Positions 1 through 64,000 of a stretch of 64,000 nucleotides of DNA are shown here, piece after piece; the stretch's first letter is position 1; the number at the start of each line of letters is the position of its first letter. A program made the position numbers and the translations under genes. The DNA lies in assembly GCF_040147005.1 (NCBI RefSeq), contig NZ_JAMSHO010000001.1, positions 2,852,001 to 2,916,000 on the forward strand, given 5' to 3'. Below the pieces are notes generated by a model. It was not told the DNA's origin. It did not search any database and saw only the letters and a program-made list of their open reading frames with translations. The DNA is from Halomonas sp. H10-9-1 (GTDB lineage Bacteria; Pseudomonadota; Gammaproteobacteria; Pseudomonadales; Halomonadaceae).

Positions 1-109
1 GTCACGAGCGAGGCAATCACAGTGCCACGAAAGCAGCATGCAATCGACACTGGCAAAAACACCGAAGAGCCCCCATAGTGTGCTTGTCGCAACCGCCAAC
101 TGGAGCATC

Positions 110-388
110 ATGAGCACGGCACGACAGTCCCGACCCGCGGAACTCCTGGACCCCCCGCGAAGCAGCCCTGACCTCGACGTCAGGGACTTGGAACAACGTA
201 CACGCCTCATGCGCATCGTGACCCGGCTGATCGCCGTGTCAGACCTCGGCAGCCGCGAGATCGCTCGCCGTGCCGGGCTGCCGATGCAGAAGATCAGCGA
301 CCTCCTCGCGGGGAAGCTGGAGCACCTCTCCATCGATGAGCTACGCCTCGTGCATCGCACCATCGAGCAGCAGGGGGCCACCCACTAG
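110..388 (+). CDS. HTH_37/XRE-type DNA-binding protein
   Basis: This is a 92-residue protein if it starts at the ATG at 110; an in-frame ATG at 38 would add 24 unlikely residues. The C-terminal half (about residues 45-85) reads as a helix-turn-helix with the pattern EIARRAGLPMQKISDLLAGK, as in HTH_37 proteins that are often HigA-like antitoxins. No toxin gene lies beside it in the window; one could lie just upstream of position 1. It ends 43 bases before a strong terminator, into whose T-tract an ISL3 element has inserted. A DNA-binding role is likely; the target is unknown. Confidence 0.6.
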   Translation: MSTARQSRPAELLDPPRSSPDLDVRDLEQRTRLMRIVTRLIAVSDLGSREIARRAGLPMQKISDLLAGKLEHLSIDELRLVHRTIEQQGATH

Positions 389-430
389 GCCGCCCGACCG
401 CAGCATCACGCACTGCTCCCCGAACAGCGA

Positions 431-460
431 ACGCCCTGCCCCCACGGCAGGGCGTTTTTT
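431..460 (+). terminator. Rho-independent terminator of the HTH gene
   Basis: Perfect 10-bp stem ACGCCCTGCC/GGCAGGGCGT with a 5-base loop, followed by six T. The T-tract is part of the 8-bp target site duplicated by the adjoining ISL3 insertion. Confidence 0.85.
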
Positions 461-462
461 CT

Positions 463-1791
463 GGTTCATCGCATTTTGCCGGGAAACGCGGCACGGATCT
501 TCAGGAAGAAGTACGCCGTGTCGCGGTACCCGTAGGCCATCCGCTTGATGACCTTGATTCGGTTGTTCATACCTTCCAGCACGCTGGTGTTTAGCCGGTG
601 GCGAGCACTGGATACGATGCCATCCAAGTAGGGCTCCAGCTTCTTGGTGAAGCGCACCAAGGCGTCGATACCGCTGCTCAACGCCATACCGGCCCACTCT
701 TGCCAACCGCTGCGTGCCGTCGCCTCGTCCTCGGCAAACCACAGTGTCTTGAGCTGGTCTTTGAGCAGATACACCTTGGTCAGTGAGGCATTGGCGGCCA
801 GCAGTTCCTCCAGCTTCACCGCTTGCTCAGGCTTGAGGTTGTCTTGATTGCGCAGCAGCAGCCAGCGGCTGCCCTTGATCACCTTGCGGGCCGCCTTGTC
901 GTCGCGCAGCTGATTGGCCTGATCGACGCGCACCCGGTCCATCACTTCACGCCCGTACTTGGCCACGACATGGAAGCGGTCGTAGACCACCTCGGCGTTA
1001 GGGCACTGGTCCTTCACTTCGAGATCGAAAGACGCGTTCATGTCCATGGCGACGGCCTCGATCTGCTGTCGCGCATCACCCAACCATTCGAAGAACGGGC
1101 GGATCGCCTCCCGGGAGCGACCTTCGCCGATCCACACCACCTGCTGGGTGTCGGCACACGCAATCACCGTGGCGTAGCGGTGCCCCTTGTGGAGGGCGAA
1201 CTCGTCCATCATCAGGCGACGCAGCCGCGTCGGGTCCGGCGCCGGCAGGTCACGCTGTAGGCGCTGCTTATCGATGGCCTTGACGGTATGCCAGTGCAGG
1301 CCGACCAAGTCGGCGACATGCCGGATCGGCAGCAACTCGACCAGACGCTCCACCCACTGGCGCAGCGTGGTGGTCACCGGTGAACGACCCGGCAACCAGT
1401 CAATGCGCTCGCGTGTCGGGCCGCAGACGGGGCAGCGCAGGCGACGTACCGGCACCTCCAGCTCCACCCGGTAGATCAGCAACGGCGCCTCTCGGACGCG
1501 ACGGTGATGCACGTCATGGACGAGAAAGCAGGCATGGTCACAGCCGCTGCAGACTGGCGGGATCAGGTCATCAGGCGCCAACTGGAGCCGTAGTGTTTGC
1601 TCATCCAGGAATTCGTGATGGGCGACGGTGAAACCTTTCCAGAACAGGCAGAGCGGGGTAGCATCCATGGCAACGGCGGTATCCGTAGGCTGGGGTTTGT
1701 GGTGAACATCAGTTTACTCGGATTTACCGCCGTTTCTCTATCCCGCCTCTGCCTAAGGTTGCTTCGCTTTCACGCCAGTCTGCGAAGAACC
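463..1791 (-). mobile_element. ISL3-family insertion sequence, copy 1 (1329 bp)
   Basis: The ends were defined by comparison with the copy at 47718-49046. Sequence similarity stops at GGTTC...GAACC, giving terminal inverted repeats that begin GGTTCATCGCA and GGTTCTTCGCA. The 8-bp direct repeat TTTTTTCT flanks it at 455-462 and 1792-1799, the usual ISL3 duplication size. It holds one transposase gene on the minus strand. The two copies encode identical proteins and look identical in the DNA, so transposition was recent. Confidence 0.95.
466..1668 (-). CDS. ISL3-family transposase
   Basis: A 400-residue DDE transposase of the usual ISL3 length. The N-terminus carries a zinc-ribbon-like cysteine set (CSGCDHAC and CPVCG) for DNA recognition. 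The catalytic part shows MDEFALHKGH, then AMDMNASF and DRFHVV, and finally the glutamate in LEGMNNRIK. The stop codon lies 3 bp inside the right terminal repeat. It is intact and identical in protein sequence to the copy at 47841-49043, so it is probably functional. Confidence 0.97.
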   Translation of the reverse strand: MDATPLCLFWKGFTVAHHEFLDEQTLRLQLAPDDLIPPVCSGCDHACFLVHDVHHRRVREAPLLIYRVELEVPVRRLRCPVCGPTRERIDWLPGRSPVTTTLRQWVERLVELLPIRHVADLVGLHWHTVKAIDKQRLQRDLPAPDPTRLRRLMMDEFALHKGHRYATVIACADTQQVVWIGEGRSREAIRPFFEWLGDARQQIEAVAMDMNASFDLEVKDQCPNAEVVYDRFHVVAKYGREVMDRVRVDQANQLRDDKAARKVIKGSRWLLLRNQDNLKPEQAVKLEELLAANASLTKVYLLKDQLKTLWFAEDEATARSGWQEWAGMALSSGIDALVRFTKKLEPYLDGIVSSARHRLNTSVLEGMNNRIKVIKRMAYGYRDTAYFFLKIRAAFPGKMR

Positions 1792-1882
1792 TTTTTTCTG
1801 TCCTGTCGGACGCCGCATAAATCCTGAGTTTTCATTGGCTTGCGCAGCATTACGCCAACATTAAGACCTTGCTAACAAAATC

Positions 1883-1896
1883 TTGATCCGCATCAA
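1883..1896. promoter_or_regulatory. FNR/Anr box upstream of ttrBCA
   Basis: TTGATCCGCATCAA is a perfect match to the FNR/Anr consensus TTGAT-N4-ATCAA. It lies 95 bp upstream of the ttrB start codon, in a 190-bp gap with no other gene. This predicts activation of the tetrathionate reductase operon under oxygen limitation. The transcription start cannot be fixed by eye, so I cannot say which activation class it would be. Confidence 0.8.
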
Positions 1897-1990
1897 GCCT
1901 ATATACCTTGGTCGCAGGTAGCCTCCCGGTATCAGATTTACCCCTTGAATGCGCGGAAGACCCCGCCACACCCAGGCCACCGGAGGCGCC

Positions 1991-2767
1991 ATGGACCCCA
2001 TTCGCCGCACCCTTCTCGGCCAGCTGGCCCGCCTCAGTGCGGGTGCCGCCCTGATACCGCTCTCCAGCGTTGCCAGCGCCGGCATCAACCAGCAGCCACC
2101 CCGTCGAGAAGGCGATCCCAGCAAGCGCTACGGCATGCTCATCGACCTGCGCCAGTGCATCGGCTGCCAGGCCTGCACCGTGTCGTGCCATATCGAGAAC
2201 GCCGCCCCGCTGGGCAGCTTCCGCACCACCGTCTCCCAGTACGAGGTAGAGCACCAGGAGACCGGTGAGGTCGCCACCTTCATGCTGCCGCGCCTGTGCA
2301 ACCACTGCGAGAACCCGCCCTGCGTGCCGGTCTGCCCGGTGGAGGCCACCTTCCAGCGCCAGGACGGCATCGTGGTGGTCGACAGCGACCGCTGCGTGGG
2401 CTGCGCCTACTGCGTCAACGCCTGCCCCTACGATGCCCGCTTCATCAACGAGCGCACCCAGACCGCCGACAAGTGCACCTTCTGCGCCCACCGCCTGGAG
2501 GCGGGCCTGCTGCCGGCCTGTGTGGAGAGCTGCGTGGGCGGCGCGCGGATCATCGGCGACATGCGTGATCCGGAGAGCCAGATCAGCCGCATGATCGCCG
2601 AGCACCGCGACGAGCTGATGGTGCTGCAGCCGGAGAAGAACACCCTGCCCCAGGTCTTCTACCTCGGCATGGACGAGCGCTTCGTGACTCGCCCGGACGC
2701 CGAGCCGGTCGCCCTGGAAGTCCTCGATCCCCACGGCCAGGAGATGGGCTATGAATTCCGCCATTGA
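1991..2767 (+). CDS. ttrB: Tetrathionate reductase iron-sulfur subunit TtrB
   Basis: TtrB passes electrons from the membrane quinol oxidase TtrC to the catalytic TtrA on the periplasmic side. The protein starts with a Tat-like signal (RRTLLGQLARL) and carries four cysteine clusters for [4Fe-4S] centres: CIGCQACTVSC, CNHCENPPCVPVC, CVGCAYCVNAC and CTFC...CVESC. It closely resembles Salmonella TtrB over its length. The start at 1991 (258 aa) has GGAGG five bases upstream; a longer reading from 1949 lacks such a site. It is first in the operon and overlaps ttrC by 17 bp. Confidence 0.93.
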   Translation: MDPIRRTLLGQLARLSAGAALIPLSSVASAGINQQPPRREGDPSKRYGMLIDLRQCIGCQACTVSCHIENAAPLGSFRTTVSQYEVEHQETGEVATFMLPRLCNHCENPPCVPVCPVEATFQRQDGIVVVDSDRCVGCAYCVNACPYDARFINERTQTADKCTFCAHRLEAGLLPACVESCVGGARIIGDMRDPESQISRMIAEHRDELMVLQPEKNTLPQVFYLGMDERFVTRPDAEPVALEVLDPHGQEMGYEFRH

Positions 2768-3959
2768 GCTGCTCGCCCCGCGCTACGACATCGCCTGGTA
2801 CCCCTGGGCGGTGCAGTACTTCTTCATGATCGCGCTCTCCTACGCCACCCTGTGGCTGGCCGCCCCGGCGCTGGTGTTCGGCAGGAAAGCCTGGCTGCCC
2901 ACCGCACGCCTGGCGCTGCTCGCCTGCCTGACCACCACCCTGGTGGCACCGGTGGCTCTGCTCGCCGACCTGCATCAGCCGCTGCGCTTCTGGCACTTCT
3001 ATGCCTTTGCCAACAGCCACTCCTGGATGTCCGTCGGCAGCCTGATACTGCCCCTCTACGTGGTGGGCGTGATCGTGCTGGCCTGGCTCGCCTGGCGTCC
3101 GGCGCTGCAGGCCCATCGCCAGGCCCCCGGGCTCAAGGGCTTCGTCGCCCACTGGCTGTCCTTCGGCTCCGCCACCACCCCGCGCGCCCTGGTGGTGCTG
3201 GTGGGTCTGGGGACCCTCGCCCTCTCCACCGGCATCATGCTCTATACCGGCGCCGAGGTGGCCATCGTCAAGGCCCGCCCGCTGTGGCACACGGTGTGGC
3301 TGCCGCCGATGTTCGTGGCCACCGGCTTCATCGCCGCTACCGGCCTGATCCTGGTGCTCAACCGCGTGGCCGGTGAGCGCAGCACCACAGTCAGTCGGCA
3401 GATGCTCAAGGTGATGCTGGGGGCCTGCCTGGTGGCCGGACTCGTCGCCGGCAGCTGGTTCCTCGACGGCATCAACGCCAACGTCGGCTCCGTGGCCGCG
3501 GCAATGGAATCCGTGCGCGACAGCGCCGAGTGGCGCAGCACCGCCCTGTGGGGTGGCCTCACCGGCCTGGTCCTGTTCGGCGCCGTGCTCTACCTGCTCA
3601 CTCGCCCCGCTTCACGCCGCCCGGCACTCTACGCCTGGGCCTGGGTGCTCGGCCTGGTGGCCTTGCACGTCGGCTGGATGTTCCGCTGGGTGGTGCTGAT
3701 GGACGTGCAGACCGTGGCCCGCCACAGCGCCGGCTTCCACCACTACGGCATCCCCGCCGGCTCGTCCGGCATCCTCGGCATCGTCGGTACCTTCGGCCTG
3801 TGGCTCGCCGCCATCCTGCTGGTCGACCTCTGCATGCCCTGGCGCCAGGCCCGCCAGGGCGGCAGCGCCGCCGATCTTTCACCTGCCCCCCACGCCCCAA
3901 CACCCCCCGACGCCCAGCGCGCTGCGGAAACCACCGAAGGAGCCCCCAGCCATGGCTAA
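2751..3959 (+). CDS. ttrC: Tetrathionate reductase membrane subunit TtrC (NrfD-like)
   Basis: A 402-residue NrfD-family integral membrane protein with about nine hydrophobic spans between residues 20 and 365. It should oxidise quinol and anchor the TtrAB complex. The C-terminal 35 residues are hydrophilic and rich in alanine and proline. Its ATG overlaps the end of ttrB by 17 bp and its stop overlaps the ttrA start by 8 bp, so the three are translated as one unit. The call rests mainly on the position between clear ttrB and ttrA genes and on the membrane pattern. Confidence 0.9.
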   Translation: MNSAIELLAPRYDIAWYPWAVQYFFMIALSYATLWLAAPALVFGRKAWLPTARLALLACLTTTLVAPVALLADLHQPLRFWHFYAFANSHSWMSVGSLILPLYVVGVIVLAWLAWRPALQAHRQAPGLKGFVAHWLSFGSATTPRALVVLVGLGTLALSTGIMLYTGAEVAIVKARPLWHTVWLPPMFVATGFIAATGLILVLNRVAGERSTTVSRQMLKVMLGACLVAGLVAGSWFLDGINANVGSVAAAMESVRDSAEWRSTALWGGLTGLVLFGAVLYLLTRPASRRPALYAWAWVLGLVALHVGWMFRWVVLMDVQTVARHSAGFHHYGIPAGSSGILGIVGTFGLWLAAILLVDLCMPWRQARQGGSAADLSPAPHAPTPPDAQRAAETTEGAPSHG

Positions 3960-6900
3960 ATCTCCCGTCGACTCCTCACGCCGCCGCTTCATGAAGGGTG
4001 CCGTCGCCGCCGGCGGTGCGGCCACCTTCGCCGCCGGCTACTCCGACCCGCTGCTCAAGATGGCCAAGGGTGTCACCGGTAGCGCCGGCGAGAAGCCCGC
4101 GCACCGCATCCACGGCAATTCCCTGGCACCGGAGTACAGCATCGACCCCGAGAGCGGCAAGCTCTCCCTCAACCCCGACCAGCGCGTGGCCTTCACCGTC
4201 TGCTACGGCTGCACCACCAAGTGCGGCGTGCGGGTGCGCGTCGACAACGCCACCGACCAGGTGCTGCGCGTCTCCGGCAACCCCTACAACCCGCTCTCCT
4301 CCGACGAGCACCTGCCCATGCGCACCCCGGTGGTCGAGGCCCTGCGCGGGCTGAGCGCCTATGGCGACCAGGGCCAGCAGAACCGCTCCACCGCCTGCGC
4401 CCGCGGCAACGCCATGATGGCGCAGATCGACAGCCCCTTCCGCGTCACCCACTGCCTCAAGCGGGTCGGCGGGCGCGGCAGCCGTGAGTGGGAGAAGGTG
4501 TCCTTCGAGCAGTTGATCGAGGAGATCTGCGAGGGTGGCGACCTGTTCGGCGAGGGCGCAGTGGACGGCCTGTGCGCCATCCATGACCACGACACCCTGA
4601 TCGATCCGGAGAACCCCGAGTACGGCCCGAAGGCCAACCAGTTGATGGTGATGGAGGCCACCGACTACGGCCGCTCCGCGCTGCTCAAGCGCTTCACCAT
4701 GAACGCCTTCGCCACCCGCAACTACGGCCACCACGGCTCCTATTGCGGTCTCGCCTATCGCATGGGCTCAGGCGCGGTGATGGACGACCTGGCCAAGAAT
4801 GCCCATACCAAGCCGGATATCCAGAATGCCCGCTTCATCCTCTATGTGGGCACCGCTCCCAGCCAGGCCGGCAACCCCTTCAAGCGCCAGGGGCGCCTGA
4901 TTGCCCAGGCGCGCGCCGAGGGCAGCCTGGAGTACGTGGTGGTCGACCCCGGCCTCAACGCCTCGGCCTCCCATGCCGCCGACCACAACCGCTGGGTGCC
5001 GATCCGCCCGGGCAGCGACAGCGCCCTGGCCATGGCCATGATCCAGTGGCTGCTCGACCACGAGGGCTACGCCAAGGCCTTCCTCGAGCTGCCCGGCCAG
5101 CCCGCCGCGGACGCCGCCAATGAAGCGACCCACACCAACGCCACCCACCTGGTGATCACGGACCCGCAGCACCCGCGTCGCGGCCGCTTCCTGCGCGCCA
5201 GCGACCTGGGCCTGGCCGAGGCCGGCAGCACTGCCGACGTGCCCATGGTGGTGGCCGACGGCGAGCTTACCAAGAGCACCGACGTCATGGCCGCCGAGCT
5301 CTTCGTCGACCGCGAGGTCGAACTCGCCGGCTCATCGGCAGGGCCTGGCCAGAGCGTACGGGTGAAGAGCAGCATGCTGCTGCTGCGCGAGGCCGCCAAC
5401 GAGTACCCCCTGGCCGAATATGCCGAGCACTGCGGCATCCCCGCGGCCACCATCGTCGACCTGGCAAGCCGCTTCGCCCGCCACGGTCGTCGCGCGGTGG
5501 CCAACTCCCATGGCGGCATGATGTCGGGCAACGGCTTCTACGCCGCCTTCGGCATGCAGATGCTCAACGTGCTGGCCGGCAACCACAACCGCAAGGGCGG
5601 CAGTGCCGTCGGCGGCGGCCAGTTCAACGGCGTGGGCGAAGGCCCCCGCTATGACCTGGCCAACTTCCCCGGCAAGCGCGGCCCCCAGGGCGTGTTCCTC
5701 TCCCGCTCGCGCTTCCCCTACGAGAAGTCCTCCGAGTACCGGCGCAAGGTGGCCGCCGGCGAGCCCCCCTACCCGGCCCGCGCGCCCTGGCGTTCACTGG
5801 CACCGCCCACCCTCACCGAACACCTGCCCTCGGCGCTGGACGGCTACCCCTACCCGATCAAGGCGTTGATCGGCTGCATGGCCAACCCCATCTATGGCCA
5901 GGCGGGCCTCGAGACGCTGATCGCCGAGAAGATCAAGGATCCCAGGCGCCTGGGGCTGTTCGTGGCCATCGACGGTTTCCTCAACGAGACCAACCGCTAC
6001 GCCGACTACATCGTGCCGGACTCGGTGATGTATGAGGTGTGGGGCTTCACCGGCGCCTGGAAGGGCAACCTGGGCAAGATGACCACCGCCTGCTGGCCGG
6101 TGGTGGAGCCGCGTCAACAGAAGACCGCGGAAGGTGAACCGGTCTCCATGGAGAGCTTCTTCATCGCCACCGCCAAGCGCCTGGGCCTGGCCGGCTTCGG
6201 CGAGGGCGCGATCCCCGACGCCGAGGGCAACCTCCACCCGCTCAACCGTGCCGAGGACTTCTTCCTGCGCGCCGCCGCCAACGTGGCCATGCAGGGCGAG
6301 GCGCTGCCCGCAGCCGACGAGAACGATATCGCCCACGCCGGCCTGGCACCGCTGCTGCCAAGGCTTGCGCGCACCCTCAAGCCCGAGGAGCGCGGCCCGG
6401 TGGCCTACCTCTACGCCCGTGGCGGGCGCTTCGAGGACTTCTCGGATCACTTCAGGGGCGAGAACCTCACCCGCGCCTGGCAGCGCACCCTGTGCGTCTA
6501 CAACGAGCAGGTAGGCACCAGCATCAACACCCAGAGTGGCCAGCCCAACCGCGGCGTGCCCTGCCATGGCCTGCCGCCGCTGGCCGACGGCCGCGCCATG
6601 CGCGAGGTGTTCAGCGAGGAGGAGTGGCCGCTGCTGGCGTTCTCGTTCAAGTCCAACCTGATGAACTCCTACGCCATCGGCCTCGAGCGGCTGCGCATGA
6701 TCAAGCCCTACAACCCGGTGATGATGCACCGCCAGGACGCCGAGCGCTTCGGTATCGGCCACGGCGACACCATCCGCATCGAGAGCCCCGGCGGCAGCGT
6801 GGTCGCCCTGGCGCTGGTCGGCGAGGGGGTGATGCCCGGCGCGCTGGGTATCGAGCACGGCTACGGCCACCGCGACCTGGGGGCCACCCCCCATGTGATC

Positions 6901-7068
6901 GATGGCGAGGCCCAGCCCGACCTGGAGTGGCTGCGCGCCGGCATCAATATCAACGACCTGGGCTTCAAGGACCCGACCCGCCGCGTGGATGGCACCTGGC
7001 TGGAGCCCATCAGCGGTGCCGCCGTGCGCCAGGGCCTGCCGATCCGCGTGACCCGGCTGGAGGCCTGA
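3952..7068 (+). CDS. ttrA: Tetrathionate reductase catalytic subunit TtrA (molybdopterin)
   Basis: A 1038-residue bis-MGD enzyme that reduces tetrathionate to thiosulfate in the periplasm. It opens with a twin-arginine signal (SSRRRFMKGAVAAGG). A [4Fe-4S] motif follows near residues 84-95 (CYGCTTKCGVRV), with a fourth cysteine in STACARGN. Molybdopterin oxidoreductase and MopB-binding regions fill the rest, including a C-terminal NPVMMHRQDAERFGI segment. Length matches Salmonella TtrA (about 1020 aa). It is last in ttrBCA and is followed by two terminators. The ttrSR two-component genes that flank the operon in Salmonella are absent here. Thiosulfate or other sulfur and selenium oxyanions as extra substrates cannot be excluded. 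Confidence 0.93.
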   Translation: MAKSPVDSSRRRFMKGAVAAGGAATFAAGYSDPLLKMAKGVTGSAGEKPAHRIHGNSLAPEYSIDPESGKLSLNPDQRVAFTVCYGCTTKCGVRVRVDNATDQVLRVSGNPYNPLSSDEHLPMRTPVVEALRGLSAYGDQGQQNRSTACARGNAMMAQIDSPFRVTHCLKRVGGRGSREWEKVSFEQLIEEICEGGDLFGEGAVDGLCAIHDHDTLIDPENPEYGPKANQLMVMEATDYGRSALLKRFTMNAFATRNYGHHGSYCGLAYRMGSGAVMDDLAKNAHTKPDIQNARFILYVGTAPSQAGNPFKRQGRLIAQARAEGSLEYVVVDPGLNASASHAADHNRWVPIRPGSDSALAMAMIQWLLDHEGYAKAFLELPGQPAADAANEATHTNATHLVITDPQHPRRGRFLRASDLGLAEAGSTADVPMVVADGELTKSTDVMAAELFVDREVELAGSSAGPGQSVRVKSSMLLLREAANEYPLAEYAEHCGIPAATIVDLASRFARHGRRAVANSHGGMMSGNGFYAAFGMQMLNVLAGNHNRKGGSAVGGGQFNGVGEGPRYDLANFPGKRGPQGVFLSRSRFPYEKSSEYRRKVAAGEPPYPARAPWRSLAPPTLTEHLPSALDGYPYPIKALIGCMANPIYGQAGLETLIAEKIKDPRRLGLFVAIDGFLNETNRYADYIVPDSVMYEVWGFTGAWKGNLGKMTTACWPVVEPRQQKTAEGEPVSMESFFIATAKRLGLAGFGEGAIPDAEGNLHPLNRAEDFFLRAAANVAMQGEALPAADENDIAHAGLAPLLPRLARTLKPEERGPVAYLYARGGRFEDFSDHFRGENLTRAWQRTLCVYNEQVGTSINTQSGQPNRGVPCHGLPPLADGRAMREVFSEEEWPLLAFSFKSNLMNSYAIGLERLRMIKPYNPVMMHRQDAERFGIGHGDTIRIESPGGSVVALALVGEGVMPGALGIEHGYGHRDLGATPHVIDGEAQPDLEWLRAGININDLGFKDPTRRVDGTWLEPISGAAVRQGLPIRVTRLEA

Positions 7069-7074
7069 AGGGCG

Positions 7075-7103
7075 GTGCGTCGCCCTCCGGGGCGACGCAC
7101 TTT
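7075..7103 (+). terminator. Terminator after ttrA
   Basis: Perfect 11-bp stem GTGCGTCGCCC/GGGCGACGCAC with the tetraloop TCCG, followed by only three T. It starts six bases after the ttrA stop codon. Confidence 0.65.
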
Positions 7104-7152
7104 CCCTGCAGACCGACCCGACGCCCGGACTATCCGATCCGGGCTATCCAAT

Positions 7153-7186
7153 CCGGGCTTCCGATATCGGAAGCCCGGGTGTTTTT
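7153..7186 (+). terminator. Second strong terminator before the ABC transporter
   Basis: A 26-bp perfect palindrome (CCGGGCTTCCGAT and its complement) followed by TGTTTTT. With the hairpin at 7075 it isolates ttrBCA from the downstream transporter operon. Confidence 0.8.
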
Positions 7187-7226
7187 GGGTATCATGCGTG
7201 CTCCTATCTCCCGCAAGGATCACCCC

Positions 7227-8093
7227 ATGCTTCGATGCCTGTCTCACGCGTTGGCGGCAGCGCTACCGCTGCTGCTCGCCTCCTCGCTCGCCGCTGCCAG
7301 TCCCTTCGTGTTTACCGCCATCCCCGACGAGGACGAGACACGCCTGCAGGAGCGCTTCCAGAAGGTCGCCGACTACCTCGCGGAGGAGCTCGAGGTCGAG
7401 GTGCGCTTCGTGCCGGTGAAATCCTACGCCGCGGCGGTCACCGCCTTTCGCAACGACCAGGTGCAGCTGGCCTGGTTCGGCGGCCTCTCCGGCGTGCAGG
7501 CCCGCGAGCGCGTGCCCGGCTCCCGGGCCCTGGCCCAGGGCGTCGAGGACGCCGAGTTCCGGACCTACTTCATCGCCCACGCAAGCACCGGCCTGGAAGA
7601 GGGCGCAGGGCTCGTCGAGGCCATGCGCGACATGACCTTCACCTTCGGCTCCAAGGGTTCCACCTCCGGACGCCTGATGCCCGAGCACTACCTGCGCGAG
7701 GCCTTCGGCGAAGCGCCGGAAGAGGTCTTCTCGCGAGTCGGCTTCAGCGGCAACCACAGCCGCACCGCCTCGCTGGTCGCCTCCGGGGCCTACCAGCTCG
7801 GAGCCCTCAACTACACCGTATGGGAAAACGAGCTCGCGGCCGGCAACCTCGACGCCGACAGCGTCAAGGTGGTCTGGCAGACCCCGACCTACCCCGACTA
7901 CCAGTGGACCATCCGCGGCGATGTCGACGAGCGCTTCGGCGAAGGCTTTGCCGACCGCGTCCAGCAGGCGCTGCTCGACATGGATGCCTCCGAGCTGCTC
8001 GAGAGCTTCCCGCGCTCCGGATTTATCCCGGTGGACAACGCCGACTACGAGATCATCCGCCAGGTCGGCCAGCAACTCGACATCCTCGACTGA
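7227..8093 (+). CDS. PhnD-like periplasmic binding protein, putative selenate/phosphonate ABC transporter
   Basis: A 288-residue secreted protein with a signal peptide (residues 1-22, ending at SLAAASP). The fold-family signature of PhnD-type oxyanion binders is clear. The segment FTAIPDEDETRLQERF and the SKGSTSGRLMPE loop recall the subgroup annotated as putative selenate ABC transporter binding proteins; phosphonate or phosphite remain possible. The start at 7227 has AAGGA eight bases upstream; the open frame runs far upstream only because it shadows ttrA. It overlaps the next gene by one base (TGATG), forming a three-gene operon with the ATPase and permease. Confidence 0.8.
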   Translation: MLRCLSHALAAALPLLLASSLAAASPFVFTAIPDEDETRLQERFQKVADYLAEELEVEVRFVPVKSYAAAVTAFRNDQVQLAWFGGLSGVQARERVPGSRALAQGVEDAEFRTYFIAHASTGLEEGAGLVEAMRDMTFTFGSKGSTSGRLMPEHYLREAFGEAPEEVFSRVGFSGNHSRTASLVASGAYQLGALNYTVWENELAAGNLDADSVKVVWQTPTYPDYQWTIRGDVDERFGEGFADRVQQALLDMDASELLESFPRSGFIPVDNADYEIIRQVGQQLDILD

Positions 8094-8746
8094 TGACCGC
8101 CCTCGTCCTCACCGATGTGGTGGCCGATTACGGCGGAGCGCGCGTGATCGGCCCGCTCGACCTGACGCTGGTACCCGGCGAGCGGGTGGCCCTGGTGGGC
8201 AGGAGCGGTGCCGGCAAGTCGACGCTGCTGGGTGTCATGCAGCAGCGTTGGCGGCTTCTGGGAGCCGCCCTGATGCCCCAACAGTTGGGCCTGGTACCCT
8301 CGCTGAGCGTGTTCCACAACGTCTATATGGGCGGGCTCGCCAGGCATCCCACCTGGTACAACCTGGTCAGCCTGGCGCGTCCCTTCCGCCGCGATATCGA
8401 CGCCATCACAGCGCTGCTCGAGCCCTTCGGCATCGCCGACAAGTGCTGGACCGCGGTCGGCGAGCTGTCCGGTGGCCAGAGCCAGCGTGTCGCCGCCGCC
8501 CGGGCGATTCACCAGCGGGGCGACCTGCTGCTCGCCGACGAGCCGATCTCGGCCCTCGACGGCCCGCTTGCCGAGCGCGTACTGAGCGCCCTGGGCGAGG
8601 CCTACCCCACCGCGGTGCTGGCCATGCACGACGTGGACCTGGCCCTGCGCTTCACCGACCGGATCGTGGGCATCACCGAGGGCAGGATCTCCCTGGACGA
8701 GCCCAGCCATAGGCTTAACGCCCAGGATCTGCTGGTGCTGTACTGA
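8093..8746 (+). CDS. ABC transporter ATP-binding protein (PhnC-like)
   Basis: A 217-residue ABC ATPase. Walker A is GRSGAGKST (about residues 38-46), the signature is LSGGQSQRVAAARAI, Walker B is LLLADEP and the switch histidine is in AMHDVD. PhnC-type proteins are usually around 250 aa, so this is a compact version. It is translationally coupled to the binding protein upstream and lies 2 bp before the permease gene. It energises uptake of the oxyanion bound by the neighbour; the substrate is inferred only from that neighbour. Confidence 0.88.
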   Translation: MTALVLTDVVADYGGARVIGPLDLTLVPGERVALVGRSGAGKSTLLGVMQQRWRLLGAALMPQQLGLVPSLSVFHNVYMGGLARHPTWYNLVSLARPFRRDIDAITALLEPFGIADKCWTAVGELSGGQSQRVAAARAIHQRGDLLLADEPISALDGPLAERVLSALGEAYPTAVLAMHDVDLALRFTDRIVGITEGRISLDEPSHRLNAQDLLVLY

Positions 8747-8748
8747 GC

Positions 8749-10236
8749 ATGCGGCACTCGGCAACCGTGCGCACCAGCCTGGGCTTCGTGGCGCTGGCCG
8801 TCGCCTGCCTGCTGGTGGCCGACTTCCAGATCAGCGCCCACGATCCCTGGGCGGAGCTGGGCCGCCTGTTCCTGGGGCTGGCACGTCCCGACTTCTCGGC
8901 CGTGGACTATCTCGGCGTGGCGCTCGTGCGCACCCTCGCCTTCGCCTTCGTCGGCGTGGGCCTGGGGGCCGCGGCGGGGCTGCTGCTGGCGCTGGTGTTT
9001 CACCATCGCGCGGTGCGTAGCACCTGCGCCTTCATACGCGCCATTCACGAGCTGTTCTGGGCACTGATCTTCCTGCAGTTCTTCGGCCTGCACCCGCTGA
9101 CCGGAGTGCTCGCCATCGCCATTCCCTATGCCGGCATCTTCGCCAAGGTCTATGCCGAGATCCTCGACGAGAGCGACCCGCAGCCGTCGCAGGTGATTCC
9201 CCACGGCACCGGCCTGGTCTCGGCACTCGCCTACACCCGCTTCAGCCAGGCCTGGCCGCACCTGGCCACCTACACCGCCTACCGGCTCGAGTGCGGCCTG
9301 CGCTCCAGCGCCGTGCTGGGCTTCGTGGGCATGCCCACCCTGGGCTTCTACCTGGAGTCCTCGTTCGCCCAGGGCCAGTACACCACGGTGGGCGCACTGC
9401 TGCTGCTGTTCTACGCACTGATCGCCACTCTCAGGCTATGGGCACGCCCGCGCCTGCTGCCCCTCTACCTGCTGGCCGCCCCCTTCCTGCTCGGCGAGGG
9501 CCTGCCGATTCGCTGGCAGAGCGTCTCGCGCTTCTTCACCGAGGACATCGTTCCCGAACCCCTGCGCCAGGGCGAAGGGGTCGCCGGGCTCGCCCCCTGG
9601 CTGGGCGACCTGCTCGCCAACGAGGCGCTGCCGGGTCTCTGGAATACCCTGCTGCTGACCCAGATCGCCCTGGTGGCGACCGGCGTGCTGACGCTGACAC
9701 TCTACCCGCTGGTCTCGCAACACTTCACGGGACGCCATATCACCGGCCGGGTGCGCGGCGCGCTGGGCCACGGTGTGCTGGTGATCCTGCGCTCGACCCC
9801 CGAGTACCTGCTGGCCTTCATCCTGCTCCAGCTATGGGGCCCCTCGATGCTGCCGGCCGTAGTGGCATTGGCCATCCACAACGGCGGCATCATCGGCCAT
9901 CTGGTGGGCCAGCGCAGCAACGAGATCACGCTGCGCGCCGATGCGCCACGCGGCATCGAGCGCTACGCCTTCGAGCTGACTCCGCGGCTCTATGGCCCCT
10001 TCCTGGCCCTGCTCTTCTACCGCTGGGAGATCATCATGCGCGAGACCGCCATCCTCGGCATCCTCGGCATCGCCACCCTGGGCTTCTACGTCGACAGCGC
10101 CATCCAGGAGATCCGCTTCGACCGGGCAATGATCCTGATCCTGATCACCGCCCTGCTCAATATCGGCGTGGATATCCTGGCTCGTCACCTGCGCAACCGC
10201 CTGCGCCTGCGGCATACCGCCAGCTGCGAGCCCTGA
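8749..10236 (+). CDS. ABC transporter permease, fused tandem PhnE-like domains
   Basis: A 495-residue inner-membrane protein containing two BPD_transp_1 permease units in one chain. The first spans about residues 55-235 and the second about 285-490. Each half repeats the ending LGFYLESSFAQGQ/LGFYVDSAIQEIR, which betrays an internal duplication. Conventional PhnE is about 260-280 aa and works as a dimer, so this gene encodes both membrane halves as a fusion. It is the last gene of the transporter operon and runs convergently into ilvD with only 15 bp between them. Confidence 0.87.
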   Translation: MRHSATVRTSLGFVALAVACLLVADFQISAHDPWAELGRLFLGLARPDFSAVDYLGVALVRTLAFAFVGVGLGAAAGLLLALVFHHRAVRSTCAFIRAIHELFWALIFLQFFGLHPLTGVLAIAIPYAGIFAKVYAEILDESDPQPSQVIPHGTGLVSALAYTRFSQAWPHLATYTAYRLECGLRSSAVLGFVGMPTLGFYLESSFAQGQYTTVGALLLLFYALIATLRLWARPRLLPLYLLAAPFLLGEGLPIRWQSVSRFFTEDIVPEPLRQGEGVAGLAPWLGDLLANEALPGLWNTLLLTQIALVATGVLTLTLYPLVSQHFTGRHITGRVRGALGHGVLVILRSTPEYLLAFILLQLWGPSMLPAVVALAIHNGGIIGHLVGQRSNEITLRADAPRGIERYAFELTPRLYGPFLALLFYRWEIIMRETAILGILGIATLGFYVDSAIQEIRFDRAMILILITALLNIGVDILARHLRNRLRLRHTASCEP

Positions 10237-10251
10237 CGCCCCCCCCCGACG

Positions 10252-11940
10252 CTACCCCGGAGAGTCGGTCACCGCCCCGGTGCTGGCCGAGCTCACCGTG
10301 CGGGCGTACTTGGCCAGCACCCCGCGCGCATAGCGCGGTTCGGGCTGGCGCCAGGCCGCACGGCGACGCATCAGCTCCTCGTCGGAGAGCGCAACATCGA
10401 TGGTATCGGCCTCGGCATCGATGGTGATCACATCACCGTTCTCGACCAGCGCCAGGGGGCCGCCGTCGAAGGCCTCGGGCGTGACGTGGCCCACTACGAA
10501 GCCATGGCTGCCGCCGGAGAAGCGTCCGTCGGTGATCAGCGCCACCTCGCTGCCGAGCCCCCGGCCCATGATCGCCGAGGTAGGCGTGAGCATCTCGCGC
10601 ATGCCGGGGCCACCCCTGGGCCCCTCGTAGCGGATCACCACCACGTCGCCGGCCACCACGCTGCCATCGTTGATACGCGCCTGGGCCTCCTCCTCGGAGC
10701 CGAACACTCGGGCGGTGCCGGAAAAGCGCGTGCCCTCCTTGCCGGTGATCTTGGCCACCGCCCCTTCCGGGGCCAGGTTGCCGTACAGGATGCGCAGGTG
10801 GCTCTCGGCCTTGATCGGCGTGTCCAGTGCCGCGATGATCGCCTGGTCGTCGGGATAGTGGGCGACGCTCGCCAGGTTCTCGGCCAGGCTCTTCCCGGTC
10901 ACCGTCAGGCAGTCGCCATGCAGCAGGCCGGCGTCGAGCAGCGTCTTCATCAGCGGCTGGATGCCGCCGATCGCCACCAGCTCGCTCATCATGTAGTGGC
11001 CGCTGGGTCGCAGGTCGGCCACCACCGGCACGCGCTTGCCGATGGCGGTGAAGTCCTCGAGGGAGAGCTCGACGCCGATGGTGCGGGCCATGGCGATCAG
11101 GTGCAGCACCGCATTCGTAGAGCCGCCCAGCGCGATCACCACGCTGATGGCGTTCTCGAAGGCCTTTCGGGTCATGATGTCCGAGGGCTTGATGTCATGC
11201 TCGAGCAGCGCGAGTACCGCGGCACCCGCCGCCTTACAGTCCTCCCGCTTGTCGTTCGAGACGGCGTTCTGGGCCGAGCTACCCGGCAGGCTCATGCCCA
11301 GCGCCTCGATGGCCGAGGCCATGGTATTGGCGGTGTACATGCCACCGCAGGAGCCGGGCCCAGGGATCGCCGTCTCCTCGATCTGCTTGAGCTCGATCAG
11401 GTCGATATCGCCGCGGGAGTGGGCGCCCATGGCCTCGAACACCGAGACGATGTCGGTGTGGCCCTTGCCGGGCAGGATGGTCCCGCCATAGACGAAGACG
11501 CTCGGCCGGTCGAGGCGCGCCAGCCCCATCAGGCAACCCGGCATGTTCTTGTCGCAGCCGCCGATGGCCACCAGGCCGTCGAAGCCCTCGCAGCCGGCCA
11601 CCGTCTCGATGGAATCGGCGATCACCTCACGCGATACCAGCGAGTACTTCATGCCCTCGGTGCCGTTGGCGATGCCGTCGGAGATGGTGATGGTGTTGAA
11701 GATCACCCCCTTGCCGCCGGCGGCGTCGGCACCGGCGCTGGCATGGCGCGCCAGCTCGTCGATATGGCTGTTGCAGGGGGTGAGGTTGCTCCAGGTCGAG
11801 GCGATGCCCACCTGGGGCTTGGCGAAGTCCTCGTCGCCAAAGCCCACCGCGCGCAGCATGGCGCGGCTGGCCGCCTTGCCGGGGCCATCCACCACCGGGG
11901 CGGAATAACGACGACGGGGATCCTTCGGGGTATCGCTCAT
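10252..11940 (-). CDS. ilvD: Dihydroxy-acid dehydratase
   Basis: A 562-residue IlvD/Edd-family dehydratase, which converts 2,3-dihydroxy-isovalerate (or -methylvalerate) to the 2-keto acid in valine, leucine and isoleucine synthesis. Iron-sulfur cluster cysteines are visible in [16 protein letters not shown] and [13 protein letters not shown], the last near residues 195-208. Length is typical of the shorter [2Fe-2S]-type enzymes. AGGAG precedes the start codon. It is a single-gene unit, convergent with the ABC permease and divergent from higBA. Confidence 0.95.
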
Positions 11941-12051
11941 GGCAGGGCTCCTGTGAAGATGACGTGACCTTCAGAGGGTGGACCGCAACTCATGGGGCTG
12001 TCCATGGACGACCTGCCAACCTTGCCACATGAAGCGGAGACGACTACTCTT

Positions 12052-12068
12052 TATCGCAGAATGCGATA
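12052..12068. promoter_or_regulatory. Candidate HigA operator
   Basis: A perfect inverted repeat TATCGCA-GAA-TGCGATA lies 11 bp upstream of the higB start. Toxin-antitoxin operons are normally autorepressed at such palindromes by the antitoxin HTH. Binding by HigA is inferred from position. Confidence 0.65.
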
Positions 12069-12079
12069 GAGCAACCGCC

Positions 12080-12367
12080 ATGCATGTCATCACCCAGAAG
12101 CGCATCTGGGAAGCCAAGCAGAAATGGCCCCAGGCCGCCTCTGCCCTGGATGCCTGGTATCGGCTGATGAAGTCGAGCGAGCCTGGCAGCTTTGCCGAGA
12201 TGAAGGCGCTGTTTCCCGCCACCGACAAGGTCGGCCGACAACATGTCTTCGATATCGGTGGCAACAAGATTCGCCTCATCGCCGTGGTGCACTATCGGTT
12301 CAGGAAGGTCTATATCCAGCACGTCCTCGACCACACCGAATACGACAGGGGCACCTGGAAGGAGTGA
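12080..12367 (+). CDS. higB: HigB-family mRNA interferase toxin
   Basis: A 95-residue RelE/HigB-fold toxin expected to cleave mRNA at the ribosome. The sequence follows the HigB pattern: MHVITQKRIWEA at the start, a middle NKIRLIAVVHYRF strand, and a C-terminal YIQHVLDHTEYDRGTW. I chose the ATG at 12080 because it gives the standard length; an in-frame start at 11978 would place the operator inside the gene. The antitoxin gene follows 2 bp later, the usual toxin-first order of higBA. Confidence 0.88.
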   Translation: MHVITQKRIWEAKQKWPQAASALDAWYRLMKSSEPGSFAEMKALFPATDKVGRQHVFDIGGNKIRLIAVVHYRFRKVYIQHVLDHTEYDRGTWKE

Positions 12368-12369
12368 AC

Positions 12370-12774
12370 ATGACCAGCATCGTCCAACAGGCGGCCGCCC
12401 ACTGGCGCTTCGTGGCCCCCCTGCTCAACGCCCCGGAATCGGAAGATGACTACGACGCCCTTGTCGCAGCGCTCGATGAGCTGCTGGAGCTGGTCGGTGA
12501 CGACGAGGAACACCCCTTGGCAAGCCTTGCTTCCCACATGGGTGACCTCATCGAGGAGTACGACGATGCCAATCGCCCGATGCCGGAGGTGAGGGGGGCC
12601 GACATGCTCCGCCACCTGATGCAGTGGCATGGCCTCGACCAGTCGAGCCTGCCGGAAGTCGGCACCCAGTCGGTGATCTCGGAGATCCTGAACGGCAAGC
12701 GCCGCCTGAACGTTCGCCAGATCAAGGCCCTGAGCCAGCGCTTCGGGCTCCCCGCCGATCTCTTCCTCGACTGA
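12370..12774 (+). CDS. higA: HigA-family antitoxin with C-terminal HTH
   Basis: A 134-residue acidic protein. The first 75 residues are the toxin-facing region and the C-terminal 55 form an XRE-type HTH (DMLRHLMQWHGLDQSSLPE, then VISEILNGKRRLNVRQIKALS and FGLPADLFLD). It should neutralise HigB and repress the operon at the palindrome at 12052-12068. GGAGTG precedes the start codon. A short GAGGGG/CCCCTC hairpin overlaps the stop codon and may end transcription. Confidence 0.88.
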   Translation: MTSIVQQAAAHWRFVAPLLNAPESEDDYDALVAALDELLELVGDDEEHPLASLASHMGDLIEEYDDANRPMPEVRGADMLRHLMQWHGLDQSSLPEVGTQSVISEILNGKRRLNVRQIKALSQRFGLPADLFLD

Positions 12775-12842
12775 GGGGCGCCTCCCCTCTTCCCCGAAAG
12801 CAAAGCCCACCGCAAGCAACGCGGGCATGGCGACTGCTTCGC

Positions 12843-13538
12843 TCAGCGCGGCATCACCGCGTCATGGAAGGCGCGCTCCCTGGCCACGGTCTCCCGGAAG
12901 CATTCGGCCATGCGGGTGAAGGCGGCGTCATCGAGCCCTGCCGCCGCCTCGTCCAGGCGACGGCGCAGCCACGCCACGAAGTCCTGGAAGGCGGGGTTGT
13001 CGTGCAGGTCGATCCACTCCTCCACCAGCGGGTGCAGCCCCGCGGCGCGGGTAATGCGCAGCGCCCACTCCAGATAGATCCACTCGGTGACCACCAGCGC
13101 CGCCAGGACCTCGGCGTAGTCGCCGCCAGCGCCGATCTCGCGCAGCAGTGCCTGGAAGGCCTGGGTCTCGGGCAGGTAGTCCGGCGCCTCCCGCGTTGCG
13201 GCGGGCACGCCGAAGGCCTCGAAGGTACGTTGGAAGGTGCTGTTCTCATCACTGGTCAGCATGCCCATGAACTGCCCCAGTACCACCCTGTCCTCCATGC
13301 CCGGCGCCCGGCCGATGGCGTGGCCGATCAGGGCGGTGAAGGGATCCACGAAGCCATAGTCCTGCACCATGTAGGCAGCGAAGTCATCACCCGATAGCCG
13401 CCCCTCGGCCAGCGCATCGAACAGCGCATGGTTCACGGTGGCCGACCAGTCGGGCTCGCTGAGCTCGCGCAGCCAATCGGTGATAGATGCCGTCTTGCGC
13501 TCGGCGGCCCAGGCGCTCCACTCGGTACGTGTCGTCAT
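12843..13538 (-). CDS. tenA: TenA-family thiamine salvage protein
   Basis: A 231-residue all-helical TENA/THI-4 protein. Classic TenA hydrolyses base-degraded thiamine or aminopyrimidines to hydroxymethylpyrimidine. Here the region where TenA_C enzymes hold the catalytic cysteine reads LVVTEWIYLEWA, without cysteine, so it is probably the TenA_E subtype that uses glutamate. Its start overlaps the stop of the upstream symporter (TGATG), and both lie downstream of a TPP riboswitch. That context strongly supports a thiamine-precursor salvage role. Confidence 0.85.
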   Translation of the reverse strand: MTTRTEWSAWAAERKTASITDWLRELSEPDWSATVNHALFDALAEGRLSGDDFAAYMVQDYGFVDPFTALIGHAIGRAPGMEDRVVLGQFMGMLTSDENSTFQRTFEAFGVPAATREAPDYLPETQAFQALLREIGAGGDYAEVLAALVVTEWIYLEWALRITRAAGLHPLVEEWIDLHDNPAFQDFVAWLRRRLDEAAAGLDDAAFTRMAECFRETVARERAFHDAVMPR

Positions 13539-14938
13539 CAGCCTTGCTCCTTGCTCACGTCATATCGGACGCCCGGGCGCCACCAGGCGATCAGCAGACT
13601 GACCAGAGTAGAGGCGACCAGGGCCCCCAGGAAGGGCGGCAGCGTCGGGATGCTGCCCGGGAAGGTGGCGGCCAGCACGCCGGCGCTCAGGCTACCGTGA
13701 CTGATCCAGCCCGGCAGCACGGCACCGGCCAGGCCGGCCAGGCCGCCGGCCACCGCCGCCAGCGGTGACATGCGCCGCCACAGCCCCAACAGCACCGGCA
13801 GCAGGATGGCGGCACACAGCAGGTCGGCGATCAGGAAGAGGCGCAGCACCGAGAAGCCCTGCAGGGCCACCCAGACCACCGGCACCATCAGTGCCACCGT
13901 CACCCAGCGCGCCGCGCGCACCGAGAGCCCACGCCGGCCGGAGCTGGCCACCGCCATGGAGGCGATGGCGTTCTGCAGGGTATCCACGCTGGAGGCCACC
14001 AGCGTCACCGCCAGCACCAGCGCCGGCAGCCCCAGCCAGTCTGGCGCGGCGGAGAGCAGGGCAAAGAACGGGATCGGCGGCTCGCCCAGCGGCAGCGCGT
14101 GCATCGCCGCCAGCATCCCCAGGCCACCGATGGCCATCACCACCACCAGGCTGCTGGCCCCGCCCAGCAGCGCCCCGCGGCCCAGGGCGCGAGCGTCCTC
14201 GGCGGCCCAGATACGCTGCCAGTAGCCCTGGTGAAAGAGGTTGGCCGCGGTGACGGCGATCACCAGGGTCAGCGATACCGACAGCGCACTGCCCATCGGA
14301 ATCGCCGGCATCACAGCCCCGGCGGGCATCGGCGGCAGCCACCACCAGGCGACACCACCGACCAGCACCAGCAGCGCCAACAGCAGCCAGGCCTGCCAGC
14401 GATCGGTGGCCAGGCTGGCCCGCAGCCCGCCCAGGGAGGTATAGACCAGGGTCACCAGCGCCACGCCCAGGATCACCAGCGACGGCGGCACATCGGAGAG
14501 CAGCGCGGCGATGCCACCGATAGCGGTCAGCTCGGCGGCCAGAAAGCAGGCCATGTAGGCCACCGACACGCAGGACACCCAGCGCCGCACCCCAGCGCCG
14601 TAGCAAGCCTCGGCAAACTCGCCGATGCTGCGTCCCTCGGGCAGGTGGCGACGGATCGCCGGGCCGTAGAGCCCCAGCACGATAAAGGGCAGCGAGGAAC
14701 CGATGGCATAGCCGGCCAGCGCCAGCGGTCCCACGAAGGCGCCGATCTCCGGCGGCGCGAAGAGGATCCAGGCGCCCATGCCGGAAGCCAGGAACGACAG
14801 GCCGATGGCCTGGGCGCCCTGGGAGTTGCGGGCGGTCACGTAGTCATCGAGGGGGCCATCGGCCCGACGGGCCCGCAGGCCCAGGAAAGCAAAGCACAGC
14901 AGCGCCGCACCGAGCACGGCAGACGTCAGGTAGGGCAT
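13538..14938 (-). CDS. TPP-regulated sodium:solute symporter, predicted thiamine-precursor transporter
   Basis: A 466-residue SSS-family membrane protein with about 12-13 hydrophobic segments. SSS hallmarks include GMGAWILFAPPEIGAF near residues 53-70 and TSLGGLRASLATD near 165-180. It is the first gene after a TPP riboswitch and is coupled to tenA, so the substrate is predicted to be a pyrimidine precursor or degraded thiamine. The ATG at 14938 has GGAGGA eight bases upstream; this site lies in the riboswitch 3' arm, consistent with translational control. Confidence 0.82.
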   Translation of the reverse strand: MPYLTSAVLGAALLCFAFLGLRARRADGPLDDYVTARNSQGAQAIGLSFLASGMGAWILFAPPEIGAFVGPLALAGYAIGSSLPFIVLGLYGPAIRRHLPEGRSIGEFAEACYGAGVRRWVSCVSVAYMACFLAAELTAIGGIAALLSDVPPSLVILGVALVTLVYTSLGGLRASLATDRWQAWLLLALLVLVGGVAWWWLPPMPAGAVMPAIPMGSALSVSLTLVIAVTAANLFHQGYWQRIWAAEDARALGRGALLGGASSLVVVMAIGGLGMLAAMHALPLGEPPIPFFALLSAAPDWLGLPALVLAVTLVASSVDTLQNAIASMAVASSGRRGLSVRAARWVTVALMVPVVWVALQGFSVLRLFLIADLLCAAILLPVLLGLWRRMSPLAAVAGGLAGLAGAVLPGWISHGSLSAGVLAATFPGSIPTLPPFLGALVASTLVSLLIAWWRPGVRYDVSKEQG

Positions 14939-14946
14939 GTCGCACT

Positions 14947-15035
14947 TCCTCCGCCGGTGTGAACCGGATCAGGTTCCAGGGTCAGCACTATCTGCTCTCT
15001 CAGCCCCGGCGAATACGGCGAGACTCCCCTGGCGA
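14947..15035 (-). promoter_or_regulatory. TPP riboswitch (THI element)
   Basis: On the minus strand the conserved aptamer pieces appear in order: CAGGGGAGTC, GGGGCTGAGA, GCTGACCC, GAACCTGATCCGGTT and ACCGGCGGAGGAA. The last piece contains the Shine-Dalgarno of the symporter gene, so TPP binding is likely to block ribosome access. I see no obvious terminator between aptamer and gene. Confidence 0.93.
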
Positions 15036-15128
15036 CAAGTGGATGAGGTTTGGTCACGCCTCGCACAAAGGCATGATCGGAGGCATCATAGCGTCGCGCT
15101 GACCCGAGGACCACCCCGATCCGGAGCG

Positions 15129-15170
15129 CCCGATGCCCGATGCCCGATGCCCGATGCCCGATGCCCGATG
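15129..15170. repeat. Six tandem copies of the 7-mer CCCGATG
   Basis: Perfect 7-bp units begin at 15129, 15136, 15143, 15150, 15157 and 15164 in the gap between the riboswitch and a small lipoprotein gene. No gene is disturbed. Copy number may vary between strains. Confidence 0.95.
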
Positions 15171-15296
15171 CCAAAGCTAGGGAAGCTCCCTGGCTCGTTC
15201 ATGCGACATGGGTAATCGCGGCAAGGTTGGCAGACAGAAAGCTCCGCCGAGGCCTGAGGCAATAGCGAGCGAAAGCCCCCCAACAGGAGAGACACC

Positions 15297-15377
15297 ATGT
15301 GGAAGCTATGCCCAGTCAGCATTCTCGCGCTTACCCTTTCCGGATGCAGCGGCGTCCCCTTCGTACCCTTTATCTGA
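15297..15377 (+). CDS. Predicted 26-residue lipoprotein
   Basis: A 27-codon frame begins at ATG 15297 with AGGAG eight bases upstream. The product has a short hydrophobic signal (VSILALTLSG) and a lipobox LSGC at residues 14-17, leaving only the hydrophobic remainder CSGVPFVPFI after cleavage. This resembles entericidin-sized small lipoproteins in layout, not in sequence. It has its own gap on both sides and converges with the AhpD-like gene. The function is unknown. Confidence 0.55.
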   Translation: MWKLCPVSILALTLSGCSGVPFVPFI

Positions 15378-15400
15378 CGATTGAGTGAGCCGTCACCGGC

Positions 15401-15988
15401 TCACTTCTCCCGCGGCACTCGCCCCATCAGGTAGAACTCCTCGTTGGGCGGGGTGCCGGTCAGGGTGACCAGCCGGTTGGAGAGGCCGAAGAAGGCGGCG
15501 ATGGCGCCGATATCCCAGATATCGTCGCGGGTGAAACCGGCGGCTGTCAGTCGCTCCTCCCACTCGTCGGTGAGCTCCCCCACCTCGAGTCCGCAATACA
15601 TGGCGAAATCCAGCATGGTGCGATGACGCTCGCTGATCGGCGCGGTGCGGTGGTTGATGGCGACCTGGTCGGCCAGCAGCGGGTCCTTGCCGTAGATACG
15701 CACCAGCGCACCGTGGGCCACCACACAGTAGAGGCAGCGGTTGCGGGCGCTGGTGGCCACCACGATCATCTCCTTCTCCGCCTTGGTCAGCGTATCGGAC
15801 TCTCGCTCTATCAGGGCGTCGTGGTAGGCGAAGAAGGCACGGAACTCCGCCGGGCGGTGGGCCAGCATCAGGAAGACGTTGGGCACGAAACCGGCCTTCT
15901 CCTGTACCGCCAGTATGGCGTCGCGGATGTCCTCGGGCAGGTCGTGGATCGATTCGGGAACGGGGAAACGGCTGATGGGCGCGGTCAT
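15401..15988 (-). CDS. AhpD-like / carboxymuconolactone decarboxylase-family peroxidase-related protein
   Basis: A 195-residue cytosolic protein of the peroxidase-related AhpD-like group. The redox motif CLYCVVAH (about residues 85-92) supplies the CxxC plus downstream histidine of alkylhydroperoxidases. The opening FPVPESIHDLPEDIRD and ending GTPPNEEFYLMGRVPR are typical of the family. The true substrate is unknown. The start codon is preceded by only a weak ribosome site, and 13 bases upstream of it begins a 90-bp hexamer array that could affect expression. Confidence 0.85.
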   Translation of the reverse strand: MTAPISRFPVPESIHDLPEDIRDAILAVQEKAGFVPNVFLMLAHRPAEFRAFFAYHDALIERESDTLTKAEKEMIVVATSARNRCLYCVVAHGALVRIYGKDPLLADQVAINHRTAPISERHRTMLDFAMYCGLEVGELTDEWEERLTAAGFTRDDIWDIGAIAAFFGLSNRLVTLTGTPPNEEFYLMGRVPREK

Positions 15989-16001
15989 GGAGGGCCTTGT
16001 G

Positions 16002-16091
16002 TTGGAGTTGGAGTTGGAGTTGGAGTTGGAGTTGGAGTTGGAGTTGGAGTTGGAGTTGGAGTTGGAGTTGGAGTTGGAGTTGGAGTTGGAG
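16002..16091. repeat. (TTGGAG)15 hexanucleotide tandem array
   Basis: Fifteen perfect TTGGAG units (CTCCAA on the minus strand) occupy 90 bp directly upstream of the peroxidase-related gene, ending 13 bases before its start. An open frame through it (Leu-Glu repeats on the plus strand) is an artefact. Slippage would change promoter or leader spacing without altering a protein. Confidence 0.97.
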
Positions 16092-16226
16092 TTGCGGTTA
16101 CGGCACGCCTTTCAGTTAACGTCAACGTCACCACCGAGATCAAGATATGCCGTACTCGCCTTTCGTCGCCCCGCTGAAGTCACGATGCCCCGCTACGCAC
16201 CTCTCGGCATCGCGCGGGGATCGCGA

Positions 16227-16691
16227 TCACGGCTGCGACACCCGGATACGTACCGGATCGCCGGGCTTGCCGGCAAACGGATCAATGTGCTGTGTGCTGA
16301 TGAAAAGCAGATCGCCATTGTGCTCGATTCGGGCTCGTAATCCGTAGGTCATGCGCTCATCGATAACCGCGGGGTTGAACACCAGGCGAAAAGGGTACGG
16401 GGGCGGAGTCCCATCGACAGTATGGGTGTAGTCGGTGAGGATGGTGGCGGGCGCGTCCGCACGCGACTGGTCCTCAAGAGTCACGGTCAGCTCGGCGCCG
16501 GGGGGCAGCGCGATACGCTCGCGATACCACACGTCGCCGCTAATGACCCGCATCAGGGAGTTATCCGGTTTCTGCGCCTGTCGCTGCGCGTCCTCTATCC
16601 CCATTGAGTGGCTGCACGCCGCCAACAACAGGGTAGACGCGATCGCCGCCCAGCGGCCGATGGCAGACTTGATCCTTCGCTTCGCGCGCAT
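16227..16691 (-). CDS. YbaY/YscW-type lipoprotein
   Basis: A 154-residue predicted lipoprotein. The signal ends in the lipobox LLAACS at about residues 22-27. The body, from VWYRERIALPPGAELTVTL to MTYGLRARIEHNGDLLFIST, is the YscW/YbaY beta-sandwich, found in type III pilotins and in many housekeeping envelope lipoproteins. No type III secretion genes are nearby, so the YbaY-like role (unknown) is the better reading. It is monocistronic. Confidence 0.8.
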   Translation of the reverse strand: MRAKRRIKSAIGRWAAIASTLLLAACSHSMGIEDAQRQAQKPDNSLMRVISGDVWYRERIALPPGAELTVTLEDQSRADAPATILTDYTHTVDGTPPPYPFRLVFNPAVIDERMTYGLRARIEHNGDLLFISTQHIDPFAGKPGDPVRIRVSQP

Positions 16692-16962
16692 CGTGTCACC
16701 TTTGGTGTTTGCTCTACGGCGTCAACCGGAGCGTTGGGAGAACGCAGGCAGGTGCCTGCTGGATAGCGGCCAAGCCTTCGGCCCTTGAAGCTCTCGTGAA
16801 GCTCTCGACGTCGGGCGGCCGACTCGGCGTCGAGCATTCGCATATGGTAAGAGGTGCACGCTAACGAATCAAAGCGCGGCTGCCCCGCCGCGCGCAGGGC
16901 GTATACACCAGCGCCGCCGGTGCCCCTCCACGACCAAGCGCCGCTTCTCGGCCACAACGACA
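16692..16962. other. Gap without a recognisable gene
   Basis: I see no convincing gene here. It holds the likely promoter of the YbaY-like gene and a small hairpin around GCAGGCAGGTGCCTGC near 16745. Short open frames lack ribosome sites. Confidence 0.6.
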
Positions 16963-16992
16963 GCGCCCCCGCCTCTCTCGAGGCGGGGGCGC
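16963..16992 (-). terminator. Terminator-like hairpin after mmsA
   Basis: Perfect 13-bp stem GCGCCCCCGCCTC/GAGGCGGGGGCGC with a TCTC loop, 22 bp beyond the mmsA stop. The tail on the minus strand is TGTCGTTG, not a clean T-tract, so efficiency is uncertain. Confidence 0.6.
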
Positions 16993-17014
16993 GCTTGTTA
17001 CCGGGCGGAGGTTG

Positions 17015-18514
<1,500 letters not shown>

Positions 18515-18744
18515 GAGCATACTCCTCTGGATGCTGTCGCTGTCGGGGGGCTGGCTTATTGTTGTGGAGCGCTGCGGCGTTCGCTGCGGCCACCCGGCAT
18601 TAGACTTTGTGTGTATAAAAACACGGAAGACTATGAAGAAGAGTCTATCCAGAGGTCGCATGGCGTGACAACGGGCACTCAGGCACATTGCTTGTGCACT
18701 GACGCACAACCATAAACTGGCAAGAGCCGGCGGGAGTTCGCCCG

Positions 18745-19707
18745 ATGCTTGACTGGCACGACATCCAGATCTTTCTCGAGGTGGCGCGCAGCCAGCGGCT
18801 CACCGACGCCGCCCGTCGCCTGGGGCTGGACCACTCCACCCTGTCGCGACGCACGCGGCGCTTCGAGCAGAAACTCAACACCCAGCTCTTCGAGCGCAGC
18901 ACCCACGGCTACCATCTCACCGAGGCCGGCCAGCAGCTGCTCGCCCATGCCGAGGAGATGGCCCGCCACGCCTTCGAGGCCGGCGAGAGCCTGACCGACA
19001 AGAACCATCAGATCAGCGGCCAGATCCGCCTGGGAGTGACCGAGGGCCTGGGCACCTGGGTGATCGCCCCGCTGCTCTCGGCCTTCTGCGAACGCCATCC
19101 CGGCGTCACCCTGGAGCTTCTCGCCCTGCCCCGGGTGGTCAACCTGAGCCGTCACGAGGCGGATCTCGCCATCACGCTGGAGCGCCCGGTCAGTCCGGGG
19201 CTGGTGATCTCACGCCTCTGTGACTACCGGTTACGCCTCTACGGCAGCCAGGGCTATCTCGCCCGGCACGGGGTCCCGCAACGGCTCTCCGAACTGGGCC
19301 GGCACCGGCTGATCGGCTACGTGGACGACCTGATCTTCAGCGAGGAGCTCAGCTACCTGGCGCCGCTGCTCGACCCGGCGGTGGTAGGCCAGCCACCCCA
19401 CTTCCCCCTGCGCAGCACCAGCGTGACCACCCAGCACGCTGCCGCCCTCCACAACATCGGGCTTGCCGTGCTGCCCTGCTTCATGGCCAGCACGTCGCCC
19501 ACCCTGTTCAAGGTGCTGGAAGACGCGATCGCGGTCGATCGACAGTTCTGGATCACCGCCCGCCAGGAGCAGCGCCAGCTGGCCAGGGTGCGCCTGCTGT
19601 GGGACTTCCTGCGCGAGGCGCTGGAGGCCAATCGCGCCTTCCTGATGGGCGACAGCCGTGAGCTGCAGCTACCCGATGTCACCCCCGAACACCAGCCGCG
19701 GCGGTAG
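18745..19707 (+). CDS. LysR-family transcriptional regulator
   Basis: A 320-residue LysR protein. The winged HTH occupies residues 1-60 ([20 protein letters not shown], then [11 protein letters not shown]) and a LysR substrate domain follows from about residue 90. It is divergent from mmsA over a 230-bp gap, so control of mmsA is likely but inferred. A clear terminator follows. The effector is unknown. Confidence 0.9.
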
Positions 19708-19791
19708 CAGCCGAGTCGAACGTTGGCCGATAAAGAAGGCCACCTGGCCGGGGCGCGCCCGGCCAGGACGCTGACAACAAGATCCATACAG

Positions 19792-19826
19792 AGACGCCCT
19801 GGGGAAACCCGGGCGTCTTTCTTCTG
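19792..19826 (+). terminator. Terminator after the lysR gene
   Basis: Stem AGACGCCC/GGGCGTCT with extra GGG/CCC pairing near the loop, followed by TTCTTCT. It lies between the convergent lysR and selO genes. Confidence 0.75.
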
Positions 19827-19857
19827 TATTGAGCTACCGGCTTCGGGCAGCCGCGGC

Positions 19858-21345
19858 TCAGGTGCCGCAGAAGGTGCGCAATACCCGCTCGCCGGCCGGC
19901 GCCGGTTCGGCATAGGCCTCGCGGCCGGGCTGGGCGGTGAAGGGCTCGGACAGCACCTCGCGCAGGGCCTCGAAGGGGACGAAGTCATCGTGCTCGGCGG
20001 CCGCGGCGATGACGCGCTCCACCTGATGGTTGCGCGGGATATAGAGCGGGTTCACCGCCCGGATCCGCGCGGCGATCTCCGCCGGCGACGCCTCTTCCCG
20101 GGCCAGCCGCGCGCGCCAGCGCGGCAGCCAGGCACGCAGAGACGTGTCGCCATCGAACAGGTCGAGCAGCGCCGGGGCGTCCTCTTCCACTGCCTCGGCG
20201 AGGCCACGGAAGGCCAGGGTGAAGTCGGCGCGGCCAGCGGCCATCGCCTCGAGGAAGGCCTCGGCGAGGGCGCGATCGCCCTCCTCTTCCCGGGTCAGCC
20301 CCAGCTTGTTTCGGAACACCGCCAGCCACTCGTCCTCGTAGCGGGGTGCGTAGGCCTCGATCACCCTGGTGGCCTTGGCGATCGCCGACTCCTGGTCGTC
20401 GTCGAACAGCGGCAGCAGGGTCTCGGCCAGGCGCGCCAGGTTCCACTGGGCGATCCACGGCTGGTTGCGATAGGCGTAGCGACCGCCCTCGTCGATGGAA
20501 CTGAACACCGTGGCCGGATCATAGGCCTCCATGAAGGCGCAGGGCCCGTAGTCGATGGTCTCGCCGGAGATCGCGCAGTTGTCGGTATTCATCACTCCAT
20601 GGATGAAGCCGAGCCCCATCCACTGCGCCACCAGCGCCGCCTGGCGCTCGGCCACCGCCTCGAGCAGGGCCAGGTAGCGCTCACCCTCCTGATGCCCGGC
20701 AGGAGCCGGCCCCTGCAGTTCGGGATAGTGGCGCTCGATGGCCATGTCCGCCAGCGTCGTCACCGCCTCGAGATCGTCGCGGGCGGCGAAGTACTGGAAG
20801 GTGCCGACGCGCAAGTGGCTCGCGGCCACCCGGGTCAGCACCGCGCCCGGCTCCGGCACCCGGCGGAAGAGCCGCTCGCCGGTGGTCACCGCGGCCAGCG
20901 CTCGGGTGGTGGGCACGCCGAGGCGGTGCATCGCCTCGCTGACCAGGTACTCGCGCAACACCGCGCCCAACGGCGCGCGCCCGTCGGCGCCGCGGGAGAA
21001 GGGGGTCATGCCGGCCCCCTTGAGCTGGAGTTCGCGCAGCCGCCCTTCGCGGTCGACGACCTCGCCGAGCAGCACCGCGCGGCCGTCACCGAGGCGCGGA
21101 TTGAAGTGCCCGAACTGATGGCCGGCATAGGCCTGGGCGAGGGGTTCGGCCCCCTCCGGCACGCAATTGCCGGAGAACCATTGGGCGGCACGCGATTCAT
21201 CGAAGGCGTCGAGGTCGAAGCCCAGCGTCTCCGCCAGCGGCCGATTGAAGGCCACCAGCCGCGGCTCGGGAACCGGCACCGGGGCGAAGCGCAGATAGAA
21301 GCGCTCGGGCAGGCGGGCATAGCGCAGGCTGAACTCGGGAAACAT
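19858..21345 (-). CDS. selO: Protein adenylyltransferase SelO (YdiU family)
   Basis: A 495-residue pseudokinase-fold enzyme that transfers AMP from ATP to protein side chains, linked to oxidative stress. Landmarks are [19 protein letters not shown] (nucleotide-binding lysine and arginine) and [19 protein letters not shown] (metal-binding asparagine and aspartate). The C-terminus ends FCGT, placing a cysteine at the third position from the end, where eukaryotic SelO has selenocysteine. I chose the ATG at 21345 because CGGAG precedes it; a start 10 codons earlier is possible. It is monocistronic. Confidence 0.93.
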
Positions 21346-21426
21346 GGCGGCTCCGGTAGCGGCGATCACGGCCAATGGCTGAATGCCCGAGTATAACGCT
21401 CGGACATCTCCCTATCGAGCCAACCC

Positions 21427-22329
21427 CTATCGACCCAGCTCCTCCCGGCTGACCCAGCTCATTCTGGCTGGCGCCAGCTCTTCACGGATCAGCTCGGCCA
21501 GGCGCCGGGCCGGCTCAGTGGGGCGTCGGGCGGCACGATGCAGGGCCAGCTCCACCGCCGGCAGTGTCGGCAGGCCGCTGGACTCGTCCAGGGCGCGCAG
21601 CTGGGGGCCGAGCATGCTGCGGGTGACCACCACGATGGCCAGCCCTGCCTGCACCACCGGAGAAAGGCCCGCCATGGACTGGCTGGTGTAGGCCACTCGC
21701 CAGTCGCGTCCAGCGGCCACCAGCGCGTCCTCCGCCACCTCGCGGAAAAGATCCGCTCCCGGCGAGTAGAGCGCCAGCGGCAAGGGGTCGACGAGCAGCG
21801 GCTGACGCTCCAGCCCCACCGCCCAGACCAGGGGCTCACGGCGAATCACCTCGCCGCCCGGCGAACACCGCTGGCGAGTCACCAGCGCCAGATCCAGCTC
21901 GTCGGCGCGCACGCGCCCCACCAGCTCGGCACTGACGCCGCAGGTAACCTGCAAGCCGACATCCGGATAGAGCTGATGAAACCAGGAGAACACCGCGGTC
22001 AGCAGCGGGGCATAGTCCTCGGGAATCCCCAGCTTGAGCTCGCCGGTAACACGCTGCGCACGCATATCGGCCAGCACCTCGTCGTTGAGAGCCAGCAACC
22101 GCCGGGCATGCTCCAGCAACCGCTCGCCCTCGGCGGTGAAACGGATGCGCCGCCCCTGGCGCTCGTGAAGCGAGACCTCCAGCACCGCCTCCAGGCGCGA
22201 GAGCTGCATGCTCACCGTGGACTGGGTGTAGGCCAGGTGCCGCGCCGCGGCGGTGACGCTGCCGGTATCGGCCACCGCCACCAGGGTACGCAGCAGGGCG
22301 AGGTCGAGGGTCGGGGCACGCCTCAACAC
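21427..22329 (-). CDS. LysR-family transcriptional regulator
   Basis: A 300-residue LysR protein starting at GTG 22329, which has AAGGAG six bases upstream; an ATG start 10 codons earlier has no such site. The N-terminal HTH includes TLVAVADTGSVTAAARH and STVSMQLSRLE. The effector domain contains IPEDYAPLL, a motif seen in LrhA/HexA-like LysR proteins. It is divergent from an EamA exporter gene and probably regulates it through the operator-like site between them. Confidence 0.9.
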   Translation of the reverse strand: MLRRAPTLDLALLRTLVAVADTGSVTAAARHLAYTQSTVSMQLSRLEAVLEVSLHERQGRRIRFTAEGERLLEHARRLLALNDEVLADMRAQRVTGELKLGIPEDYAPLLTAVFSWFHQLYPDVGLQVTCGVSAELVGRVRADELDLALVTRQRCSPGGEVIRREPLVWAVGLERQPLLVDPLPLALYSPGADLFREVAEDALVAAGRDWRVAYTSQSMAGLSPVVQAGLAIVVVTRSMLGPQLRALDESSGLPTLPAVELALHRAARRPTEPARRLAELIREELAPARMSWVSREELGR

Positions 22330-22358
22330 ATCACACTCCTTGATGAGTGAGTTCAACA

Positions 22359-22372
22359 AAGATCGTTATCTT
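22359..22372. promoter_or_regulatory. LysR-type operator candidate
   Basis: AAGAT-CGTT-ATCTT is an inverted repeat in the lysR/EamA gap. It is flanked by two direct copies of CTTGATGAGT at 22339-22348 and 22370-22379. Regulator binding is inferred from position. Confidence 0.5.
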
Positions 22373-22444
22373 GATGAGTATGGCATGGATAGCATGGCGC
22401 CAGTACCCACCCGTTACCGAACACTCCATGCAGGAGACGCGGCC

Positions 22445-23380
22445 ATGCAGCTTCAGCGCTCACATTTCACCCACTCTCCCTGGCTCGGCGCCGCCGCCGG
22501 GGCGCTGGCGGTGGTACTGTGGGCGCTGGTACCGCTGCTGGCTGCCCAGGCAGGCGAGCTTCCGCCACTGCGCCTCTCGGCGCTGGCACTGCTGGCCGGC
22601 GCGCTGGGCACCCTGCCCATGGCACGCCGGCGGCGTCATGAGGTTCCTCCACTGGGTCGCCTGGCCGGCGCACTCGTCTACCTGGGTGTGCCACTGCTGA
22701 TCACCGGTGCGGTCGGGGCATGCTTCGCGGCCTTCACCCTGGCCCCCGCCGAGGAGACGGCGCTGATCCTCTACACCTGGCCGGTGCTGTTCCTGCTGGC
22801 CAGCCGCAGGCTGGCACTGGGCCGGCTGCCGGCCAACACCCTGGTCGGTGCCGGGCTAGCGTTTGGCGGCGCGGCGCTGCTGGTGTTGCCTGGCGCCATG
22901 GCGGGTGGGGTCTCCGGCGCGTGGGACGGCTATGCCCTGGCGCTGCTCGGCGCGGTGTGCTGGGCGCTCTACTCCCTGGCGAGCCAAGTCGCGGCCTGGC
23001 GACTGGGCGAGCGCATGCCGCACCTGCTACTGATCGCCAGCGCCATGGTGGGCGGGCTTAGCCTGGCGCTGGAGGGCGCGCACGCCCTGCCCTCCCGTGA
23101 CGCCCTGCTGGCCACCGCCGCCCTGGGCCTGGGCCCCTATGGCCTGGCCATGCTGGCCTGGGACCGGGCCATGCGCGACCCCCTCGCCCACCGGGTCGGC
23201 AACCTGGCCCATGCCGTGCCGGTGCTGGCCACGCTATTGCTGGTAGTGGCCGGCGTGACCACCCCGGACTGGCGCCTGCCACTGGCCGCACTGCTGGTGG
23301 TGGCGGGCAGCATGACCGCAAGCCGGGAACCGGCCCGGCGCAGGCACCTCCCTGCACTTGGTCGTTTTCCCAGGAACTGA
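22445..23380 (+). CDS. EamA/DMT-family transporter
   Basis: A 311-residue inner-membrane protein with about ten hydrophobic spans in two EamA repeats. The repeat boundary is near residue 150 (second half opening GAWDGYALALLGAVCWALYSLAS). DMT proteins of this type export amino acids or metabolites. The ATG at 22445 follows AGGAG; the open frame extends further upstream without a ribosome site. Its divergent LysR neighbour is the likely regulator. The substrate is unknown. Confidence 0.85.
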   Translation: MQLQRSHFTHSPWLGAAAGALAVVLWALVPLLAAQAGELPPLRLSALALLAGALGTLPMARRRRHEVPPLGRLAGALVYLGVPLLITGAVGACFAAFTLAPAEETALILYTWPVLFLLASRRLALGRLPANTLVGAGLAFGGAALLVLPGAMAGGVSGAWDGYALALLGAVCWALYSLASQVAAWRLGERMPHLLLIASAMVGGLSLALEGAHALPSRDALLATAALGLGPYGLAMLAWDRAMRDPLAHRVGNLAHAVPVLATLLLVVAGVTTPDWRLPLAALLVVAGSMTASREPARRRHLPALGRFPRN

Positions 23381-23860
23381 GGACAATTCCCCCCGCGTTC
23401 GAGGCAAATTGGACATTCGCCATTCGGGCAGTTAGTGTATACAGCCTCCGGATCATGACAATGTATACAACAACTGATCCCTGAAGGGCCGCGGCCCCTG
23501 CGCCCCGGCCACCCTGGTCTTGCCTCATCGCAGACTGGATCGCCGTACCTTCGACTGCCCGTCGACGACGCCATCGAACGAGAAGGAATCCATGTCGCTC
23601 CACTACGCCGACAAGGGCCGCTGCATGCCGCGCCGCCCTCCGCCTATCTCCCCCGTGCTGGGGTAATACCGCCTTAGCGGCAGCCACTGCCGCCCGAGCC
23701 GAACGACCCGCTTCAGCGCCGACTATCGCCGCGCAGGCAAACCCCTGGGCGCACGTTGTCCCGTGGGCGCCGGGAGCCGCTTCGGCCATCTCACTGCGTC
23801 ACGCATGCGGCTGCGGCCGCCATGCTCGACGTGTTCTTTTCACCTGCCGAGGGACTGCCC
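23381..23860. other. 480-bp leader region with paired TGTATACA sites
   Basis: No full-size gene is present. Two copies of the 8-bp palindrome TGTATACA lie at 23436-23443 and 23462-23469, 26 bp apart, typical in look of GntR-family operators. A 24-residue frame with a good ribosome site lies further on. The region probably forms the promoter and leader of the downstream symporter gene. Confidence 0.55.
23592..23666 (+). CDS. Possible 24-residue leader peptide
   Basis: A short frame starts at ATG 23592 five bases after AGAAGGA and encodes MSLHYADKGRCMPRRPP followed by seven more residues. It lies 195 bp before the symporter start. There is no family match; only the strong ribosome site supports it, and it may be chance. 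Confidence 0.25.
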   Translation: MSLHYADKGRCMPRRPPPISPVLG

Positions 23861-25564
23861 TTGAACAGCGAATCCTTATATCAACTCTCCAGCCTGACCG
23901 TGATCCTGCTGCTGCTCGCCTTCTACGGCGGCACCTATCTGCTGACGCTTGGCATTCGCAAGAAACAGGAGTGTGCCGACGAATTCATGGTCTCCAACCA
24001 CCGCATCGGCTTTGGCATCGGCGCCGCCAGCATGACCGCCACCTGGATCTGGGCCGCCTCCTTCTACGCCGCCGCCACCTCCGGCTACACCTACGGCGTC
24101 TCGGGCCCCATCCACTATGGCCTGTGGGGCGCCCTGATGATCCTGTTCATCTACCCGTTCGGCCGACGCTTCAGGAAGCTCGCCCCCAACGCCGCGACCC
24201 TGGGCGAGCTGATCCACGCTCGCCACGGCAGCTCCAGCCAGCTGATCCTGGCGTTTTCCAACGTGCTGGGCAGCATCATCAGCCTGATGGTCAACTTCAC
24301 CGCCGCCGGTGCGCTGGTTTCGGTGCTCTCGCCGCTCTCCTTCCAGGCCGGGGTCATCATCGCCGGCGTCGGCGTGCTGCTCTACACCCTGTGGTCGGGC
24401 TTCCGTGCCTCGGTACTCACCGACTTCGCCCAGCTGGTGGCGCTCATGGCCATTGCCATTGTGATCATTCCCGCGGTGTTCTTCGCCATGGGCGGCCCCA
24501 GCGAGCTAGTCGCCGGTCTCGACAACCTGACCGCAGAGCAGACCAGCTTCTTCTCCAGCGAGGCGATCCTCAACCAGGGCGCTCCCTTCTTCGTCGCCGT
24601 GCTGGCGTATGCCATCGGTAACCAGACCATCTCCCAGCGCCTGTTCGCGGTGAACGAGAATCACATCAAGCCGACCTTCCTGACCGCCACCGTGGGCTAC
24701 GGCGCCATCGTCATCGGCCTGGGCATGATCGGCCTGATGGCGTTGACGCTGGGCATGGAGCCGCTGAACGGCAACATGAACAACCTGATCCCGCAGATGG
24801 TCTCCGGCTACCTGCCACCGATCTTCATCGCGCTGTTCTTTATCCTGGTGATCGGCTCGCTCTCCTCCACCGCCGACTCCGACCTCTCGGCACTGTCGGC
24901 GATCATGATGGCCGACGTCTATGGCAAGAATATCGCCCGCGGCAAGGTGGATCCTCAGCGCATGCTGCTGGTCGGTCGCCTGACCATGATCATCGCCACC
25001 GCGGTGGGCATCGTCTTCGCCAGCTTCTCGCTGGATATTCTGGTGATGCTGGTATTCGTCGGTGCGCTGTGGGGCGCCATCGTCTTCCCGGTGATCGCCA
25101 GCTGCTTCTGGAACCGCATTACCAACCAGGCCTTTACCGTCTCGGTACTGGTCGCCATGGTGCTGTTCTGTGTGGCGCGCTTCGAGCTGGTCGACCTGGC
25201 CGGCCCCGGCGGCCTGTTCTTCGAACTGCTGGCCAGCATCGGCGGTGGCGTGATCATCGGCCTGATGGCATTCGGCTTCTTCGGCCGCACCGTCGGCTTT
25301 ATCGCCGGCATCCTGGCGCTACTCGCCATGCTGGTCTTCGCCACCGGCTTCCTGCGCGACTACACCGTGCTGCTGGCCTCACTGACCGCCTACGGCACCA
25401 GCACCCTGGTCTGCGTGGTGATGAGCCTGAACAGCCGCCAGCGCTTCGACTTCGACACCATCGCCGAACGCGTGGGCAACTACAGCGACTCGGCGCAGGA
25501 TGCCAAGCCGGCCACGAGGCCGAAGGAGGCTCCGGTGACCGCCCGCCTCGCCACCCAGCGCTGA
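23861..25564 (+). CDS. Sodium:solute symporter (SSS family)
   Basis: A 567-residue transporter with about 14 hydrophobic spans. SSS motifs include GASMTATWIWAASFYAAATSG (split here by its first transmembrane span) and the Na-site-like GSLSSTADSDLSALSAIMM near residue 335. I favour the TTG start at 23861 because GAGGGA sits six bases upstream; the ATG at 23822 would add 13 residues and lacks a ribosome site. The soluble C-terminal tail (about 45 residues) is polar. A 42-residue membrane protein gene follows 66 bp later and probably encodes a partner subunit. The substrate is unknown. Confidence 0.85.
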   Translation: MNSESLYQLSSLTVILLLLAFYGGTYLLTLGIRKKQECADEFMVSNHRIGFGIGAASMTATWIWAASFYAAATSGYTYGVSGPIHYGLWGALMILFIYPFGRRFRKLAPNAATLGELIHARHGSSSQLILAFSNVLGSIISLMVNFTAAGALVSVLSPLSFQAGVIIAGVGVLLYTLWSGFRASVLTDFAQLVALMAIAIVIIPAVFFAMGGPSELVAGLDNLTAEQTSFFSSEAILNQGAPFFVAVLAYAIGNQTISQRLFAVNENHIKPTFLTATVGYGAIVIGLGMIGLMALTLGMEPLNGNMNNLIPQMVSGYLPPIFIALFFILVIGSLSSTADSDLSALSAIMMADVYGKNIARGKVDPQRMLLVGRLTMIIATAVGIVFASFSLDILVMLVFVGALWGAIVFPVIASCFWNRITNQAFTVSVLVAMVLFCVARFELVDLAGPGGLFFELLASIGGGVIIGLMAFGFFGRTVGFIAGILALLAMLVFATGFLRDYTVLLASLTAYGTSTLVCVVMSLNSRQRFDFDTIAERVGNYSDSAQDAKPATRPKEAPVTARLATQR

Positions 25565-25630
25565 TATTCGCCCATCAACCATGTGGGTAGCGCCGGCCAC
25601 CCCCGGCGCCACCCGGAGGAGATCGACCAT

Positions 25631-25759
25631 ATGACCACGCTGTTTGCCTTCTACGTACTGATCTGGCCGGCCCTGACGCTCGGCGTGCTGGCCCTGATCA
25701 TCCGCGCCGTGATACGCGATCGCCGCCAGGCCCGCGTGGAGAGCCGCGAGCTGGTGTGA
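25631..25759 (+). CDS. Putative transporter small subunit (42 aa, one membrane span)
   Basis: A 43-codon frame starts at ATG 25631 with GGAGGAGAT about ten bases upstream. The product is one transmembrane helix ([19 protein letters not shown]) followed by a basic then mixed cytoplasmic tail ([13 protein letters not shown]). Very small single-span partners are known beside SSS and NSS symporters, and this layout fits. It is followed by a strong terminator, so it is the last gene of the symporter operon. Confidence 0.75.
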
Positions 25760-25780
25760 GGCGCCAGCACTGAATGCGAT

Positions 25781-25813
25781 CGGCCCCGCGGGCAGTGCCC
25801 GCGGGGCCGATTT
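25781..25813 (+). terminator. Terminator after the symporter operon
   Basis: Perfect 13-bp stem CGGCCCCGCGGGC/GCCCGCGGGGCCG with a 3-base loop and a short ATTTC tail. Confidence 0.7.
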
Positions 25814-25892
25814 CATCCAGCCCATCGCCACGAGTCGCGTTAAACTCCTGTCATGGGTTCCGCGATATCGAACGCACCGGCAGGAGCATGAC

Positions 25893-26384
25893 ATGAACCA
25901 CGATACCCTCGACTACTATCATCCCCCGGCCGCGGACGCCCTGGGGCTGATCCTGATCCGTGCCACCCCCGAGGGGCTCACCGAGATCGACTTCGTCGAC
26001 GAGCAGCACGAGCCGCCGTGCCCGGGGCCCCTGACCGCGCAGGCATGCGCGCAGCTGACCGAATACTTCGCCGGCACCCGCCGCGACTTCGACCTGCCGC
26101 TGGCCCCCCAAGGCACCGACTTCCAGCGCCGGGTATGGGCCGCGCTCGAAGCGATTCCCTTTGGGGAGACCCGCAACTACGCCGAGATCGCCGAGCAGCT
26201 CAGCAGCAAGGGCGGCCAGCGCGCGGTAGGCGCCGCCAATGGCAGAAACCCCATCTCCATCGTGGTGCCCTGCCACCGGGTGATCGGCAGCGACGGTCGC
26301 ATGACCGGCTACGCCGGCGGCATCGGCCGCAAGCGCTGGCTGCTCGCCTTCGAAGCGGGCGAAGTGCCGATGTTGCTGGGCTGA
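25893..26384 (+). CDS. ogt: Methylated-DNA--protein-cysteine methyltransferase
   Basis: A 163-residue suicide repair enzyme that takes the alkyl group from O6-methylguanine onto its own cysteine. The active-site motif PCHRVIG is at about residues 125-131, the DNA-binding helix contains NYAEIAEQL, and [11 protein letters not shown] precedes the active site. The length matches Ogt rather than the longer Ada. It lies directly before a truncated TRAP permease, so the deletion that removed the malonate transporter ends next to this gene. Confidence 0.93.
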
Positions 26385-26520
26385 CGGGTATCGGCGTCGA
26401 GCCCGAGGGCGCCTTGCCATGCCGCGGGTCAGCGCGCCGTCCCCTCGCCGGACGCCGAGCCAAGGCCCAACTGGCGCACGCTGGCCACGAAGTCGCCGAA
26501 GCGTTCGCCCTGAATCGGTA

Positions 26521-26727
26521 GTGCTGACCATCAACCTGGAGATCGGCCTGATCACCCCGCCGGTGGGGCTCAACCTGTTCATCATCAAGGGGATCGCGCC
26601 GGACATCTCGCTGCGCGATATCCTGATAGGCAGCCTCCCCTATGCCCTGTGCATGGTGCTGGCGATCATCCTGCTGTGCTTCTTCCCGGGTATCGCCCTG
26701 TGGCTGCCCGACCTGCTGATGGGCTGA
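26521..26727 (+). pseudogene. C-terminal stump of a TRAP transporter large permease (dctM)
   Basis: Only about 68 residues remain, from VLTINLEIGLITPPVGLN to the end IALWLPDLLMG. This is the conserved end of DctM, a protein normally near 430 aa with about 12 spans. The first segment of the open frame upstream (from 26419) is unrelated. The stump ends 13 bp before matA, in the position where malonate TRAP genes sit in related operons. A deletion therefore removed dctP, dctQ and most of dctM. Confidence 0.8.
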
Positions 26728-26740
26728 GGGAACCAACGCC

Positions 26741-28108
26741 ATGAACATGACCTTCCTGCAGGAGCTGTTCAACAACATCACCCGGCGCGACGCCCTGCGG
26801 CGGCGCCGGCGCAGGAGTGGCGAGTCGCTTGACCACGAGGACCTGGCAGCCGCCTGCCATGCCCTGCTGGCGAGCGACGGTGAGGCCTCGAGCATCGCCC
26901 TGGCCAGCCGCGCCCTGGACATGTACGAGTGCCTCGCCGAAGAGCAGCGCCCGGCCTTCTTCGCCCGCCTGGGCGCGGAGTTCGCCGCCGAGCCGGCGAC
27001 CATCGACGCCGCCTACGCGGCCTATCGCGAGAGCCGCGACAACGCCACCCTGGAGGCGCTGTTCGAGGCCTGCGAGCCGCGCCGCCAGGAGCTGTTCCGG
27101 CGCCTCAACCTGGCCAGCGACGGCACCTACTCGCTGGTGCGCATGCGCGAGCACCTGCTCGGCCTGCTGCGCGAGCATCCCGAGCTGGCCGCCATCGACA
27201 GCGACTTCGCCCATCTGTTCGGCTCCTGGTTCAACCGCGGCTTCCTGATGCTCAAGCGCATCGACTGGAACACCCCGGCCTCGATCCTCGAGAAGATCAT
27301 CCGCTACGAGGCGGTGCACGAGATCCGCGACTGGGACGACCTGCGCCGCCGCCTGGATGCCCGTGACCGGCGCTGTTTCGCCTTCTTCCACCCGGCGATC
27401 GGCGACGAGCCGCTGATCTTCGTGGAGGTGGCCCTGTGCAAGGGGCTGCCGGCCCGCATCCAGCCCATCCTGGCCGGCGAGGAGAGCGGTGAGGAGAGTC
27501 GCGTGGAGGAGCCCGAGGAGGCCGATACCGCCGCCTTCTTCGGCATCAGCAACTGCCAGGTGGGGCTGCGCGGCATCTCCTTCGGCAACTTCCTGATCAA
27601 GCAGGTAGTGCAGGAGCTCAAGCAGGAGCTGCCCCAGTTGAAGCATTTCGTGACCCTCTCGCCGGTACCGGGCCTCGCCCAGTGGCTGGCCGAACGGCGC
27701 AACGACGCGAGCCTGCCGGCGGCCACCCGCGAGGCACTGGCTTCGCTGGAGGAGCCCGGCTGGCACCGGGACAGCGAGCTCAGCGAGGCGCTCAAGGCTC
27801 GCCTCCGGCCGCTGGCGGCGCGCTATCTCGCCGAGGAGAAGAACGCCCGCGGACTCCCGCTCAACCCGGTGGCCCGCTTCCATCTGGGCAACGGCGCCGA
27901 GCTGCACCGCATCAACTGGCTCGGCGACGTCTCGGCCAAGGGGCTCGAGCAGGGCGCCGGCCTGATGGTCAACTACCTCTACGTGCTCAGCGATATCGAG
28001 CGTAATCACGAGAACTACACGGCCCATGGAGCCGTGGCCTGCTCAAGCGAGGTGAAGGACCTCGTGCGCAAGGCCAGGAAGCAGGCCAAAGGAGAGACAA
28101 GCAAATGA
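26741..28108 (+). CDS. matA: Malonyl-CoA decarboxylase
   Basis: A 455-residue enzyme that decarboxylates malonyl-CoA to acetyl-CoA. The N-terminal helical domain (about residues 20-180) contains FGSWFNRGFLMLKRIDW. The GNAT-like catalytic domain contains CFAFFHPAIGDEPLIFVEV, FFGISNCQVGLRGISFGNF, and the substrate-site HLGNGAELHRINW near residue 385. The gene overlaps matB by four bases. Together they convert malonate to acetyl-CoA: MatB activates, MatA decarboxylates. The transporter that fed the pathway is deleted upstream. Confidence 0.93.
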   Translation: MNMTFLQELFNNITRRDALRRRRRRSGESLDHEDLAAACHALLASDGEASSIALASRALDMYECLAEEQRPAFFARLGAEFAAEPATIDAAYAAYRESRDNATLEALFEACEPRRQELFRRLNLASDGTYSLVRMREHLLGLLREHPELAAIDSDFAHLFGSWFNRGFLMLKRIDWNTPASILEKIIRYEAVHEIRDWDDLRRRLDARDRRCFAFFHPAIGDEPLIFVEVALCKGLPARIQPILAGEESGEESRVEEPEEADTAAFFGISNCQVGLRGISFGNFLIKQVVQELKQELPQLKHFVTLSPVPGLAQWLAERRNDASLPAATREALASLEEPGWHRDSELSEALKARLRPLAARYLAEEKNARGLPLNPVARFHLGNGAELHRINWLGDVSAKGLEQGAGLMVNYLYVLSDIERNHENYTAHGAVACSSEVKDLVRKARKQAKGETSK

Positions 28109-29622
28109 GCCACAACCTGTTCGAGACCTTCGCCCGCCGCATGCAAGAACGCGGCGACGCCGACTTCATCACCACCCCCGAGGGGCGCCGCTACTCCCAT
28201 GCCGACGCCCTGGTCGCGAGCGCAAGCCTGGCCGGCGCCCTGGTCACGCTGGGCGTGGCACCGGGCGACCGGGTGGCGGTGCAGGTCGACAAGAGTCCCG
28301 AGGCGATCCTGCTCTACCTGGCCACCCTGCGTGTCGGCGCCGTCTACCTGCCGCTCAACACCGGCTATACCGGAGACGAGATCCGCTACTTCCTGGGGGA
28401 TGCCGAGCCGGCGCTATTCGTCTGCCGCCCCGCGGCCCTCGAGGAGGCGCTCGCCATTGCCGGGGAAACCGGCTGCCCCGAGGTCCGTACCCTGGGCACC
28501 GCCGCCGATGGCAGCCTGATGGAAGCGGCCGCCGCGGCCACCCCCCGCGAGGCGGTGGAGCCCCGCGAGGAGAACGACCTGGCCGCCATCCTCTACACCT
28601 CGGGCACCACCGGGCGCTCCAAGGGCGCCATGCTCACCCACCGCAACCTGGGCTCCAACGCCGCCACCCTGCTGGAGGCGTGGCGCTTCAGCGAGAACGA
28701 CCGGCTGATCCATGCCCTGCCGATCTTCCACACCCACGGCCTCTTCGTGGCCTGCAACGTCACCCTGATGGCCGGCGCCAGCATGCACTTCCTGGCGAAG
28801 TTCGACGCCGACGTGATCTTCGCTGAGATGCCCCGCGGCACGGTGCTGATGGGCGTGCCCACCTTCTATACCCGGCTGGTGGCCGACGCGCGCCTCACCC
28901 CCGAGGCCACCGCCAGGATGCGCCTGTTCGTCTCCGGCTCGGCGCCGCTCACCGCCGAGACCCACCAGGCCTTCGAGGAGAAGACCGGCCACGCCATCCT
29001 CGAGCGCTACGGCATGACCGAGACCAACATGAACATCTCCAATCCCTATGCCGGCGCGCGCCGCGCCGGCACCGTGGGCCAGCCGCTGCCCGGGGTGGAG
29101 ATCCGCATCACCGACCGCGAGAGCGGCGACGAGGTGCCGGCCGGCGAGATCGGCATGCTCCAGGTGCGCGGACCCAACGTCTTCATCGGCTACTGGCGCA
29201 TGCCCGAGAAGACCCGCGAGGAGCTGCTCGAGGACGGCTTCTTCATCACCGGCGACCTGGCCCTGGTGGACGAGCACGGCTATGTGCAGATCGTCGGCCG
29301 CGACAAGGACCTGGTGATCTCCGGCGGCTTCAACGTCTACCCCAAGGAGGTGGAGCAGGTGATCGACGAGCTCGAGGGCGTGGTGGAGTCGGCGGTGATC
29401 GGCCTGCCTCACCCCGACTTGGGTGAAGGAGTCACCGCAGTGGTGGTGCCCGAGGCCGGCGCTGCGCTCACCGAGGGCGAGGTGCTCGAGCACCTGCACG
29501 ACCGCCTGGCCAGGTACAAGCAGCCCAAGCGGGTCTTCTTCGTCGACAGCCTGCCCCGCAACACCATGGGCAAGGTGCAGAAGAACGAACTGCGCAAGCG
29601 CCTCGACGCCACCTACCGCTGA
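28105..29622 (+). CDS. matB: Malonyl-CoA synthetase
   Basis: A 505-residue acyl-CoA ligase of the ANL superfamily that makes malonyl-CoA from malonate, ATP and CoA. Motifs are the P-loop YTSGTTGRSKGAM (about residues 165-177), YGMTETNMN, TGDLALVDEHGY and the C-terminal lysine in PRNTMGKVQKNEL. Substrate choice is inferred from coupling to matA through a 4-bp ATGA overlap. A long perfect inverted repeat follows the stop. Confidence 0.92.
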   Translation: MSHNLFETFARRMQERGDADFITTPEGRRYSHADALVASASLAGALVTLGVAPGDRVAVQVDKSPEAILLYLATLRVGAVYLPLNTGYTGDEIRYFLGDAEPALFVCRPAALEEALAIAGETGCPEVRTLGTAADGSLMEAAAAATPREAVEPREENDLAAILYTSGTTGRSKGAMLTHRNLGSNAATLLEAWRFSENDRLIHALPIFHTHGLFVACNVTLMAGASMHFLAKFDADVIFAEMPRGTVLMGVPTFYTRLVADARLTPEATARMRLFVSGSAPLTAETHQAFEEKTGHAILERYGMTETNMNISNPYAGARRAGTVGQPLPGVEIRITDRESGDEVPAGEIGMLQVRGPNVFIGYWRMPEKTREELLEDGFFITGDLALVDEHGYVQIVGRDKDLVISGGFNVYPKEVEQVIDELEGVVESAVIGLPHPDLGEGVTAVVVPEAGAALTEGEVLEHLHDRLARYKQPKRVFFVDSLPRNTMGKVQKNELRKRLDATYR

Positions 29623-29643
29623 GTCCCGGGCTCATCGCGAGTT

Positions 29644-29701
29644 GACGCTGTCCGCGCCGGCGGGACATTGCCGGTGGGACATTGCCGGCGCGGACAGCGT
29701 C
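29644..29701. repeat. 18-bp perfect inverted repeat with duplicated core
   Basis: GACGCTGTCCGCGCCGGC at 29644-29661 is exactly complementary to 29684-29701. The 22-bp loop holds two copies of GGGACATT. It lies between convergent genes, with its right arm reaching the stop codon of the flavin reductase gene. It could act as a two-way terminator, though it has no T-tract, or be a mobile-repeat remnant. Confidence 0.85.
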
Positions 29702-30350
29702 AGCGTCCTCGCTCGCCCCGGCTGAAGGAGCTGCCCGAGGCGGGGCGCTCCACCTCGAAGAGGTCGCTGCAGCGGGCGTAGTCGTTGCCGGCCATGCGTC
29801 CGATGGGACTGAGGCTCTCGCGATCGACGTGGCGCCCGTCCCAGAGCGCCTCGTCGATGTGGATCGACACCACCTCGGCGAGCACCAGGTTGCCGGCCAG
29901 CGGCTGGTCGCCGAAGCGGATGATCTCGCGCAGCCGACAACCGAAGGCCACCGGGGCGCCGGCCACCCGCGGCACCGAGATCCCCGGCATGGCGACCTTC
30001 TCGAGCCCCGCATGGACGAATTCGTCGGCGCCGTGCTCGAGCCCCGCACTGGTCGCGTTCATCTCCTGCACCAGCCCTTCGCCGCTGATCTGCACCACGC
30101 ACTCCGCCACCTCGGCGAGGTTGCGGATGGTGTCCTTGGGATTGGCGTCGCCGTCGAGCAGCGGCGAGAAGCCCAGCACCGGCGGGTTGACGCTGACCAC
30201 ATTGAAGAACGAGAAGGGTGCCAGGTTGGCGTTGCCCGCCGCGTCCAGGGTCGAGACCCAGGCGATGGGCCGCGGGCAGATGCTCCCCGACAGCAGACGG
30301 TAGATCTTGCCCGGGCTCAGCCCGTGCTCCTCCAGCAGGTAGTCGCTCAC
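29700..30350 (-). CDS. Flavin reductase-like (FMN-binding split barrel) protein
   Basis: A 216-residue protein of the flavin reductase-like family. The FMN-binding part is PRPIAWVSTLDAAGNANLAPFSFFNVVS (here broken into its first strand PRPIAWVSTLD and the APFSFFNVVS turn), followed by KDTIRNLAEVAECVVQI. Such proteins bind FMN and reduce flavin or an unknown substrate. It stands alone between a hairpin and an unrelated secreted protein gene. Its specific role is unknown. Confidence 0.83.
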   Translation of the reverse strand: MSDYLLEEHGLSPGKIYRLLSGSICPRPIAWVSTLDAAGNANLAPFSFFNVVSVNPPVLGFSPLLDGDANPKDTIRNLAEVAECVVQISGEGLVQEMNATSAGLEHGADEFVHAGLEKVAMPGISVPRVAGAPVAFGCRLREIIRFGDQPLAGNLVLAEVVSIHIDEALWDGRHVDRESLSPIGRMAGNDYARCSDLFEVERPASGSSFSRGERGR

Positions 30351-30429
30351 GTTGCGCCGCTCACTTCAGATGGGGAAGGGGGAAGTATCGCCCCCGCGGG
30401 GCCAGATACCCAAGGGGGCGACGAGCGTT

Positions 30430-30882
30430 CTAGTCGAAGCTGGTGCAGACGGGGGCCTGCCTCGACGGCTCATGGGCCACCTCGAGGGTAACCGGCGCCT
30501 CGACGTGGATCAGCGCGACACGCCATTGATGGTCGACGTTGACCGGGTCGCACTGGCCTTCGCTGCCGCCACCGAAGTTGGAGTCGATCCAGTAGTGGAC
30601 GTCATAGAGCCGGCCCTCCTCCAGCGCGCCGGGAAAGGAAAAGGAAAAGGCCGGCGACTCGCCTTCCGAGACGCTGCCGGCATCGCTGGCCACGACCTCA
30701 CCCTTGGCCACGTCATACAGTGCTACGTGGACGCTCTGGCCACCATGGGCCCCGATAAAGGAACCATCGCCGGTGAAGGTGAGATCATGGCCCTCACTGG
30801 CCAAGACGGAAGTTGACGCCAGCAGCAACAGCACAGCCAGCGGCTGCGAAACGCTCTTGGCGCCAGGAATCACGCGTGTCAT
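30430..30882 (-). CDS. Hypothetical secreted protein
   Basis: A 150-residue protein with a signal peptide ending near residue 28 (LLLLASTSVLASEG). The rest alternates polar and hydrophobic residues, suggesting a small beta-sandwich, and has two cysteines (in EGQCDPV and PVCTSFD) that could form a disulfide. I do not recognise a family. The gene has its own promoter gap and lies upstream of the flavin reductase gene on the same strand, with 79 bp between. Confidence 0.65.
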   Translation of the reverse strand: MTRVIPGAKSVSQPLAVLLLLASTSVLASEGHDLTFTGDGSFIGAHGGQSVHVALYDVAKGEVVASDAGSVSEGESPAFSFSFPGALEEGRLYDVHYWIDSNFGGGSEGQCDPVNVDHQWRVALIHVEAPVTLEVAHEPSRQAPVCTSFD

Positions 30883-30959
30883 GCCCTACCTCCTTCGCAA
30901 TCGTTCGATGTCGATCGGGTGTTGGCTTACCCCTACAGCCTAGCTCACCCACCACCCAC

Positions 30960-31937
30960 CTATCGAACGTCGCCGGTAACGCTCCGGCGGAGCCTCCTTA
31001 CACTGGGCGAACCTTCCCTGGCTGTCAGAGCTGGGGGCTGACAGGACTGGGCAAATGCCTCAATCAGGTAATCGATCATCGCCCGGACCTTGGCCGGTGG
31101 CCGCCGATCGGGGGGAAACAGCACATGCAGGCCGCCCAGGTCATGCGTGGGCTGGTCGAGTTCCAGGGCCACCAGGGTACCGCGCACCAGGGCCTCCCCC
31201 ACGATGAAGTTCGGCTGATAGATCACGCCCTGCCCGCCAAGCGCCGCCGCCACTAACGCATCACCATTGTTGGCCTTGAGATCCCCTCGCACAGGCACCT
31301 GAATGTCGCCCTCGCGACCGAAGCTCCAGATCCCCTCTCGCTGGGAGGGCGACAGGGTATAGCTCAGACAGTTATGGCCGGATAGTTCGGCAATGCCCCG
31401 CGGCGTGCCGTGTCACTCCAGATAGTCCGGCGCGGCACAGACCCGCATCGGGCAGTCGCCCAGCCGTCGCGCCTTGAGCGAGCTGTCGGCAAGATGACCG
31501 ATGCGAATCGCCAGGTCACAGCCTTCCTGGATCAGATCATGCTGAGCGTCGCTCAGGCCCAGTTCGACCTCCACTTGCGGATAGCGCCGCTGGAACGCGG
31601 GTAGCAGTGGCGCGATGAAGCGCACGCCGAAGGAGAGCGGCACGTTCATGCGCAGTCGCCCGACCGCCTCGAGTCGCTGGGCAGCCACTTCCGACTCCGC
31701 CTCGTCGAGCTCCTGCAGGATGCGTCGACAAGCCTCGAGGTAGTCAGTTCCCGCGTCCGTCAGCGTGAGGCGCCGGGTAGTGCGATGCATCAGCTTGACC
31801 CCCAGCCGGGCCTCCAGGGCATTCATGTGCTTAGTGGCCATGGCCGGTGACATGTCCAGGGCACGTCCCGCCGCCGATAGGCTGCCGTGGGTGGCCGCTT
31901 GGATAAAGACCCGCATCCCCGTAAAACGATCCAGCAT
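30960..31937 (-). pseudogene. LysR-family regulator interrupted by one nonsense codon
   Basis: Residues 1-174 carry a normal LysR HTH (GSLSAAGRALDMSPAMATKHMN) and half of the effector domain, ending AAPDYLE. A TGA at 31413-31415 stops translation. The same frame continues with HGTPRGIAELSGHNCLSYTL and a normal C-terminal half to 30960. LysR relatives usually have arginine in the DYL-x-RHGTP position, so a CGA-to-TGA transition is the likely lesion. It is divergent from the dioxygenase gene it would have controlled. Confidence 0.88.
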
Positions 31938-32057
31938 CTATTTCGCACTCATGGTTAAAGGTGTTGCCATATAACGGCAAGTTCTCTTACTCAAAGGGAA
32001 AGGATACAGTATTCCCTATCAGTCGTAACCGGGCCATACGACCCAAGGAATTGCACG

Positions 32058-32888
32058 ATGACCAACGCTAACGAATCGTCTGCAGCTTCCACCGTCCAGC
32101 CGGTGCTGTTCATTCCCCACGGCGCCGGCCCGTGTTTCTTCATGGACTGGAACCCACCCGGCACCTGGGCCGGCATGGCAGGCTTCCTCAAGAGCGTGGC
32201 CGCCTCGCTGCCGGCTCGCCCACGCGCGATCCTGATGGTCTCCGCCCATTGGCGCACCCAGGAATTCTGCGTGACCGCCGGTGAACACCCCGAGCTGATC
32301 TACGATTACTACGGCTTTCCCGACCACACCTATGCGCTCACCTACCCGGCCCCCGGCGCGCCGGCCCTGGCCGAGCGGGTCGACAGATTGCTCTCTCAAG
32401 CCGGTCTGGCCAGCCAACGGGACGCCAAGCGGGGGTTCGATCACGGCATGTTCGTGCCGCTGAAGCTGATGTTCCCCGAGGCGGATATTCCCGTAGTGCA
32501 GTTGTCACTGCGCGATGATCTCGACCCCGCGGCCCATCTCTCCGCCGGCGAGGCCTTGGCATCGCTGCGTGATGAGGGTGTGCTGATCATCGGCAGCGGC
32601 ATGAGCTTCCACAATATGCGCGGCTACGGGGATACGCGCTTCACCGTCCCCTCCGAAGCCTTCGATGACTGGCTGACCCAGACCGTGGAGGCTGAGCCGG
32701 GTCGGCGCCACGCCGCGCTTAACGACTGGGCTCGGGCACCCCATGCGCTTCAGTGCCACCCGCCGGGCGACGAAGAGCACCTGATCCCGCTGATGGTCGC
32801 CGCCGGCGCCGCGGGGAAAGACAAGGGCCGCAAGATCTATTCGGAACAAGTGCTCAAGACGCAGCTGTCCGCCTTCCGTTTCGGCTGA
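32058..32888 (+). CDS. DODA-type (YgiD-like) extradiol dioxygenase
   Basis: A 276-residue class III extradiol dioxygenase of the 4,5-DOPA dioxygenase type. Metal and catalytic histidines are visible in PHGAGPC, SAHWRTQ, DHGMFVPLKLMF, GMSFHNMR and DEEHLIPLM. Bacterial members act on catechols. The LysR gene on the other side of the promoter gap is now a pseudogene, so expression may be unregulated or lost. Downstream lies a deleted SDR gene. Confidence 0.87.
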   Translation: MTNANESSAASTVQPVLFIPHGAGPCFFMDWNPPGTWAGMAGFLKSVAASLPARPRAILMVSAHWRTQEFCVTAGEHPELIYDYYGFPDHTYALTYPAPGAPALAERVDRLLSQAGLASQRDAKRGFDHGMFVPLKLMFPEADIPVVQLSLRDDLDPAAHLSAGEALASLRDEGVLIIGSGMSFHNMRGYGDTRFTVPSEAFDDWLTQTVEAEPGRRHAALNDWARAPHALQCHPPGDEEHLIPLMVAAGAAGKDKGRKIYSEQVLKTQLSAFRFG

Positions 32889-32951
32889 GGCAGCCACGCC
32901 ACTTTGCACAGCCACCTCACCTGGCAACTCACGCAATACCGCAGGAGAACG

Positions 32952-33041
32952 ATGATGCACATTGAACTATCCGGCAAACAGGCCCTGGTCACCGGCTCCA
33001 CCCTGCGAGTGGAAGGTGGCATCGTCGAGAGCATTGCCTGA
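32952..33041 (+). pseudogene. Deletion remnant of a short-chain dehydrogenase (29 codons)
   Basis: The frame starts after GGAGAACG and reads MMHIELSGKQALVTGST, the N-terminus of an SDR enzyme up to the nucleotide-binding glycines. It then joins directly to LRVEGGIVESIA, a typical SDR C-terminus, and a stop. About 230 internal residues are missing, yet the frame is preserved. It sits in a dioxygenase-SDR-DUF2218-cytochrome b561 gene order. Confidence 0.75.
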
Positions 33042-33070
33042 CGACCCATCCACCACAGGAGAAATGAGCC

Positions 33071-33343
33071 ATGCCGACCTCCAGCGCCCATATTCATACA
33101 CAAACCCCGCAACGTCTGATGAACCGGCTGTGCAAGCACTGGGGGCACAAGTTTCCGGTCACGCTTGACGAGCAACAAGGCGTAATCGAACTGCCGCTGG
33201 GCGTCTGTCGGCTGCACTGCGCCGACACGCTGACGGTAGAACTGGAAAGCGATAGTGTGCAAATGTCGAGATTGCAGCAGGTGGTGACCGACCATCTGCA
33301 GCGTATGGCAGGCAAGGAAACACTTGCCATCGAATGGAAGTAA
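33071..33343 (+). CDS. DUF2218 protein
   Basis: A 90-residue DUF2218 protein. It has the family layout of an early SAHIHTQTPQRLMNRLCKHW helix, a central beta hairpin (GVIELPLGVCRLHC) and a late helix (MSRLQQVVTDHLQRMA). Proteins of this family often lie beside siderophore or redox genes; the function is unknown. It follows the SDR remnant by 29 bp and precedes the cytochrome b561 gene by 35 bp. Confidence 0.8.
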   Translation: MPTSSAHIHTQTPQRLMNRLCKHWGHKFPVTLDEQQGVIELPLGVCRLHCADTLTVELESDSVQMSRLQQVVTDHLQRMAGKETLAIEWK

Positions 33344-33378
33344 TGGGCTGTCATCACGGCCGAAAAAAGGAGCAGAAC

Positions 33379-33900
33379 ATGAAAAATGACTCGAAAGAAC
33401 GCTATGGAAGCGTCAGCAAAACCTTCCACTGGCTGATGGCCGTGCTGATCGGTTGGCAGCTGTTCAAGTTCGGGGACCGTATCGCCGAGGGCGAGCACTG
33501 GGTGGGGCAGACCCTGGTGCCCTGGCATGTGTCCATCGGCACTCTGCTGCTGGTACTGATCGTGCTGCGTCTGGCGTGGGTGATGACACAGCGTCACCAG
33601 CGCCCGGCCCAGGACCCGGCCACCGCCATGCTGGTTAAAGCCGGGCATGGCCTGCTCTTCGCCGGCATGCTGCTGATGCCGATCACCGGGGTGATGGTGA
33701 TGCTGGGCGGCGGCTATGGACTGACCGCCTTCGGGGTGGAGATTCTCGCGAAGGGTGAAGAGATCGCCTGGGCCGCGAGCCTCGGCAGCCTGCACTCACC
33801 GCTGGCCTGGGCCTTGGCCGCGCTCATCACCGGGCATATCGGCATCGCCCTGTTTCACCACTTCATCCAACGCGACGATACGCTCAAGCGGATGCTGTAG
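33379..33900 (+). CDS. Cytochrome b561
   Basis: A 173-residue di-haem membrane cytochrome with four hydrophobic spans. Likely haem-ligand histidines are in KTFHWLMAV, VPWHVSIG, KAGHGLLFA and GSLHSPLAW. It would accept electrons from quinol in the inner membrane. The ATG at 33379 has AAGGAG six bases upstream; a start 15 codons earlier overlaps the DUF2218 stop. It ends the small operon, with a terminator about 80 bp on. Confidence 0.87.
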   Translation: MKNDSKERYGSVSKTFHWLMAVLIGWQLFKFGDRIAEGEHWVGQTLVPWHVSIGTLLLVLIVLRLAWVMTQRHQRPAQDPATAMLVKAGHGLLFAGMLLMPITGVMVMLGGGYGLTAFGVEILAKGEEIAWAASLGSLHSPLAWALAALITGHIGIALFHHFIQRDDTLKRML

Positions 33901-33980
33901 CGCGACCGTGACAGGTTGCCTTCAACAGGCTTTCGACATGGGTGAATCGTACCGGCTTTCTCGGAGACCCTTTGGCTTGA

Positions 33981-34004
33981 GTCAGGCCACCTTCTTGGCC
34001 TGAC
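33981..34004 (+). terminator. Terminator-like hairpin before recC
   Basis: Perfect 9-bp stem GTCAGGCCA/TGGCCTGAC with a 6-base loop and the tail CCTATT, without a strong T-tract. Confidence 0.5.
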
Positions 34005-34183
34005 CCTATTGCTCACGATACAGCGCCTCTCGCTCGGCCGGTGGCATGTTGCCAACCGGCTCCACTCCCCTCTGAGCCCGTTGCCACCGCCGTTGTTCCC
34101 CCGTGCGGGGCGAGCCCGCTTCATGCCCCCGCCGATTTGCGGCACCATGGCTGCCTGCCCGCCCTCCGCGAAGGAACCGCATC

Positions 34184-37100
34184 ATGTCCGCCCTCGACGC
34201 CCCTCCCCCCCTGACGCCCGGCTTCATGGTGATCCACGGCAATCGCCTGGAAGCGCTGCGCGACCTGGCGGTGGAGTGGCTGCGCCAGCATCCGCTGGGG
34301 CCACTGGAAGACGAGGTGATCCTGGTGCAGAGCAACGGCATCAGCCAGTGGCTGAAGCTGGCGCTGGCCGCCGACCCGCCCAAGGGCGCCGGCATCGCCG
34401 CGGCCATGGACGTCACCCTGCCGGCACGCTACCTCTGGCAGGCCTACCGCGCGGTGCTCACCCAGCAGGACGGCCCCGACGCCGTGCCGCCGGCATCCCC
34501 CTTGGACAAGCCGCGCCTGGTCTGGCGGCTGATGCGCCTGCTGCCGGAGCTCACGGACGACGCCACCTTCGCGCCCCTGGCACGCTTCCTCGCCGACGAC
34601 GATGACCTGCGCAAGCGCCACCAGCTCGCCGAGCGCCTGGCCGACCTGTTCGACCAGTACCAGGTCTACCGGGCCGACTGGCTGGCCGCCTGGGCCGAGG
34701 GCCGCGACGAGCTGATCGATGCCCGCGGCCAGGCCAGGGCACTCGCCGAGGATCAGCGCTGGCAGCCGGCGCTGTGGCGGCGCCTGCGCGACGACATCGG
34801 AGACGAAGGACTCGCCACCAGCCGCGCCTGGGTGCACACCCGCTTTCTCGAGGCATGCCGGGAACTGACGCCCGAGACGCGTCCCGCCGGCCTGCCGCGC
34901 CGGGTGGTGGTGTTCGGCATCTCCTCGCTGCCCCGCCAGACCCTGGAGGCGCTGGCCGCGGTGTCCCGGGTCACCCAGGTGCTGCTCTGCGTGCACAACC
35001 CCTGCCGCCACTACTGGGCGGACATCATCGAGCACAAGGATCTCTTGAGAGCCGCCCGCCGGCGCCAGCGCCAACGCCCCGGCATGCCGCTCGCGCTCGA
35101 CGACACCGAGCTGCACCTCCACGCCCAGCCGCTGCTCGCCGCCTGGGGCAAGCAGGGCCGCGACTACCTGCGCCTGCTCGACGAGTTCGACGACCAGGAC
35201 GCCTACCGGGCGCTGTTCGACGCCGAGGCGCTGCGCATCGACCTGTTCGATTCGCCCCTCGAGCAGGCCGAAGTTCCCGGGCTACTCCAGCAGTTGCAGG
35301 ACGACATCCTCGAGCTGCGCCCGCCCCAGGAGACCCGCGACACCTGGCCGGCCGTCGACCCGGCCGTTGATCGCAGCCTACGCTTCCACGTCGCCCACAG
35401 CGCCCTGCGCGAGGTGGAGATCCTCCACGACCAGCTGCTCGCCGCGTTTGATGCCGACCCCACGCTGCGCCCGCGGGACGTGCTGGTGATGGTGCCGGAC
35501 ATCGACACCTACGCCGCCGCCGTGCAGGCGGTATTCGGCCGCCTGGCGCCGGACGACCCGCGCCATATCCCCTTCACGCTCTCCGATCAGACCAGCCGCC
35601 ATCGCCAGCCGCTGCTGGTGGCATTGGAGGCGCTCCTGCACCTGCCGGAGGCGCGGCTCACGGTGAGCGACCTCCTGGACCTGATGGAAGTGCCCGCCCT
35701 GCGCGCTCGCTTCGGCTTGGACGCCGAGGCGCTGCCGGTGCTGCGCCGCTGGATCGAGGGCGCCGGCATCCGCTGGGGGCTCGATGCCGAGCAGCGCGCC
35801 CGGCTCGACCTGCCCGGCGGGCTCACCGCCAACACCTGGGCCTTCGGCCTGCGCCGGCTGATGCTCGGCTACGCCGTCGGCCGCAGTACGGAGAACGAGA
35901 GCGCCGACGGCCCCTGGCACGACATCGAGCCCTATGGCGATATCGGCGGCCTGGAGGCGGCGCTCGCCGGCCCGCTGATGGACCTGCTCGACGTGCTGGA
36001 GGCCCAGTGGCGCGCGCTCTCCGAGCCCACCGACGTGGCCACCTGGTGCCGGCGGCTGCGCGGGCTACTGAGTGAGTGCTTCGCCGCCGAGGACGAGGCG
36101 GACCTCGCCACCCTGGGCCGCCTGGAGGAGCTCTTGGAGGAGTGGCAGGAGACCAGCGAGGATGCCGGCCTGACCGAGGCGCTGCCGCTCTCGGTGGTGC
36201 GCGAGCACTGGCTCGGCCAGCTCGACCAGGCCAGCCTCTCCCAGCGCTTCCTGGCCGGCGCGGTGAACGTCGCCACCCTGATGCCGATGCGCGCCATCCC
36301 CTTCCGGCACGTGTGCCTCTTGGGCATGAACGACGGCGAGTACCCGCGGGTGCAGCGCCCGCTGGACATCGACCTGATGGGCCACGACTACCGCCCCGGC
36401 GACCGTTCGCGCCGCGAGGACGACCGCTACCTCTTCCTCGAGGCGCTGCTCTCGGCCCGGGAGAGCCTGATGATCAGCTGGGTCGGCCGCAGCATCCACG
36501 ACAACGCGCCCCGCCCGCCCTCGGTGCTGCTCGGCCAGCTGCGCGACCACCTCGCCGCCGGCTGGCGCTTGACAGGCGCAGAAGAAGACGACGCCGGCCA
36601 GGCCCTGCTCGATGCCCTGACCACCGAGCACCCGCTGCAGCCGTTCAGCCGGAAGTACTTCCGCGCGGGGTCGGGCGCGGTAGAAAGCCGCGCGGGGTCG
36701 GGCGCGGTAGAAAGCCGCGCGGGGTCGGGCACGGTAGAAAGCTTCTCTGGCGACGACCGGCTGTTTACCTACGCCCGGGAGTGGCGGGCGGTGCACCAGG
36801 CGCCCCAGGACGAGGAGAGCGACGCCGTGGCCGACGGCGAGCTGCCGCCCATGGAGCTCGACACCGCCCTTACGCTTTCGCGGCTCAGTGGCTTCCTCAA
36901 GGACCCGGTAAAGGCCTTCTTCACGACTCGGCTCGGCGTTGTTCTGGAGCGCGAGGCGCTGGAGAGCCCCGACCACGAGCCCTTCGCCCTGGACGGCCTC
37001 GACCACTGGCAGCTCCAGCAGGCGCTGATCGAGGCCGGGCGCCGCGCCGTGGACGAGGGCGCATCGCCCACCCCCGCCGTCCACGACACCCTGGCGCGCC

Positions 37101-37951
37101 TCACGCGCGAGGGACGCCTCGCCATGGGCGGCTTCGCCGAACTGATGCGCGAGCACCTCGTTGAGCCCCTGGACGGCCTCTTCGAGGCCTACGCCGAGAA
37201 GCTCGCGGCCTGGCCCCACGCCTGGGAGACGCCGGCCTCCGTGTCGCTGGAACTCGCCACCCCAGAAGACCCGCTGTCGACTGATTCTCTACGAGTGGAG
37301 GACTGGCTGGACGGCCTGCGCGAGAACGACGCCGGCGAGCGCTGCCGGCTGGTGCTGATGACCAGCAGCCTGGTCAACAAGGGCAAGTACCACTGGAAGC
37401 ACTGGCTCGCCCCCTGGGTCGCCCACCTCGCTGGCCAGCTCGCCCTCGGCCCCATGACCACGGTGCTGCTCTCCCGCGCCGGCGGCGGCACCCTCGCGCC
37501 GCTGGATGACGCCACCGCGCGCGCGCACCTGGAGGCCATCGCCCGCGCCTGGCGCGCCGGCATGACCGCTCCCCTGCCGCTGGCCCGGGACACCGCCTTC
37601 GCCTGGCACGAGAAGGGCGGCGACGCGAACGCCCTGGCCCGCGTCTTCGGCAGCAGCGGCTCTTCACAGACAGACAAGGCCGAAGAGGCCGACCTCAAGG
37701 CCTGGAAGGCCGCCGCGCGCGTCTTCGAGGGCGACGACTACACCGCCGGCGAGCGCGACCGCGATCCCTACCTCGCCCGCCAGTGGCGCGACCTCGCAAG
37801 CCTCGTGCGCCATGAGATCGCCGGGCGGCGCTTCACCGAGCTGACCGCGGCGCTCTACGCGCCCCTCCACGACGCGGTGAAGGCCAAGGGCGGCGGCGAT
37901 AAAAAGAACGACAAGAAAGGCGGCAAGGGCCAGGGAGGCAAGAACTCATGA
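34184..37951 (+). CDS. recC: Exodeoxyribonuclease V gamma subunit RecC
   Basis: A 1255-residue RecC, the Chi-recognition subunit of RecBCD, which processes double-strand breaks. The inactive helicase-like N-terminal part includes VIHGNRLEALRDL and VQSNGISQWLKLALA. A central LLGMNDGEYPR segment and the later LTLSRLSGFLKDPVKAFFTTRLGV segment are RecC hallmarks. The ATG at 34184 has AAGGA nine bases upstream. Residues about 827-853 are three copies of a nonapeptide encoded by a 27-bp tandem repeat that other RecC proteins lack. The last 20 residues are lysine- and glycine-rich. It overlaps recB by 4 bp. Confidence 0.95.
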   Translation: MSALDAPPPLTPGFMVIHGNRLEALRDLAVEWLRQHPLGPLEDEVILVQSNGISQWLKLALAADPPKGAGIAAAMDVTLPARYLWQAYRAVLTQQDGPDAVPPASPLDKPRLVWRLMRLLPELTDDATFAPLARFLADDDDLRKRHQLAERLADLFDQYQVYRADWLAAWAEGRDELIDARGQARALAEDQRWQPALWRRLRDDIGDEGLATSRAWVHTRFLEACRELTPETRPAGLPRRVVVFGISSLPRQTLEALAAVSRVTQVLLCVHNPCRHYWADIIEHKDLLRAARRRQRQRPGMPLALDDTELHLHAQPLLAAWGKQGRDYLRLLDEFDDQDAYRALFDAEALRIDLFDSPLEQAEVPGLLQQLQDDILELRPPQETRDTWPAVDPAVDRSLRFHVAHSALREVEILHDQLLAAFDADPTLRPRDVLVMVPDIDTYAAAVQAVFGRLAPDDPRHIPFTLSDQTSRHRQPLLVALEALLHLPEARLTVSDLLDLMEVPALRARFGLDAEALPVLRRWIEGAGIRWGLDAEQRARLDLPGGLTANTWAFGLRRLMLGYAVGRSTENESADGPWHDIEPYGDIGGLEAALAGPLMDLLDVLEAQWRALSEPTDVATWCRRLRGLLSECFAAEDEADLATLGRLEELLEEWQETSEDAGLTEALPLSVVREHWLGQLDQASLSQRFLAGAVNVATLMPMRAIPFRHVCLLGMNDGEYPRVQRPLDIDLMGHDYRPGDRSRREDDRYLFLEALLSARESLMISWVGRSIHDNAPRPPSVLLGQLRDHLAAGWRLTGAEEDDAGQALLDALTTEHPLQPFSRKYFRAGSGAVESRAGSGAVESRAGSGTVESFSGDDRLFTYAREWRAVHQAPQDEESDAVADGELPPMELDTALTLSRLSGFLKDPVKAFFTTRLGVVLEREALESPDHEPFALDGLDHWQLQQALIEAGRRAVDEGASPTPAVHDTLARLTREGRLAMGGFAELMREHLVEPLDGLFEAYAEKLAAWPHAWETPASVSLELATPEDPLSTDSLRVEDWLDGLRENDAGERCRLVLMTSSLVNKGKYHWKHWLAPWVAHLAGQLALGPMTTVLLSRAGGGTLAPLDDATARAHLEAIARAWRAGMTAPLPLARDTAFAWHEKGGDANALARVFGSSGSSQTDKAEEADLKAWKAAARVFEGDDYTAGERDRDPYLARQWRDLASLVRHEIAGRRFTELTAALYAPLHDAVKAKGGGDKKNDKKGGKGQGGKNS
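36661..36741 (+). repeat. 27-bp tandem triplication inside recC
   Basis: Three 27-bp units start at 36661, 36688 and 36715; the third differs at one base (GCGCGG to GCACGG). Each unit holds the inverted repeat CCGCGC/GCGCGG. They encode RAGSGAVES twice and RAGSGTVES once, keeping the frame, between FSRKYF and DDRLFTYAREW. Confidence 0.93.
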
Positions 37952-40900
37952 ACTCGCCCGATAGCGCTCGAAATAACGCAGAAACCCTGCACGCGGCCGA
38001 GACGCCGCGCCTCGACCCGGTGGCCCTGCCACTCACCGGCAGCCGGCTGATCGAGGCCAGCGCCGGCACCGGCAAGACCTTCACCATCGCCCTGCTCTAC
38101 CTGCGGCTGGTGCTCGGGCCCAGGCTCTCAAACAAAGAGCACGAGGACGACGCGGCCAGCTTCCCGCGGCCGCTGACCCCGCCGGAGATCCTGGTGGTCA
38201 CCTTCACCAACGCCGCCACCCAGGAGCTGCGCGACCGCATCCGCGCCCGGCTGGTCGAGGCCGCCGAGGCGTTTCAGCAAGCGGCCAATCCAGAAGACGA
38301 AGCGCCGGGGGCAGACCGTAGCGGAGGTCCTATGCCAGGGATGGCATCGGTAGCGCCCAGGGAAGGGTTCACAGCGCCTCCGCGCAGGTCTGCCGCCGAA
38401 TCAGCTTCGTCGGACGAAGGACTAACGGGAGATCTCTTCGCCGAACCGGCTGTGGATAATACGAAGGCGGTGGACAACGCCCCGAGCGACCCGCTGCTCG
38501 CCCTGCGCGACAGCTACCCCCGCGAGAGCTGGCCGACCTGCGCGCGCCGCCTGCGCCTGGCCGCCGAGTGGATGGACGAGGCCGCGGTCTCCACCATCCA
38601 CTCCTGGTGCCACCGCATGCTGCGCGAGCACGCCTTCGACAGCGGCAGCCTGTTCGCCCTGGAGATGTCGCTGGACCAGTCCGAGATGGACCTGGAGATC
38701 GCCCGGGACTACTGGCGCAGCTTCTACTACGACCTCGACCCCGAGGCGTTGGCGATCGTCGCCCGCTACTGGACCACGCCGGACGCCCTGAACGACACCG
38801 CCGCCCGGCTGCGCACCCACGCCGCCGCCCTGCCCGCGGCCCCGCCGCCCTTTGATGCGCTCGCGAACTACCGCGAGCAGCGCGCCGCGGCGCTCGCCGA
38901 GCTCAAGGCGCCCTGGCCGGCCTGGCTCGACGAGCTGGAACAACTGCTCGAGGCCGCCGCCCAGCGCAAGGCCTTCAACGGCCAGAAGCTCAACGCCAGG
39001 AGCCGCGCCAACTGGCTCGCCGCCCTGCGCGACTGGGCCCATGATCCCGAACTCGCGAGCCCGGATCTCACCCCCGCCGCCTGGAAGCGCCTGACGCCGG
39101 AGGGCATCGCCGAGATCTGGAAGGAAGAGCCGATCCCCAACCTGCCGGCGCTGGAGGCGCTGGAAGAGTTGCCGGAGAAGCTCGCCGCGCTGCCCGATCC
39201 CTTCGCCGACCTGCTCGCCCACGCCGTGCACTGGATGGCCGCGCGCCGCGAGACCGTGCAGCGCCGCCGCGCCGAGCTCGGCCCCGACGACCTGCTGCAC
39301 CGCCTGGACGCCGCCTTCACGGGCGAGGCCGGCGAGACTCTCGCCGCGCGCATCCGCGAGCAGTTCCCGGTGGCGCTGGTCGACGAGTTCCAGGACACCG
39401 ACCCTGTGCAGTACCGTCTCTTCGATCGGGTCTACGAGCTGGCGGCCAATAGAGAGGACAGCGCGGTGCTGCTGATCGGCGACCCCAAGCAGGCGATCTA
39501 CGCCTTCCGCGGCGCCGATATCCACACCTACCTCCAGGCCCGGCGCGACACCGCCGGCCGCCACGTCACGCTGGGCACCAACTTCCGGTCCGCCACGCCC
39601 ATGGTCGAGGCCGTGAACCGGGTGTTCGCCCACGCCGAGCAGAGCGACGCCGGCGCCTTCCTGTTCCGCCAGGGTGACGACAACCCGGTGCCGTTCGCCC
39701 CTGTCGACGCGAATGGAAGGAAAGACGCCCTGGTGCGCCGCGGCGCGCCCCAGCCGGCGCTGACCCTCTGGCACCTGGCCGCCGACGACCCCCTGCCCAA
39801 GGGCGCCTACCTGGCCGAGCTGGCCGGGCGCTGCGCCACCGAGATGGCTTCACTGCTGCGCGAGGGCCAGGCCGGCCAGACGGGCTTCCAGAAAGAGGGA
39901 GAATTCCAGCCGCTGGCGCCGTCGGACCTCGCGGTGCTGGTCAACAACGCCGGCGAGGCCCGCGCCATTCGCACCGCCCTGCTCGCCCGCGGCATCCGCA
40001 GCGTCTACCTCTCCGACAAGGAGGGCGTGTTCGAGACCGAGGCCGCCACCGAGCTGGAAGGGTGGCTCGCCGCCTGCGCCGCCCCGGACGACGAACGCTG
40101 CCTGCGCGCCGCGCTGGCCACGCCGAGCCTCGGGCTCTCGCTTGCCGAGCTCGACGCCCTGAACGGCGGCCCCCAGCAGGACGAGCTGGCCTGGGAGGCG
40201 CGGGTGATGCAGTTCCGCGACTACCACCGCCAGTGGCAGCGCCGCGGCGTGCTGCCCATGCTGCACCGGCTGCTGGCCGACTTCGCCGTGCCCGGCCGGT
40301 TGCTGGCGGTGCCCGAGGGCGAGCGGCGGCTCACCGACCTGCTGCACCTCGGCGAGCTCCTGCAGGAGGCCAGCGCCGAGATCGACGGCGAGCACGCCCT
40401 GCTGCGCTTTCTCGCCGAGTCCCGCGCGCATCCACACGCGCAGTCCGACACCCACCGCCTGCGCCTGGAGAGCGACGCCGACCTGGTGCAGGTGGTCACC
40501 ATCCACAAGTCCAAGGGCCTGGAGTACCCGCTGGTGTTCCTGCCCTTTATCGCCGCCTTCCGCCCGGTGAAGCAGGGCGACCTGCCGCTGCGCTGGCACG
40601 ACGACGACGGCCACCTGCGCCTGACCTTGAACGCCGACGAGGCCATCCTGGCCCGCGCCGACCGCGAGCGCCTGGGGGAGGACCTGCGCAAGCTCTACGT
40701 CGCCCTGACCCGCGCCCGCCACGCCACCTGGCTCGGCCTGGCGCCGCTGGAGGCGATGGAGCGCAGCGCCGTCGGCCACCTGCTCGCCGGGGGCGAGGCG
40801 CTCACGCCCGAGGCCCTGCGCCCGGCCCTCGAGGCGCTGGCCGATTCTAGCGGCCGGGTAACGGTCTTGGACGCTCCCGAGGCTGACCCAGCGCCGGTCC

Positions 40901-41898
40901 AACTCGCCAGCGACGATGCGCCGCTGGGCCATGCCCGCGCGCCCACTCGGACGATCCGCGAGCACTGGTGGATCGCCAGCTACTCGGCGCTGCGCACCGG
41001 CGCCACGCCGGAAGAAGAAGGTGACATCGTCGTCACGGCAGAGCCGGCCCCCGAGCCCGCTACCGCCATTGAAGCCACCGCCATGGAGGTGATCGACGAG
41101 CCCTTCGATACCGGCACCGCCACGGTGAGCGTGGGCTCGCTTCACCGCTTCCCCCGCGGCCCCTCGGCGGGCACCTTCCTGCACGGCCTGCTGGAGTGGG
41201 CCGGCCAGGAGGGCTTCGCCCGGGTGGCCGAGGACGCCGAACTCAGAGCCGATACCATCGCCCGGCGCGCCAACCGCCGCGGCTGGGAGGGGCAGATCGC
41301 CGCCCTCGAGCAGTGGCTGCCGGAGCTCTTGACCACGCCGCTGCCGGTGCCGAATTCGGGCGATGGCGAGGCCGCGCCGCTGCGCCTCGACGCCCTGGAC
41401 GGCGCGCGCGGCTACCGGGTGGAGCTGGAGTTCTGGTTTGCCGCCCACCGGGTGAACACCCGCCGACTGGACGCCCTCGTCAGCGCTCACACACTCGGCG
41501 GCCGGCCGCGGCCGGCGCTCGAGCCCGACACCCTCAACGGCATGCTCAAGGGCTTCATCGACCTGGTGGTGGAGCACGAGGGGCGCTTCTACGTGCTCGA
41601 CTGGAAGTCCAACCACCTGGGCGCGGATGACGCCGCCTACACCGGGGCGGCGATGGGTGAGGCCGTGCTCGACAAGCGCTACGACGTGCAGTACTGCCTC
41701 TACCTGCTGGCTCTCCACCGGCTGCTCGCGGCCCGGCTGCCGGACTACGACATCGAGCGTCACCTGGGCGGGGCGCTCTACGTCTTCCTGCGCGGCACCC
41801 GCGCGCCCTCCCGCGGCATGCACGCCGAACGCCCGCCGAGCGAGCTGATCCTCGCGCTCGATGCCCTGTTTCGCGCCGCCGAGGAGGCCGCCCCATGA
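37948..41898 (+). CDS. recB: Exodeoxyribonuclease V beta subunit RecB
   Basis: A 1316-residue 3'-5' helicase and nuclease. Walker A is ASAGTGKTFTIA (about residues 36-47), motif II is VDEFQDTDPVQ, motif III GDPKQAIYAFRGAD, and VTIHKSKGLEYP near residue 850 is motif V. The C-terminal nuclease has FIDLVVEH, YVLDWKSN and YDVQYCLYLLAL. Residues about 115-172, after the TFTNAATQELRDR motif, are extra and come largely from a palindromic repeat element. Four-base overlaps join it to recC and recD. Confidence 0.95.
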   Translation: MNSPDSARNNAETLHAAETPRLDPVALPLTGSRLIEASAGTGKTFTIALLYLRLVLGPRLSNKEHEDDAASFPRPLTPPEILVVTFTNAATQELRDRIRARLVEAAEAFQQAANPEDEAPGADRSGGPMPGMASVAPREGFTAPPRRSAAESASSDEGLTGDLFAEPAVDNTKAVDNAPSDPLLALRDSYPRESWPTCARRLRLAAEWMDEAAVSTIHSWCHRMLREHAFDSGSLFALEMSLDQSEMDLEIARDYWRSFYYDLDPEALAIVARYWTTPDALNDTAARLRTHAAALPAAPPPFDALANYREQRAAALAELKAPWPAWLDELEQLLEAAAQRKAFNGQKLNARSRANWLAALRDWAHDPELASPDLTPAAWKRLTPEGIAEIWKEEPIPNLPALEALEELPEKLAALPDPFADLLAHAVHWMAARRETVQRRRAELGPDDLLHRLDAAFTGEAGETLAARIREQFPVALVDEFQDTDPVQYRLFDRVYELAANREDSAVLLIGDPKQAIYAFRGADIHTYLQARRDTAGRHVTLGTNFRSATPMVEAVNRVFAHAEQSDAGAFLFRQGDDNPVPFAPVDANGRKDALVRRGAPQPALTLWHLAADDPLPKGAYLAELAGRCATEMASLLREGQAGQTGFQKEGEFQPLAPSDLAVLVNNAGEARAIRTALLARGIRSVYLSDKEGVFETEAATELEGWLAACAAPDDERCLRAALATPSLGLSLAELDALNGGPQQDELAWEARVMQFRDYHRQWQRRGVLPMLHRLLADFAVPGRLLAVPEGERRLTDLLHLGELLQEASAEIDGEHALLRFLAESRAHPHAQSDTHRLRLESDADLVQVVTIHKSKGLEYPLVFLPFIAAFRPVKQGDLPLRWHDDDGHLRLTLNADEAILARADRERLGEDLRKLYVALTRARHATWLGLAPLEAMERSAVGHLLAGGEALTPEALRPALEALADSSGRVTVLDAPEADPAPVQLASDDAPLGHARAPTRTIREHWWIASYSALRTGATPEEEGDIVVTAEPAPEPATAIEATAMEVIDEPFDTGTATVSVGSLHRFPRGPSAGTFLHGLLEWAGQEGFARVAEDAELRADTIARRANRRGWEGQIAALEQWLPELLTTPLPVPNSGDGEAAPLRLDALDGARGYRVELEFWFAAHRVNTRRLDALVSAHTLGGRPRPALEPDTLNGMLKGFIDLVVEHEGRFYVLDWKSNHLGADDAAYTGAAMGEAVLDKRYDVQYCLYLLALHRLLAARLPDYDIERHLGGALYVFLRGTRAPSRGMHAERPPSELILALDALFRAAEEAAP
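38311..38393. repeat. Palindromic repeat element inserted in recB
   Basis: The arms GCAGACCGTAGCGGAGG (38311-38327) and CCTCCGCGCAGGTCTGC (38377-38393) pair at 14 of 17 positions. Inside is a second hairpin, ATGCCA/TGGCAT, at 38332-38347. The element is translated as ADRSGGPMPGMASVAPR and following residues, composition unlike RecB. It looks like an intergenic-type REP element that entered the coding frame. Confidence 0.8.
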
Positions 41899-44216
41899 CC
41901 CCGTATACCCCGAACCACACTGCCGCGTCCGAAGCCGCGCCGATGCAAGCGCCCGAAACCGCGCTAGCCGATCACGCGGCGCTGTTCGCCCTGCTCGACC
42001 GCTGGGTGGCACGCGGCTGGCTGCGCTCGCTGGACCGCGCCTTCGCCGTCTTCCTGTATCGCGAGGCGAAGGCGGCAAACGAGGTAAGCGAGGCCTCACC
42101 CCTGCTGCTGCTGGCGGCGGCGCTGGCCAGCCACCAGCTCGGCCGCGGCCACGTCTGCCTGGACCTGGCCCAGACGCTCGCCACCCCGGACCTCGCGCTC
42201 TCGCTGCCGCCGGAGGGCGACAGCCTGGAGGACCCGCCGCCGCTGCCCAGCCGGGTAATGGCCGCGCTGGAGCTGGACGCCTGGCGCGCGGCGTTGGCCC
42301 AGCCCGACCTGGTCGCCCCCGGCCCCGGCAGCACCCCGCTGGTGCTCGCCGGAAGCCGAGAGCATCCCCGGCTCTACCTGCGCCGCTACTGGCAGCACGA
42401 GCAGGATATCCACACCCGGATCAATGAGCGGCTCGGCGATGCCAAGGGCGACGACGAGACCCCGGACGCGACGCGCCTGCGCCCGATCCTCGACGCGCTG
42501 TTTCCCGACCGGGGCGAGACGAATCCCCAGATCGACTGGCAGAAGGCCGCCTGCGCCCTGGCCGGCCGCTCGCGCTTCGCGGTGATCACCGGCGGCCCCG
42601 GCACCGGCAAGACCACCACCGTGGTGCGCCTGCTCGCCCTGCTCCAGGCGCTGGCGCTCGGTGAAAACGAGGGTAAAGGCGCCCTGCGCATCCGCCTCGC
42701 CGCCCCCACCGGCAAGGCCGCCGCCCGGCTCAACGAGTCCATTTCGGCACAGGTCAGCCGGTTACCCTTGGACGAACTGGTGGCAGCAACCGGCCTTACC
42801 ACCACCCTCGAGCGCGTAGCGAGCGAAGACGAGGCAAGGCGGAGTCCGACGAAAACGCGGAGTTTACGAGCCGTAAATGAGCAGTTTGAGAAGGACTCCA
42901 ACGCCGCATCGTCGAGCGCAGTAGCGCATCTCAGAGAAGTGATTCCCAAGGAAGTGAGCACCCTGCACCGGCTGCTCGGCTCGCGCCCCGACACCCGCCG
43001 CTTCCGCCACGACCGCCACAACCCGCTGCCGCTGGACGTGCTGGTGGTGGACGAGGCCTCGATGGTGGACGTGGGCATGATGGCCGCGATGCTCGAGGCG
43101 CTGCCGCCCCGGGCGCGGCTGGTGTTGCTCGGCGACAAGGACCAGCTCGCCTCGGTGGAGGCGGGCTCGGTGCTCGGCGACCTGTGCGCCCGGGCCGAGG
43201 GCGGCCACTACACCCCAGCCACCGCCGAGTGGCTGAGTCAGGCCACCGGCCAGCCGCTGCCCACGGAGACGCTGGACGCCGACGGCCAGCCGCTGGACCA
43301 GGCCATCGCCATGCTGCGCGTCAGCCACCGCTTCACCGCCGACAGCGGCATCGGCCAGCTGGCCGCGGCGATCAACCTGGACGCCGAGCCCGCCGCCAAG
43401 CGCCGCGCCATCACCACGGCCCTCACCCACGGCTTCGCGGACCTCTCGCACCTGAAACTAAGCGCAGACGACGAGCGCGGCCTGGCCCGCCTGGCCGTAA
43501 CCGGCTGCCCGGAGCGCTTTGCTCTCCATCAGACCAGCGCCCGCGCCGCCGATGCGCCGCCGGTGGGTTATCGCCACTTCCTCACGACTATGGCCGAGGG
43601 GCGCCCGGCCGACGACGCGGATCAGGCGGCGTTCGATGACTGGGCAAGAGAGGTGCTCGCGGCCCACGGCGACTTCCAGCTGCTGTGCGCGCTGCGCCGC
43701 GGCCCCTGGGGCGTGGAGGGCCTGAACGAGCGGGTACGCCAGGCGCTGGAGCGGGAGAAACTGATCGACAGCCAGGACGGCCGCCAGCGCTGGTACCCCG
43801 GCCGCCCGGTGCTCGTCACCAGGAACGACTACGGCCTGGGGCTGATGAACGGCGATATCGGCATCACCCTGGACCTGCCGCGCCCCGGCACCGCGCCCGG
43901 CGATAACAACCGCCACCTGCTGCGGGTGGCCTTCCCCGCCACTGATGGCACCAATCGCATCAAGTGGGTGCTGCCCTCGCGCCTGCAGGCGGTGGAGACG
44001 GTGTTCGCGATGACGGTGCACAAGTCCCAGGGCTCGGAGTTCACCCACGCCGCCCTGGTGCTACCCGACACGCCGAACCCCATCCTCACCCGAGAGCTGG
44101 TCTACACCGGCATCACCCGCGCCCGCCACTGGCTGACGCTGGTGGAAACCGGCCGCGGCCAGTTGATGGACGCGGCGCAGCAGCGAGTGATGCGGGTGAG
44201 TGGGCTGGGGAGTTGA
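41895..44216 (+). CDS. recD: Exodeoxyribonuclease V alpha subunit RecD
   Basis: A 773-residue 5'-3' SF1 helicase completing RecBCD. Walker A is GGPGTGKTTTVVRL (about residues 232-245), Walker B VVDEASMVDVG, motif III LLGDKDQLASVEAGS, and motif V/VI TVHKSQGSEFTH with YTGITRAR. E. coli RecD is about 608 aa; part of the extra length is a repeat-derived insert at residues about 304-349, between the PTGKAAARLNES motif and STLHRLLG. It is the last gene of recCBD and borders the cassette array. Confidence 0.95.
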   Translation: MTPYTPNHTAASEAAPMQAPETALADHAALFALLDRWVARGWLRSLDRAFAVFLYREAKAANEVSEASPLLLLAAALASHQLGRGHVCLDLAQTLATPDLALSLPPEGDSLEDPPPLPSRVMAALELDAWRAALAQPDLVAPGPGSTPLVLAGSREHPRLYLRRYWQHEQDIHTRINERLGDAKGDDETPDATRLRPILDALFPDRGETNPQIDWQKAACALAGRSRFAVITGGPGTGKTTTVVRLLALLQALALGENEGKGALRIRLAAPTGKAAARLNESISAQVSRLPLDELVAATGLTTTLERVASEDEARRSPTKTRSLRAVNEQFEKDSNAASSSAVAHLREVIPKEVSTLHRLLGSRPDTRRFRHDRHNPLPLDVLVVDEASMVDVGMMAAMLEALPPRARLVLLGDKDQLASVEAGSVLGDLCARAEGGHYTPATAEWLSQATGQPLPTETLDADGQPLDQAIAMLRVSHRFTADSGIGQLAAAINLDAEPAAKRRAITTALTHGFADLSHLKLSADDERGLARLAVTGCPERFALHQTSARAADAPPVGYRHFLTTMAEGRPADDADQAAFDDWAREVLAAHGDFQLLCALRRGPWGVEGLNERVRQALEREKLIDSQDGRQRWYPGRPVLVTRNDYGLGLMNGDIGITLDLPRPGTAPGDNNRHLLRVAFPATDGTNRIKWVLPSRLQAVETVFAMTVHKSQGSEFTHAALVLPDTPNPILTRELVYTGITRARHWLTLVETGRGQLMDAAQQRVMRVSGLGS
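42805..42940. repeat. Palindromic repeat element inserted in recD
   Basis: The central hairpin TTTACG-AGC-CGTAAA (42863-42877) is nested inside GGAGTCC (42841-42847) / GGACTCC (42893-42899), with looser complementarity beyond. This pattern resembles dispersed intergenic repeats of halomonads and pseudomonads. It is read in frame as SEDEARRSPTKTRSLRAVNE and further residues. Confidence 0.8.
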
Positions 44217-44289
44217 TACGTGTCGCTTCCCATACTCATCTCACGTTGCAATGTCAGCTTTCGGCCAGAAGCGGACTCTCAGGGAGTTT

Positions 44290-44395
44290 TCATATAATAG
44301 GCGGTCTCAACCGCGCTTGACAGTGGCCGACTGGAGCTTGCGTCAAAGGCGGAAACTGTCAAGCGTCGGTTTTAGCGCATTGTTGTACACAATTG
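44290..44395 (-). other. attC-like hairpin at the 3' end of the cassette array
   Basis: A perfect 11-bp inverted repeat CGCTTGACAGT (44314-44324) / ACTGTCAAGCG (44355-44365) lies between an AATAGGC-like and a GTTGTAC-like end. The arms and unpaired centre resemble an attC site, but the core sites are poor. It may be a degenerate end of the array next to recD. Confidence 0.45.
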
Positions 44396-45208
44396 CTGAA
44401 GTAATTAATTTACTTTTACGTAGTAAAAAATTGGCAGTCCCTGGGTTTCAATACCTAAGACGTTAGCGCTACCGCTGGACCATTCACCCCATCGATTATG
44501 TTTAAAATTATGAGTTCTACCTTGAGCCGTTACCGTCCCATCCTCTGCAATGTAACTCTGAATTTGATCAACCGCTTGTTCCCAGTCAGCATTATAACGA
44601 CTTCCTTGTATATTGCGACCACTTATAAACCAGCTCCACTCGCTTGAACCAGACGATTCTTCATCTATCAGAGAAGTTACATTTTCCTTGTTAGAACTGT
44701 TGCTAGTTAAGATCTGCTGAACATATTGGGCATTGGATGCAGCAGTCATGTTAGGCGCGACACTTGAACCTGTTAACTCTTCATACTTCGTATCGGGTGG
44801 TAGGGGTTCACCGTTTGCCGGAACCCAGACTCCACTATCATATTGCGGATTCTCAGGACTTGAGAATTGGCCAGGGGTAAGGGCGGAACTGACAATTGTA
44901 CCAACGGGAATTGAACGCCTGACAATCTCACGTTCAACACGCTGAAGTTCGTTAAGCGGTGCTGGAGGGTTATACTCTTCAGCGAAAAACAACTGGAATG
45001 GTTTCCCGGCTGTTTGGATCGTTATCGTTCCTCGCGGCAGTATATCATAGCTGTTCCCAGCTCGTACTATTTCCTCAGCATCGTCGCGCCGACAGTTTAT
45101 TGAAACATATTGATTCTTTATTTCATAAGGGAAATCAACTTTACCATTGGGTTCCCTGGCCGTACAGGTAACGGTAGTTGTCAAGGAATCTGTCGCCTCT
45201 GAGGTCTT

Positions 45209-46282
45209 TTAGGCCACCTGTTTTTCCGGTTCTACGACGGTGACCTGGAGTTCCCGCTCCGGGTTGAGCGACACGGTGCCGATTGGAGTCCAGTTGCGGG
45301 TCTTGCCGCTCCAACGGGCGGGGTTAGCCTCACGCGCCGCCTGATTGATGATGTGGCGCTTGGCGAGTACGTCGTTGTCTTCGCCGGCATGACGCTGTGC
45401 CGGCGTCACCAGTCGGATGCCGCTATGCCGGTGCTCGTGGTTGTACCATTGCACGAAGCCGGACACCCACTCGCGCGCGGCGTCGACGCTGGCAAACCCG
45501 TCGACGGGGTAGCAGGGCCGATACTTGCAGGTGCGGAACAGCGCCTCCGAGTAGGGATTGTCGTTGCTGACTCGTGGTCGGCTGTACGACGGGGTGATGC
45601 CCAGCTCGTGTAGCTTCTCCAGCAGCGTGGCGCCCTTGAAAGGACTGCCGTTGTCCGCATGCAGCACCAGCGGCTGGTCGATGACCTGCTCGGCCAGCAC
45701 CGCCCGCTCCAGCACGGTGCGGGAGTTATGGGCCGACTCAGCCAGAAACACCTCCCAGCCGGTGATCTTGCGGCTGAAGATGTCGATCATCATCACCAGG
45801 TAGTAGTACTGTCCCTTGATCGGACCACCCAGCCAGGTCGCGTCCCACGACCACACCTGGTTGGGCGCGGTGGCCTGGTAGGTCGTGGGCTTGGCGCGGC
45901 GCTGAGGCGCTTTGGCGCGGCCACGATGCACCGCTTGCCGGTGCTTGTGCAGGACGCGGTAGAACGACGAGGGAGAGGCCAGGTAGCGCTGCTCCTCGTC
46001 GAACAGGCGCACTACGATCTGCTCTGGCGGCAAGCTCGCGTACTCGGGCCGGTGGCACACGTCGAGGATCTCCTGCTCTTCGGCCGGTGTCAGTGCGTTA
46101 GCCGGCACCGGCCGGTCGACCAAAGGGCGCTGGTCCTCGCGTAGCTCGCCGTCGCGCGTCCAGCGTTGGTACGTTCGGGCGGTGATGCCCAACTCGCGAC
46201 AGGCGGCTTCCAGGCGAGCGCCTTGGGCCCGGGCGTCTTCGATCAGCGCGATGGCGCGTTGGCGATCTGGGGTGCTGATCAT
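45209..46282 (-). CDS. IS3-family transposase OrfB
   Basis: A 357-residue integrase-core protein. The DDE residues are in WSWDATWLGG, LHADNGSPFK and NPYSEALFRTCKYRP. An N-terminal HTH_21-like region precedes it, and SGIRLVTPAQRHAG is the usual IS3 ending. Its ATG overlaps the orfA stop (ATGA), so translation may be coupled rather than, or in addition to, frameshifted. It is intact and probably active. Confidence 0.93.
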   Translation of the reverse strand: MISTPDRQRAIALIEDARAQGARLEAACRELGITARTYQRWTRDGELREDQRPLVDRPVPANALTPAEEQEILDVCHRPEYASLPPEQIVVRLFDEEQRYLASPSSFYRVLHKHRQAVHRGRAKAPQRRAKPTTYQATAPNQVWSWDATWLGGPIKGQYYYLVMMIDIFSRKITGWEVFLAESAHNSRTVLERAVLAEQVIDQPLVLHADNGSPFKGATLLEKLHELGITPSYSRPRVSNDNPYSEALFRTCKYRPCYPVDGFASVDAAREWVSGFVQWYNHEHRHSGIRLVTPAQRHAGEDNDVLAKRHIINQAAREANPARWSGKTRNWTPIGTVSLNPERELQVTVVEPEKQVA

Positions 46283-46776
46283 GCGTCCTCGTCCCCCCAG
46301 ATCGCCCGGACCTTTTTTCGCAGGGCCAGTAACGCTGCGGTTTCCGCCAAGGCCTCGTTCTTGCGAGCCAGCTCTTTCTCCAGCGCCTTGATGCGCTTGC
46401 GCTGCTGCTTGGCCTCGTCGGCCTCACGCTGGCGTTCCGAGTGCGAGAGGCTGGCGGCCTGCTCGCAGTCATGTCGCCAGCGCTCCAGCTGTTCGGGATA
46501 GATCCCCCGACGGCGGCAGTATTCCGCGGTTTCCTGGGTGTTCATCGAGGCGGTTTCGATCACGGCGCTGAACTTGTCCTTGGACGACCAGCCATCGGCG
46601 CCCTTGCCCAGGGCATCCGGCAGGCAACGCCCCTCGGCACGGGCTTCCTTACGCCACTTGTAGACGGTGCCCAGTGAGATCCCTTCCTGCTCCGCGATCA
46701 CCTGCGGAGAGAGGTTGTGGGGAGGCAGCAGCTTGGTGACCACGGCTTGCCGGCGCTCCTCGGAGTAACGAGGCAT
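46279..46776 (-). CDS. IS3-family transposase OrfA
   Basis: A 165-residue DNA-binding protein. The HTH (VIAEQEGISLGTVYKWRKEAR) is at about residues 26-46, and a long lysine/glutamate/glutamine-rich coiled coil follows from residue 110. GGAGACACTC precedes the start. It recognises the IS ends and works with OrfB. Confidence 0.9.
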   Translation of the reverse strand: MPRYSEERRQAVVTKLLPPHNLSPQVIAEQEGISLGTVYKWRKEARAEGRCLPDALGKGADGWSSKDKFSAVIETASMNTQETAEYCRRRGIYPEQLERWRHDCEQAASLSHSERQREADEAKQQRKRIKALEKELARKNEALAETAALLALRKKVRAIWGDEDA

Positions 46777-47374
46777 GAGTGTCTCCTTTCGCCCCTGATC
46801 GGTTTATAAGAACAGGGTATCAGAGGGTACGACACTCATCCTGACACTGGGGGGTAAAGCCCTCTGCCATCAAACCATAAAAGCTAATACCACTTGTGGT
46901 ATTGCCATTCCAAACAATACCTATATCCACTGTCTTTCTGTCACCTGTTATTGTTGGAATAAACTTCAGGGTATCACTATTCAGCTCAACGCATCTACGC
47001 CATGCGTCTATTGCCCCTTGGTAGAAAGTTTGAGATTTTGACAGAGAGCTACTCGATTGATTACTTTCAGATCGATGCGTATCGCACCATGTCTTAAGAC
47101 GTTCAGAAGTTTCAGTGCGCGAAAAATTTCCACCACCAGACCCATAACCGAAAACCTCTAATTCCGCGGCGGCCAATTGTTCGTTCGACAAGCTTTCGAA
47201 GTCACTCCCGCAGTTTCTACTGAATCTAGCGGCAGTAAGCGCCTCCTCGCTTTGGTCAATAGCAATATTACGCAACCCGTGAGAGATTATTGACATACAC
47301 TGTTCGCTGGAATGCACTTCCGCTGACAATAGAACCGCAGCTGCTAATACGTATGTCTGTCTAGATAAATTCAT

Positions 47375-47645
47375 GCTCCCTCCTTTAGCGAGCTGCATTA
47401 AAGAGGCTTTACCTTTAGATGCGCAACAGCCATTAGAAAGCAAGCTCTTTTATTAATACTCGCTTAATCTAAAACAAATGAATTATTATCGGCATTATAA
47501 TGCTCACCTCGCCATTCTATAATACGAGCCTAGTTGATAACGACATGTGTCAACATGACTGCCTTGAGTCGACATCTGTCGAACCAACTCTTTTAACGTA
47601 GACCAACGTTCGGCATCCGGCCAGAAGCAGACGTTGAGCATTTTC
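47375..47645. other. AT-rich cassette spacer
   Basis: No gene is supported here. It contains the presumed leader of the split secreted-protein gene and one copy of the motif CGGCCAGAAGC (47616-47631), which recurs at other cassette boundaries. Confidence 0.5.
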
Positions 47646-47712
47646 TGATATAACGCCAGCAATCAGGCGCGCGGGGCATGAGCGCTCCCTGGACGGCGTG
47701 GTCATGCGATAT
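47646..47712 (-). other. attC-like site separated from its gene by the ISL3 insertion
   Basis: It opens ATATAACGCC and closes GTCATGCG, with CAGG...GCGC pairing across an ATGA-containing centre. It would follow the 189-aa membrane protein gene if the ISL3 element were removed. The right-hand core is imperfect. Confidence 0.5.
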
Positions 47713-47717
47713 TTTTA

Positions 47718-49046
47718 GGTTCTTCGCAGACTGGCGTGAAAGCGAAGCAACCTTAGGCAGAGGCGGGATAGAGAAACGGCGGTAAATCCGAGTAAACTGA
47801 TGTTTACCACAAACCCCAGCCTACGGATACCGCCGTTGCCATGGATGCTACCCCGCTCTGCCTGTTCTGGAAAGGTTTCACCGTCGCCCATCACGAATTC
47901 CTGGATGAGCAAACACTACGGCTCCAGTTGGCGCCTGATGACCTGATCCCGCCAGTCTGCAGCGGCTGTGACCATGCCTGCTTTCTCGTCCATGACGTGC
48001 ATCACCGTCGCGTCCGAGAGGCGCCGTTGCTGATCTACCGGGTGGAGCTGGAGGTGCCGGTACGTCGCCTGCGCTGCCCCGTCTGCGGCCCGACACGCGA
48101 GCGCATTGACTGGTTGCCGGGTCGTTCACCGGTGACCACCACGCTGCGCCAGTGGGTGGAGCGTCTGGTCGAGTTGCTGCCGATCCGGCATGTCGCCGAC
48201 TTGGTCGGCCTGCACTGGCATACCGTCAAGGCCATCGATAAGCAGCGCCTACAGCGTGACCTGCCGGCGCCGGACCCGACGCGGCTGCGTCGCCTGATGA
48301 TGGACGAGTTCGCCCTCCACAAGGGGCACCGCTACGCCACGGTGATTGCGTGTGCCGACACCCAGCAGGTGGTGTGGATCGGCGAAGGTCGCTCCCGGGA
48401 GGCGATCCGCCCGTTCTTCGAATGGTTGGGTGATGCGCGACAGCAGATCGAGGCCGTCGCCATGGACATGAACGCGTCTTTCGATCTCGAAGTGAAGGAC
48501 CAGTGCCCTAACGCCGAGGTGGTCTACGACCGCTTCCATGTCGTGGCCAAGTACGGGCGTGAAGTGATGGACCGGGTGCGCGTCGATCAGGCCAATCAGC
48601 TGCGCGACGACAAGGCGGCCCGCAAGGTGATCAAGGGCAGCCGCTGGCTGCTGCTGCGCAATCAAGACAACCTCAAGCCTGAGCAAGCGGTGAAGCTGGA
48701 GGAACTGCTGGCCGCCAATGCCTCACTGACCAAGGTGTATCTGCTCAAAGACCAGCTCAAGACACTGTGGTTTGCCGAGGACGAGGCGACGGCACGCAGC
48801 GGTTGGCAAGAGTGGGCCGGTATGGCGTTGAGCAGCGGTATCGACGCCTTGGTGCGCTTCACCAAGAAGCTGGAGCCCTACTTGGATGGCATCGTATCCA
48901 GTGCTCGCCACCGGCTAAACACCAGCGTGCTGGAAGGTATGAACAACCGAATCAAGGTCATCAAGCGGATGGCCTACGGGTACCGCGACACGGCGTACTT
49001 CTTCCTGAAGATCCGTGCCGCGTTTCCCGGCAAAATGCGATGAACC
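47718..49046 (+). mobile_element. ISL3-family insertion sequence, copy 2 (1329 bp)
   Basis: Same length and ends as the copy at 463-1791, but inverted. A perfect 8-bp target duplication TATTTTTA lies at 47710-47717 and 49047-49054. It inserted at the very end of a cassette gene; the TAA stop of that gene falls inside the duplicated 8 bp, so the gene remains complete. Confidence 0.96.
47841..49043 (+). CDS. ISL3-family transposase
   Basis: A 400-residue transposase identical in protein sequence to the copy at 466-1668, with the same zinc-ribbon cysteines and DDE region. It is intact. Its GC-rich composition contrasts with the AT-rich cassettes on both sides. Confidence 0.97.
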   Translation: MDATPLCLFWKGFTVAHHEFLDEQTLRLQLAPDDLIPPVCSGCDHACFLVHDVHHRRVREAPLLIYRVELEVPVRRLRCPVCGPTRERIDWLPGRSPVTTTLRQWVERLVELLPIRHVADLVGLHWHTVKAIDKQRLQRDLPAPDPTRLRRLMMDEFALHKGHRYATVIACADTQQVVWIGEGRSREAIRPFFEWLGDARQQIEAVAMDMNASFDLEVKDQCPNAEVVYDRFHVVAKYGREVMDRVRVDQANQLRDDKAARKVIKGSRWLLLRNQDNLKPEQAVKLEELLAANASLTKVYLLKDQLKTLWFAEDEATARSGWQEWAGMALSSGIDALVRFTKKLEPYLDGIVSSARHRLNTSVLEGMNNRIKVIKRMAYGYRDTAYFFLKIRAAFPGKMR

Positions 49047-49051
49047 TATTT

Positions 49052-49621
49052 TTATAGGACTACAACACTAATTGCCAGCAGAGCCAAAAACATAGCCAGA
49101 ACAATCGTTAGCTTTAATCGCGTCAAAATCAGCCACTTTGGCCAGTCATTTTTCTTCATGTGTTGATTCGCTCTCCATATAAGCTCTCCATCACGGACGC
49201 GATTCCACTCCTGCTTCAGGAGATCTTGCATCAGCTCAGCAAGCTCCGACTTCACCATGGAGTACTTTTGGCTGCCACCAGTCTTACCAATATATTCGTC
49301 TGGAATCCCTTCAATTTGTTCCAAGAGGGATTTTGAAGGTTCTTCAGTGCGATTCAAGAACAGCTTCGAATGACAGATCAGACCTATTAGTTTAACTTTT
49401 TCACGATAGGCCTCTTCGTCATTCTTGTACGCGACATCGGTATACACTTCTCCTTGCGTAAGAATCTCAGACAGGATGCCCCTGACCTTATCAATCCACT
49501 CTTGCCTGAACGTCGAGATCTTTTGCTCACGGGTCAATAGGGTAGATATGAAACTACCTATTAGCGCTCCAAATACGGTACCGAGTCCAATGTAAAGCCC
49601 AATTTGGTCACTACTTTCCAT
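49052..49621 (-). CDS. Cassette-encoded hypothetical membrane protein (189 aa)
   Basis: A 189-residue protein with a transmembrane helix at each end: GLYIGLGTVFGALIGSFIST near residues 8-27 and LTIVLAMFLALLAISVVVL at the C-terminus. Between them is a mostly helical, charged domain containing FRQEWIDKVRGILSE. Both ends in the membrane with a soluble middle is a layout seen in several small defence or stress membrane proteins, but I do not recognise the family. An attC site precedes it and an ISL3 element abuts its stop codon. Confidence 0.7.
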   Translation of the reverse strand: MESSDQIGLYIGLGTVFGALIGSFISTLLTREQKISTFRQEWIDKVRGILSEILTQGEVYTDVAYKNDEEAYREKVKLIGLICHSKLFLNRTEEPSKSLLEQIEGIPDEYIGKTGGSQKYSMVKSELAELMQDLLKQEWNRVRDGELIWRANQHMKKNDWPKWLILTRLKLTIVLAMFLALLAISVVVL

Positions 49622-49649
49622 TTAGCACCTCTCAACAGCAGCATTCAAC

Positions 49650-49729
49650 ACATAACGTCTGACTTACGCACCGATTTGGAACCTCGAAGCGGCAGAAAAT
49701 TGGTCGCTGTGCAGCCGGTTGTTATGCGA
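49650..49729 (-). other. attC site
   Basis: The site is bounded by CATAACGT and GTTATGCG. Arms CGATTTGG.../...AATTGGTCG and an unpaired centre give the imperfect hairpin of an attC site. It follows the 251-aa protein gene on the minus strand. Confidence 0.75.
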
Positions 49730-49734
49730 GCACT

Positions 49735-50490
49735 TCATAGCTCACCTTGTATTCCACCATCTCTCGTTTGTTCAAAAAAGTCGGGGGGCGGCACGACATC
49801 TTGGTATTGCTTACGCAAGAACTCGATTTGATCAAGAGTGTTCGAAATGGCTCTTGTCCTGAAGATGGCGAATTTTTTGGCGCTTATGTAAGTTCTCAGC
49901 ATTGGCACGAAGACATAGAAAGAGAAAGCAGCTAGCCGTTTCCCTTCGTGCTCTAGCGACCGCAGGTAATCCCAGTAGGTGTTAAGTACGTCGGCCTGTT
50001 GCTCATCGCTAAATTCGAGAAATTTCCGCTTGCTCTTTAGGTTATCGGCGACGAAGGATCTCAGCGCTAAACGGTTGGTATCGTCAGAATTTAAATAGAG
50101 CAACGTATCGAACGCTTGAATAATTTTAATATTGTCATATCCAATGAGTAGCTTGTGATCATCTGGAAGCTTGATAAATGTCATAGGCCCGGCTGCAAGA
50201 ATGTCGAACTCATCTGTGTCCAACGTAAGCTCAAGAAGCCGGCGGTCACCGGAAAGAATTCGCTCTGTAGCGTCGATATGCGGCCCAATGGTGTGCGTTT
50301 GAATGATTAGCTCCGAGTGCACTATCCTGCCAAGTACGTCCACCATGTATCCGACGGCGTAAAGCCGCTGCCTGTGCTCTTTCCGGTATTGATTAAGCGT
50401 TTGTACAATCAAGACCGTAAATGAAGCACCCACGGTTGCCAAAAACGGCAACCACAACCTAGCAGTCAGAGAGATCGTTTCTTCTGCCAT
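49735..50490 (-). CDS. Cassette-encoded hypothetical protein with N-terminal membrane anchor (251 aa)
   Basis: A 251-residue protein. One hydrophobic segment (LWLPFLATVGASFTVLIVQTL, residues about 12-32, split by its proline) anchors it; a possible second lies near residue 200 (LAAFSFYVFVPML). The remainder is charged and helical. No family is recognised. It is a single-gene cassette with its attC site starting 6 bp beyond the stop codon. Confidence 0.65.
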   Translation of the reverse strand: MAEETISLTARLWLPFLATVGASFTVLIVQTLNQYRKEHRQRLYAVGYMVDVLGRIVHSELIIQTHTIGPHIDATERILSGDRRLLELTLDTDEFDILAAGPMTFIKLPDDHKLLIGYDNIKIIQAFDTLLYLNSDDTNRLALRSFVADNLKSKRKFLEFSDEQQADVLNTYWDYLRSLEHEGKRLAAFSFYVFVPMLRTYISAKKFAIFRTRAISNTLDQIEFLRKQYQDVVPPPDFFEQTRDGGIQGEL

Positions 50491-50849
50491 AATTTCAGAT
50501 TACATGACAGGTATTAGACTGCCAATCGCATGATTCGATAAATGTGCCGGCACATTTTCTTTTGTTATGCCGCATACCTGCCTCTCCCATTATCCTGAAA
50601 CAAAAAATTAATATTGATTCGGTTACATAATACCAATCATCGTGTCAGCTGGATAATTCCAATGAACGCACCCGCAGTATTTTCCAGTATTTAGGCTATG
50701 AGGCGACAGCAGCCAAACTCAATTCATCAGTATAGACTAACATTACTAGTTCGGCCAGAAGCGAACAGCTAGTACGCTCGACGACTCTTTTGTAGATACC
50801 TACTCGACAGCCACAATAACAGGAATGTTGCGTAAGTCTGTGTCCATAA
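50491..50849. other. Cassette boundary region with repeats
   Basis: No gene is supported. It contains the palindrome AAATGTGCC/GGCACATTT followed by TTGTTATGCC (about 50540-50571), which may be a degenerate attC. It also holds an ACCAATCATCGTG motif at 50632 that recurs near 58051, and a TTCGGCCAGAAGCG motif at 50750. Confidence 0.5.
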
Positions 50850-51992
50850 TTACTTGGCCAGATCACCTGAGGCATAGAGGTCCGACACACCAGCTAACGT
50901 CACTGGGCCAGCAACATCAAACGAATGTTCGATCAATAGCGGGGTCGGTATCTCGTTGGCTAAGATGCGAACCTGAAGCACATAGTTGCCCGGGCCTGAT
51001 GGCAGGATTGCCAGATCCTCCTCAGCGCGAGTCGTTTGGCCTGGCCGCATCGTTTCTATTGTTACGTGCGCCACCGGTTCGCAACCTCGTTCATCCACGC
51101 TCACCCGCTGATTGGCACGTTCGAATATAGTTTGCATGTTGGCAAGGTGGGCGAAACCAGATGAGTCGGGTTCCTCAGGCATATGATCGGCACGAAGTAG
51201 CGAAACGGATTCACCCTCCGGACAACGGCACACCATTTCTATGTGTGTGTCCCCGAGAGAGAAGTCAGATTGGTTAGTCAAGGATAACCGCACCTTGATC
51301 ACACGCTTCCAGTTGGCACGGTAGTTGGCGACGTCTCGCAAGTAGCTTTTGTTGACGTGCTGGTATGAAACGGAATACATGTCGCTTCGCCCCACCGAAT
51401 AGTCTGGCAAGTCGTCCGGAAAGTTCAGGAACTCCCTTTCGAAGGAGTGTGGCAGGGGCTGGTTCTCCGGTGTTTGGAATAACAGCTGGATCTCGGCTTC
51501 GCCTCTCACCATATTGGCCGCTCCCATCATCGCTATCTCTCGAGGTGAGGCGATCCCAGTGGCGCTACCCCGGCGAACATAGACCGTATCCTTGGACAAT
51601 TTACCGTAGTCCTTCTTGAGGTAGAACGGCCGTTGCTGCTGCGGAATAGAGATCACAGCGATATGCTGGCCATCGAACAACCGTTCCTCGTAACGAAAGG
51701 TCAGTTTAGTCTCTAACTTTCCATTCACGAACTCCTGGAGACGAGCATCGTCGATAACGCCTTCTGGAGACAACCCTACTACGTCTGCCGGATGTGGTGG
51801 GTTCTCCTTGAATCCCATCAGGATGTATGCGGTGCTATCTCGGTGCGTGTTGGCTAGGGCGAGAATGTCCTTCAAAATCTCCGATTTCTCTTCGTCACTG
51901 GCCTTGGCGAACGGGTAGCGTTCGGCTTTGTAGTCCAGATCAGAGCCTTCTCCTCTATAACGTAACTCCTCAAGAAACGCATCGGTGAGCAT
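50850..51992 (-). CDS. Schlafen AlbA_2-domain protein, possible defence function
   Basis: A 380-residue protein. Residues about 5-160 form an AlbA_2 (Schlafen-type) nuclease/nucleotide-binding domain: SDLDYKAERYPF, then KDILALANTHRDSTAYILMG, VISIPQQQRPFYLKK and VYVRRGSATGIASPREIA. The C-terminal 200 residues are beta-rich and unrecognised. The ATG at 51992 has GGAGGAAA upstream; an ATG eight codons earlier does not. AlbA_2 domains are common in anti-phage genes, and its neighbour is a DarTG-like pair, so defence is plausible but unproven. Confidence 0.75.
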   Translation of the reverse strand: MLTDAFLEELRYRGEGSDLDYKAERYPFAKASDEEKSEILKDILALANTHRDSTAYILMGFKENPPHPADVVGLSPEGVIDDARLQEFVNGKLETKLTFRYEERLFDGQHIAVISIPQQQRPFYLKKDYGKLSKDTVYVRRGSATGIASPREIAMMGAANMVRGEAEIQLLFQTPENQPLPHSFEREFLNFPDDLPDYSVGRSDMYSVSYQHVNKSYLRDVANYRANWKRVIKVRLSLTNQSDFSLGDTHIEMVCRCPEGESVSLLRADHMPEEPDSSGFAHLANMQTIFERANQRVSVDERGCEPVAHVTIETMRPGQTTRAEEDLAILPSGPGNYVLQVRILANEIPTPLLIEHSFDVAGPVTLAGVSDLYASGDLAK

Positions 51993-52108
51993 TTGTTTCC
52001 TCCTCTCTAACCCCACTGCTTCCCGTAAGTGCTGGGTGAATTTTCACCCGTCCATCAGCGTATACTCAATTTCCCAATTCGGCCAGAAGCGGCCATTTAG
52101 AAAAACTG

Positions 52109-52191
52109 ATATAACGCTCGGCTCTGCGGCTGGCAAAATCAGAGGCGAAGCCGGAGCTTTTGCCAGTCCGTCAGCAGCCGCTTGTTAGGGC
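52109..52191 (-). other. attC site of the DarT-HD cassette
   Basis: The site is bounded by TATAACGC and TTGTTAGGGC. Long arms pair GGCTGGCAAAA with TTTTGCCAGTCC, with GAAGCCGG in the centre. It begins within the last bases of the macro-domain gene. Confidence 0.85.
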
Positions 52192-53315
52192 TTGATCTCT
52201 GTTGAGAAATCACAACCAACCACTTTCACTGGCTCAGAATTTATACTGATAGCCGCCAAATAATCATCATCCTGAAGTTCTTCATATTTAACGAAATATG
52301 AATGTATTTTGTTTTTTAAAATAATATTTCTTTGTTTTTCAATCCATTTAAGTCTATCGGTTGTAAAGAAGACTGACTTACAGATAAATATACGACTAAG
52401 AACAGAAGGCATATATTCTCTTTTATCGAATTCTGAAAAAGGGTCACCTATGGAAAGAATGGAAATATTTCCATCTTCCTCCTTATCACGCATTTTATTA
52501 GCGGAATAATAAATACCGCTCGGCAGGAAAACCCCAGTTTTAACTCCCTTTTTCATAGCAACTAAAGCCATTCGCTTATCGAATGCAGAGCCACCAAACA
52601 GAACACTATGATTGTTAACTTCGCAATAGTTTATTAGCTCATTGACGACAGACTTTTCTTCCTCGCTAGGCTTTGTTCCAGAGATTATAGCAATATCAAA
52701 TTCTGTGGTTAAGTTCCCTAGAACCCAGAGATCTTTTTCTGTATAGCGTGTCAATCCAATCGGATAATGTTTTTCATTCTTCCTTACAAGTCTCACACCT
52801 AGATTCTTAAGTTCGGATATCTTTTCAGGCGTGATTGACAGATTTTTTCCAGCCTTTTTAGAAGCTTCAGGCTCAAACACAAGAATATTGTTTGACGTTT
52901 TTTCAAGATATTTTAGGATAAGCCGCTTAACTTCCCCCCAATCCAGGCCGCCATGTCCGCAGCCAAGAGCAGGTAATGTTATCGTCAACCCTTCTTTATT
53001 CTTTAAGTAATTAGAAAGCCAGATGAGGCCATCTTCAACATACTCATATTCAGAGGGGTTTCTCCAATGATTTTTTGTAGGGAAATTTATGATTTCAATC
53101 CCTTTCGAAAACATATCTCCTTGCTTCCAAACAGTAGGCTTTCCAGGGGCAATTTCTTTTTCTTTGCATTGCCGAGCATACTCCTTGAACATCTCAGGGT
53201 ATTTTTTCTTGAAAGCTAGTGCCACACCAGCACCCATGACGCCAACGCAGTTGACCGTATTGATTCTAATGTCAGCATCAAAATCGAAGAAATCACCTTT
53301 AACAAACTCTAGCAT
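52185..53315 (-). CDS. DarG-like macro-domain antitoxin fused to a DprA/SLOG-like domain
   Basis: A 376-residue protein. Residues 1-150 are a DarG-type macro domain: INTVNCVGVMGAGVAL with Asn22, INFPTKNHW with Lys81 (the catalytic lysine position in DarG), and PALGCGHGGLDWGEV. This domain should remove ADP-ribose from DNA. Residues about 170-345 match the DprA-like Rossmann pattern: HYPIGLTRY, LWVLGNL, IAIISGTKPSEEE, VLFGGSAFDKRMAL, TGVFLPSGIYY. Known DarG proteins have a different C-terminal part. It overlaps the upstream toxin gene by 7 bp and is AT-rich. Confidence 0.85.
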   Translation of the reverse strand: MLEFVKGDFFDFDADIRINTVNCVGVMGAGVALAFKKKYPEMFKEYARQCKEKEIAPGKPTVWKQGDMFSKGIEIINFPTKNHWRNPSEYEYVEDGLIWLSNYLKNKEGLTITLPALGCGHGGLDWGEVKRLILKYLEKTSNNILVFEPEASKKAGKNLSITPEKISELKNLGVRLVRKNEKHYPIGLTRYTEKDLWVLGNLTTEFDIAIISGTKPSEEEKSVVNELINYCEVNNHSVLFGGSAFDKRMALVAMKKGVKTGVFLPSGIYYSANKMRDKEEDGNISILSIGDPFSEFDKREYMPSVLSRIFICKSVFFTTDRLKWIEKQRNIILKNKIHSYFVKYEELQDDDYLAAISINSEPVKVVGCDFSTEIKP

Positions 53316-54652
53316 GGACTATTGCACCCTAAAACATGAAGCATTCTGCTTTTTAAAGCTTCAATCGATTGCCCATGAGATATTACCCAAAACATATTGA
53401 TTGAGTTCATGTCTGCCTTAGCAAGAGCTATAAGCATATTTAGATCGTTTTCATTTTCAATAACATCGGCCAATTGTTTTTCATCACGCCCTCTAGCAAC
53501 AATATCTCCGATCAGATCATCATAGGTCACCAAAATGACTATTTTCCTTATTGATTCCTCACTAAGCCCTCCAATATCCTCAGTGAGGATTCTCTTTAAC
53601 ATAGGCAATGACTTCACGGCATGATCATTATCAGCCCGATTCATCCCATCTATCCCCCATCGAGATTTTGGTCCTTTTCCTATATCGTGCAAATACGCCG
53701 ACAACAGAACAATTTCTTTATCCTCTTCTGATAGCTCATTATATTCGAGTAACTGATTAAGGCCTTCAGCTACTTTTCTGCTATGTGTGCCAACATCATC
53801 TGTATGTGGCCCGTAACTGGCTCTTAATCCATCAATATCATCAAGTTCTTTTATCGAAGAGAAGTTAATTGCTATAGCGTCTAGTGAGGCGCGAATACTT
53901 CCATATTTTTTGTGGCTACATGCACTTTCACATATTTCTGAAATAGTCTGTTCAACTTGACTTTTTAGAAATCTAGGACCAGTTATAATTGATTTTTTTC
54001 CGCCTTCGTAAAAATTAATGTAGTAGTGGTCTGTATCAAATTGGATTCTTGGGGGCTGTATTCCTTTAGCTAGGAATATCTTTTCCACTTCTCCCTTTAT
54101 CCATTCATTCCAGACAACGATGTAAGAAACTTCGGAAATATCTACACTGTCAGGTATAAGCAGCTCTGCCATTTTCTGATGCCGATATTCATCTGTTGGG
54201 CATCCCCACTTTTTATCATCAATAGCACTCCAGTTTAAAGAGTCAAGCATATTTGCTGATGATAAATTATAAAATCTTGGAGGAGCATCTGTATTTGCGG
54301 AAGCGTCGGAAAATACAACTCCCGCTCTTTGTTCAAGAATCTCTATCGGAACTGCAAAATATAACAGTAGGGGCTGGTCTACATTCTTCTTATTAATTAC
54401 ACCAAGTTGCATGGATGTTTTTTTTGAAAAATAAAAAGGAACGTAGTCGTGAACAAACTTTCCTCCAGAGCACAGCACAGGCATAATGCTCCTTCTCCCT
54501 TGAATCCCTTGCTCAGCAATGTTCTCGTGAGATACCCCACGAGCATTCTTTAAGTTTGTACACAACAACCCACTATCAATGATCGATTCTAGGTTATCGA
54601 TCAAAGTAAAATGATACGCGTATCTTCCTTTTAGTCCCTGTGGGATGCTCAT
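53309..54652 (-). CDS. DarT-like DNA ADP-ribosyltransferase fused to an HD domain
   Basis: A 447-residue protein. Residues about 8-215 are DarT-like (DUF4433): His14 in YHFTLIDNL, Arg54 and Arg55, DYVPFYF at 69-75, and Glu163 in KMAELLIP, where DarT has its catalytic glutamate. It should ADP-ribosylate thymidine in single-stranded DNA. Residues about 275-430 form an HD domain with His290, His322-Asp323 (LHDIGKG), His344 and Asp414 (KADMNS), a metal-dependent phosphohydrolase signature. GAGGAAT precedes the start. Toxin first, antitoxin second is the darTG order. Confidence 0.85.
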   Translation of the reverse strand: MSIPQGLKGRYAYHFTLIDNLESIIDSGLLCTNLKNARGVSHENIAEQGIQGRRSIMPVLCSGGKFVHDYVPFYFSKKTSMQLGVINKKNVDQPLLLYFAVPIEILEQRAGVVFSDASANTDAPPRFYNLSSANMLDSLNWSAIDDKKWGCPTDEYRHQKMAELLIPDSVDISEVSYIVVWNEWIKGEVEKIFLAKGIQPPRIQFDTDHYYINFYEGGKKSIITGPRFLKSQVEQTISEICESACSHKKYGSIRASLDAIAINFSSIKELDDIDGLRASYGPHTDDVGTHSRKVAEGLNQLLEYNELSEEDKEIVLLSAYLHDIGKGPKSRWGIDGMNRADNDHAVKSLPMLKRILTEDIGGLSEESIRKIVILVTYDDLIGDIVARGRDEKQLADVIENENDLNMLIALAKADMNSINMFWVISHGQSIEALKSRMLHVLGCNSPC

Positions 54653-54686
54653 AAGCTATTCCTCGCTAATCCGATGTTCGATTGGT

Positions 54687-54746
54687 GCCCTAACGCCAGA
54701 GCTGAGCCGCGTGTCCCCACGTCGGCTCGAGCTCCTTGTTGGGCGG
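54687..54746 (-). other. attC site
   Basis: The site is bounded by GCCCTAACGC and GTTGGGCGG. Arms GAGCTGAGCCG/CGGCTCGAGCTC flank a short centre. It lies between the small-protein cassette and the DarT-HD cassette. Confidence 0.85.
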
Positions 54747-54782
54747 TAACGCGACATACCCCGCATGCCGCTCAGGAAGCGC

Positions 54783-55067
54783 TCAAGGTATTGATCGCTC
54801 CAAGGATACAAAGCGCACGAATTCGGTAACACTACCTGAAAGAATGGGCTTCAATTCTTTGCGAACTTGCTCAAGGTTGAACTCAGGAGATGAGCCCAGG
54901 CAGAACACCGCCCCCTCTCTCTTGACTTCGGTGATGCTTGCAAGGGAATTTAACTCGCTCTCAATGCTCTGCAAGCAGGTTTCAACTTCCTCGTCCTCTG
55001 GCATGAAAGGTGCGGCTCTACTGAGATCGGCCTGGTCAATACGGCGAAGCGTAAGAACGTAGGTCAT
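54783..55067 (-). CDS. Cassette-encoded hypothetical protein (94 aa)
   Basis: A 94-residue soluble protein starting MTYVLTLRRIDQADLS, with an acidic middle and alternating strands and helices. The ATG at 55067 follows TTGAGG; a start four codons earlier is possible. There is no family match. It lies 15 bp beyond the lipoprotein stop with no attC site between, so the two genes share one cassette and may be co-expressed. Confidence 0.6.
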   Translation of the reverse strand: MTYVLTLRRIDQADLSRAAPFMPEDEEVETCLQSIESELNSLASITEVKREGAVFCLGSSPEFNLEQVRKELKPILSGSVTEFVRFVSLERSIP

Positions 55068-55082
55068 GTTATGCCTCAAGGC

Positions 55083-55595
55083 TTAAAGCGCTTTGTAGTA
55101 TCCAGGCGGGCAATATGCCTGAGCAAACTGATAAAGCTGTCCCGAAATGTCAAAAGATTTCTTGCAGCTAACGGACTGCTGGGAATAAACCGGCTGTTGA
55201 GCAGATTGAGCCTGTCGCTTTTGAACGTTGAGTTGCTGCACCTTTAGAGAAAACTCTGCATCCTGCTGAAACCCAGGAACGTCAGGCCGCTGTAAGGTCT
55301 GCCGCACACCATCAGGAAATTCCTGCATCGACACTGATCCATACAGTTCCCGGGCACCACTCGACCAATTCGCACTGCAAGAACGCAAACTGAGATAATT
55401 CTGTTGCTTTACCTCACTGTCGTAATACAGGGTTTTTGGCGTATATCCCCAGTTGGTACCGTTACATATAAGAGTCGCACCTTGTGGATAAGAATCGAAT
55501 GTGACCGGATATTTGGTTGCGCACCCCACAGAAGCCAACACAGTCACAATCAAACCCGCCAGCCTTGCCCCGGATCTCATCATCTCAGTTCTCAC
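55083..55595 (-). CDS. Cassette-encoded lipoprotein (170 aa)
   Basis: A 170-residue predicted lipoprotein with signal AGLIVTVLASVGC, the lipobox cysteine being residue 25. The start of the mature part (YPVTFDSYPQGATLICNGTNWGYTP) resembles a PEGA-type beta domain. The remainder is glutamine- and serine-rich with several cysteines. The function is unknown. An ATG four codons downstream is an alternative start. Confidence 0.65.
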   Translation of the reverse strand: MRTEMMRSGARLAGLIVTVLASVGCATKYPVTFDSYPQGATLICNGTNWGYTPKTLYYDSEVKQQNYLSLRSCSANWSSGARELYGSVSMQEFPDGVRQTLQRPDVPGFQQDAEFSLKVQQLNVQKRQAQSAQQPVYSQQSVSCKKSFDISGQLYQFAQAYCPPGYYKAL

Positions 55596-55678
55596 TGCTC
55601 TCAGTCCTCATCAGTTCTCACAACATGCCGTGGGTCAATCCGAGGCACTTGCGGCCCCGAATCGGGAAAGCTCCTTGC

Positions 55679-55763
55679 CGCCCAACGCCAACAGCACGCG
55701 CGGCTGCGGAATGGAGGCGAAGCCGCAATGTAGTAGACGTCGCCGTGCCTGTGATTGTTAGGA
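55679..55763 (-). other. attC site of the VOC cassette
   Basis: The site is bounded by GCCCAACGCC and TTGTTAGGA. It contains CACG...CGTG and GCTGCGG...CCGC pairing with unpaired bases, and starts 20 bp beyond the VOC stop codon. Confidence 0.8.
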
Positions 55764-55782
55764 AATGCCGATGGTCCCGACA

Positions 55783-56187
55783 TTACGTCAGATCCTGATA
55801 AGGGTTATAGGCTACTTCCCAGTAATGACCCTCCGGATCTTGAAAGTAACCGGAGTAACCGCCCCAGAAAACCTCCACCGCTGGTTTGATAAGTTGGGCA
55901 CCTGCGGATACAGCCTGACTAAGAACAGCATCAACTCCTGACTTGCTTGCTACATTATGGGCCAATGTAATGCCGGAGAAGCCAGCCTGAGTGGAAATGG
56001 CTAACCCGATGTCCTTGGCTAACTCTTCCCGCGGGTAAAGTGCTAACCAGGTTCCCTCCAGGCTGAAAAAGGATATATTGCCACCTTCAAAGTCGTGCTT
56101 TGGCAGACCGAGCCCCTCGCCATAAAAACGGGTGGCCCTCTCCAGATTCTCCACACCAAGCGTGATGATGCTGATCTTCGGTTTCAT
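55783..56187 (-). CDS. VOC-superfamily (glyoxalase/bleomycin-resistance fold) protein
   Basis: A 134-residue VOC protein with two beta-alpha-beta-beta-beta modules. The first begins KISIITLGVENLERATRFYGEGLGL; the second ends GYSGYFQDPEGHYWEVAYNP, with the metal-site glutamate. Members include glyoxalases, dioxygenases and antibiotic-binding proteins; the exact role is unknown. A homologue with the same layout lies at 60530-60946. It follows the aadA1 cassette on the minus strand. Confidence 0.85.
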   Translation of the reverse strand: MKPKISIITLGVENLERATRFYGEGLGLPKHDFEGGNISFFSLEGTWLALYPREELAKDIGLAISTQAGFSGITLAHNVASKSGVDAVLSQAVSAGAQLIKPAVEVFWGGYSGYFQDPEGHYWEVAYNPYQDLT

Positions 56188-56196
56188 GATTTCCTT

Positions 56197-56255
56197 CCTA
56201 ACGCTTGAGTTAAGCCGCGCCGCGAAGCGGCGTCGGCTTGAACGAATTGTTAGAC
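56197..56255 (-). other. attC site of the aadA1 cassette
   Basis: A 59-bp site from CCTAACG to GTTAGAC with near-perfect arms (AAGCCGCGCCGC / GCGGCGTCGGCTT). From memory it matches the classic 59-base element of clinical aadA1 cassettes. Confidence 0.95.
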
Positions 56256-56256
56256 A

Positions 56257-57048
56257 TTATTTGCCGACTACCTTGGTGATCTCGCCTTTCACGTAGTGAA
56301 CAAATTCTTCCAACTGATCTGCGCGGGAGGCCAAGCGATCTTCTTCTTGTCCAAGATAAGCCTGTCTAGCTTCAAGTATGACGGGCTGATACTGGGCCGG
56401 CAGGCGCTCCATTGCCCAGTCGGCAGCGACATCCTTCGGCGCGATTTTGCCGGTTACTGCGCTGTACCAAATGCGGGACAACGTAAGCACTACATTTCGC
56501 TCATCGCCAGCCCAGTCGGGCGGCGAGTTCCATAGCGTTAAGGTTTCATTTAGCGCCTCAAATAGATCCTGTTCAGGAACCGGATCAAAGAGTTCCTCCG
56601 CCGCTGGACCTACCAAGGCAACGCTATGTTCTCTTGCTTTTGTCAGCAAGATAGCCAGATCAATGTCGATCGTGGCTGGCTCGAAGATACCTGCAAGAAT
56701 GTCATTGCGCTGCCATTCTCCAAATTGCAGTTCGCGCTTAGCTGGATAACGCCACGGAATGATGTCGTCGTGCACAACAATGGTGACTTCTACAGCGCGG
56801 AGAATCTCGCTCTCTCCAGGGGAAGCCGAAGTTTCCAAAAGGTCGTTGATCAAAGCTCGCCGCGTTGTTTCATCAAGCCTTACGGTCACCGTAACCAGCA
56901 AATCAATATCACTGTGTGGCTTCAGGCCGCCATCCACTGCGGAGCCGTACAAATGTACGGCCAGCAACGTCGGTTCGAGATGGCGCTCGATGACGCCAAC
57001 TACCTCTGATAGTTGAGTCGATACTTCGGCGATCACCGCTTCCCTCAT
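56257..57048 (-). CDS. aadA1: Aminoglycoside 3''-nucleotidyltransferase AadA1
   Basis: A 263-residue enzyme that adenylylates streptomycin and spectinomycin. The nucleotidyltransferase motif is LYGSAVDGGLKPHSDIDLLV (Gly-Ser and the two catalytic aspartates). From memory the whole sequence agrees with clinical AadA1, but an alignment is needed to confirm the allele. The ATG follows the upstream core site by only a few bases (GTTAAACATCATGAGG), as in typical aadA1 cassettes. This cassette is the clearest sign that mobile-integron cassettes contributed to the array. Confidence 0.95.
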   Translation of the reverse strand: MREAVIAEVSTQLSEVVGVIERHLEPTLLAVHLYGSAVDGGLKPHSDIDLLVTVTVRLDETTRRALINDLLETSASPGESEILRAVEVTIVVHDDIIPWRYPAKRELQFGEWQRNDILAGIFEPATIDIDLAILLTKAREHSVALVGPAAEELFDPVPEQDLFEALNETLTLWNSPPDWAGDERNVVLTLSRIWYSAVTGKIAPKDVAADWAMERLPAQYQPVILEARQAYLGQEEDRLASRADQLEEFVHYVKGEITKVVGK

Positions 57049-57052
57049 GATG

Positions 57053-57107
57053 TTTAACGCTTCAATCAGCCGACGCTTTAGCGGTCGGCTGCATTGATTT
57101 GTTAGGC
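57053..57107 (-). other. attC site of the OXA cassette
   Basis: The site is bounded by GTTTAACG and GTTAGGC, with arms AATCAGCCGACGC / GCGGTCGGCTGCATTGATT. The coding frame of the beta-lactamase runs into it. Confidence 0.92.
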
Positions 57108-57898
57108 GGTAGTGCTCGAATGGATATAAGAATGTCCCGCGCTATAGCCTCTCTTTTATACAGATCCTCCCATCTATTGGGAGTGTCTATATTCAATGCA
57201 AAGAAAACAGGGCCAGCGGACCACTCGACCCAACCGACCCACCAGCCGTGACGGCCTTCCCATCCAGTTTTCGCACGTAATATCCAGTCTTTCTCAGCTT
57301 CAACTATCATAACATCCTTCAAAAGACGTTGATGTTCTAGCTCAAACGGAAGATCATTTTGATATAGCTTTTTTAAAAAAACCACCTGCTCTTCAGCAGA
57401 GATAGCAAGCTTTCCATCGACCCAATAAGCACCGCCCTTGGTACTAGGGTCCATATTTCCGTAGCTGATTCTACTTAGGTAGGACCGTGCTTTCTCCTCA
57501 CCGATCGCCTTAGCAAATTTTTCATACACCCAGAGTGCAGAATGTCGCATAGCCGAGCGCAAGTTCTGATCTTGATTGTGCGGCGCATAACCTCTTTTCA
57601 CTCCGTCCCAAGGAAATACCTGAAACTCGTCTTTAACTACTCCTGCATCTAAAGCAAAAAGAGTATGCGGAACTTTGAACGTGGAAGCTGGAGAATAGCG
57701 CTTCCCAGCGCGCGTTCTGTCATAAACACTAACCTTTTCGGCTGAAGCGCGACTATCAACGATTAGAATCGTTCCTGTCGCTTCATGTTTGTCAAAGAAT
57801 TCCTTCCATTCAGGCCTATCGAGTATTTTATCCTGAGCGAAAATTTCAGGAATAAAAAATATGGAAAGCAAAAAGAAAATGAAGTATCTAGTATGCAC
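57062..57898 (-). CDS. Class D (OXA-2-like) beta-lactamase
   Basis: A 278-residue periplasmic beta-lactamase. The signal peptide is FIFFLLSIFFIPEIFA. Active-site motifs are PASTFKVPH (Ser-x-x-Lys), SAMRHSALWV, YGN in SRISYGNMDPST, and KTGWEGRHGWWVGW. The pattern fits the OXA-2/OXA-20 group, but many residues differ from those I can recall, so it may be a new variant. The start is GTG at 57898 with AAGGAGG six bases upstream. The last 12 residues (KSMQPTAKASAD) are translated from the attC site. Resistance spectrum cannot be predicted from sequence alone. Confidence 0.92.
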   Translation of the reverse strand: MHTRYFIFFLLSIFFIPEIFAQDKILDRPEWKEFFDKHEATGTILIVDSRASAEKVSVYDRTRAGKRYSPASTFKVPHTLFALDAGVVKDEFQVFPWDGVKRGYAPHNQDQNLRSAMRHSALWVYEKFAKAIGEEKARSYLSRISYGNMDPSTKGGAYWVDGKLAISAEEQVVFLKKLYQNDLPFELEHQRLLKDVMIVEAEKDWILRAKTGWEGRHGWWVGWVEWSAGPVFFALNIDTPNRWEDLYKREAIARDILISIRALPPNKSMQPTAKASAD

Positions 57899-57931
57899 CT
57901 TGCCTCCTTGGACGCCTAACAGTTGTATTAT

Positions 57932-57988
57932 GTAGCATGCTTGATATTCCACTTGAACGCGCACGCGCGTTCAACAATATTATGCTAC
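57932..57988. repeat. Long imperfect hairpin upstream of blaOXA
   Basis: Outer arms GTAGCAT/ATGCTAC (57932-57938, 57982-57988) enclose a perfect inner stem TTGAACGCGC/GCGCGTTCAA (57953-57962, 57965-57974) with a 2-base loop. GCCTAAC at 57915-57921 adjoins it on the cassette side. It could be a recombination site of unusual type or a structured promoter region. Confidence 0.65.
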
Positions 57989-58134
57989 GCGCCCACCCCC
58001 TCTCATCCTATTGAAATTCCTATATATTAAGTATAGCTCGGCAGTATAGCACCAATCATCGTGCATGCTGCATATCCCCAATGAATGTGCCTGCTGCCTT
58101 TGCCCCCATAGCCGCTTTGGGTCGAAAACGGACG

Positions 58135-58479
58135 TCACTTAACAATCTCCGTCACCTTACTGGCATCGAAAGCCAGCCGTCCGGCGATCGCCTGCATCTC
58201 GACGATCGGCCACTCATAGCTCCAAGCTACATCGGCAATATCGGGCAGCGAGAAATAGGTGCTATCGCCCTTGAACGGGCAATGGGTCACGGTGGCAGAT
58301 ACTGAAAGCTTCGCCATATCCACGTCCCCTTTGGGTACATATTGACGGTGTGGATATCCGTATTCGCGCAGCTCGATGGCGTTGCGGGTATCGGCGATCA
58401 GGTTGTCACCAGCAAGGATGCGCACCCGCCGGGAGTGCGGATGCAGGGTAATACGGGGGTCGGCGGTGTGATCGGCCAT
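58135..58479 (-). CDS. DUF427 protein
   Basis: A 114-residue DUF427 protein. Family landmarks are RVRILAGDNLIADTRNAIELRE, YVPKGDVDM, THCPFKGDSTYFSL and VAWSYEWP. It is a small beta-tent fold of unknown biochemical role. Its GC content and codon use resemble the chromosome rather than the cassettes. It is divergent from the MTA/SAH nucleosidase gene and marks the upstream edge of the first array. Confidence 0.88.
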   Translation of the reverse strand: MADHTADPRITLHPHSRRVRILAGDNLIADTRNAIELREYGYPHRQYVPKGDVDMAKLSVSATVTHCPFKGDSTYFSLPDIADVAWSYEWPIVEMQAIAGRLAFDASKVTEIVK

Positions 58480-58686
58480 CGGCAGCTCCCTTGCGAACCG
58501 GCTGATCTATCAGCCTAGAACGAGGGCCTCAGAATGTCACCGCCTGGTGACAAATTTGATTTGGCCTTTGATCTGCGTCTATCTTCCGCGAACCGTCCGC
58601 TCAGCACCAGCCGGACCATCGTGATTGGCACCAACGCCCCTGCCCGCCATGATGGTGGCTTTATTGGGCTGCGGGAGACTCTCGGG

Positions 58687-59343
58687 ATGAGCAATACACC
58701 ACGCACACCGGCGCCGCTGACGGAATTAGGCGGCCGGTCGATCCTCTTCGTGATGGCGGCTGAGCCTGAATACGGCCCGCATCTTCGGGAGCGCTTCACG
58801 CCCTTCATGACCGGCGTGGGGCCGGTCGAGGCGGCGGTGGAACTCACCGCGGCGCTGGCGGGGCTGGAGGCGCGCGGGCGGCTGCCGGACCTGGTGGTGT
58901 CGCTGGGCTCGGCGGGCAGCCGGGCGCTGGAGCAGACCGAGGTCTACCAGGCGACCTCGGTGGCCTACCGCGACATGGACGCCACCCCGCTTGGCTTCGC
59001 GACGGGCGTCACGCCCTTCCTCGACCTGCCGGCCACCCTGCCCCTGCCGCTGCGCATTCCCGGGATTCACGAGGCGACGCTCTCCACCGGAGCCGATATC
59101 GTCTCCGGCGCGGCCTATGACGCCATCACCGCCGACATGGTGGACATGGAGAGCTACGCCGGCCTGCGCGCCTGCACGCGCTTTGCGGTGCCGCTGGTGG
59201 TGCTGCGCGGCATCTCCGACGGCAAGGCGGAGCTGAACCATATCGACGACTGGACGGAATACCTTCACATCATCGACGAGAAGCTGGCCGGCGCCGTGGA
59301 CCGCCTCGAGGCGGCGATCCGGGAGGGGCTGCTGACGCGCTGA
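58687..59343 (+). CDS. 5'-methylthioadenosine/S-adenosylhomocysteine nucleosidase-like phosphorylase-superfamily protein
   Basis: A 218-residue PNP_UDP-fold protein. Typical elements are ILFVMAAEPEYGPHL at the start, TGVGPVEAAVELTAAL, VVSLGSAGSRAL, and the catalytic region ADMVDMESYAGLRACTRFAVPLVVLRGISD split around VDMESYA, with the aspartate in GISDGK. The enzyme would split MTA or SAH, or a related nucleoside. I chose ATG 58687; the frame is open upstream without support. Chromosome-like composition. Confidence 0.8.
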   Translation: MSNTPRTPAPLTELGGRSILFVMAAEPEYGPHLRERFTPFMTGVGPVEAAVELTAALAGLEARGRLPDLVVSLGSAGSRALEQTEVYQATSVAYRDMDATPLGFATGVTPFLDLPATLPLPLRIPGIHEATLSTGADIVSGAAYDAITADMVDMESYAGLRACTRFAVPLVVLRGISDGKAELNHIDDWTEYLHIIDEKLAGAVDRLEAAIREGLLTR

Positions 59344-59433
59344 GGCGCCGGGCCCGGGGTGGCGTTCAGTGCCGTCCGGGCGCCGAGCTTCTAGGCTGGG
59401 GAGGAGGATTCGCACCGCCAAAGGAGAGTAGAA

Positions 59434-60429
59434 ATGTCCGCCACCCGCAGGACCTCCCCCGCCCTGGAGCGGGTCCACCTGGTGTGGGACCTGCTCATCA
59501 TCGTGCTGGTGATCGCCAACCTGGCCCTGCTGCTGTTCGACAGCCTCTACTTGCTGCCGCCGCTGAACGCCGCCTTCGAGGCCGTGGCCCCGGGCCTGCA
59601 CGGCGCCTACGAGCAGCATATCCACGCCAACTTCCTCGCCATCGACCTGGCATTCGTGTCGATCTTCCTGTTCGACGTGCTGCTGGGCTGGGCGGTGGCC
59701 ATCGCCGAGCGCCACTACCATCGCTGGTTCTTCTACCCCTTCGTGCACTGGTACGACGTGCTCGGCTGCATCCCGCTTAGTGGCTTTCGGCTGCTGCGCA
59801 TCCTGCGCGTCATCTCGCTGCTGCACCGCCTGCAGCGCATGGGGCTGATCGACGTGCGCCGCTGGTATCTCTACTCCGTGGTCGCCAAGTACTACGACAT
59901 CCTGCTCGAGGAGCTCACCGACCGCATCGCCCTGCGCATGCTCGACAACGTGCAGCGGGAGATCCGCCAGAGCGACGGGTTCTCCGCCCCGCTGATGGAG
60001 CGGGTGGTCCGGCCCCGCAAGCAGGCGCTGATCCACGAGATCGGCCAGCGGCTGGAGGCCATGGCGGGCGACACCTATGCCCACAACCGCGCCGACACCC
60101 TGCGCTACGTGCGCGGGCTGGTCGGCCGTACCCTGGCGGAGAGCCCGGAGCTCAAGCGCCTCGGGCGCCTGCCGCTGGGCGGCCAGCTGACCCGGGGGCT
60201 CGAGGCTTCGCTCTCCGACCTGGCCTGCCGCCTGGTTGACGAGGCCCTGGCGGGCCTCAAGTCGGCGGAGTTCTCCGCCCTGGTGGAGCACCTGGCCGAG
60301 AGCGGCTTCGATGCCTGGCTGCGCACCGACCCGCAGACCGAGCGGATCACCGAGCAGGTGCTGGTGGACATGCTGGAGCTGCTCAAGGAGCAGATCGCGG
60401 TCAAGGGCTGGCAGCACCGCTATCAGTAA
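59434..60429 (+). CDS. Ion-channel-like membrane protein with voltage-sensor-type segment
   Basis: A 331-residue protein. Four hydrophobic spans lie in the first 140 residues, and FRLLRILRVISLLHRLQRM (about residues 112-130) repeats arginines like an S4 helix. The remaining 190 residues are soluble, helical and charged. No pore-loop selectivity filter is visible, so it may be a sensor-only or divergent channel. AGGAGAG precedes the start. It is 90 bp downstream of the nucleosidase gene. Confidence 0.65.
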   Translation: MSATRRTSPALERVHLVWDLLIIVLVIANLALLLFDSLYLLPPLNAAFEAVAPGLHGAYEQHIHANFLAIDLAFVSIFLFDVLLGWAVAIAERHYHRWFFYPFVHWYDVLGCIPLSGFRLLRILRVISLLHRLQRMGLIDVRRWYLYSVVAKYYDILLEELTDRIALRMLDNVQREIRQSDGFSAPLMERVVRPRKQALIHEIGQRLEAMAGDTYAHNRADTLRYVRGLVGRTLAESPELKRLGRLPLGGQLTRGLEASLSDLACRLVDEALAGLKSAEFSALVEHLAESGFDAWLRTDPQTERITEQVLVDMLELLKEQIAVKGWQHRYQ

Positions 60430-60458
60430 GCCGTAGGCCCGCCGGCGGTCACTCCATG

Positions 60459-60492
60459 AAAAAGCCGCCATGGTCGGGAAGGCCATGGCGGC
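60459..60492 (-). terminator. Terminator for the minus-strand second array
   Basis: Perfect 10-bp stem GCCGCCATGG (60464-60473) / CCATGGCGGC (60483-60492). On the minus strand it is followed by TTTTT, so it ends transcripts coming from the VOC gene; on the plus strand it lacks a T-tract. Confidence 0.75.
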
Positions 60493-60529
60493 ATGAGGTC
60501 GGCCGCGCGCCGGTGCCTGCTGCGCCTTG

Positions 60530-60946
60530 TCATGCAGGCTCATCTGATGGGCCGACCCAAAACAATGGATTATGCGCTATTTCCCACAGATAACCGTCTG
60601 GATCGGCAAAATATCCGGCATACCCACCCCAGCTGGTTTTCTGTGCGGGCTTGGTCACTACGGCACCCGCGGAGGCAGCCTGAGCCATAACGTGATCTAC
60701 CTCCTGCTCAGAGCTCACATTGTGCGCTAGGCTAAACCCCGCAAATCCGCTTGTGCCCCCAACGACTGACGCATCTGCGGCCAGTGCTTCGCGACCGTAT
60801 AAACCTAGCCAAGTACCATTCAACGTAAAAAATGCCACCTCAGGCGGAGATTCCATTCGCGGAAGCCCGAGCCCCCTCTCATAAAACGCCACAGAGCGCT
60901 TCAGGTCACTTACTCCCAAGGTGACCATGCTAATCCTTGGTTTCAT
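60530..60946 (-). CDS. VOC-superfamily protein, second copy
   Basis: A 138-residue VOC protein starting MKPRISMVTLGVSDLKRSV, with AGYFADPDGYLWEIAHNP near the end. It is clearly homologous to the cassette protein at 55783-56187, with the same SWGGY/FWGGY turn. The ATG at 60946 gives the family start; ten more residues upstream are open. No attC site is obvious after its stop; a terminator follows instead. Confidence 0.83.
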   Translation of the reverse strand: MKPRISMVTLGVSDLKRSVAFYERGLGLPRMESPPEVAFFTLNGTWLGLYGREALAADASVVGGTSGFAGFSLAHNVSSEQEVDHVMAQAASAGAVVTKPAQKTSWGGYAGYFADPDGYLWEIAHNPLFWVGPSDEPA

Positions 60947-61100
60947 AATTGCCCCCCCCGCATCACTGTTCAGCATTTTTCACGTCCCCGGTTTTACCCA
61001 ACGTAGCGCGCCTGGTGGACAAAACCCAACGTCAGAACATGGTAGCCCCATCCGCTATCCTCATTTTCAGGCGGCCTCCTGAATATTCCAGGCCAATGCT

Positions 61101-61163
61101 CCTGAACTCAAGCCTCAAGAATGGGTGCCGTCTTCGGCGTTCTTCTTGCTTGACTTGTTAGCA
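61101..61163 (-). other. attC site
   Basis: It runs from TGAACTCAAG to GTTAGCA. Arms CTCAAGC/GCTTGA and AAGAA/TTCTT with a TGCCG/CGGCG inner stem form an attC-like hairpin that overlaps the end of the 142-aa membrane protein gene. Confidence 0.7.
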
Positions 61164-61543
61164 CTCTTTAGCTCGAACCCCCTGACTATCACATATGCAA
61201 TAAGTGCGAATATGAATACAACCAGGTACATCCAGGCGATACTTTGTAGGGTTTCAATGATGGTTCGATAGATCTCTATAATCCATCGCTCTGACGTTAA
61301 CTCCAGAATCTCAGCGTCTTTATGGATTGCCGTGATGTAACGTTCTAGATCATAGATGCGTACACCACCGGAGATACCGACCACATATGTTGCAAAAATC
61401 ACATATTTTTGCCACGCAGCACTAATGGCGTCCTGAATTATTCGATCAAATATCTCCCTCACTGGTGATTTGAAAACGCAAACAACCATAAACGAGACGA
61501 AGACTGACAAGGAAAATGTCACAAATAACAGTGTAAAGAACAT
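61115..61543 (-). CDS. Cassette-encoded hypothetical membrane protein (142 aa)
   Basis: A 142-residue protein with an N-terminal span (MFFTLLFVTFSLSVFVSFMV), a possible second near residue 50, and a C-terminal span (IAWMYLVVFIFALIAYVIV). The last residues (ANKSSKKNAEDGTHS) are read from the attC site. The ATG at 61543 has AGGGAGAG upstream. No family is recognised; the two-ended membrane layout recalls the 189-aa cassette protein at 49052-49621. Confidence 0.65.
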   Translation of the reverse strand: MFFTLLFVTFSLSVFVSFMVVCVFKSPVREIFDRIIQDAISAAWQKYVIFATYVVGISGGVRIYDLERYITAIHKDAEILELTSERWIIEIYRTIIETLQSIAWMYLVVFIFALIAYVIVRGFELKSANKSSKKNAEDGTHS

Positions 61544-61559
61544 GATCTCTCCCTGGAAC

Positions 61560-61636
61560 ATTAACGCTGAGCACAGCGGCGACCTTGACGCAGCGAAGCG
61601 GAGGCAAGGGCATCCGAGTGCCGCGTTTTGTTAACT
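61560..61636 (-). other. attC site
   Basis: The site is bounded by ATTAACGC and GTTAACT. The paired region GAGCACAGCGG.../...CATCCGAGTGCC surrounds GCAGCGAAGC. It directly follows the DUF6624 gene. Confidence 0.75.
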
Positions 61637-62176
61637 GGTTTGTTCGATATTGGCACGGCGCTTCCGCTCCTGCTCAGTCATCTGCTCCTGGCGCTCCTCG
61701 ATGGAATTCAGCCCGAGACGCGCACGGCGTTCATTAACCGTAGCAGAATCCTCGATAGGAAACGGTGTTGGCCAACCGTTTTCATCAATATCAAACTGGG
61801 TGCCGTAATGTTGGGGCTGGCCAGATAGAGTACACACCCGGTCCTGGAGGAAGGCCAACTGCCAGCCCGCTACATCCTCTCTTGCAACGGCATCTTCCAG
61901 TAGCGCGACACATTCACCCATGAACTCGGGATCTGAAACAGAATGCTGAACGACCAGCCATGCAGCTTTGGCGGCCTGTTCCCCAACTAACGAAATACCG
62001 GGCCAGCCGTGAGCATGAATAATCTCTTTCAGGCGAAAAGCATTCTGCTCATGCAGGACTTTCATCCGGGGATGATAAGACTCAGACGGCAGCTCGCCGG
62101 AATCGAAGAGGTACTGCAATAACCGCTGGTCTTCCGCCATCATAGTGACCAGCTCATCCGCAAGATTCTGATTCAT
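61631..62176 (-). CDS. DUF6624 protein
   Basis: A 181-residue soluble protein. It has the DUF6624 pattern: DQRLLQYLFDSGEL, NAFRLKEIIHAHGWPGISLVGE (around the WPG turn), AAWLVVQHS, and a C-terminal QHYGTQFDIDENGWPTPFPI. The function is unknown. I chose ATG 62176 because AAGGAG is just upstream. It is a single-gene cassette with attC sites on both sides. Confidence 0.8.
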   Translation of the reverse strand: MNQNLADELVTMMAEDQRLLQYLFDSGELPSESYHPRMKVLHEQNAFRLKEIIHAHGWPGISLVGEQAAKAAWLVVQHSVSDPEFMGECVALLEDAVAREDVAGWQLAFLQDRVCTLSGQPQHYGTQFDIDENGWPTPFPIEDSATVNERRARLGLNSIEERQEQMTEQERKRRANIEQTS

Positions 62177-62187
62177 GAGCTCCTTAC

Positions 62188-62260
62188 CAGTTAACGATTG
62201 GCTTTGCGGCGCGCCGGAGCGCAGCGTAGGTGCGTCCGCCAACAGCCACTGGTTATGTGG
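62188..62260 (-). other. attC site of the GFA cassette
   Basis: The site is bounded by AGTTAACG and GGTTATGT. Arms TTGGCTTTGCGGC.../...CCGCCAACAGCCA pair across a GC-rich centre. It follows the GFA gene stop by about 8 bp. Confidence 0.75.
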
Positions 62261-62267
62261 TGGTAGC

Positions 62268-62669
62268 TCAATTTGGAAGCCCCTTGAACTTTGGCACTTC
62301 CCCTAACTCCCCATCCCAAGCAGCTTTGCTGGATGAAAAGATGTGCGCTGTTGGCGACATAGAGATATCAGTGTCCAAACACCCTGCCGGAACGATGAGT
62401 AAACCTGCGACCCGAGTGTTCGGCAACGCTGAGCCACACATCTTACAAAAACTTTTGCTATGACGAGTGCCTGGAAGCGTAAAGGAAGTCACAGCATCTA
62501 CACCCGACCGCCAGACCAATTTAGCTGACTGTGAGAATAAATTTGCCGCATGAGCCGAACCCGTATCTTTTTGGCAATACTGGCAATGGCACAGGTAAAA
62601 GCTATCGAACTCACCTTTTACCTCAAAGCTCACGGTGCCACACAGACAAGAACCGATATGATCAGTCAT
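62268..62669 (-). CDS. GFA/CENP-V-fold zinc protein
   Basis: A 133-residue GFA-family protein. Zinc ligands are in GSCLCGTVSFEV, CHCQYCQKDTGSAH and FCKMCGSALP. Family members include glutathione-dependent formaldehyde-activating proteins, but most have unknown roles. The ATG at 62669 gives the normal start MTDHIGSCLCG. It is the most upstream cassette gene seen on the minus strand. Confidence 0.85.
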   Translation of the reverse strand: MTDHIGSCLCGTVSFEVKGEFDSFYLCHCQYCQKDTGSAHAANLFSQSAKLVWRSGVDAVTSFTLPGTRHSKSFCKMCGSALPNTRVAGLLIVPAGCLDTDISMSPTAHIFSSSKAAWDGELGEVPKFKGLPN

Positions 62670-62700
62670 CAGAACCCCTTCCATGGCCTGTGGATAGTAC

Positions 62701-62762
62701 ACACATAACTGTTCAGCATTTCTTCGCCGTGCGCAGCATGGCGGATAAATGCCTGTTGGACT
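62701..62762 (-). other. attC-like site at the upstream edge of the second array
   Basis: It runs from ACATAACTG to TGTTGGACT. Arms CAGCATTTCTTCGCC/GGCGGATAAATGCCTG surround GTGCGCAGCAT. The presence of a site here implies another cassette or an attI once lay upstream. Confidence 0.6.
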
Positions 62763-63103
62763 AAGCCGCCCATCAGACTGCTAAACGGCTTCTATAGGGT
62801 ATTGTATTGGCCGGTGTGCGACCTGAGACGTCAGGTCGCGCGCATACGGATCTGTTGTGACGCGCTCGGGTCGTGATGTTGGCCATGATCCCAGTTCCCT
62901 CCGGGCCCAATTTGCCCCAACGTAGCGCGCCTGCTGGTCGAAATCCATCACCGGGACGAGCGCCGCTGCGACCCGCGAGCGGGCCGGATCGCCGAGCCCG
63001 TTGAGTGAGTAGCGCGTTAACTCATGCTCGATAGCGTGGCTCCCTATGGTTGTGGGGTCGGCTACGTTTGAGTCGCCGGGGCGACACTCTCGACGGGTCG
63101 AGC
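62763..63103. other. Gap with hairpin and a shared 18-mer; no gene, no integrase
   Basis: It contains a perfect stem GCGACCTGA/TCAGGTCGC at 62818-62839 without a T-tract. It also holds CCCAACGTAGCGCGCCTG at 62916-62933, which recurs at 60997-61014. No intI gene or fragment is recognisable. Confidence 0.55.
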
Positions 63104-63709
63104 CTAGAGAGTGCCCTCGCTACCCATGAACTGGACGCCCGCGGTGGTGCCGTCGCGGTAGGCAATGCATTGCCAGGGAGCATCCTGCGCGCCGACGGCC
63201 GCGCGCACCAGGGTGCCGGCCTCGGCGAAGGACGAGTCGATCAGTCGCACATCGCGATTACCGGTCTGGCTGATGATGGCCGCGAGGCAGGCCTGCTCCG
63301 CCGCCGTCGGCGTGGCCGACGCGGTGCCGCCCGCGCCACATTCGGCGGGCGAGACGGAGGTCACCGAGGTATAGCGACCGTCACCCGTCACGATCTCGGC
63401 GCACTTCTTCGCCGAGGCGTTGTACCAATACGCTGTCAGGCCCTCCGTCCGGACCAGCTCATAGCCGCGTACACGCAGACCGCCCTCCGCTTGCCCCGCC
63501 CGGGCGCCGACGAAGCCCGACAGGTCAGCCGTCATTCCTTGAACGGCACCGCTCACGGACGCACTGCTGGCGGTGCTGCTCGTGAGTGCGCTGTTGGCAG
63601 AGTCGCTCATGGGCGCACTGCTTACGTTGCCGGTTCCGCCACAGCCGGCGAGTGACAGCGCTCCGAGCGCCAGCACGATCACGCAAGCCTTGTTGCTGCG
63701 TTTTTTCAT
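63104..63709 (-). CDS. Hypothetical lipoprotein (201 aa)
   Basis: A 201-residue predicted lipoprotein with signal VIVLALGALSLAGC, the lipobox cysteine being residue 23. A serine/alanine-rich linker covers residues about 25-60, followed by a globular part with four cysteines (KKCAEI, PAECGAG, EQACLAA, WQCIAY) that could form two disulfides. Chromosome-like GC content. The family is not recognised. Confidence 0.7.
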   Translation of the reverse strand: MKKRSNKACVIVLALGALSLAGCGGTGNVSSAPMSDSANSALTSSTASSASVSGAVQGMTADLSGFVGARAGQAEGGLRVRGYELVRTEGLTAYWYNASAKKCAEIVTGDGRYTSVTSVSPAECGAGGTASATPTAAEQACLAAIISQTGNRDVRLIDSSFAEAGTLVRAAVGAQDAPWQCIAYRDGTTAGVQFMGSEGTL

Positions 63710-64000
63710 GTCGGATTCCTCTTCATCGCTGTTGCCATGAAGCCCTGCTTACCGGGAGCAGATCTTCGCCAGCCGAAGTGCTGGCCGTCTTTTTTATGTC
63801 TTGAGCCGTTCGGCATCGTCAAACACTACTGAAGATAGCGGCTGCCCACGCGGACCACTGATTAATTTGATCAATCATGGGCTTTCCCAGCGTCATCATC
63901 GGCGAACATCACGGTAAGGTGGGGCTTTCTTCCTGCTCGAAGCGCTGCAGCATCGGATGTGACACCGCCATCCATGAATTCGCTTCATAACAGCATCCTG
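63710..64000. other. Right edge of window, no gene seen
   Basis: This holds the upstream region of the lipoprotein gene. A near-palindrome TTGATCAATCA near 63870 is the only structure noticed. No coding frame with a ribosome site is supported. Confidence 0.5.

Follow-up and report, generated by a model that had tools for sequence, protein, structure and literature searches.

A predicted co-inherited lineage of DarTG2-like gene pairs with HD and DprA-like SLOG domains

Introduction

DarTG is one of the few known systems that halt phage through the chemical tagging of DNA. How it senses infection is called unknown in sections of a V. cholerae DarTG study (PMC11481870), which also describe the C-terminus of the DarTG2 antitoxin as an acidic clamp that mimics single-stranded DNA (ssDNA). 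The DarTG2 toxin is a DarT domain alone. DarTG1 likewise comprises a DNA ADP-ribosyltransferase, the guanine-modifying DarT1, and an eraser gene, in this case NADAR, as laid out in part of the text of PMC11543638.

Here, we describe a gene pair from the 64,000-nucleotide stretch of Halomonas sp. H10-9-1 DNA that was analyzed as a whole (the window). The pair has in common with DarTG2 its gene order, a toxin of the DarT fold that matches at five of six catalytic positions, and a DarG-type macro domain with its lysine. However, its toxin carries an added HD domain, its antitoxin ends in a DprA-like SLOG domain instead of the acidic clamp, and toxins of the window type form their own clade, apart from DarTG2. 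What is newly seen is a co-inherited DarT-HD/macro-SLOG lineage, which also occurs within Hma-type defense loci. New DNA chemistry is predicted from the second conserved catalytic site of the writer and the DprA-like domain of the eraser, and the lineage bears on infection sensing by DarTG.

Results and Discussion

Gene pair and DarTG core

The pair lies on the minus strand in the order toxin, then antitoxin. The toxin gene (53309..54652) encodes 447 amino acids with a DarT and an HD domain, as assigned from its open reading frame, Pfam, PADLOC, and homologs, and the antitoxin gene (52185..53315) encodes 376 amino acids with a macro and a DprA-like SLOG domain, as assigned from its open reading frame, Pfam, PADLOC, NCBIfam, and profile-profile comparison. 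An earlier note, made from the DNA letters alone, had proposed a two-gene unit overlapping by 7 bp, and the list of open reading frames gives exactly this overlap; the four domains that it named were all borne out by Pfam, PADLOC, and profile-profile comparison.

The DarT domain spans residues 13 to 211 of the toxin (54020..54616, minus strand; Pfam PF14487, E 9.9e-36; PADLOC DarT model, 9e-41), while the toxin scores 129.5 against the NCBIfam DarT equivalog, under the cut-off of 150. The catalytic residues of Thermus DarT are R51, H65, Y71, M78, H119, and E160 (PMC9967889). In an alignment to the DarT structure 7omv, where residue matching assumes that the crystallized chain begins with one extra residue, five of these six positions correspond to R54, H68, Y74, M81, and E163 of the window toxin. 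The sixth, H119 in Thermus, is S118, and position 118 is serine in 42 and alanine in 4 of the 46 HD-fused genome relatives.

The macro domain occupies residues 18 to 132 of the antitoxin (52920..53264, minus strand) and is the sole Pfam match of this protein (E 1.7e-17). The PADLOC DarG model matches at 3.9e-59, and the NCBIfam DarG equivalog at 250.3, barely over its cut-off of 250. Residue K81 aligns with the catalytic lysine K80 of Taq DarG. The residues singled out in the earlier note are present and conserved: H14 in 56/57 aligned rows and macro K81 in 54/54, where some of the rows are one viral locus entered twice, and E163 in all 46 HD-fused relatives, where the HD residues H290, H322, D323, and D414 are kept as well (counts below).

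Distribution and co-inheritance

Relatives of the toxin number 910 proteins, and many are listed under database names such as "DarT ssDNA thymidine ADP-ribosyltransferase family protein" or "macro domain-containing protein." Full-length homologs are up to 94% identical, which rules out a chance fusion or assembly artifact. The "new partners" that the earlier note saw for DarT and DarG are new relative to characterized DarTG systems and are not unique to the window. We found no description of the DarT-HD architecture, or of macro-SLOG paired with DarT, in the open-access literature.

The co-occurrence of the four domains was assessed in a sample of 78 genome loci, 46 with an HD-fused DarT and 32 with DarT alone, which is biased through the search motifs. 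A macro-SLOG protein adjoins the HD-fused DarT in 39/46 loci, whereas only 1/32 of the DarT-alone loci shows a SLOG pairing and 31/32 have a macro protein without SLOG. The one exception, L048, retains the SLOG partner beside a toxin without HD. Four HD-fused toxins are adjoined only by an ordinary DarTG pair, and two loci with an HD-fused toxin (L040 and L046) contain no macro gene within the locus. The HD-fused toxins form one clade (support 99/97), including one member without HD. Partner distances track toxin distances in a mirror-tree comparison (r 0.89 over 38 pairs), with 0/2000 permutations reaching as high a value. The pairing counts, the single clade, the tracking distances, and the near-invariant catalytic residues thus argue against chance fusion. 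Since the HD-SLOG pairing falls inside one clade, it largely reflects shared descent, not independent gains. Judged by these comparisons, DarT-HD and macro-SLOG are one co-inherited lineage, recurring in distant phyla.

HD domain

The Pfam match of the HD domain covers residues 288 to 371 of the toxin (53540..53791, minus strand; E 1.3e-8, 35.6 bits, cut-off 22) and includes the conserved H290, H322-D323, K326, and H344; D378, D379, and D414 are also conserved, outside this match. The H..HD..D metal site of the superfamily is present as H290, H322-D323, and D414. Among the 46 HD-fused relatives, H290 is kept in 45 and H322, D323, H344, and D414 in all 46, and an alignment of the best 120 of the 910 relatives retains the metal residues with the exception of one H290Y. 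This conservation rules out a decayed domain, and the HD half is predicted to be an intact metal-dependent phosphodiesterase or phosphohydrolase site within the toxin. The fuller pattern H..HD..H..H..D, which in part of a review (PMC8177086) marks two-metal HD enzymes such as the ssDNA-cutting Cas3 and the Ap4A-splitting YqeK, is complete in 30/46 relatives; the fifth ligand is D, not H, in the window toxin and 16/46 relatives. The window domain differs from two-metal enzymes (Cas3, YqeK, PgpH) in being fused to an ADP-ribosyltransferase and in lacking a specific family match.

We tentatively suggest that the HD half acts on the same nucleic acid as DarT or on the ADP-ribose adduct. It might cut the strand, as in Cas3, or split the pyrophosphate of the adduct, leaving a lesion that would be harder to reverse. 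Regulation of DarT is also quite possible, in which case the HD domain would hydrolyze a free nucleotide, be it a dNTP, a dinucleotide, or a cyclic nucleotide signal, or bind one as a sensor. Nucleotides are the substrates of most characterized HD enzymes in the sections of the review consulted here (PMC8177086), and the NCBIfam matches of the HD half are weak and point to different families (HDIG, 28.9 bits against a cut-off of 27.6; GlnD, 22.4; Cas3g, 16.6). However, no single nucleotide-specific family is prominent among them, and DarT works on ssDNA, as do the Cas3 and Cas10 HD enzymes.

SLOG domain

The C-terminal half of the antitoxin (residues about 161 to 373; 52197..52835, minus strand) was assigned to a DprA-like SLOG domain by profile searches and profile-profile comparison. 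The window protein alone matches NCBIfam dprA weakly (17.7 bits, E 0.0016, cut-off 191), and the SLOG call of the earlier note gains its support from the family: the SLOG-family profile matches a profile of 30 DprA proteins at 94.5% (E 7.4e-8), with macro, DarT, and HD controls at 1% or less. A comparison that reached 100% was set aside as circular because the iterated SLOG search had taken in DprA in its later rounds. On its own, the family profile matched 62 of 12,036 frames, consisting of 55 macro-SLOG proteins and 7 of the 30 DprA proteins and no others, and the relative L048 clears the Pfam DprA cut-off (30.1 versus 29.6). Alignment of the domain with DprA covers the Rossmann core together with the preceding segment; the nucleotide- or ssDNA-binding signature of DprA/SLOG proteins is partly altered in the macro-SLOG alignment. 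Ordinary DarG C-termini (n = 30) have no profile relation to SLOG (0.08%) or DprA (0.12%), and the former value rules out that the SLOG region is the ordinary DarG C-terminal domain. Macro-SLOG fusions have already been reported in viruses, as part of one study describes (PMC9503650), but the viral SLOG domains it covers belong mainly to a YpsA-like clade, whereas the window domain resembles DprA.

In place of the ordinary clamp, the SLOG half would bind ssDNA or a nucleotide and thereby aim or release the eraser, and we lean slightly toward such a role as a sensor or targeting module. The SLOG domains have a median net charge of +5 (n = 40) versus -3 for ordinary DarG C-termini (n = 30). DNA binding does not follow from this basic charge, since the SLOG half of the window protein is at just +1 and the matching stretches of DprA lie near neutrality (-4 to +2, n = 7). 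The charge could also suit a domain that is a mere toxin-binding clamp, holding DarT-HD inactive via protein contact with no sensing, as both halves of the window toxin are acidic (DarT -4, HD -11). We regard this alternative as possible but short of an even chance: the SLOG domain takes the position of the ordinary clamp and pairs with HD-fused toxins, yet its fold is unrelated to that clamp by profile comparison, and L048 has a SLOG domain though its toxin is without HD.

Integron cassette and Hma loci

A fold-based scan placed attC-type sites at both ends of the pair on the minus strand. One, at 52112..52187, belongs to the DarT-HD/macro-SLOG cassette and overlaps the end of the antitoxin gene; the other, at 54691..54741, belongs to the upstream neighboring cassette and marks the start of this one. 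The scan gave 11 minus-strand matches in 44001-64000 and 5, on both strands, in the 20-kb control stretch 24001-44000, so only the five sites of the form AACAA...GCGTTA were relied on. The G+C content is 39.6% for 52112-54741 versus 68.2% for positions 1-44000 of the window, consistent with the AT-rich cassette with its own attC site that the earlier note had recognized. The integrase search left one match of 13 above the cut-off, about 0.69 Mb from the window, and none beside the array. The examined loci around other DarT-HD pairs contained no attC sites of the AACAA...GCGTTA type.

In four relatives, the DarT-HD gene instead belongs to an Hma (BREX-related type 1) locus, flanked by its helicase gene on one side and its methylase gene on the other, with macro-SLOG housed there as well. 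HmaA (helicase), HmaB (DUF1156 methylase), and HmaC (DUF499 ATPase) surround the pair in L016, L020, and L032, and HmaA and HmaB do so in L042; these loci were located via DarT-HD and not independently. In contrast, the window pair is a two-gene cassette, and none of the three Hma proteins is among the seven proteins scanned at 49735-57048. Macro-SLOG is fused to an Hma-type DNA methylase in 42/120 proteins (the best 120 of 5518 homologs), and no such fusion was found in plasmids (0/293 records cover 80%) or among 398 genomes from the phylum. The main text of a 2026 survey of BREX-related type 1 systems contains no mention of DarT, SLOG, DprA, "ribosyl," or macrodomain (PMC12839542). The Hma linkage suggests a toxin that ADP-ribosylates DNA as a possible module of methylation-based defense.

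Toxin-antitoxin cassettes are known to stabilize integrons, and the pair might mainly work by addiction, retaining the cassette array or another mobile element, with anti-phage activity secondary or absent. We consider this unlikely. It would fit a cassette in an array distant from its integrase, relatives on plasmids (3/22 matching records with at least 80% coverage), and the DUF4433 and macro genes reported from genomic islands in part of the text of PMC9035990. The embedding in Hma loci, the fusion to a DNA methylase, and the SIR2/ATPase neighbors on a plasmid nevertheless point to defense, and addiction alone leaves two conserved extra domains unexplained.

Proposed mechanism

The DarT half most likely moves ADP-ribose from NAD+ onto an ssDNA base, probably thymidine, and the partner would take it off again through its macro half; that DNA is the target and a macro domain the means of reversal is very probable. 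A different target, such as RNA or guanine, is improbable: one catalytic position is unlike Thermus DarT, guanine-modifying DarT1 exists, and CmdT is reportedly an anti-phage ADP-ribosyltransferase that modifies mRNA, but the toxin profile lies nearest to thymidine-type DarT structures (94 bits for 7omv, versus just 19 bits for the guanine-type DarT1 structure 8baq), and the eraser is a DarG-type macro domain with its catalytic lysine, not the NADAR of DarTG1.

In the resting cell, the DNA-directed toxin and its antitoxin would be balanced, and phage replication, by exposing ssDNA, would tip the balance to the toxin. The roles suggested in the earlier note, sensing of a nucleotide or DNA signal by the SLOG-like domain and cleavage of a nucleotide or processing of modified DNA by the HD domain, would be compatible with the domain layout. 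A role in phage defense is likely, and overall the pair probably represents a distinct lineage of macrodomain (DarTG2-like) toxin-antitoxin or anti-phage systems with the mechanism proposed here. A more speculative and, in our estimate, rather doubtful extension is a two-step DNA poison, in which DarT would tag ssDNA thymidines and the HD domain would process the tag or cut the strand, the eraser would rescue only the DNA that it reaches in time, and SLOG would steer the eraser to self DNA. Within Hma loci, this would amount to restriction by ADP-ribosylation: marking and cleaning of self DNA would fall to the macro-SLOG-methylase, and action on foreign DNA to the helicase and DarT-HD.

Other neighbors and matches

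No recurrent third gene emerged from the neighbor scan, which covered 144 of 160 selected proteins (the other 16 being all of those from L016, L040, L042, and L046, together with three of four from L020 and one of four from L032). RmrA/capP and M78 peptidase gave the most frequent PADLOC and Pfam matches, in 5/144. Some relatives match the PADLOC PsyrA model. PsyrA belongs to the SLOG/DprA superfamily, within which the window SLOG domain differs in being paired with DarT-HD.

DarT-HD/macro-SLOG gene pair

The window carries a real gene pair with a DarT-HD and macro-SLOG architecture. The toxin gene (53309-54652, minus strand; 447 aa) and the antitoxin gene (52185-53315, minus strand; 376 aa) are open reading frames that overlap by 7 bp. 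In the toxin, a DarT domain (residues 13-211) and an HD domain (residues 288-371) each exceed the Pfam cut-off. The antitoxin begins with a Pfam macro domain (residues 18-132), whose nearest solved structures, 5m3i and 5m31, are macro domains of DarG, and K81 of the antitoxin aligns with the DarG catalytic lysine (PMC5179494). PADLOC models likewise identify DarT and DarG. The overlapping two-gene unit, the DarT-HD fusion and the macro domain with a DarG-type Lys81, all proposed in the earlier note, are thus borne out.

By alignment to Thermus DarT, R54, H68, Y74, M81 and E163 of the window toxin occupy five of the six catalytic positions named, in Thermus numbering, in a review (PMC9967889); this mapping assumes one additional first residue in the crystallised Thermus chain. 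The sixth position is H119 in Thermus but S118 in the window toxin. Among 46 relatives, the five shared positions are retained in 44-46, and position 118 holds S in 42 relatives and A in the other 4. The HD site consists of H290, H322-D323, K326, H344, D378 and D414. The pattern H..HD..H..H..D marks a two-metal HD site, and Cas3, Cas10, PgpH and YqeK are listed as two-metal enzymes (PMC8177086); the window has D at position 378 where the pattern has H, and the 46 relatives have either H (30) or D (16). Across the 120 best toxins (of 910) and the window's own, E163, H322, D323, K326, H344 and D414 are invariant and H290 is changed once, so that the residues picked out in the earlier note (Glu163, His290, His322-Asp323 and Asp414) hold with that one exception. 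Such conservation of the metal-site residues argues that the HD domain is catalytic rather than decayed.

By analogy with DarTG2, the pair most likely acts through reversible DNA ADP-ribosylation. Its domain content indicates that it is not a standard DarTG2 system, because the toxin bears an additional enzyme domain and the antitoxin has a SLOG domain instead of the DarG clamp.

A DprA-like SLOG domain in the antitoxin

Searched alone, the window antitoxin matches NCBIfam dprA weakly (E 0.0016, far under the cut-off). The DprA/SLOG region suggested by the earlier note emerges at the family level: a profile of 47 antitoxin-family C-terminal domains matched a profile of 30 DprA proteins at 94.5% (E 7.4e-8, 108 columns), while control profiles of the macro, DarT and HD domains reached at most 1% against the same 30. 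A family-only SLOG profile run against 12,036 locus reading frames returned 62 matches: 55 were macro-SLOG proteins (some loci counted twice), and the other 7 all came from the 30 DprA proteins. Among loci of relatives, designated by L-numbers, the Pfam DprA model (cut-off 29.6 bits) scored 30.1 in L048, 24.9 in L020 and 24.3 in L016, and the PADLOC PsyrA model was matched by L016, L020 and L032. On these profile comparisons, assignment of the C-terminal half to a DprA-like SLOG domain with altered signatures appears sound.

The C-terminal domain of ordinary DarG mimics single-stranded DNA and thereby blocks the toxin (PMC11481870). Profile comparison found 30 such C-termini unrelated to the SLOG domains (0.08%) or DprA (0.12%). 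Ordinary DarG C-termini are acidic (median charge -3, range -9 to 4, n=30) and most of the 40 SLOG domains are basic (median charge +5, with a range of -2 to 11), a contrast not to be over-read given that the window's own SLOG half carries only +1 and matched DprA segments are about neutral (-4 to 2, n=7). DprA binds single-stranded DNA, the substrate of DarT, which suggests that the SLOG domain may serve as a single-stranded DNA sensor or targeting module.

Distribution and shared history of the HD and SLOG domains

A protein search yielded 910 toxin and 2051 antitoxin relatives, the best 120 of each being examined, and a scan limited to a single genome from each species found 78 loci, 46 with HD-fused DarT and 32 with DarT lacking HD; the figures from these loci, picked by query motifs, are associations and not frequencies. 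A macro-SLOG protein accompanies HD-fused DarT at 39 of 46 loci. SLOG was undetected in the macro protein at five, namely L021, where the contig stops, and L017, L018, L025 and L034, where the macro protein belongs with a second, ordinary DarT. These four Bacteroidota loci have three genes in the order DarT-HD, ordinary DarT and ordinary DarG without SLOG, and their DarT-HD may share its neighbor's antitoxin. The remaining two HD-fused loci have no macro gene: L040 (5275-7308) carries about 240 additional residues ahead of DarT, and L046 (796-2124) has altered DarT residues (N at 53, E at 68) with E163 and the HD site intact. DarT without HD is paired with a macro protein lacking SLOG at 31 of 32 loci and with macro-SLOG at one, L048. 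In this Chloroflexota locus, a DarT from the HD clade is without HD and retains its macro-SLOG partner.

In the DarT tree (79 rows), all 47 HD-fused toxins and L048 form a single group (support 99/97). Because the HD label requires two changes on this tree, its history reads best as one gain and one loss. Clade members span Pseudomonadota, Bacteroidota, Bacillota, Chloroflexota, Thermodesulfobacteriota, Acidobacteriota, Myxococcota and one archaeal bin. In the macro tree, all 41 SLOG-bearing rows cluster (support 93/95) with one row without detected SLOG, which is L021 as judged by its nearest relatives. Toxin and antitoxin distances are correlated (0.89, 38 pairs; none of 2000 permutations reached this value), much of which can be explained by shared descent alone.

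HD-fused DarT is a minority form, since another sample, of 398 genomes from the phylum, contained 29 DarT matches in 26 genomes, with an open frame of at least 400 aa only for the window's own. In 36 other genomes of the genus, nothing beyond a weak partial match (2/36) was found. The full toxin is present in 3 of 22 matching public plasmid records, the single phage record with a match aligns over the DarT part alone, and IMG/VR contigs contributed 9 loci.

Hma-type defense loci and other gene neighborhoods

At three loci, L016, L020 and L042, DarT-HD comes after a helicase gene of about 1140 aa, and macro-SLOG forms a single fusion protein with a DUF1156 DNA methylase (>1330 aa). A DUF499-type ATPase follows the fusion in L016 and L020; the L042 contig stops within the methylase. 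PADLOC models identified HmaA (643, 637 and 650 bits in L016, L020 and L042), HmaB (427, 357 and 430 bits) and HmaC (347 and 248 bits in L016 and L020). PADLOC further resolved L032 as HmaA (648), DarT-HD, macro-SLOG, HmaB (304) and HmaC (292), its methylase occupying its own frame as a result of a genuine split or of a frameshift. In L015, the macro-SLOG-methylase fusion lies at the contig end. The L016 fusion has 5518 homologs; the best 120 comprise 42 with both macro and SLOG, 2 with macro alone, 2 with SLOG alone and 74 with neither.

A 2026 survey classes Hma-type loci as BREX-related type 1, and its main text contains no occurrence of DarT, SLOG, DprA, "ribosyl" or macrodomain (PMC12839542). 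The presence of DarT-HD and the macro-SLOG-DUF1156 fusion in Hma-type loci (L016, L020, L032, L042 and L015) merits separate study. DUF4433 (HD-fused or not) and macro genes have been described between hsdS and hsdR in Aeromonas veronii C4 (PMC10569733) and within islands, among others those of V. cholerae (PMC9035990). A DarT/macro pair carried by a Sinorhizobium plasmid (L208, 3261-6604) adjoins genes for a SIR2 family protein and an ATP-binding protein. HTH and/or HExxH-peptidase regulators lie close to DarT-HD pairs in L006, L007, L012 and L019, and RmrA/capP or M78 models matched 5 of 144 scanned neighbor proteins.

Cassette context in the window

The pair forms one cassette within a minus-strand gene run bearing attC-type sites, and the AT-rich cassette described earlier is confirmed by its G+C content (39.6%, versus 68.2% in positions 1-44000 of the window). 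This difference, together with the toxin's closest matches (an unnamed protein at 94% identity and Vibrio-labeled proteins at 91-92%, among the best 120 of 910), indicates that the cassette arrived horizontally. The array is detached, as the sole integron integrase above the cut-off in the genome lies about 0.69 Mb from the window (C1:2158937, on the same contig). The region C1:2151624-2159866 holds this full-length integrase (2158937-2159866) and integrase fragments (2151624-2154901).

Neighboring cassette genes within 56257-57964 encode an AadA1-family aminoglycoside nucleotidyltransferase, which exceeds its NCBIfam cut-off, and a class D beta-lactamase close to OXA-2/OXA-46, which exceeds the generic cut-off but falls short of the subfamily ones. 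Two similar small proteins (55783-56187 and 60530-60976) weakly resemble fosfomycin-resistance thiol transferases, far under the cut-offs. A Schlafen AlbA_2 domain protein (50850-51998) adjoins the cassette, and candidate insertion-sequence transposase frames were recognized by eye inside the cassette region at 45209-46776 and 47841-49043.
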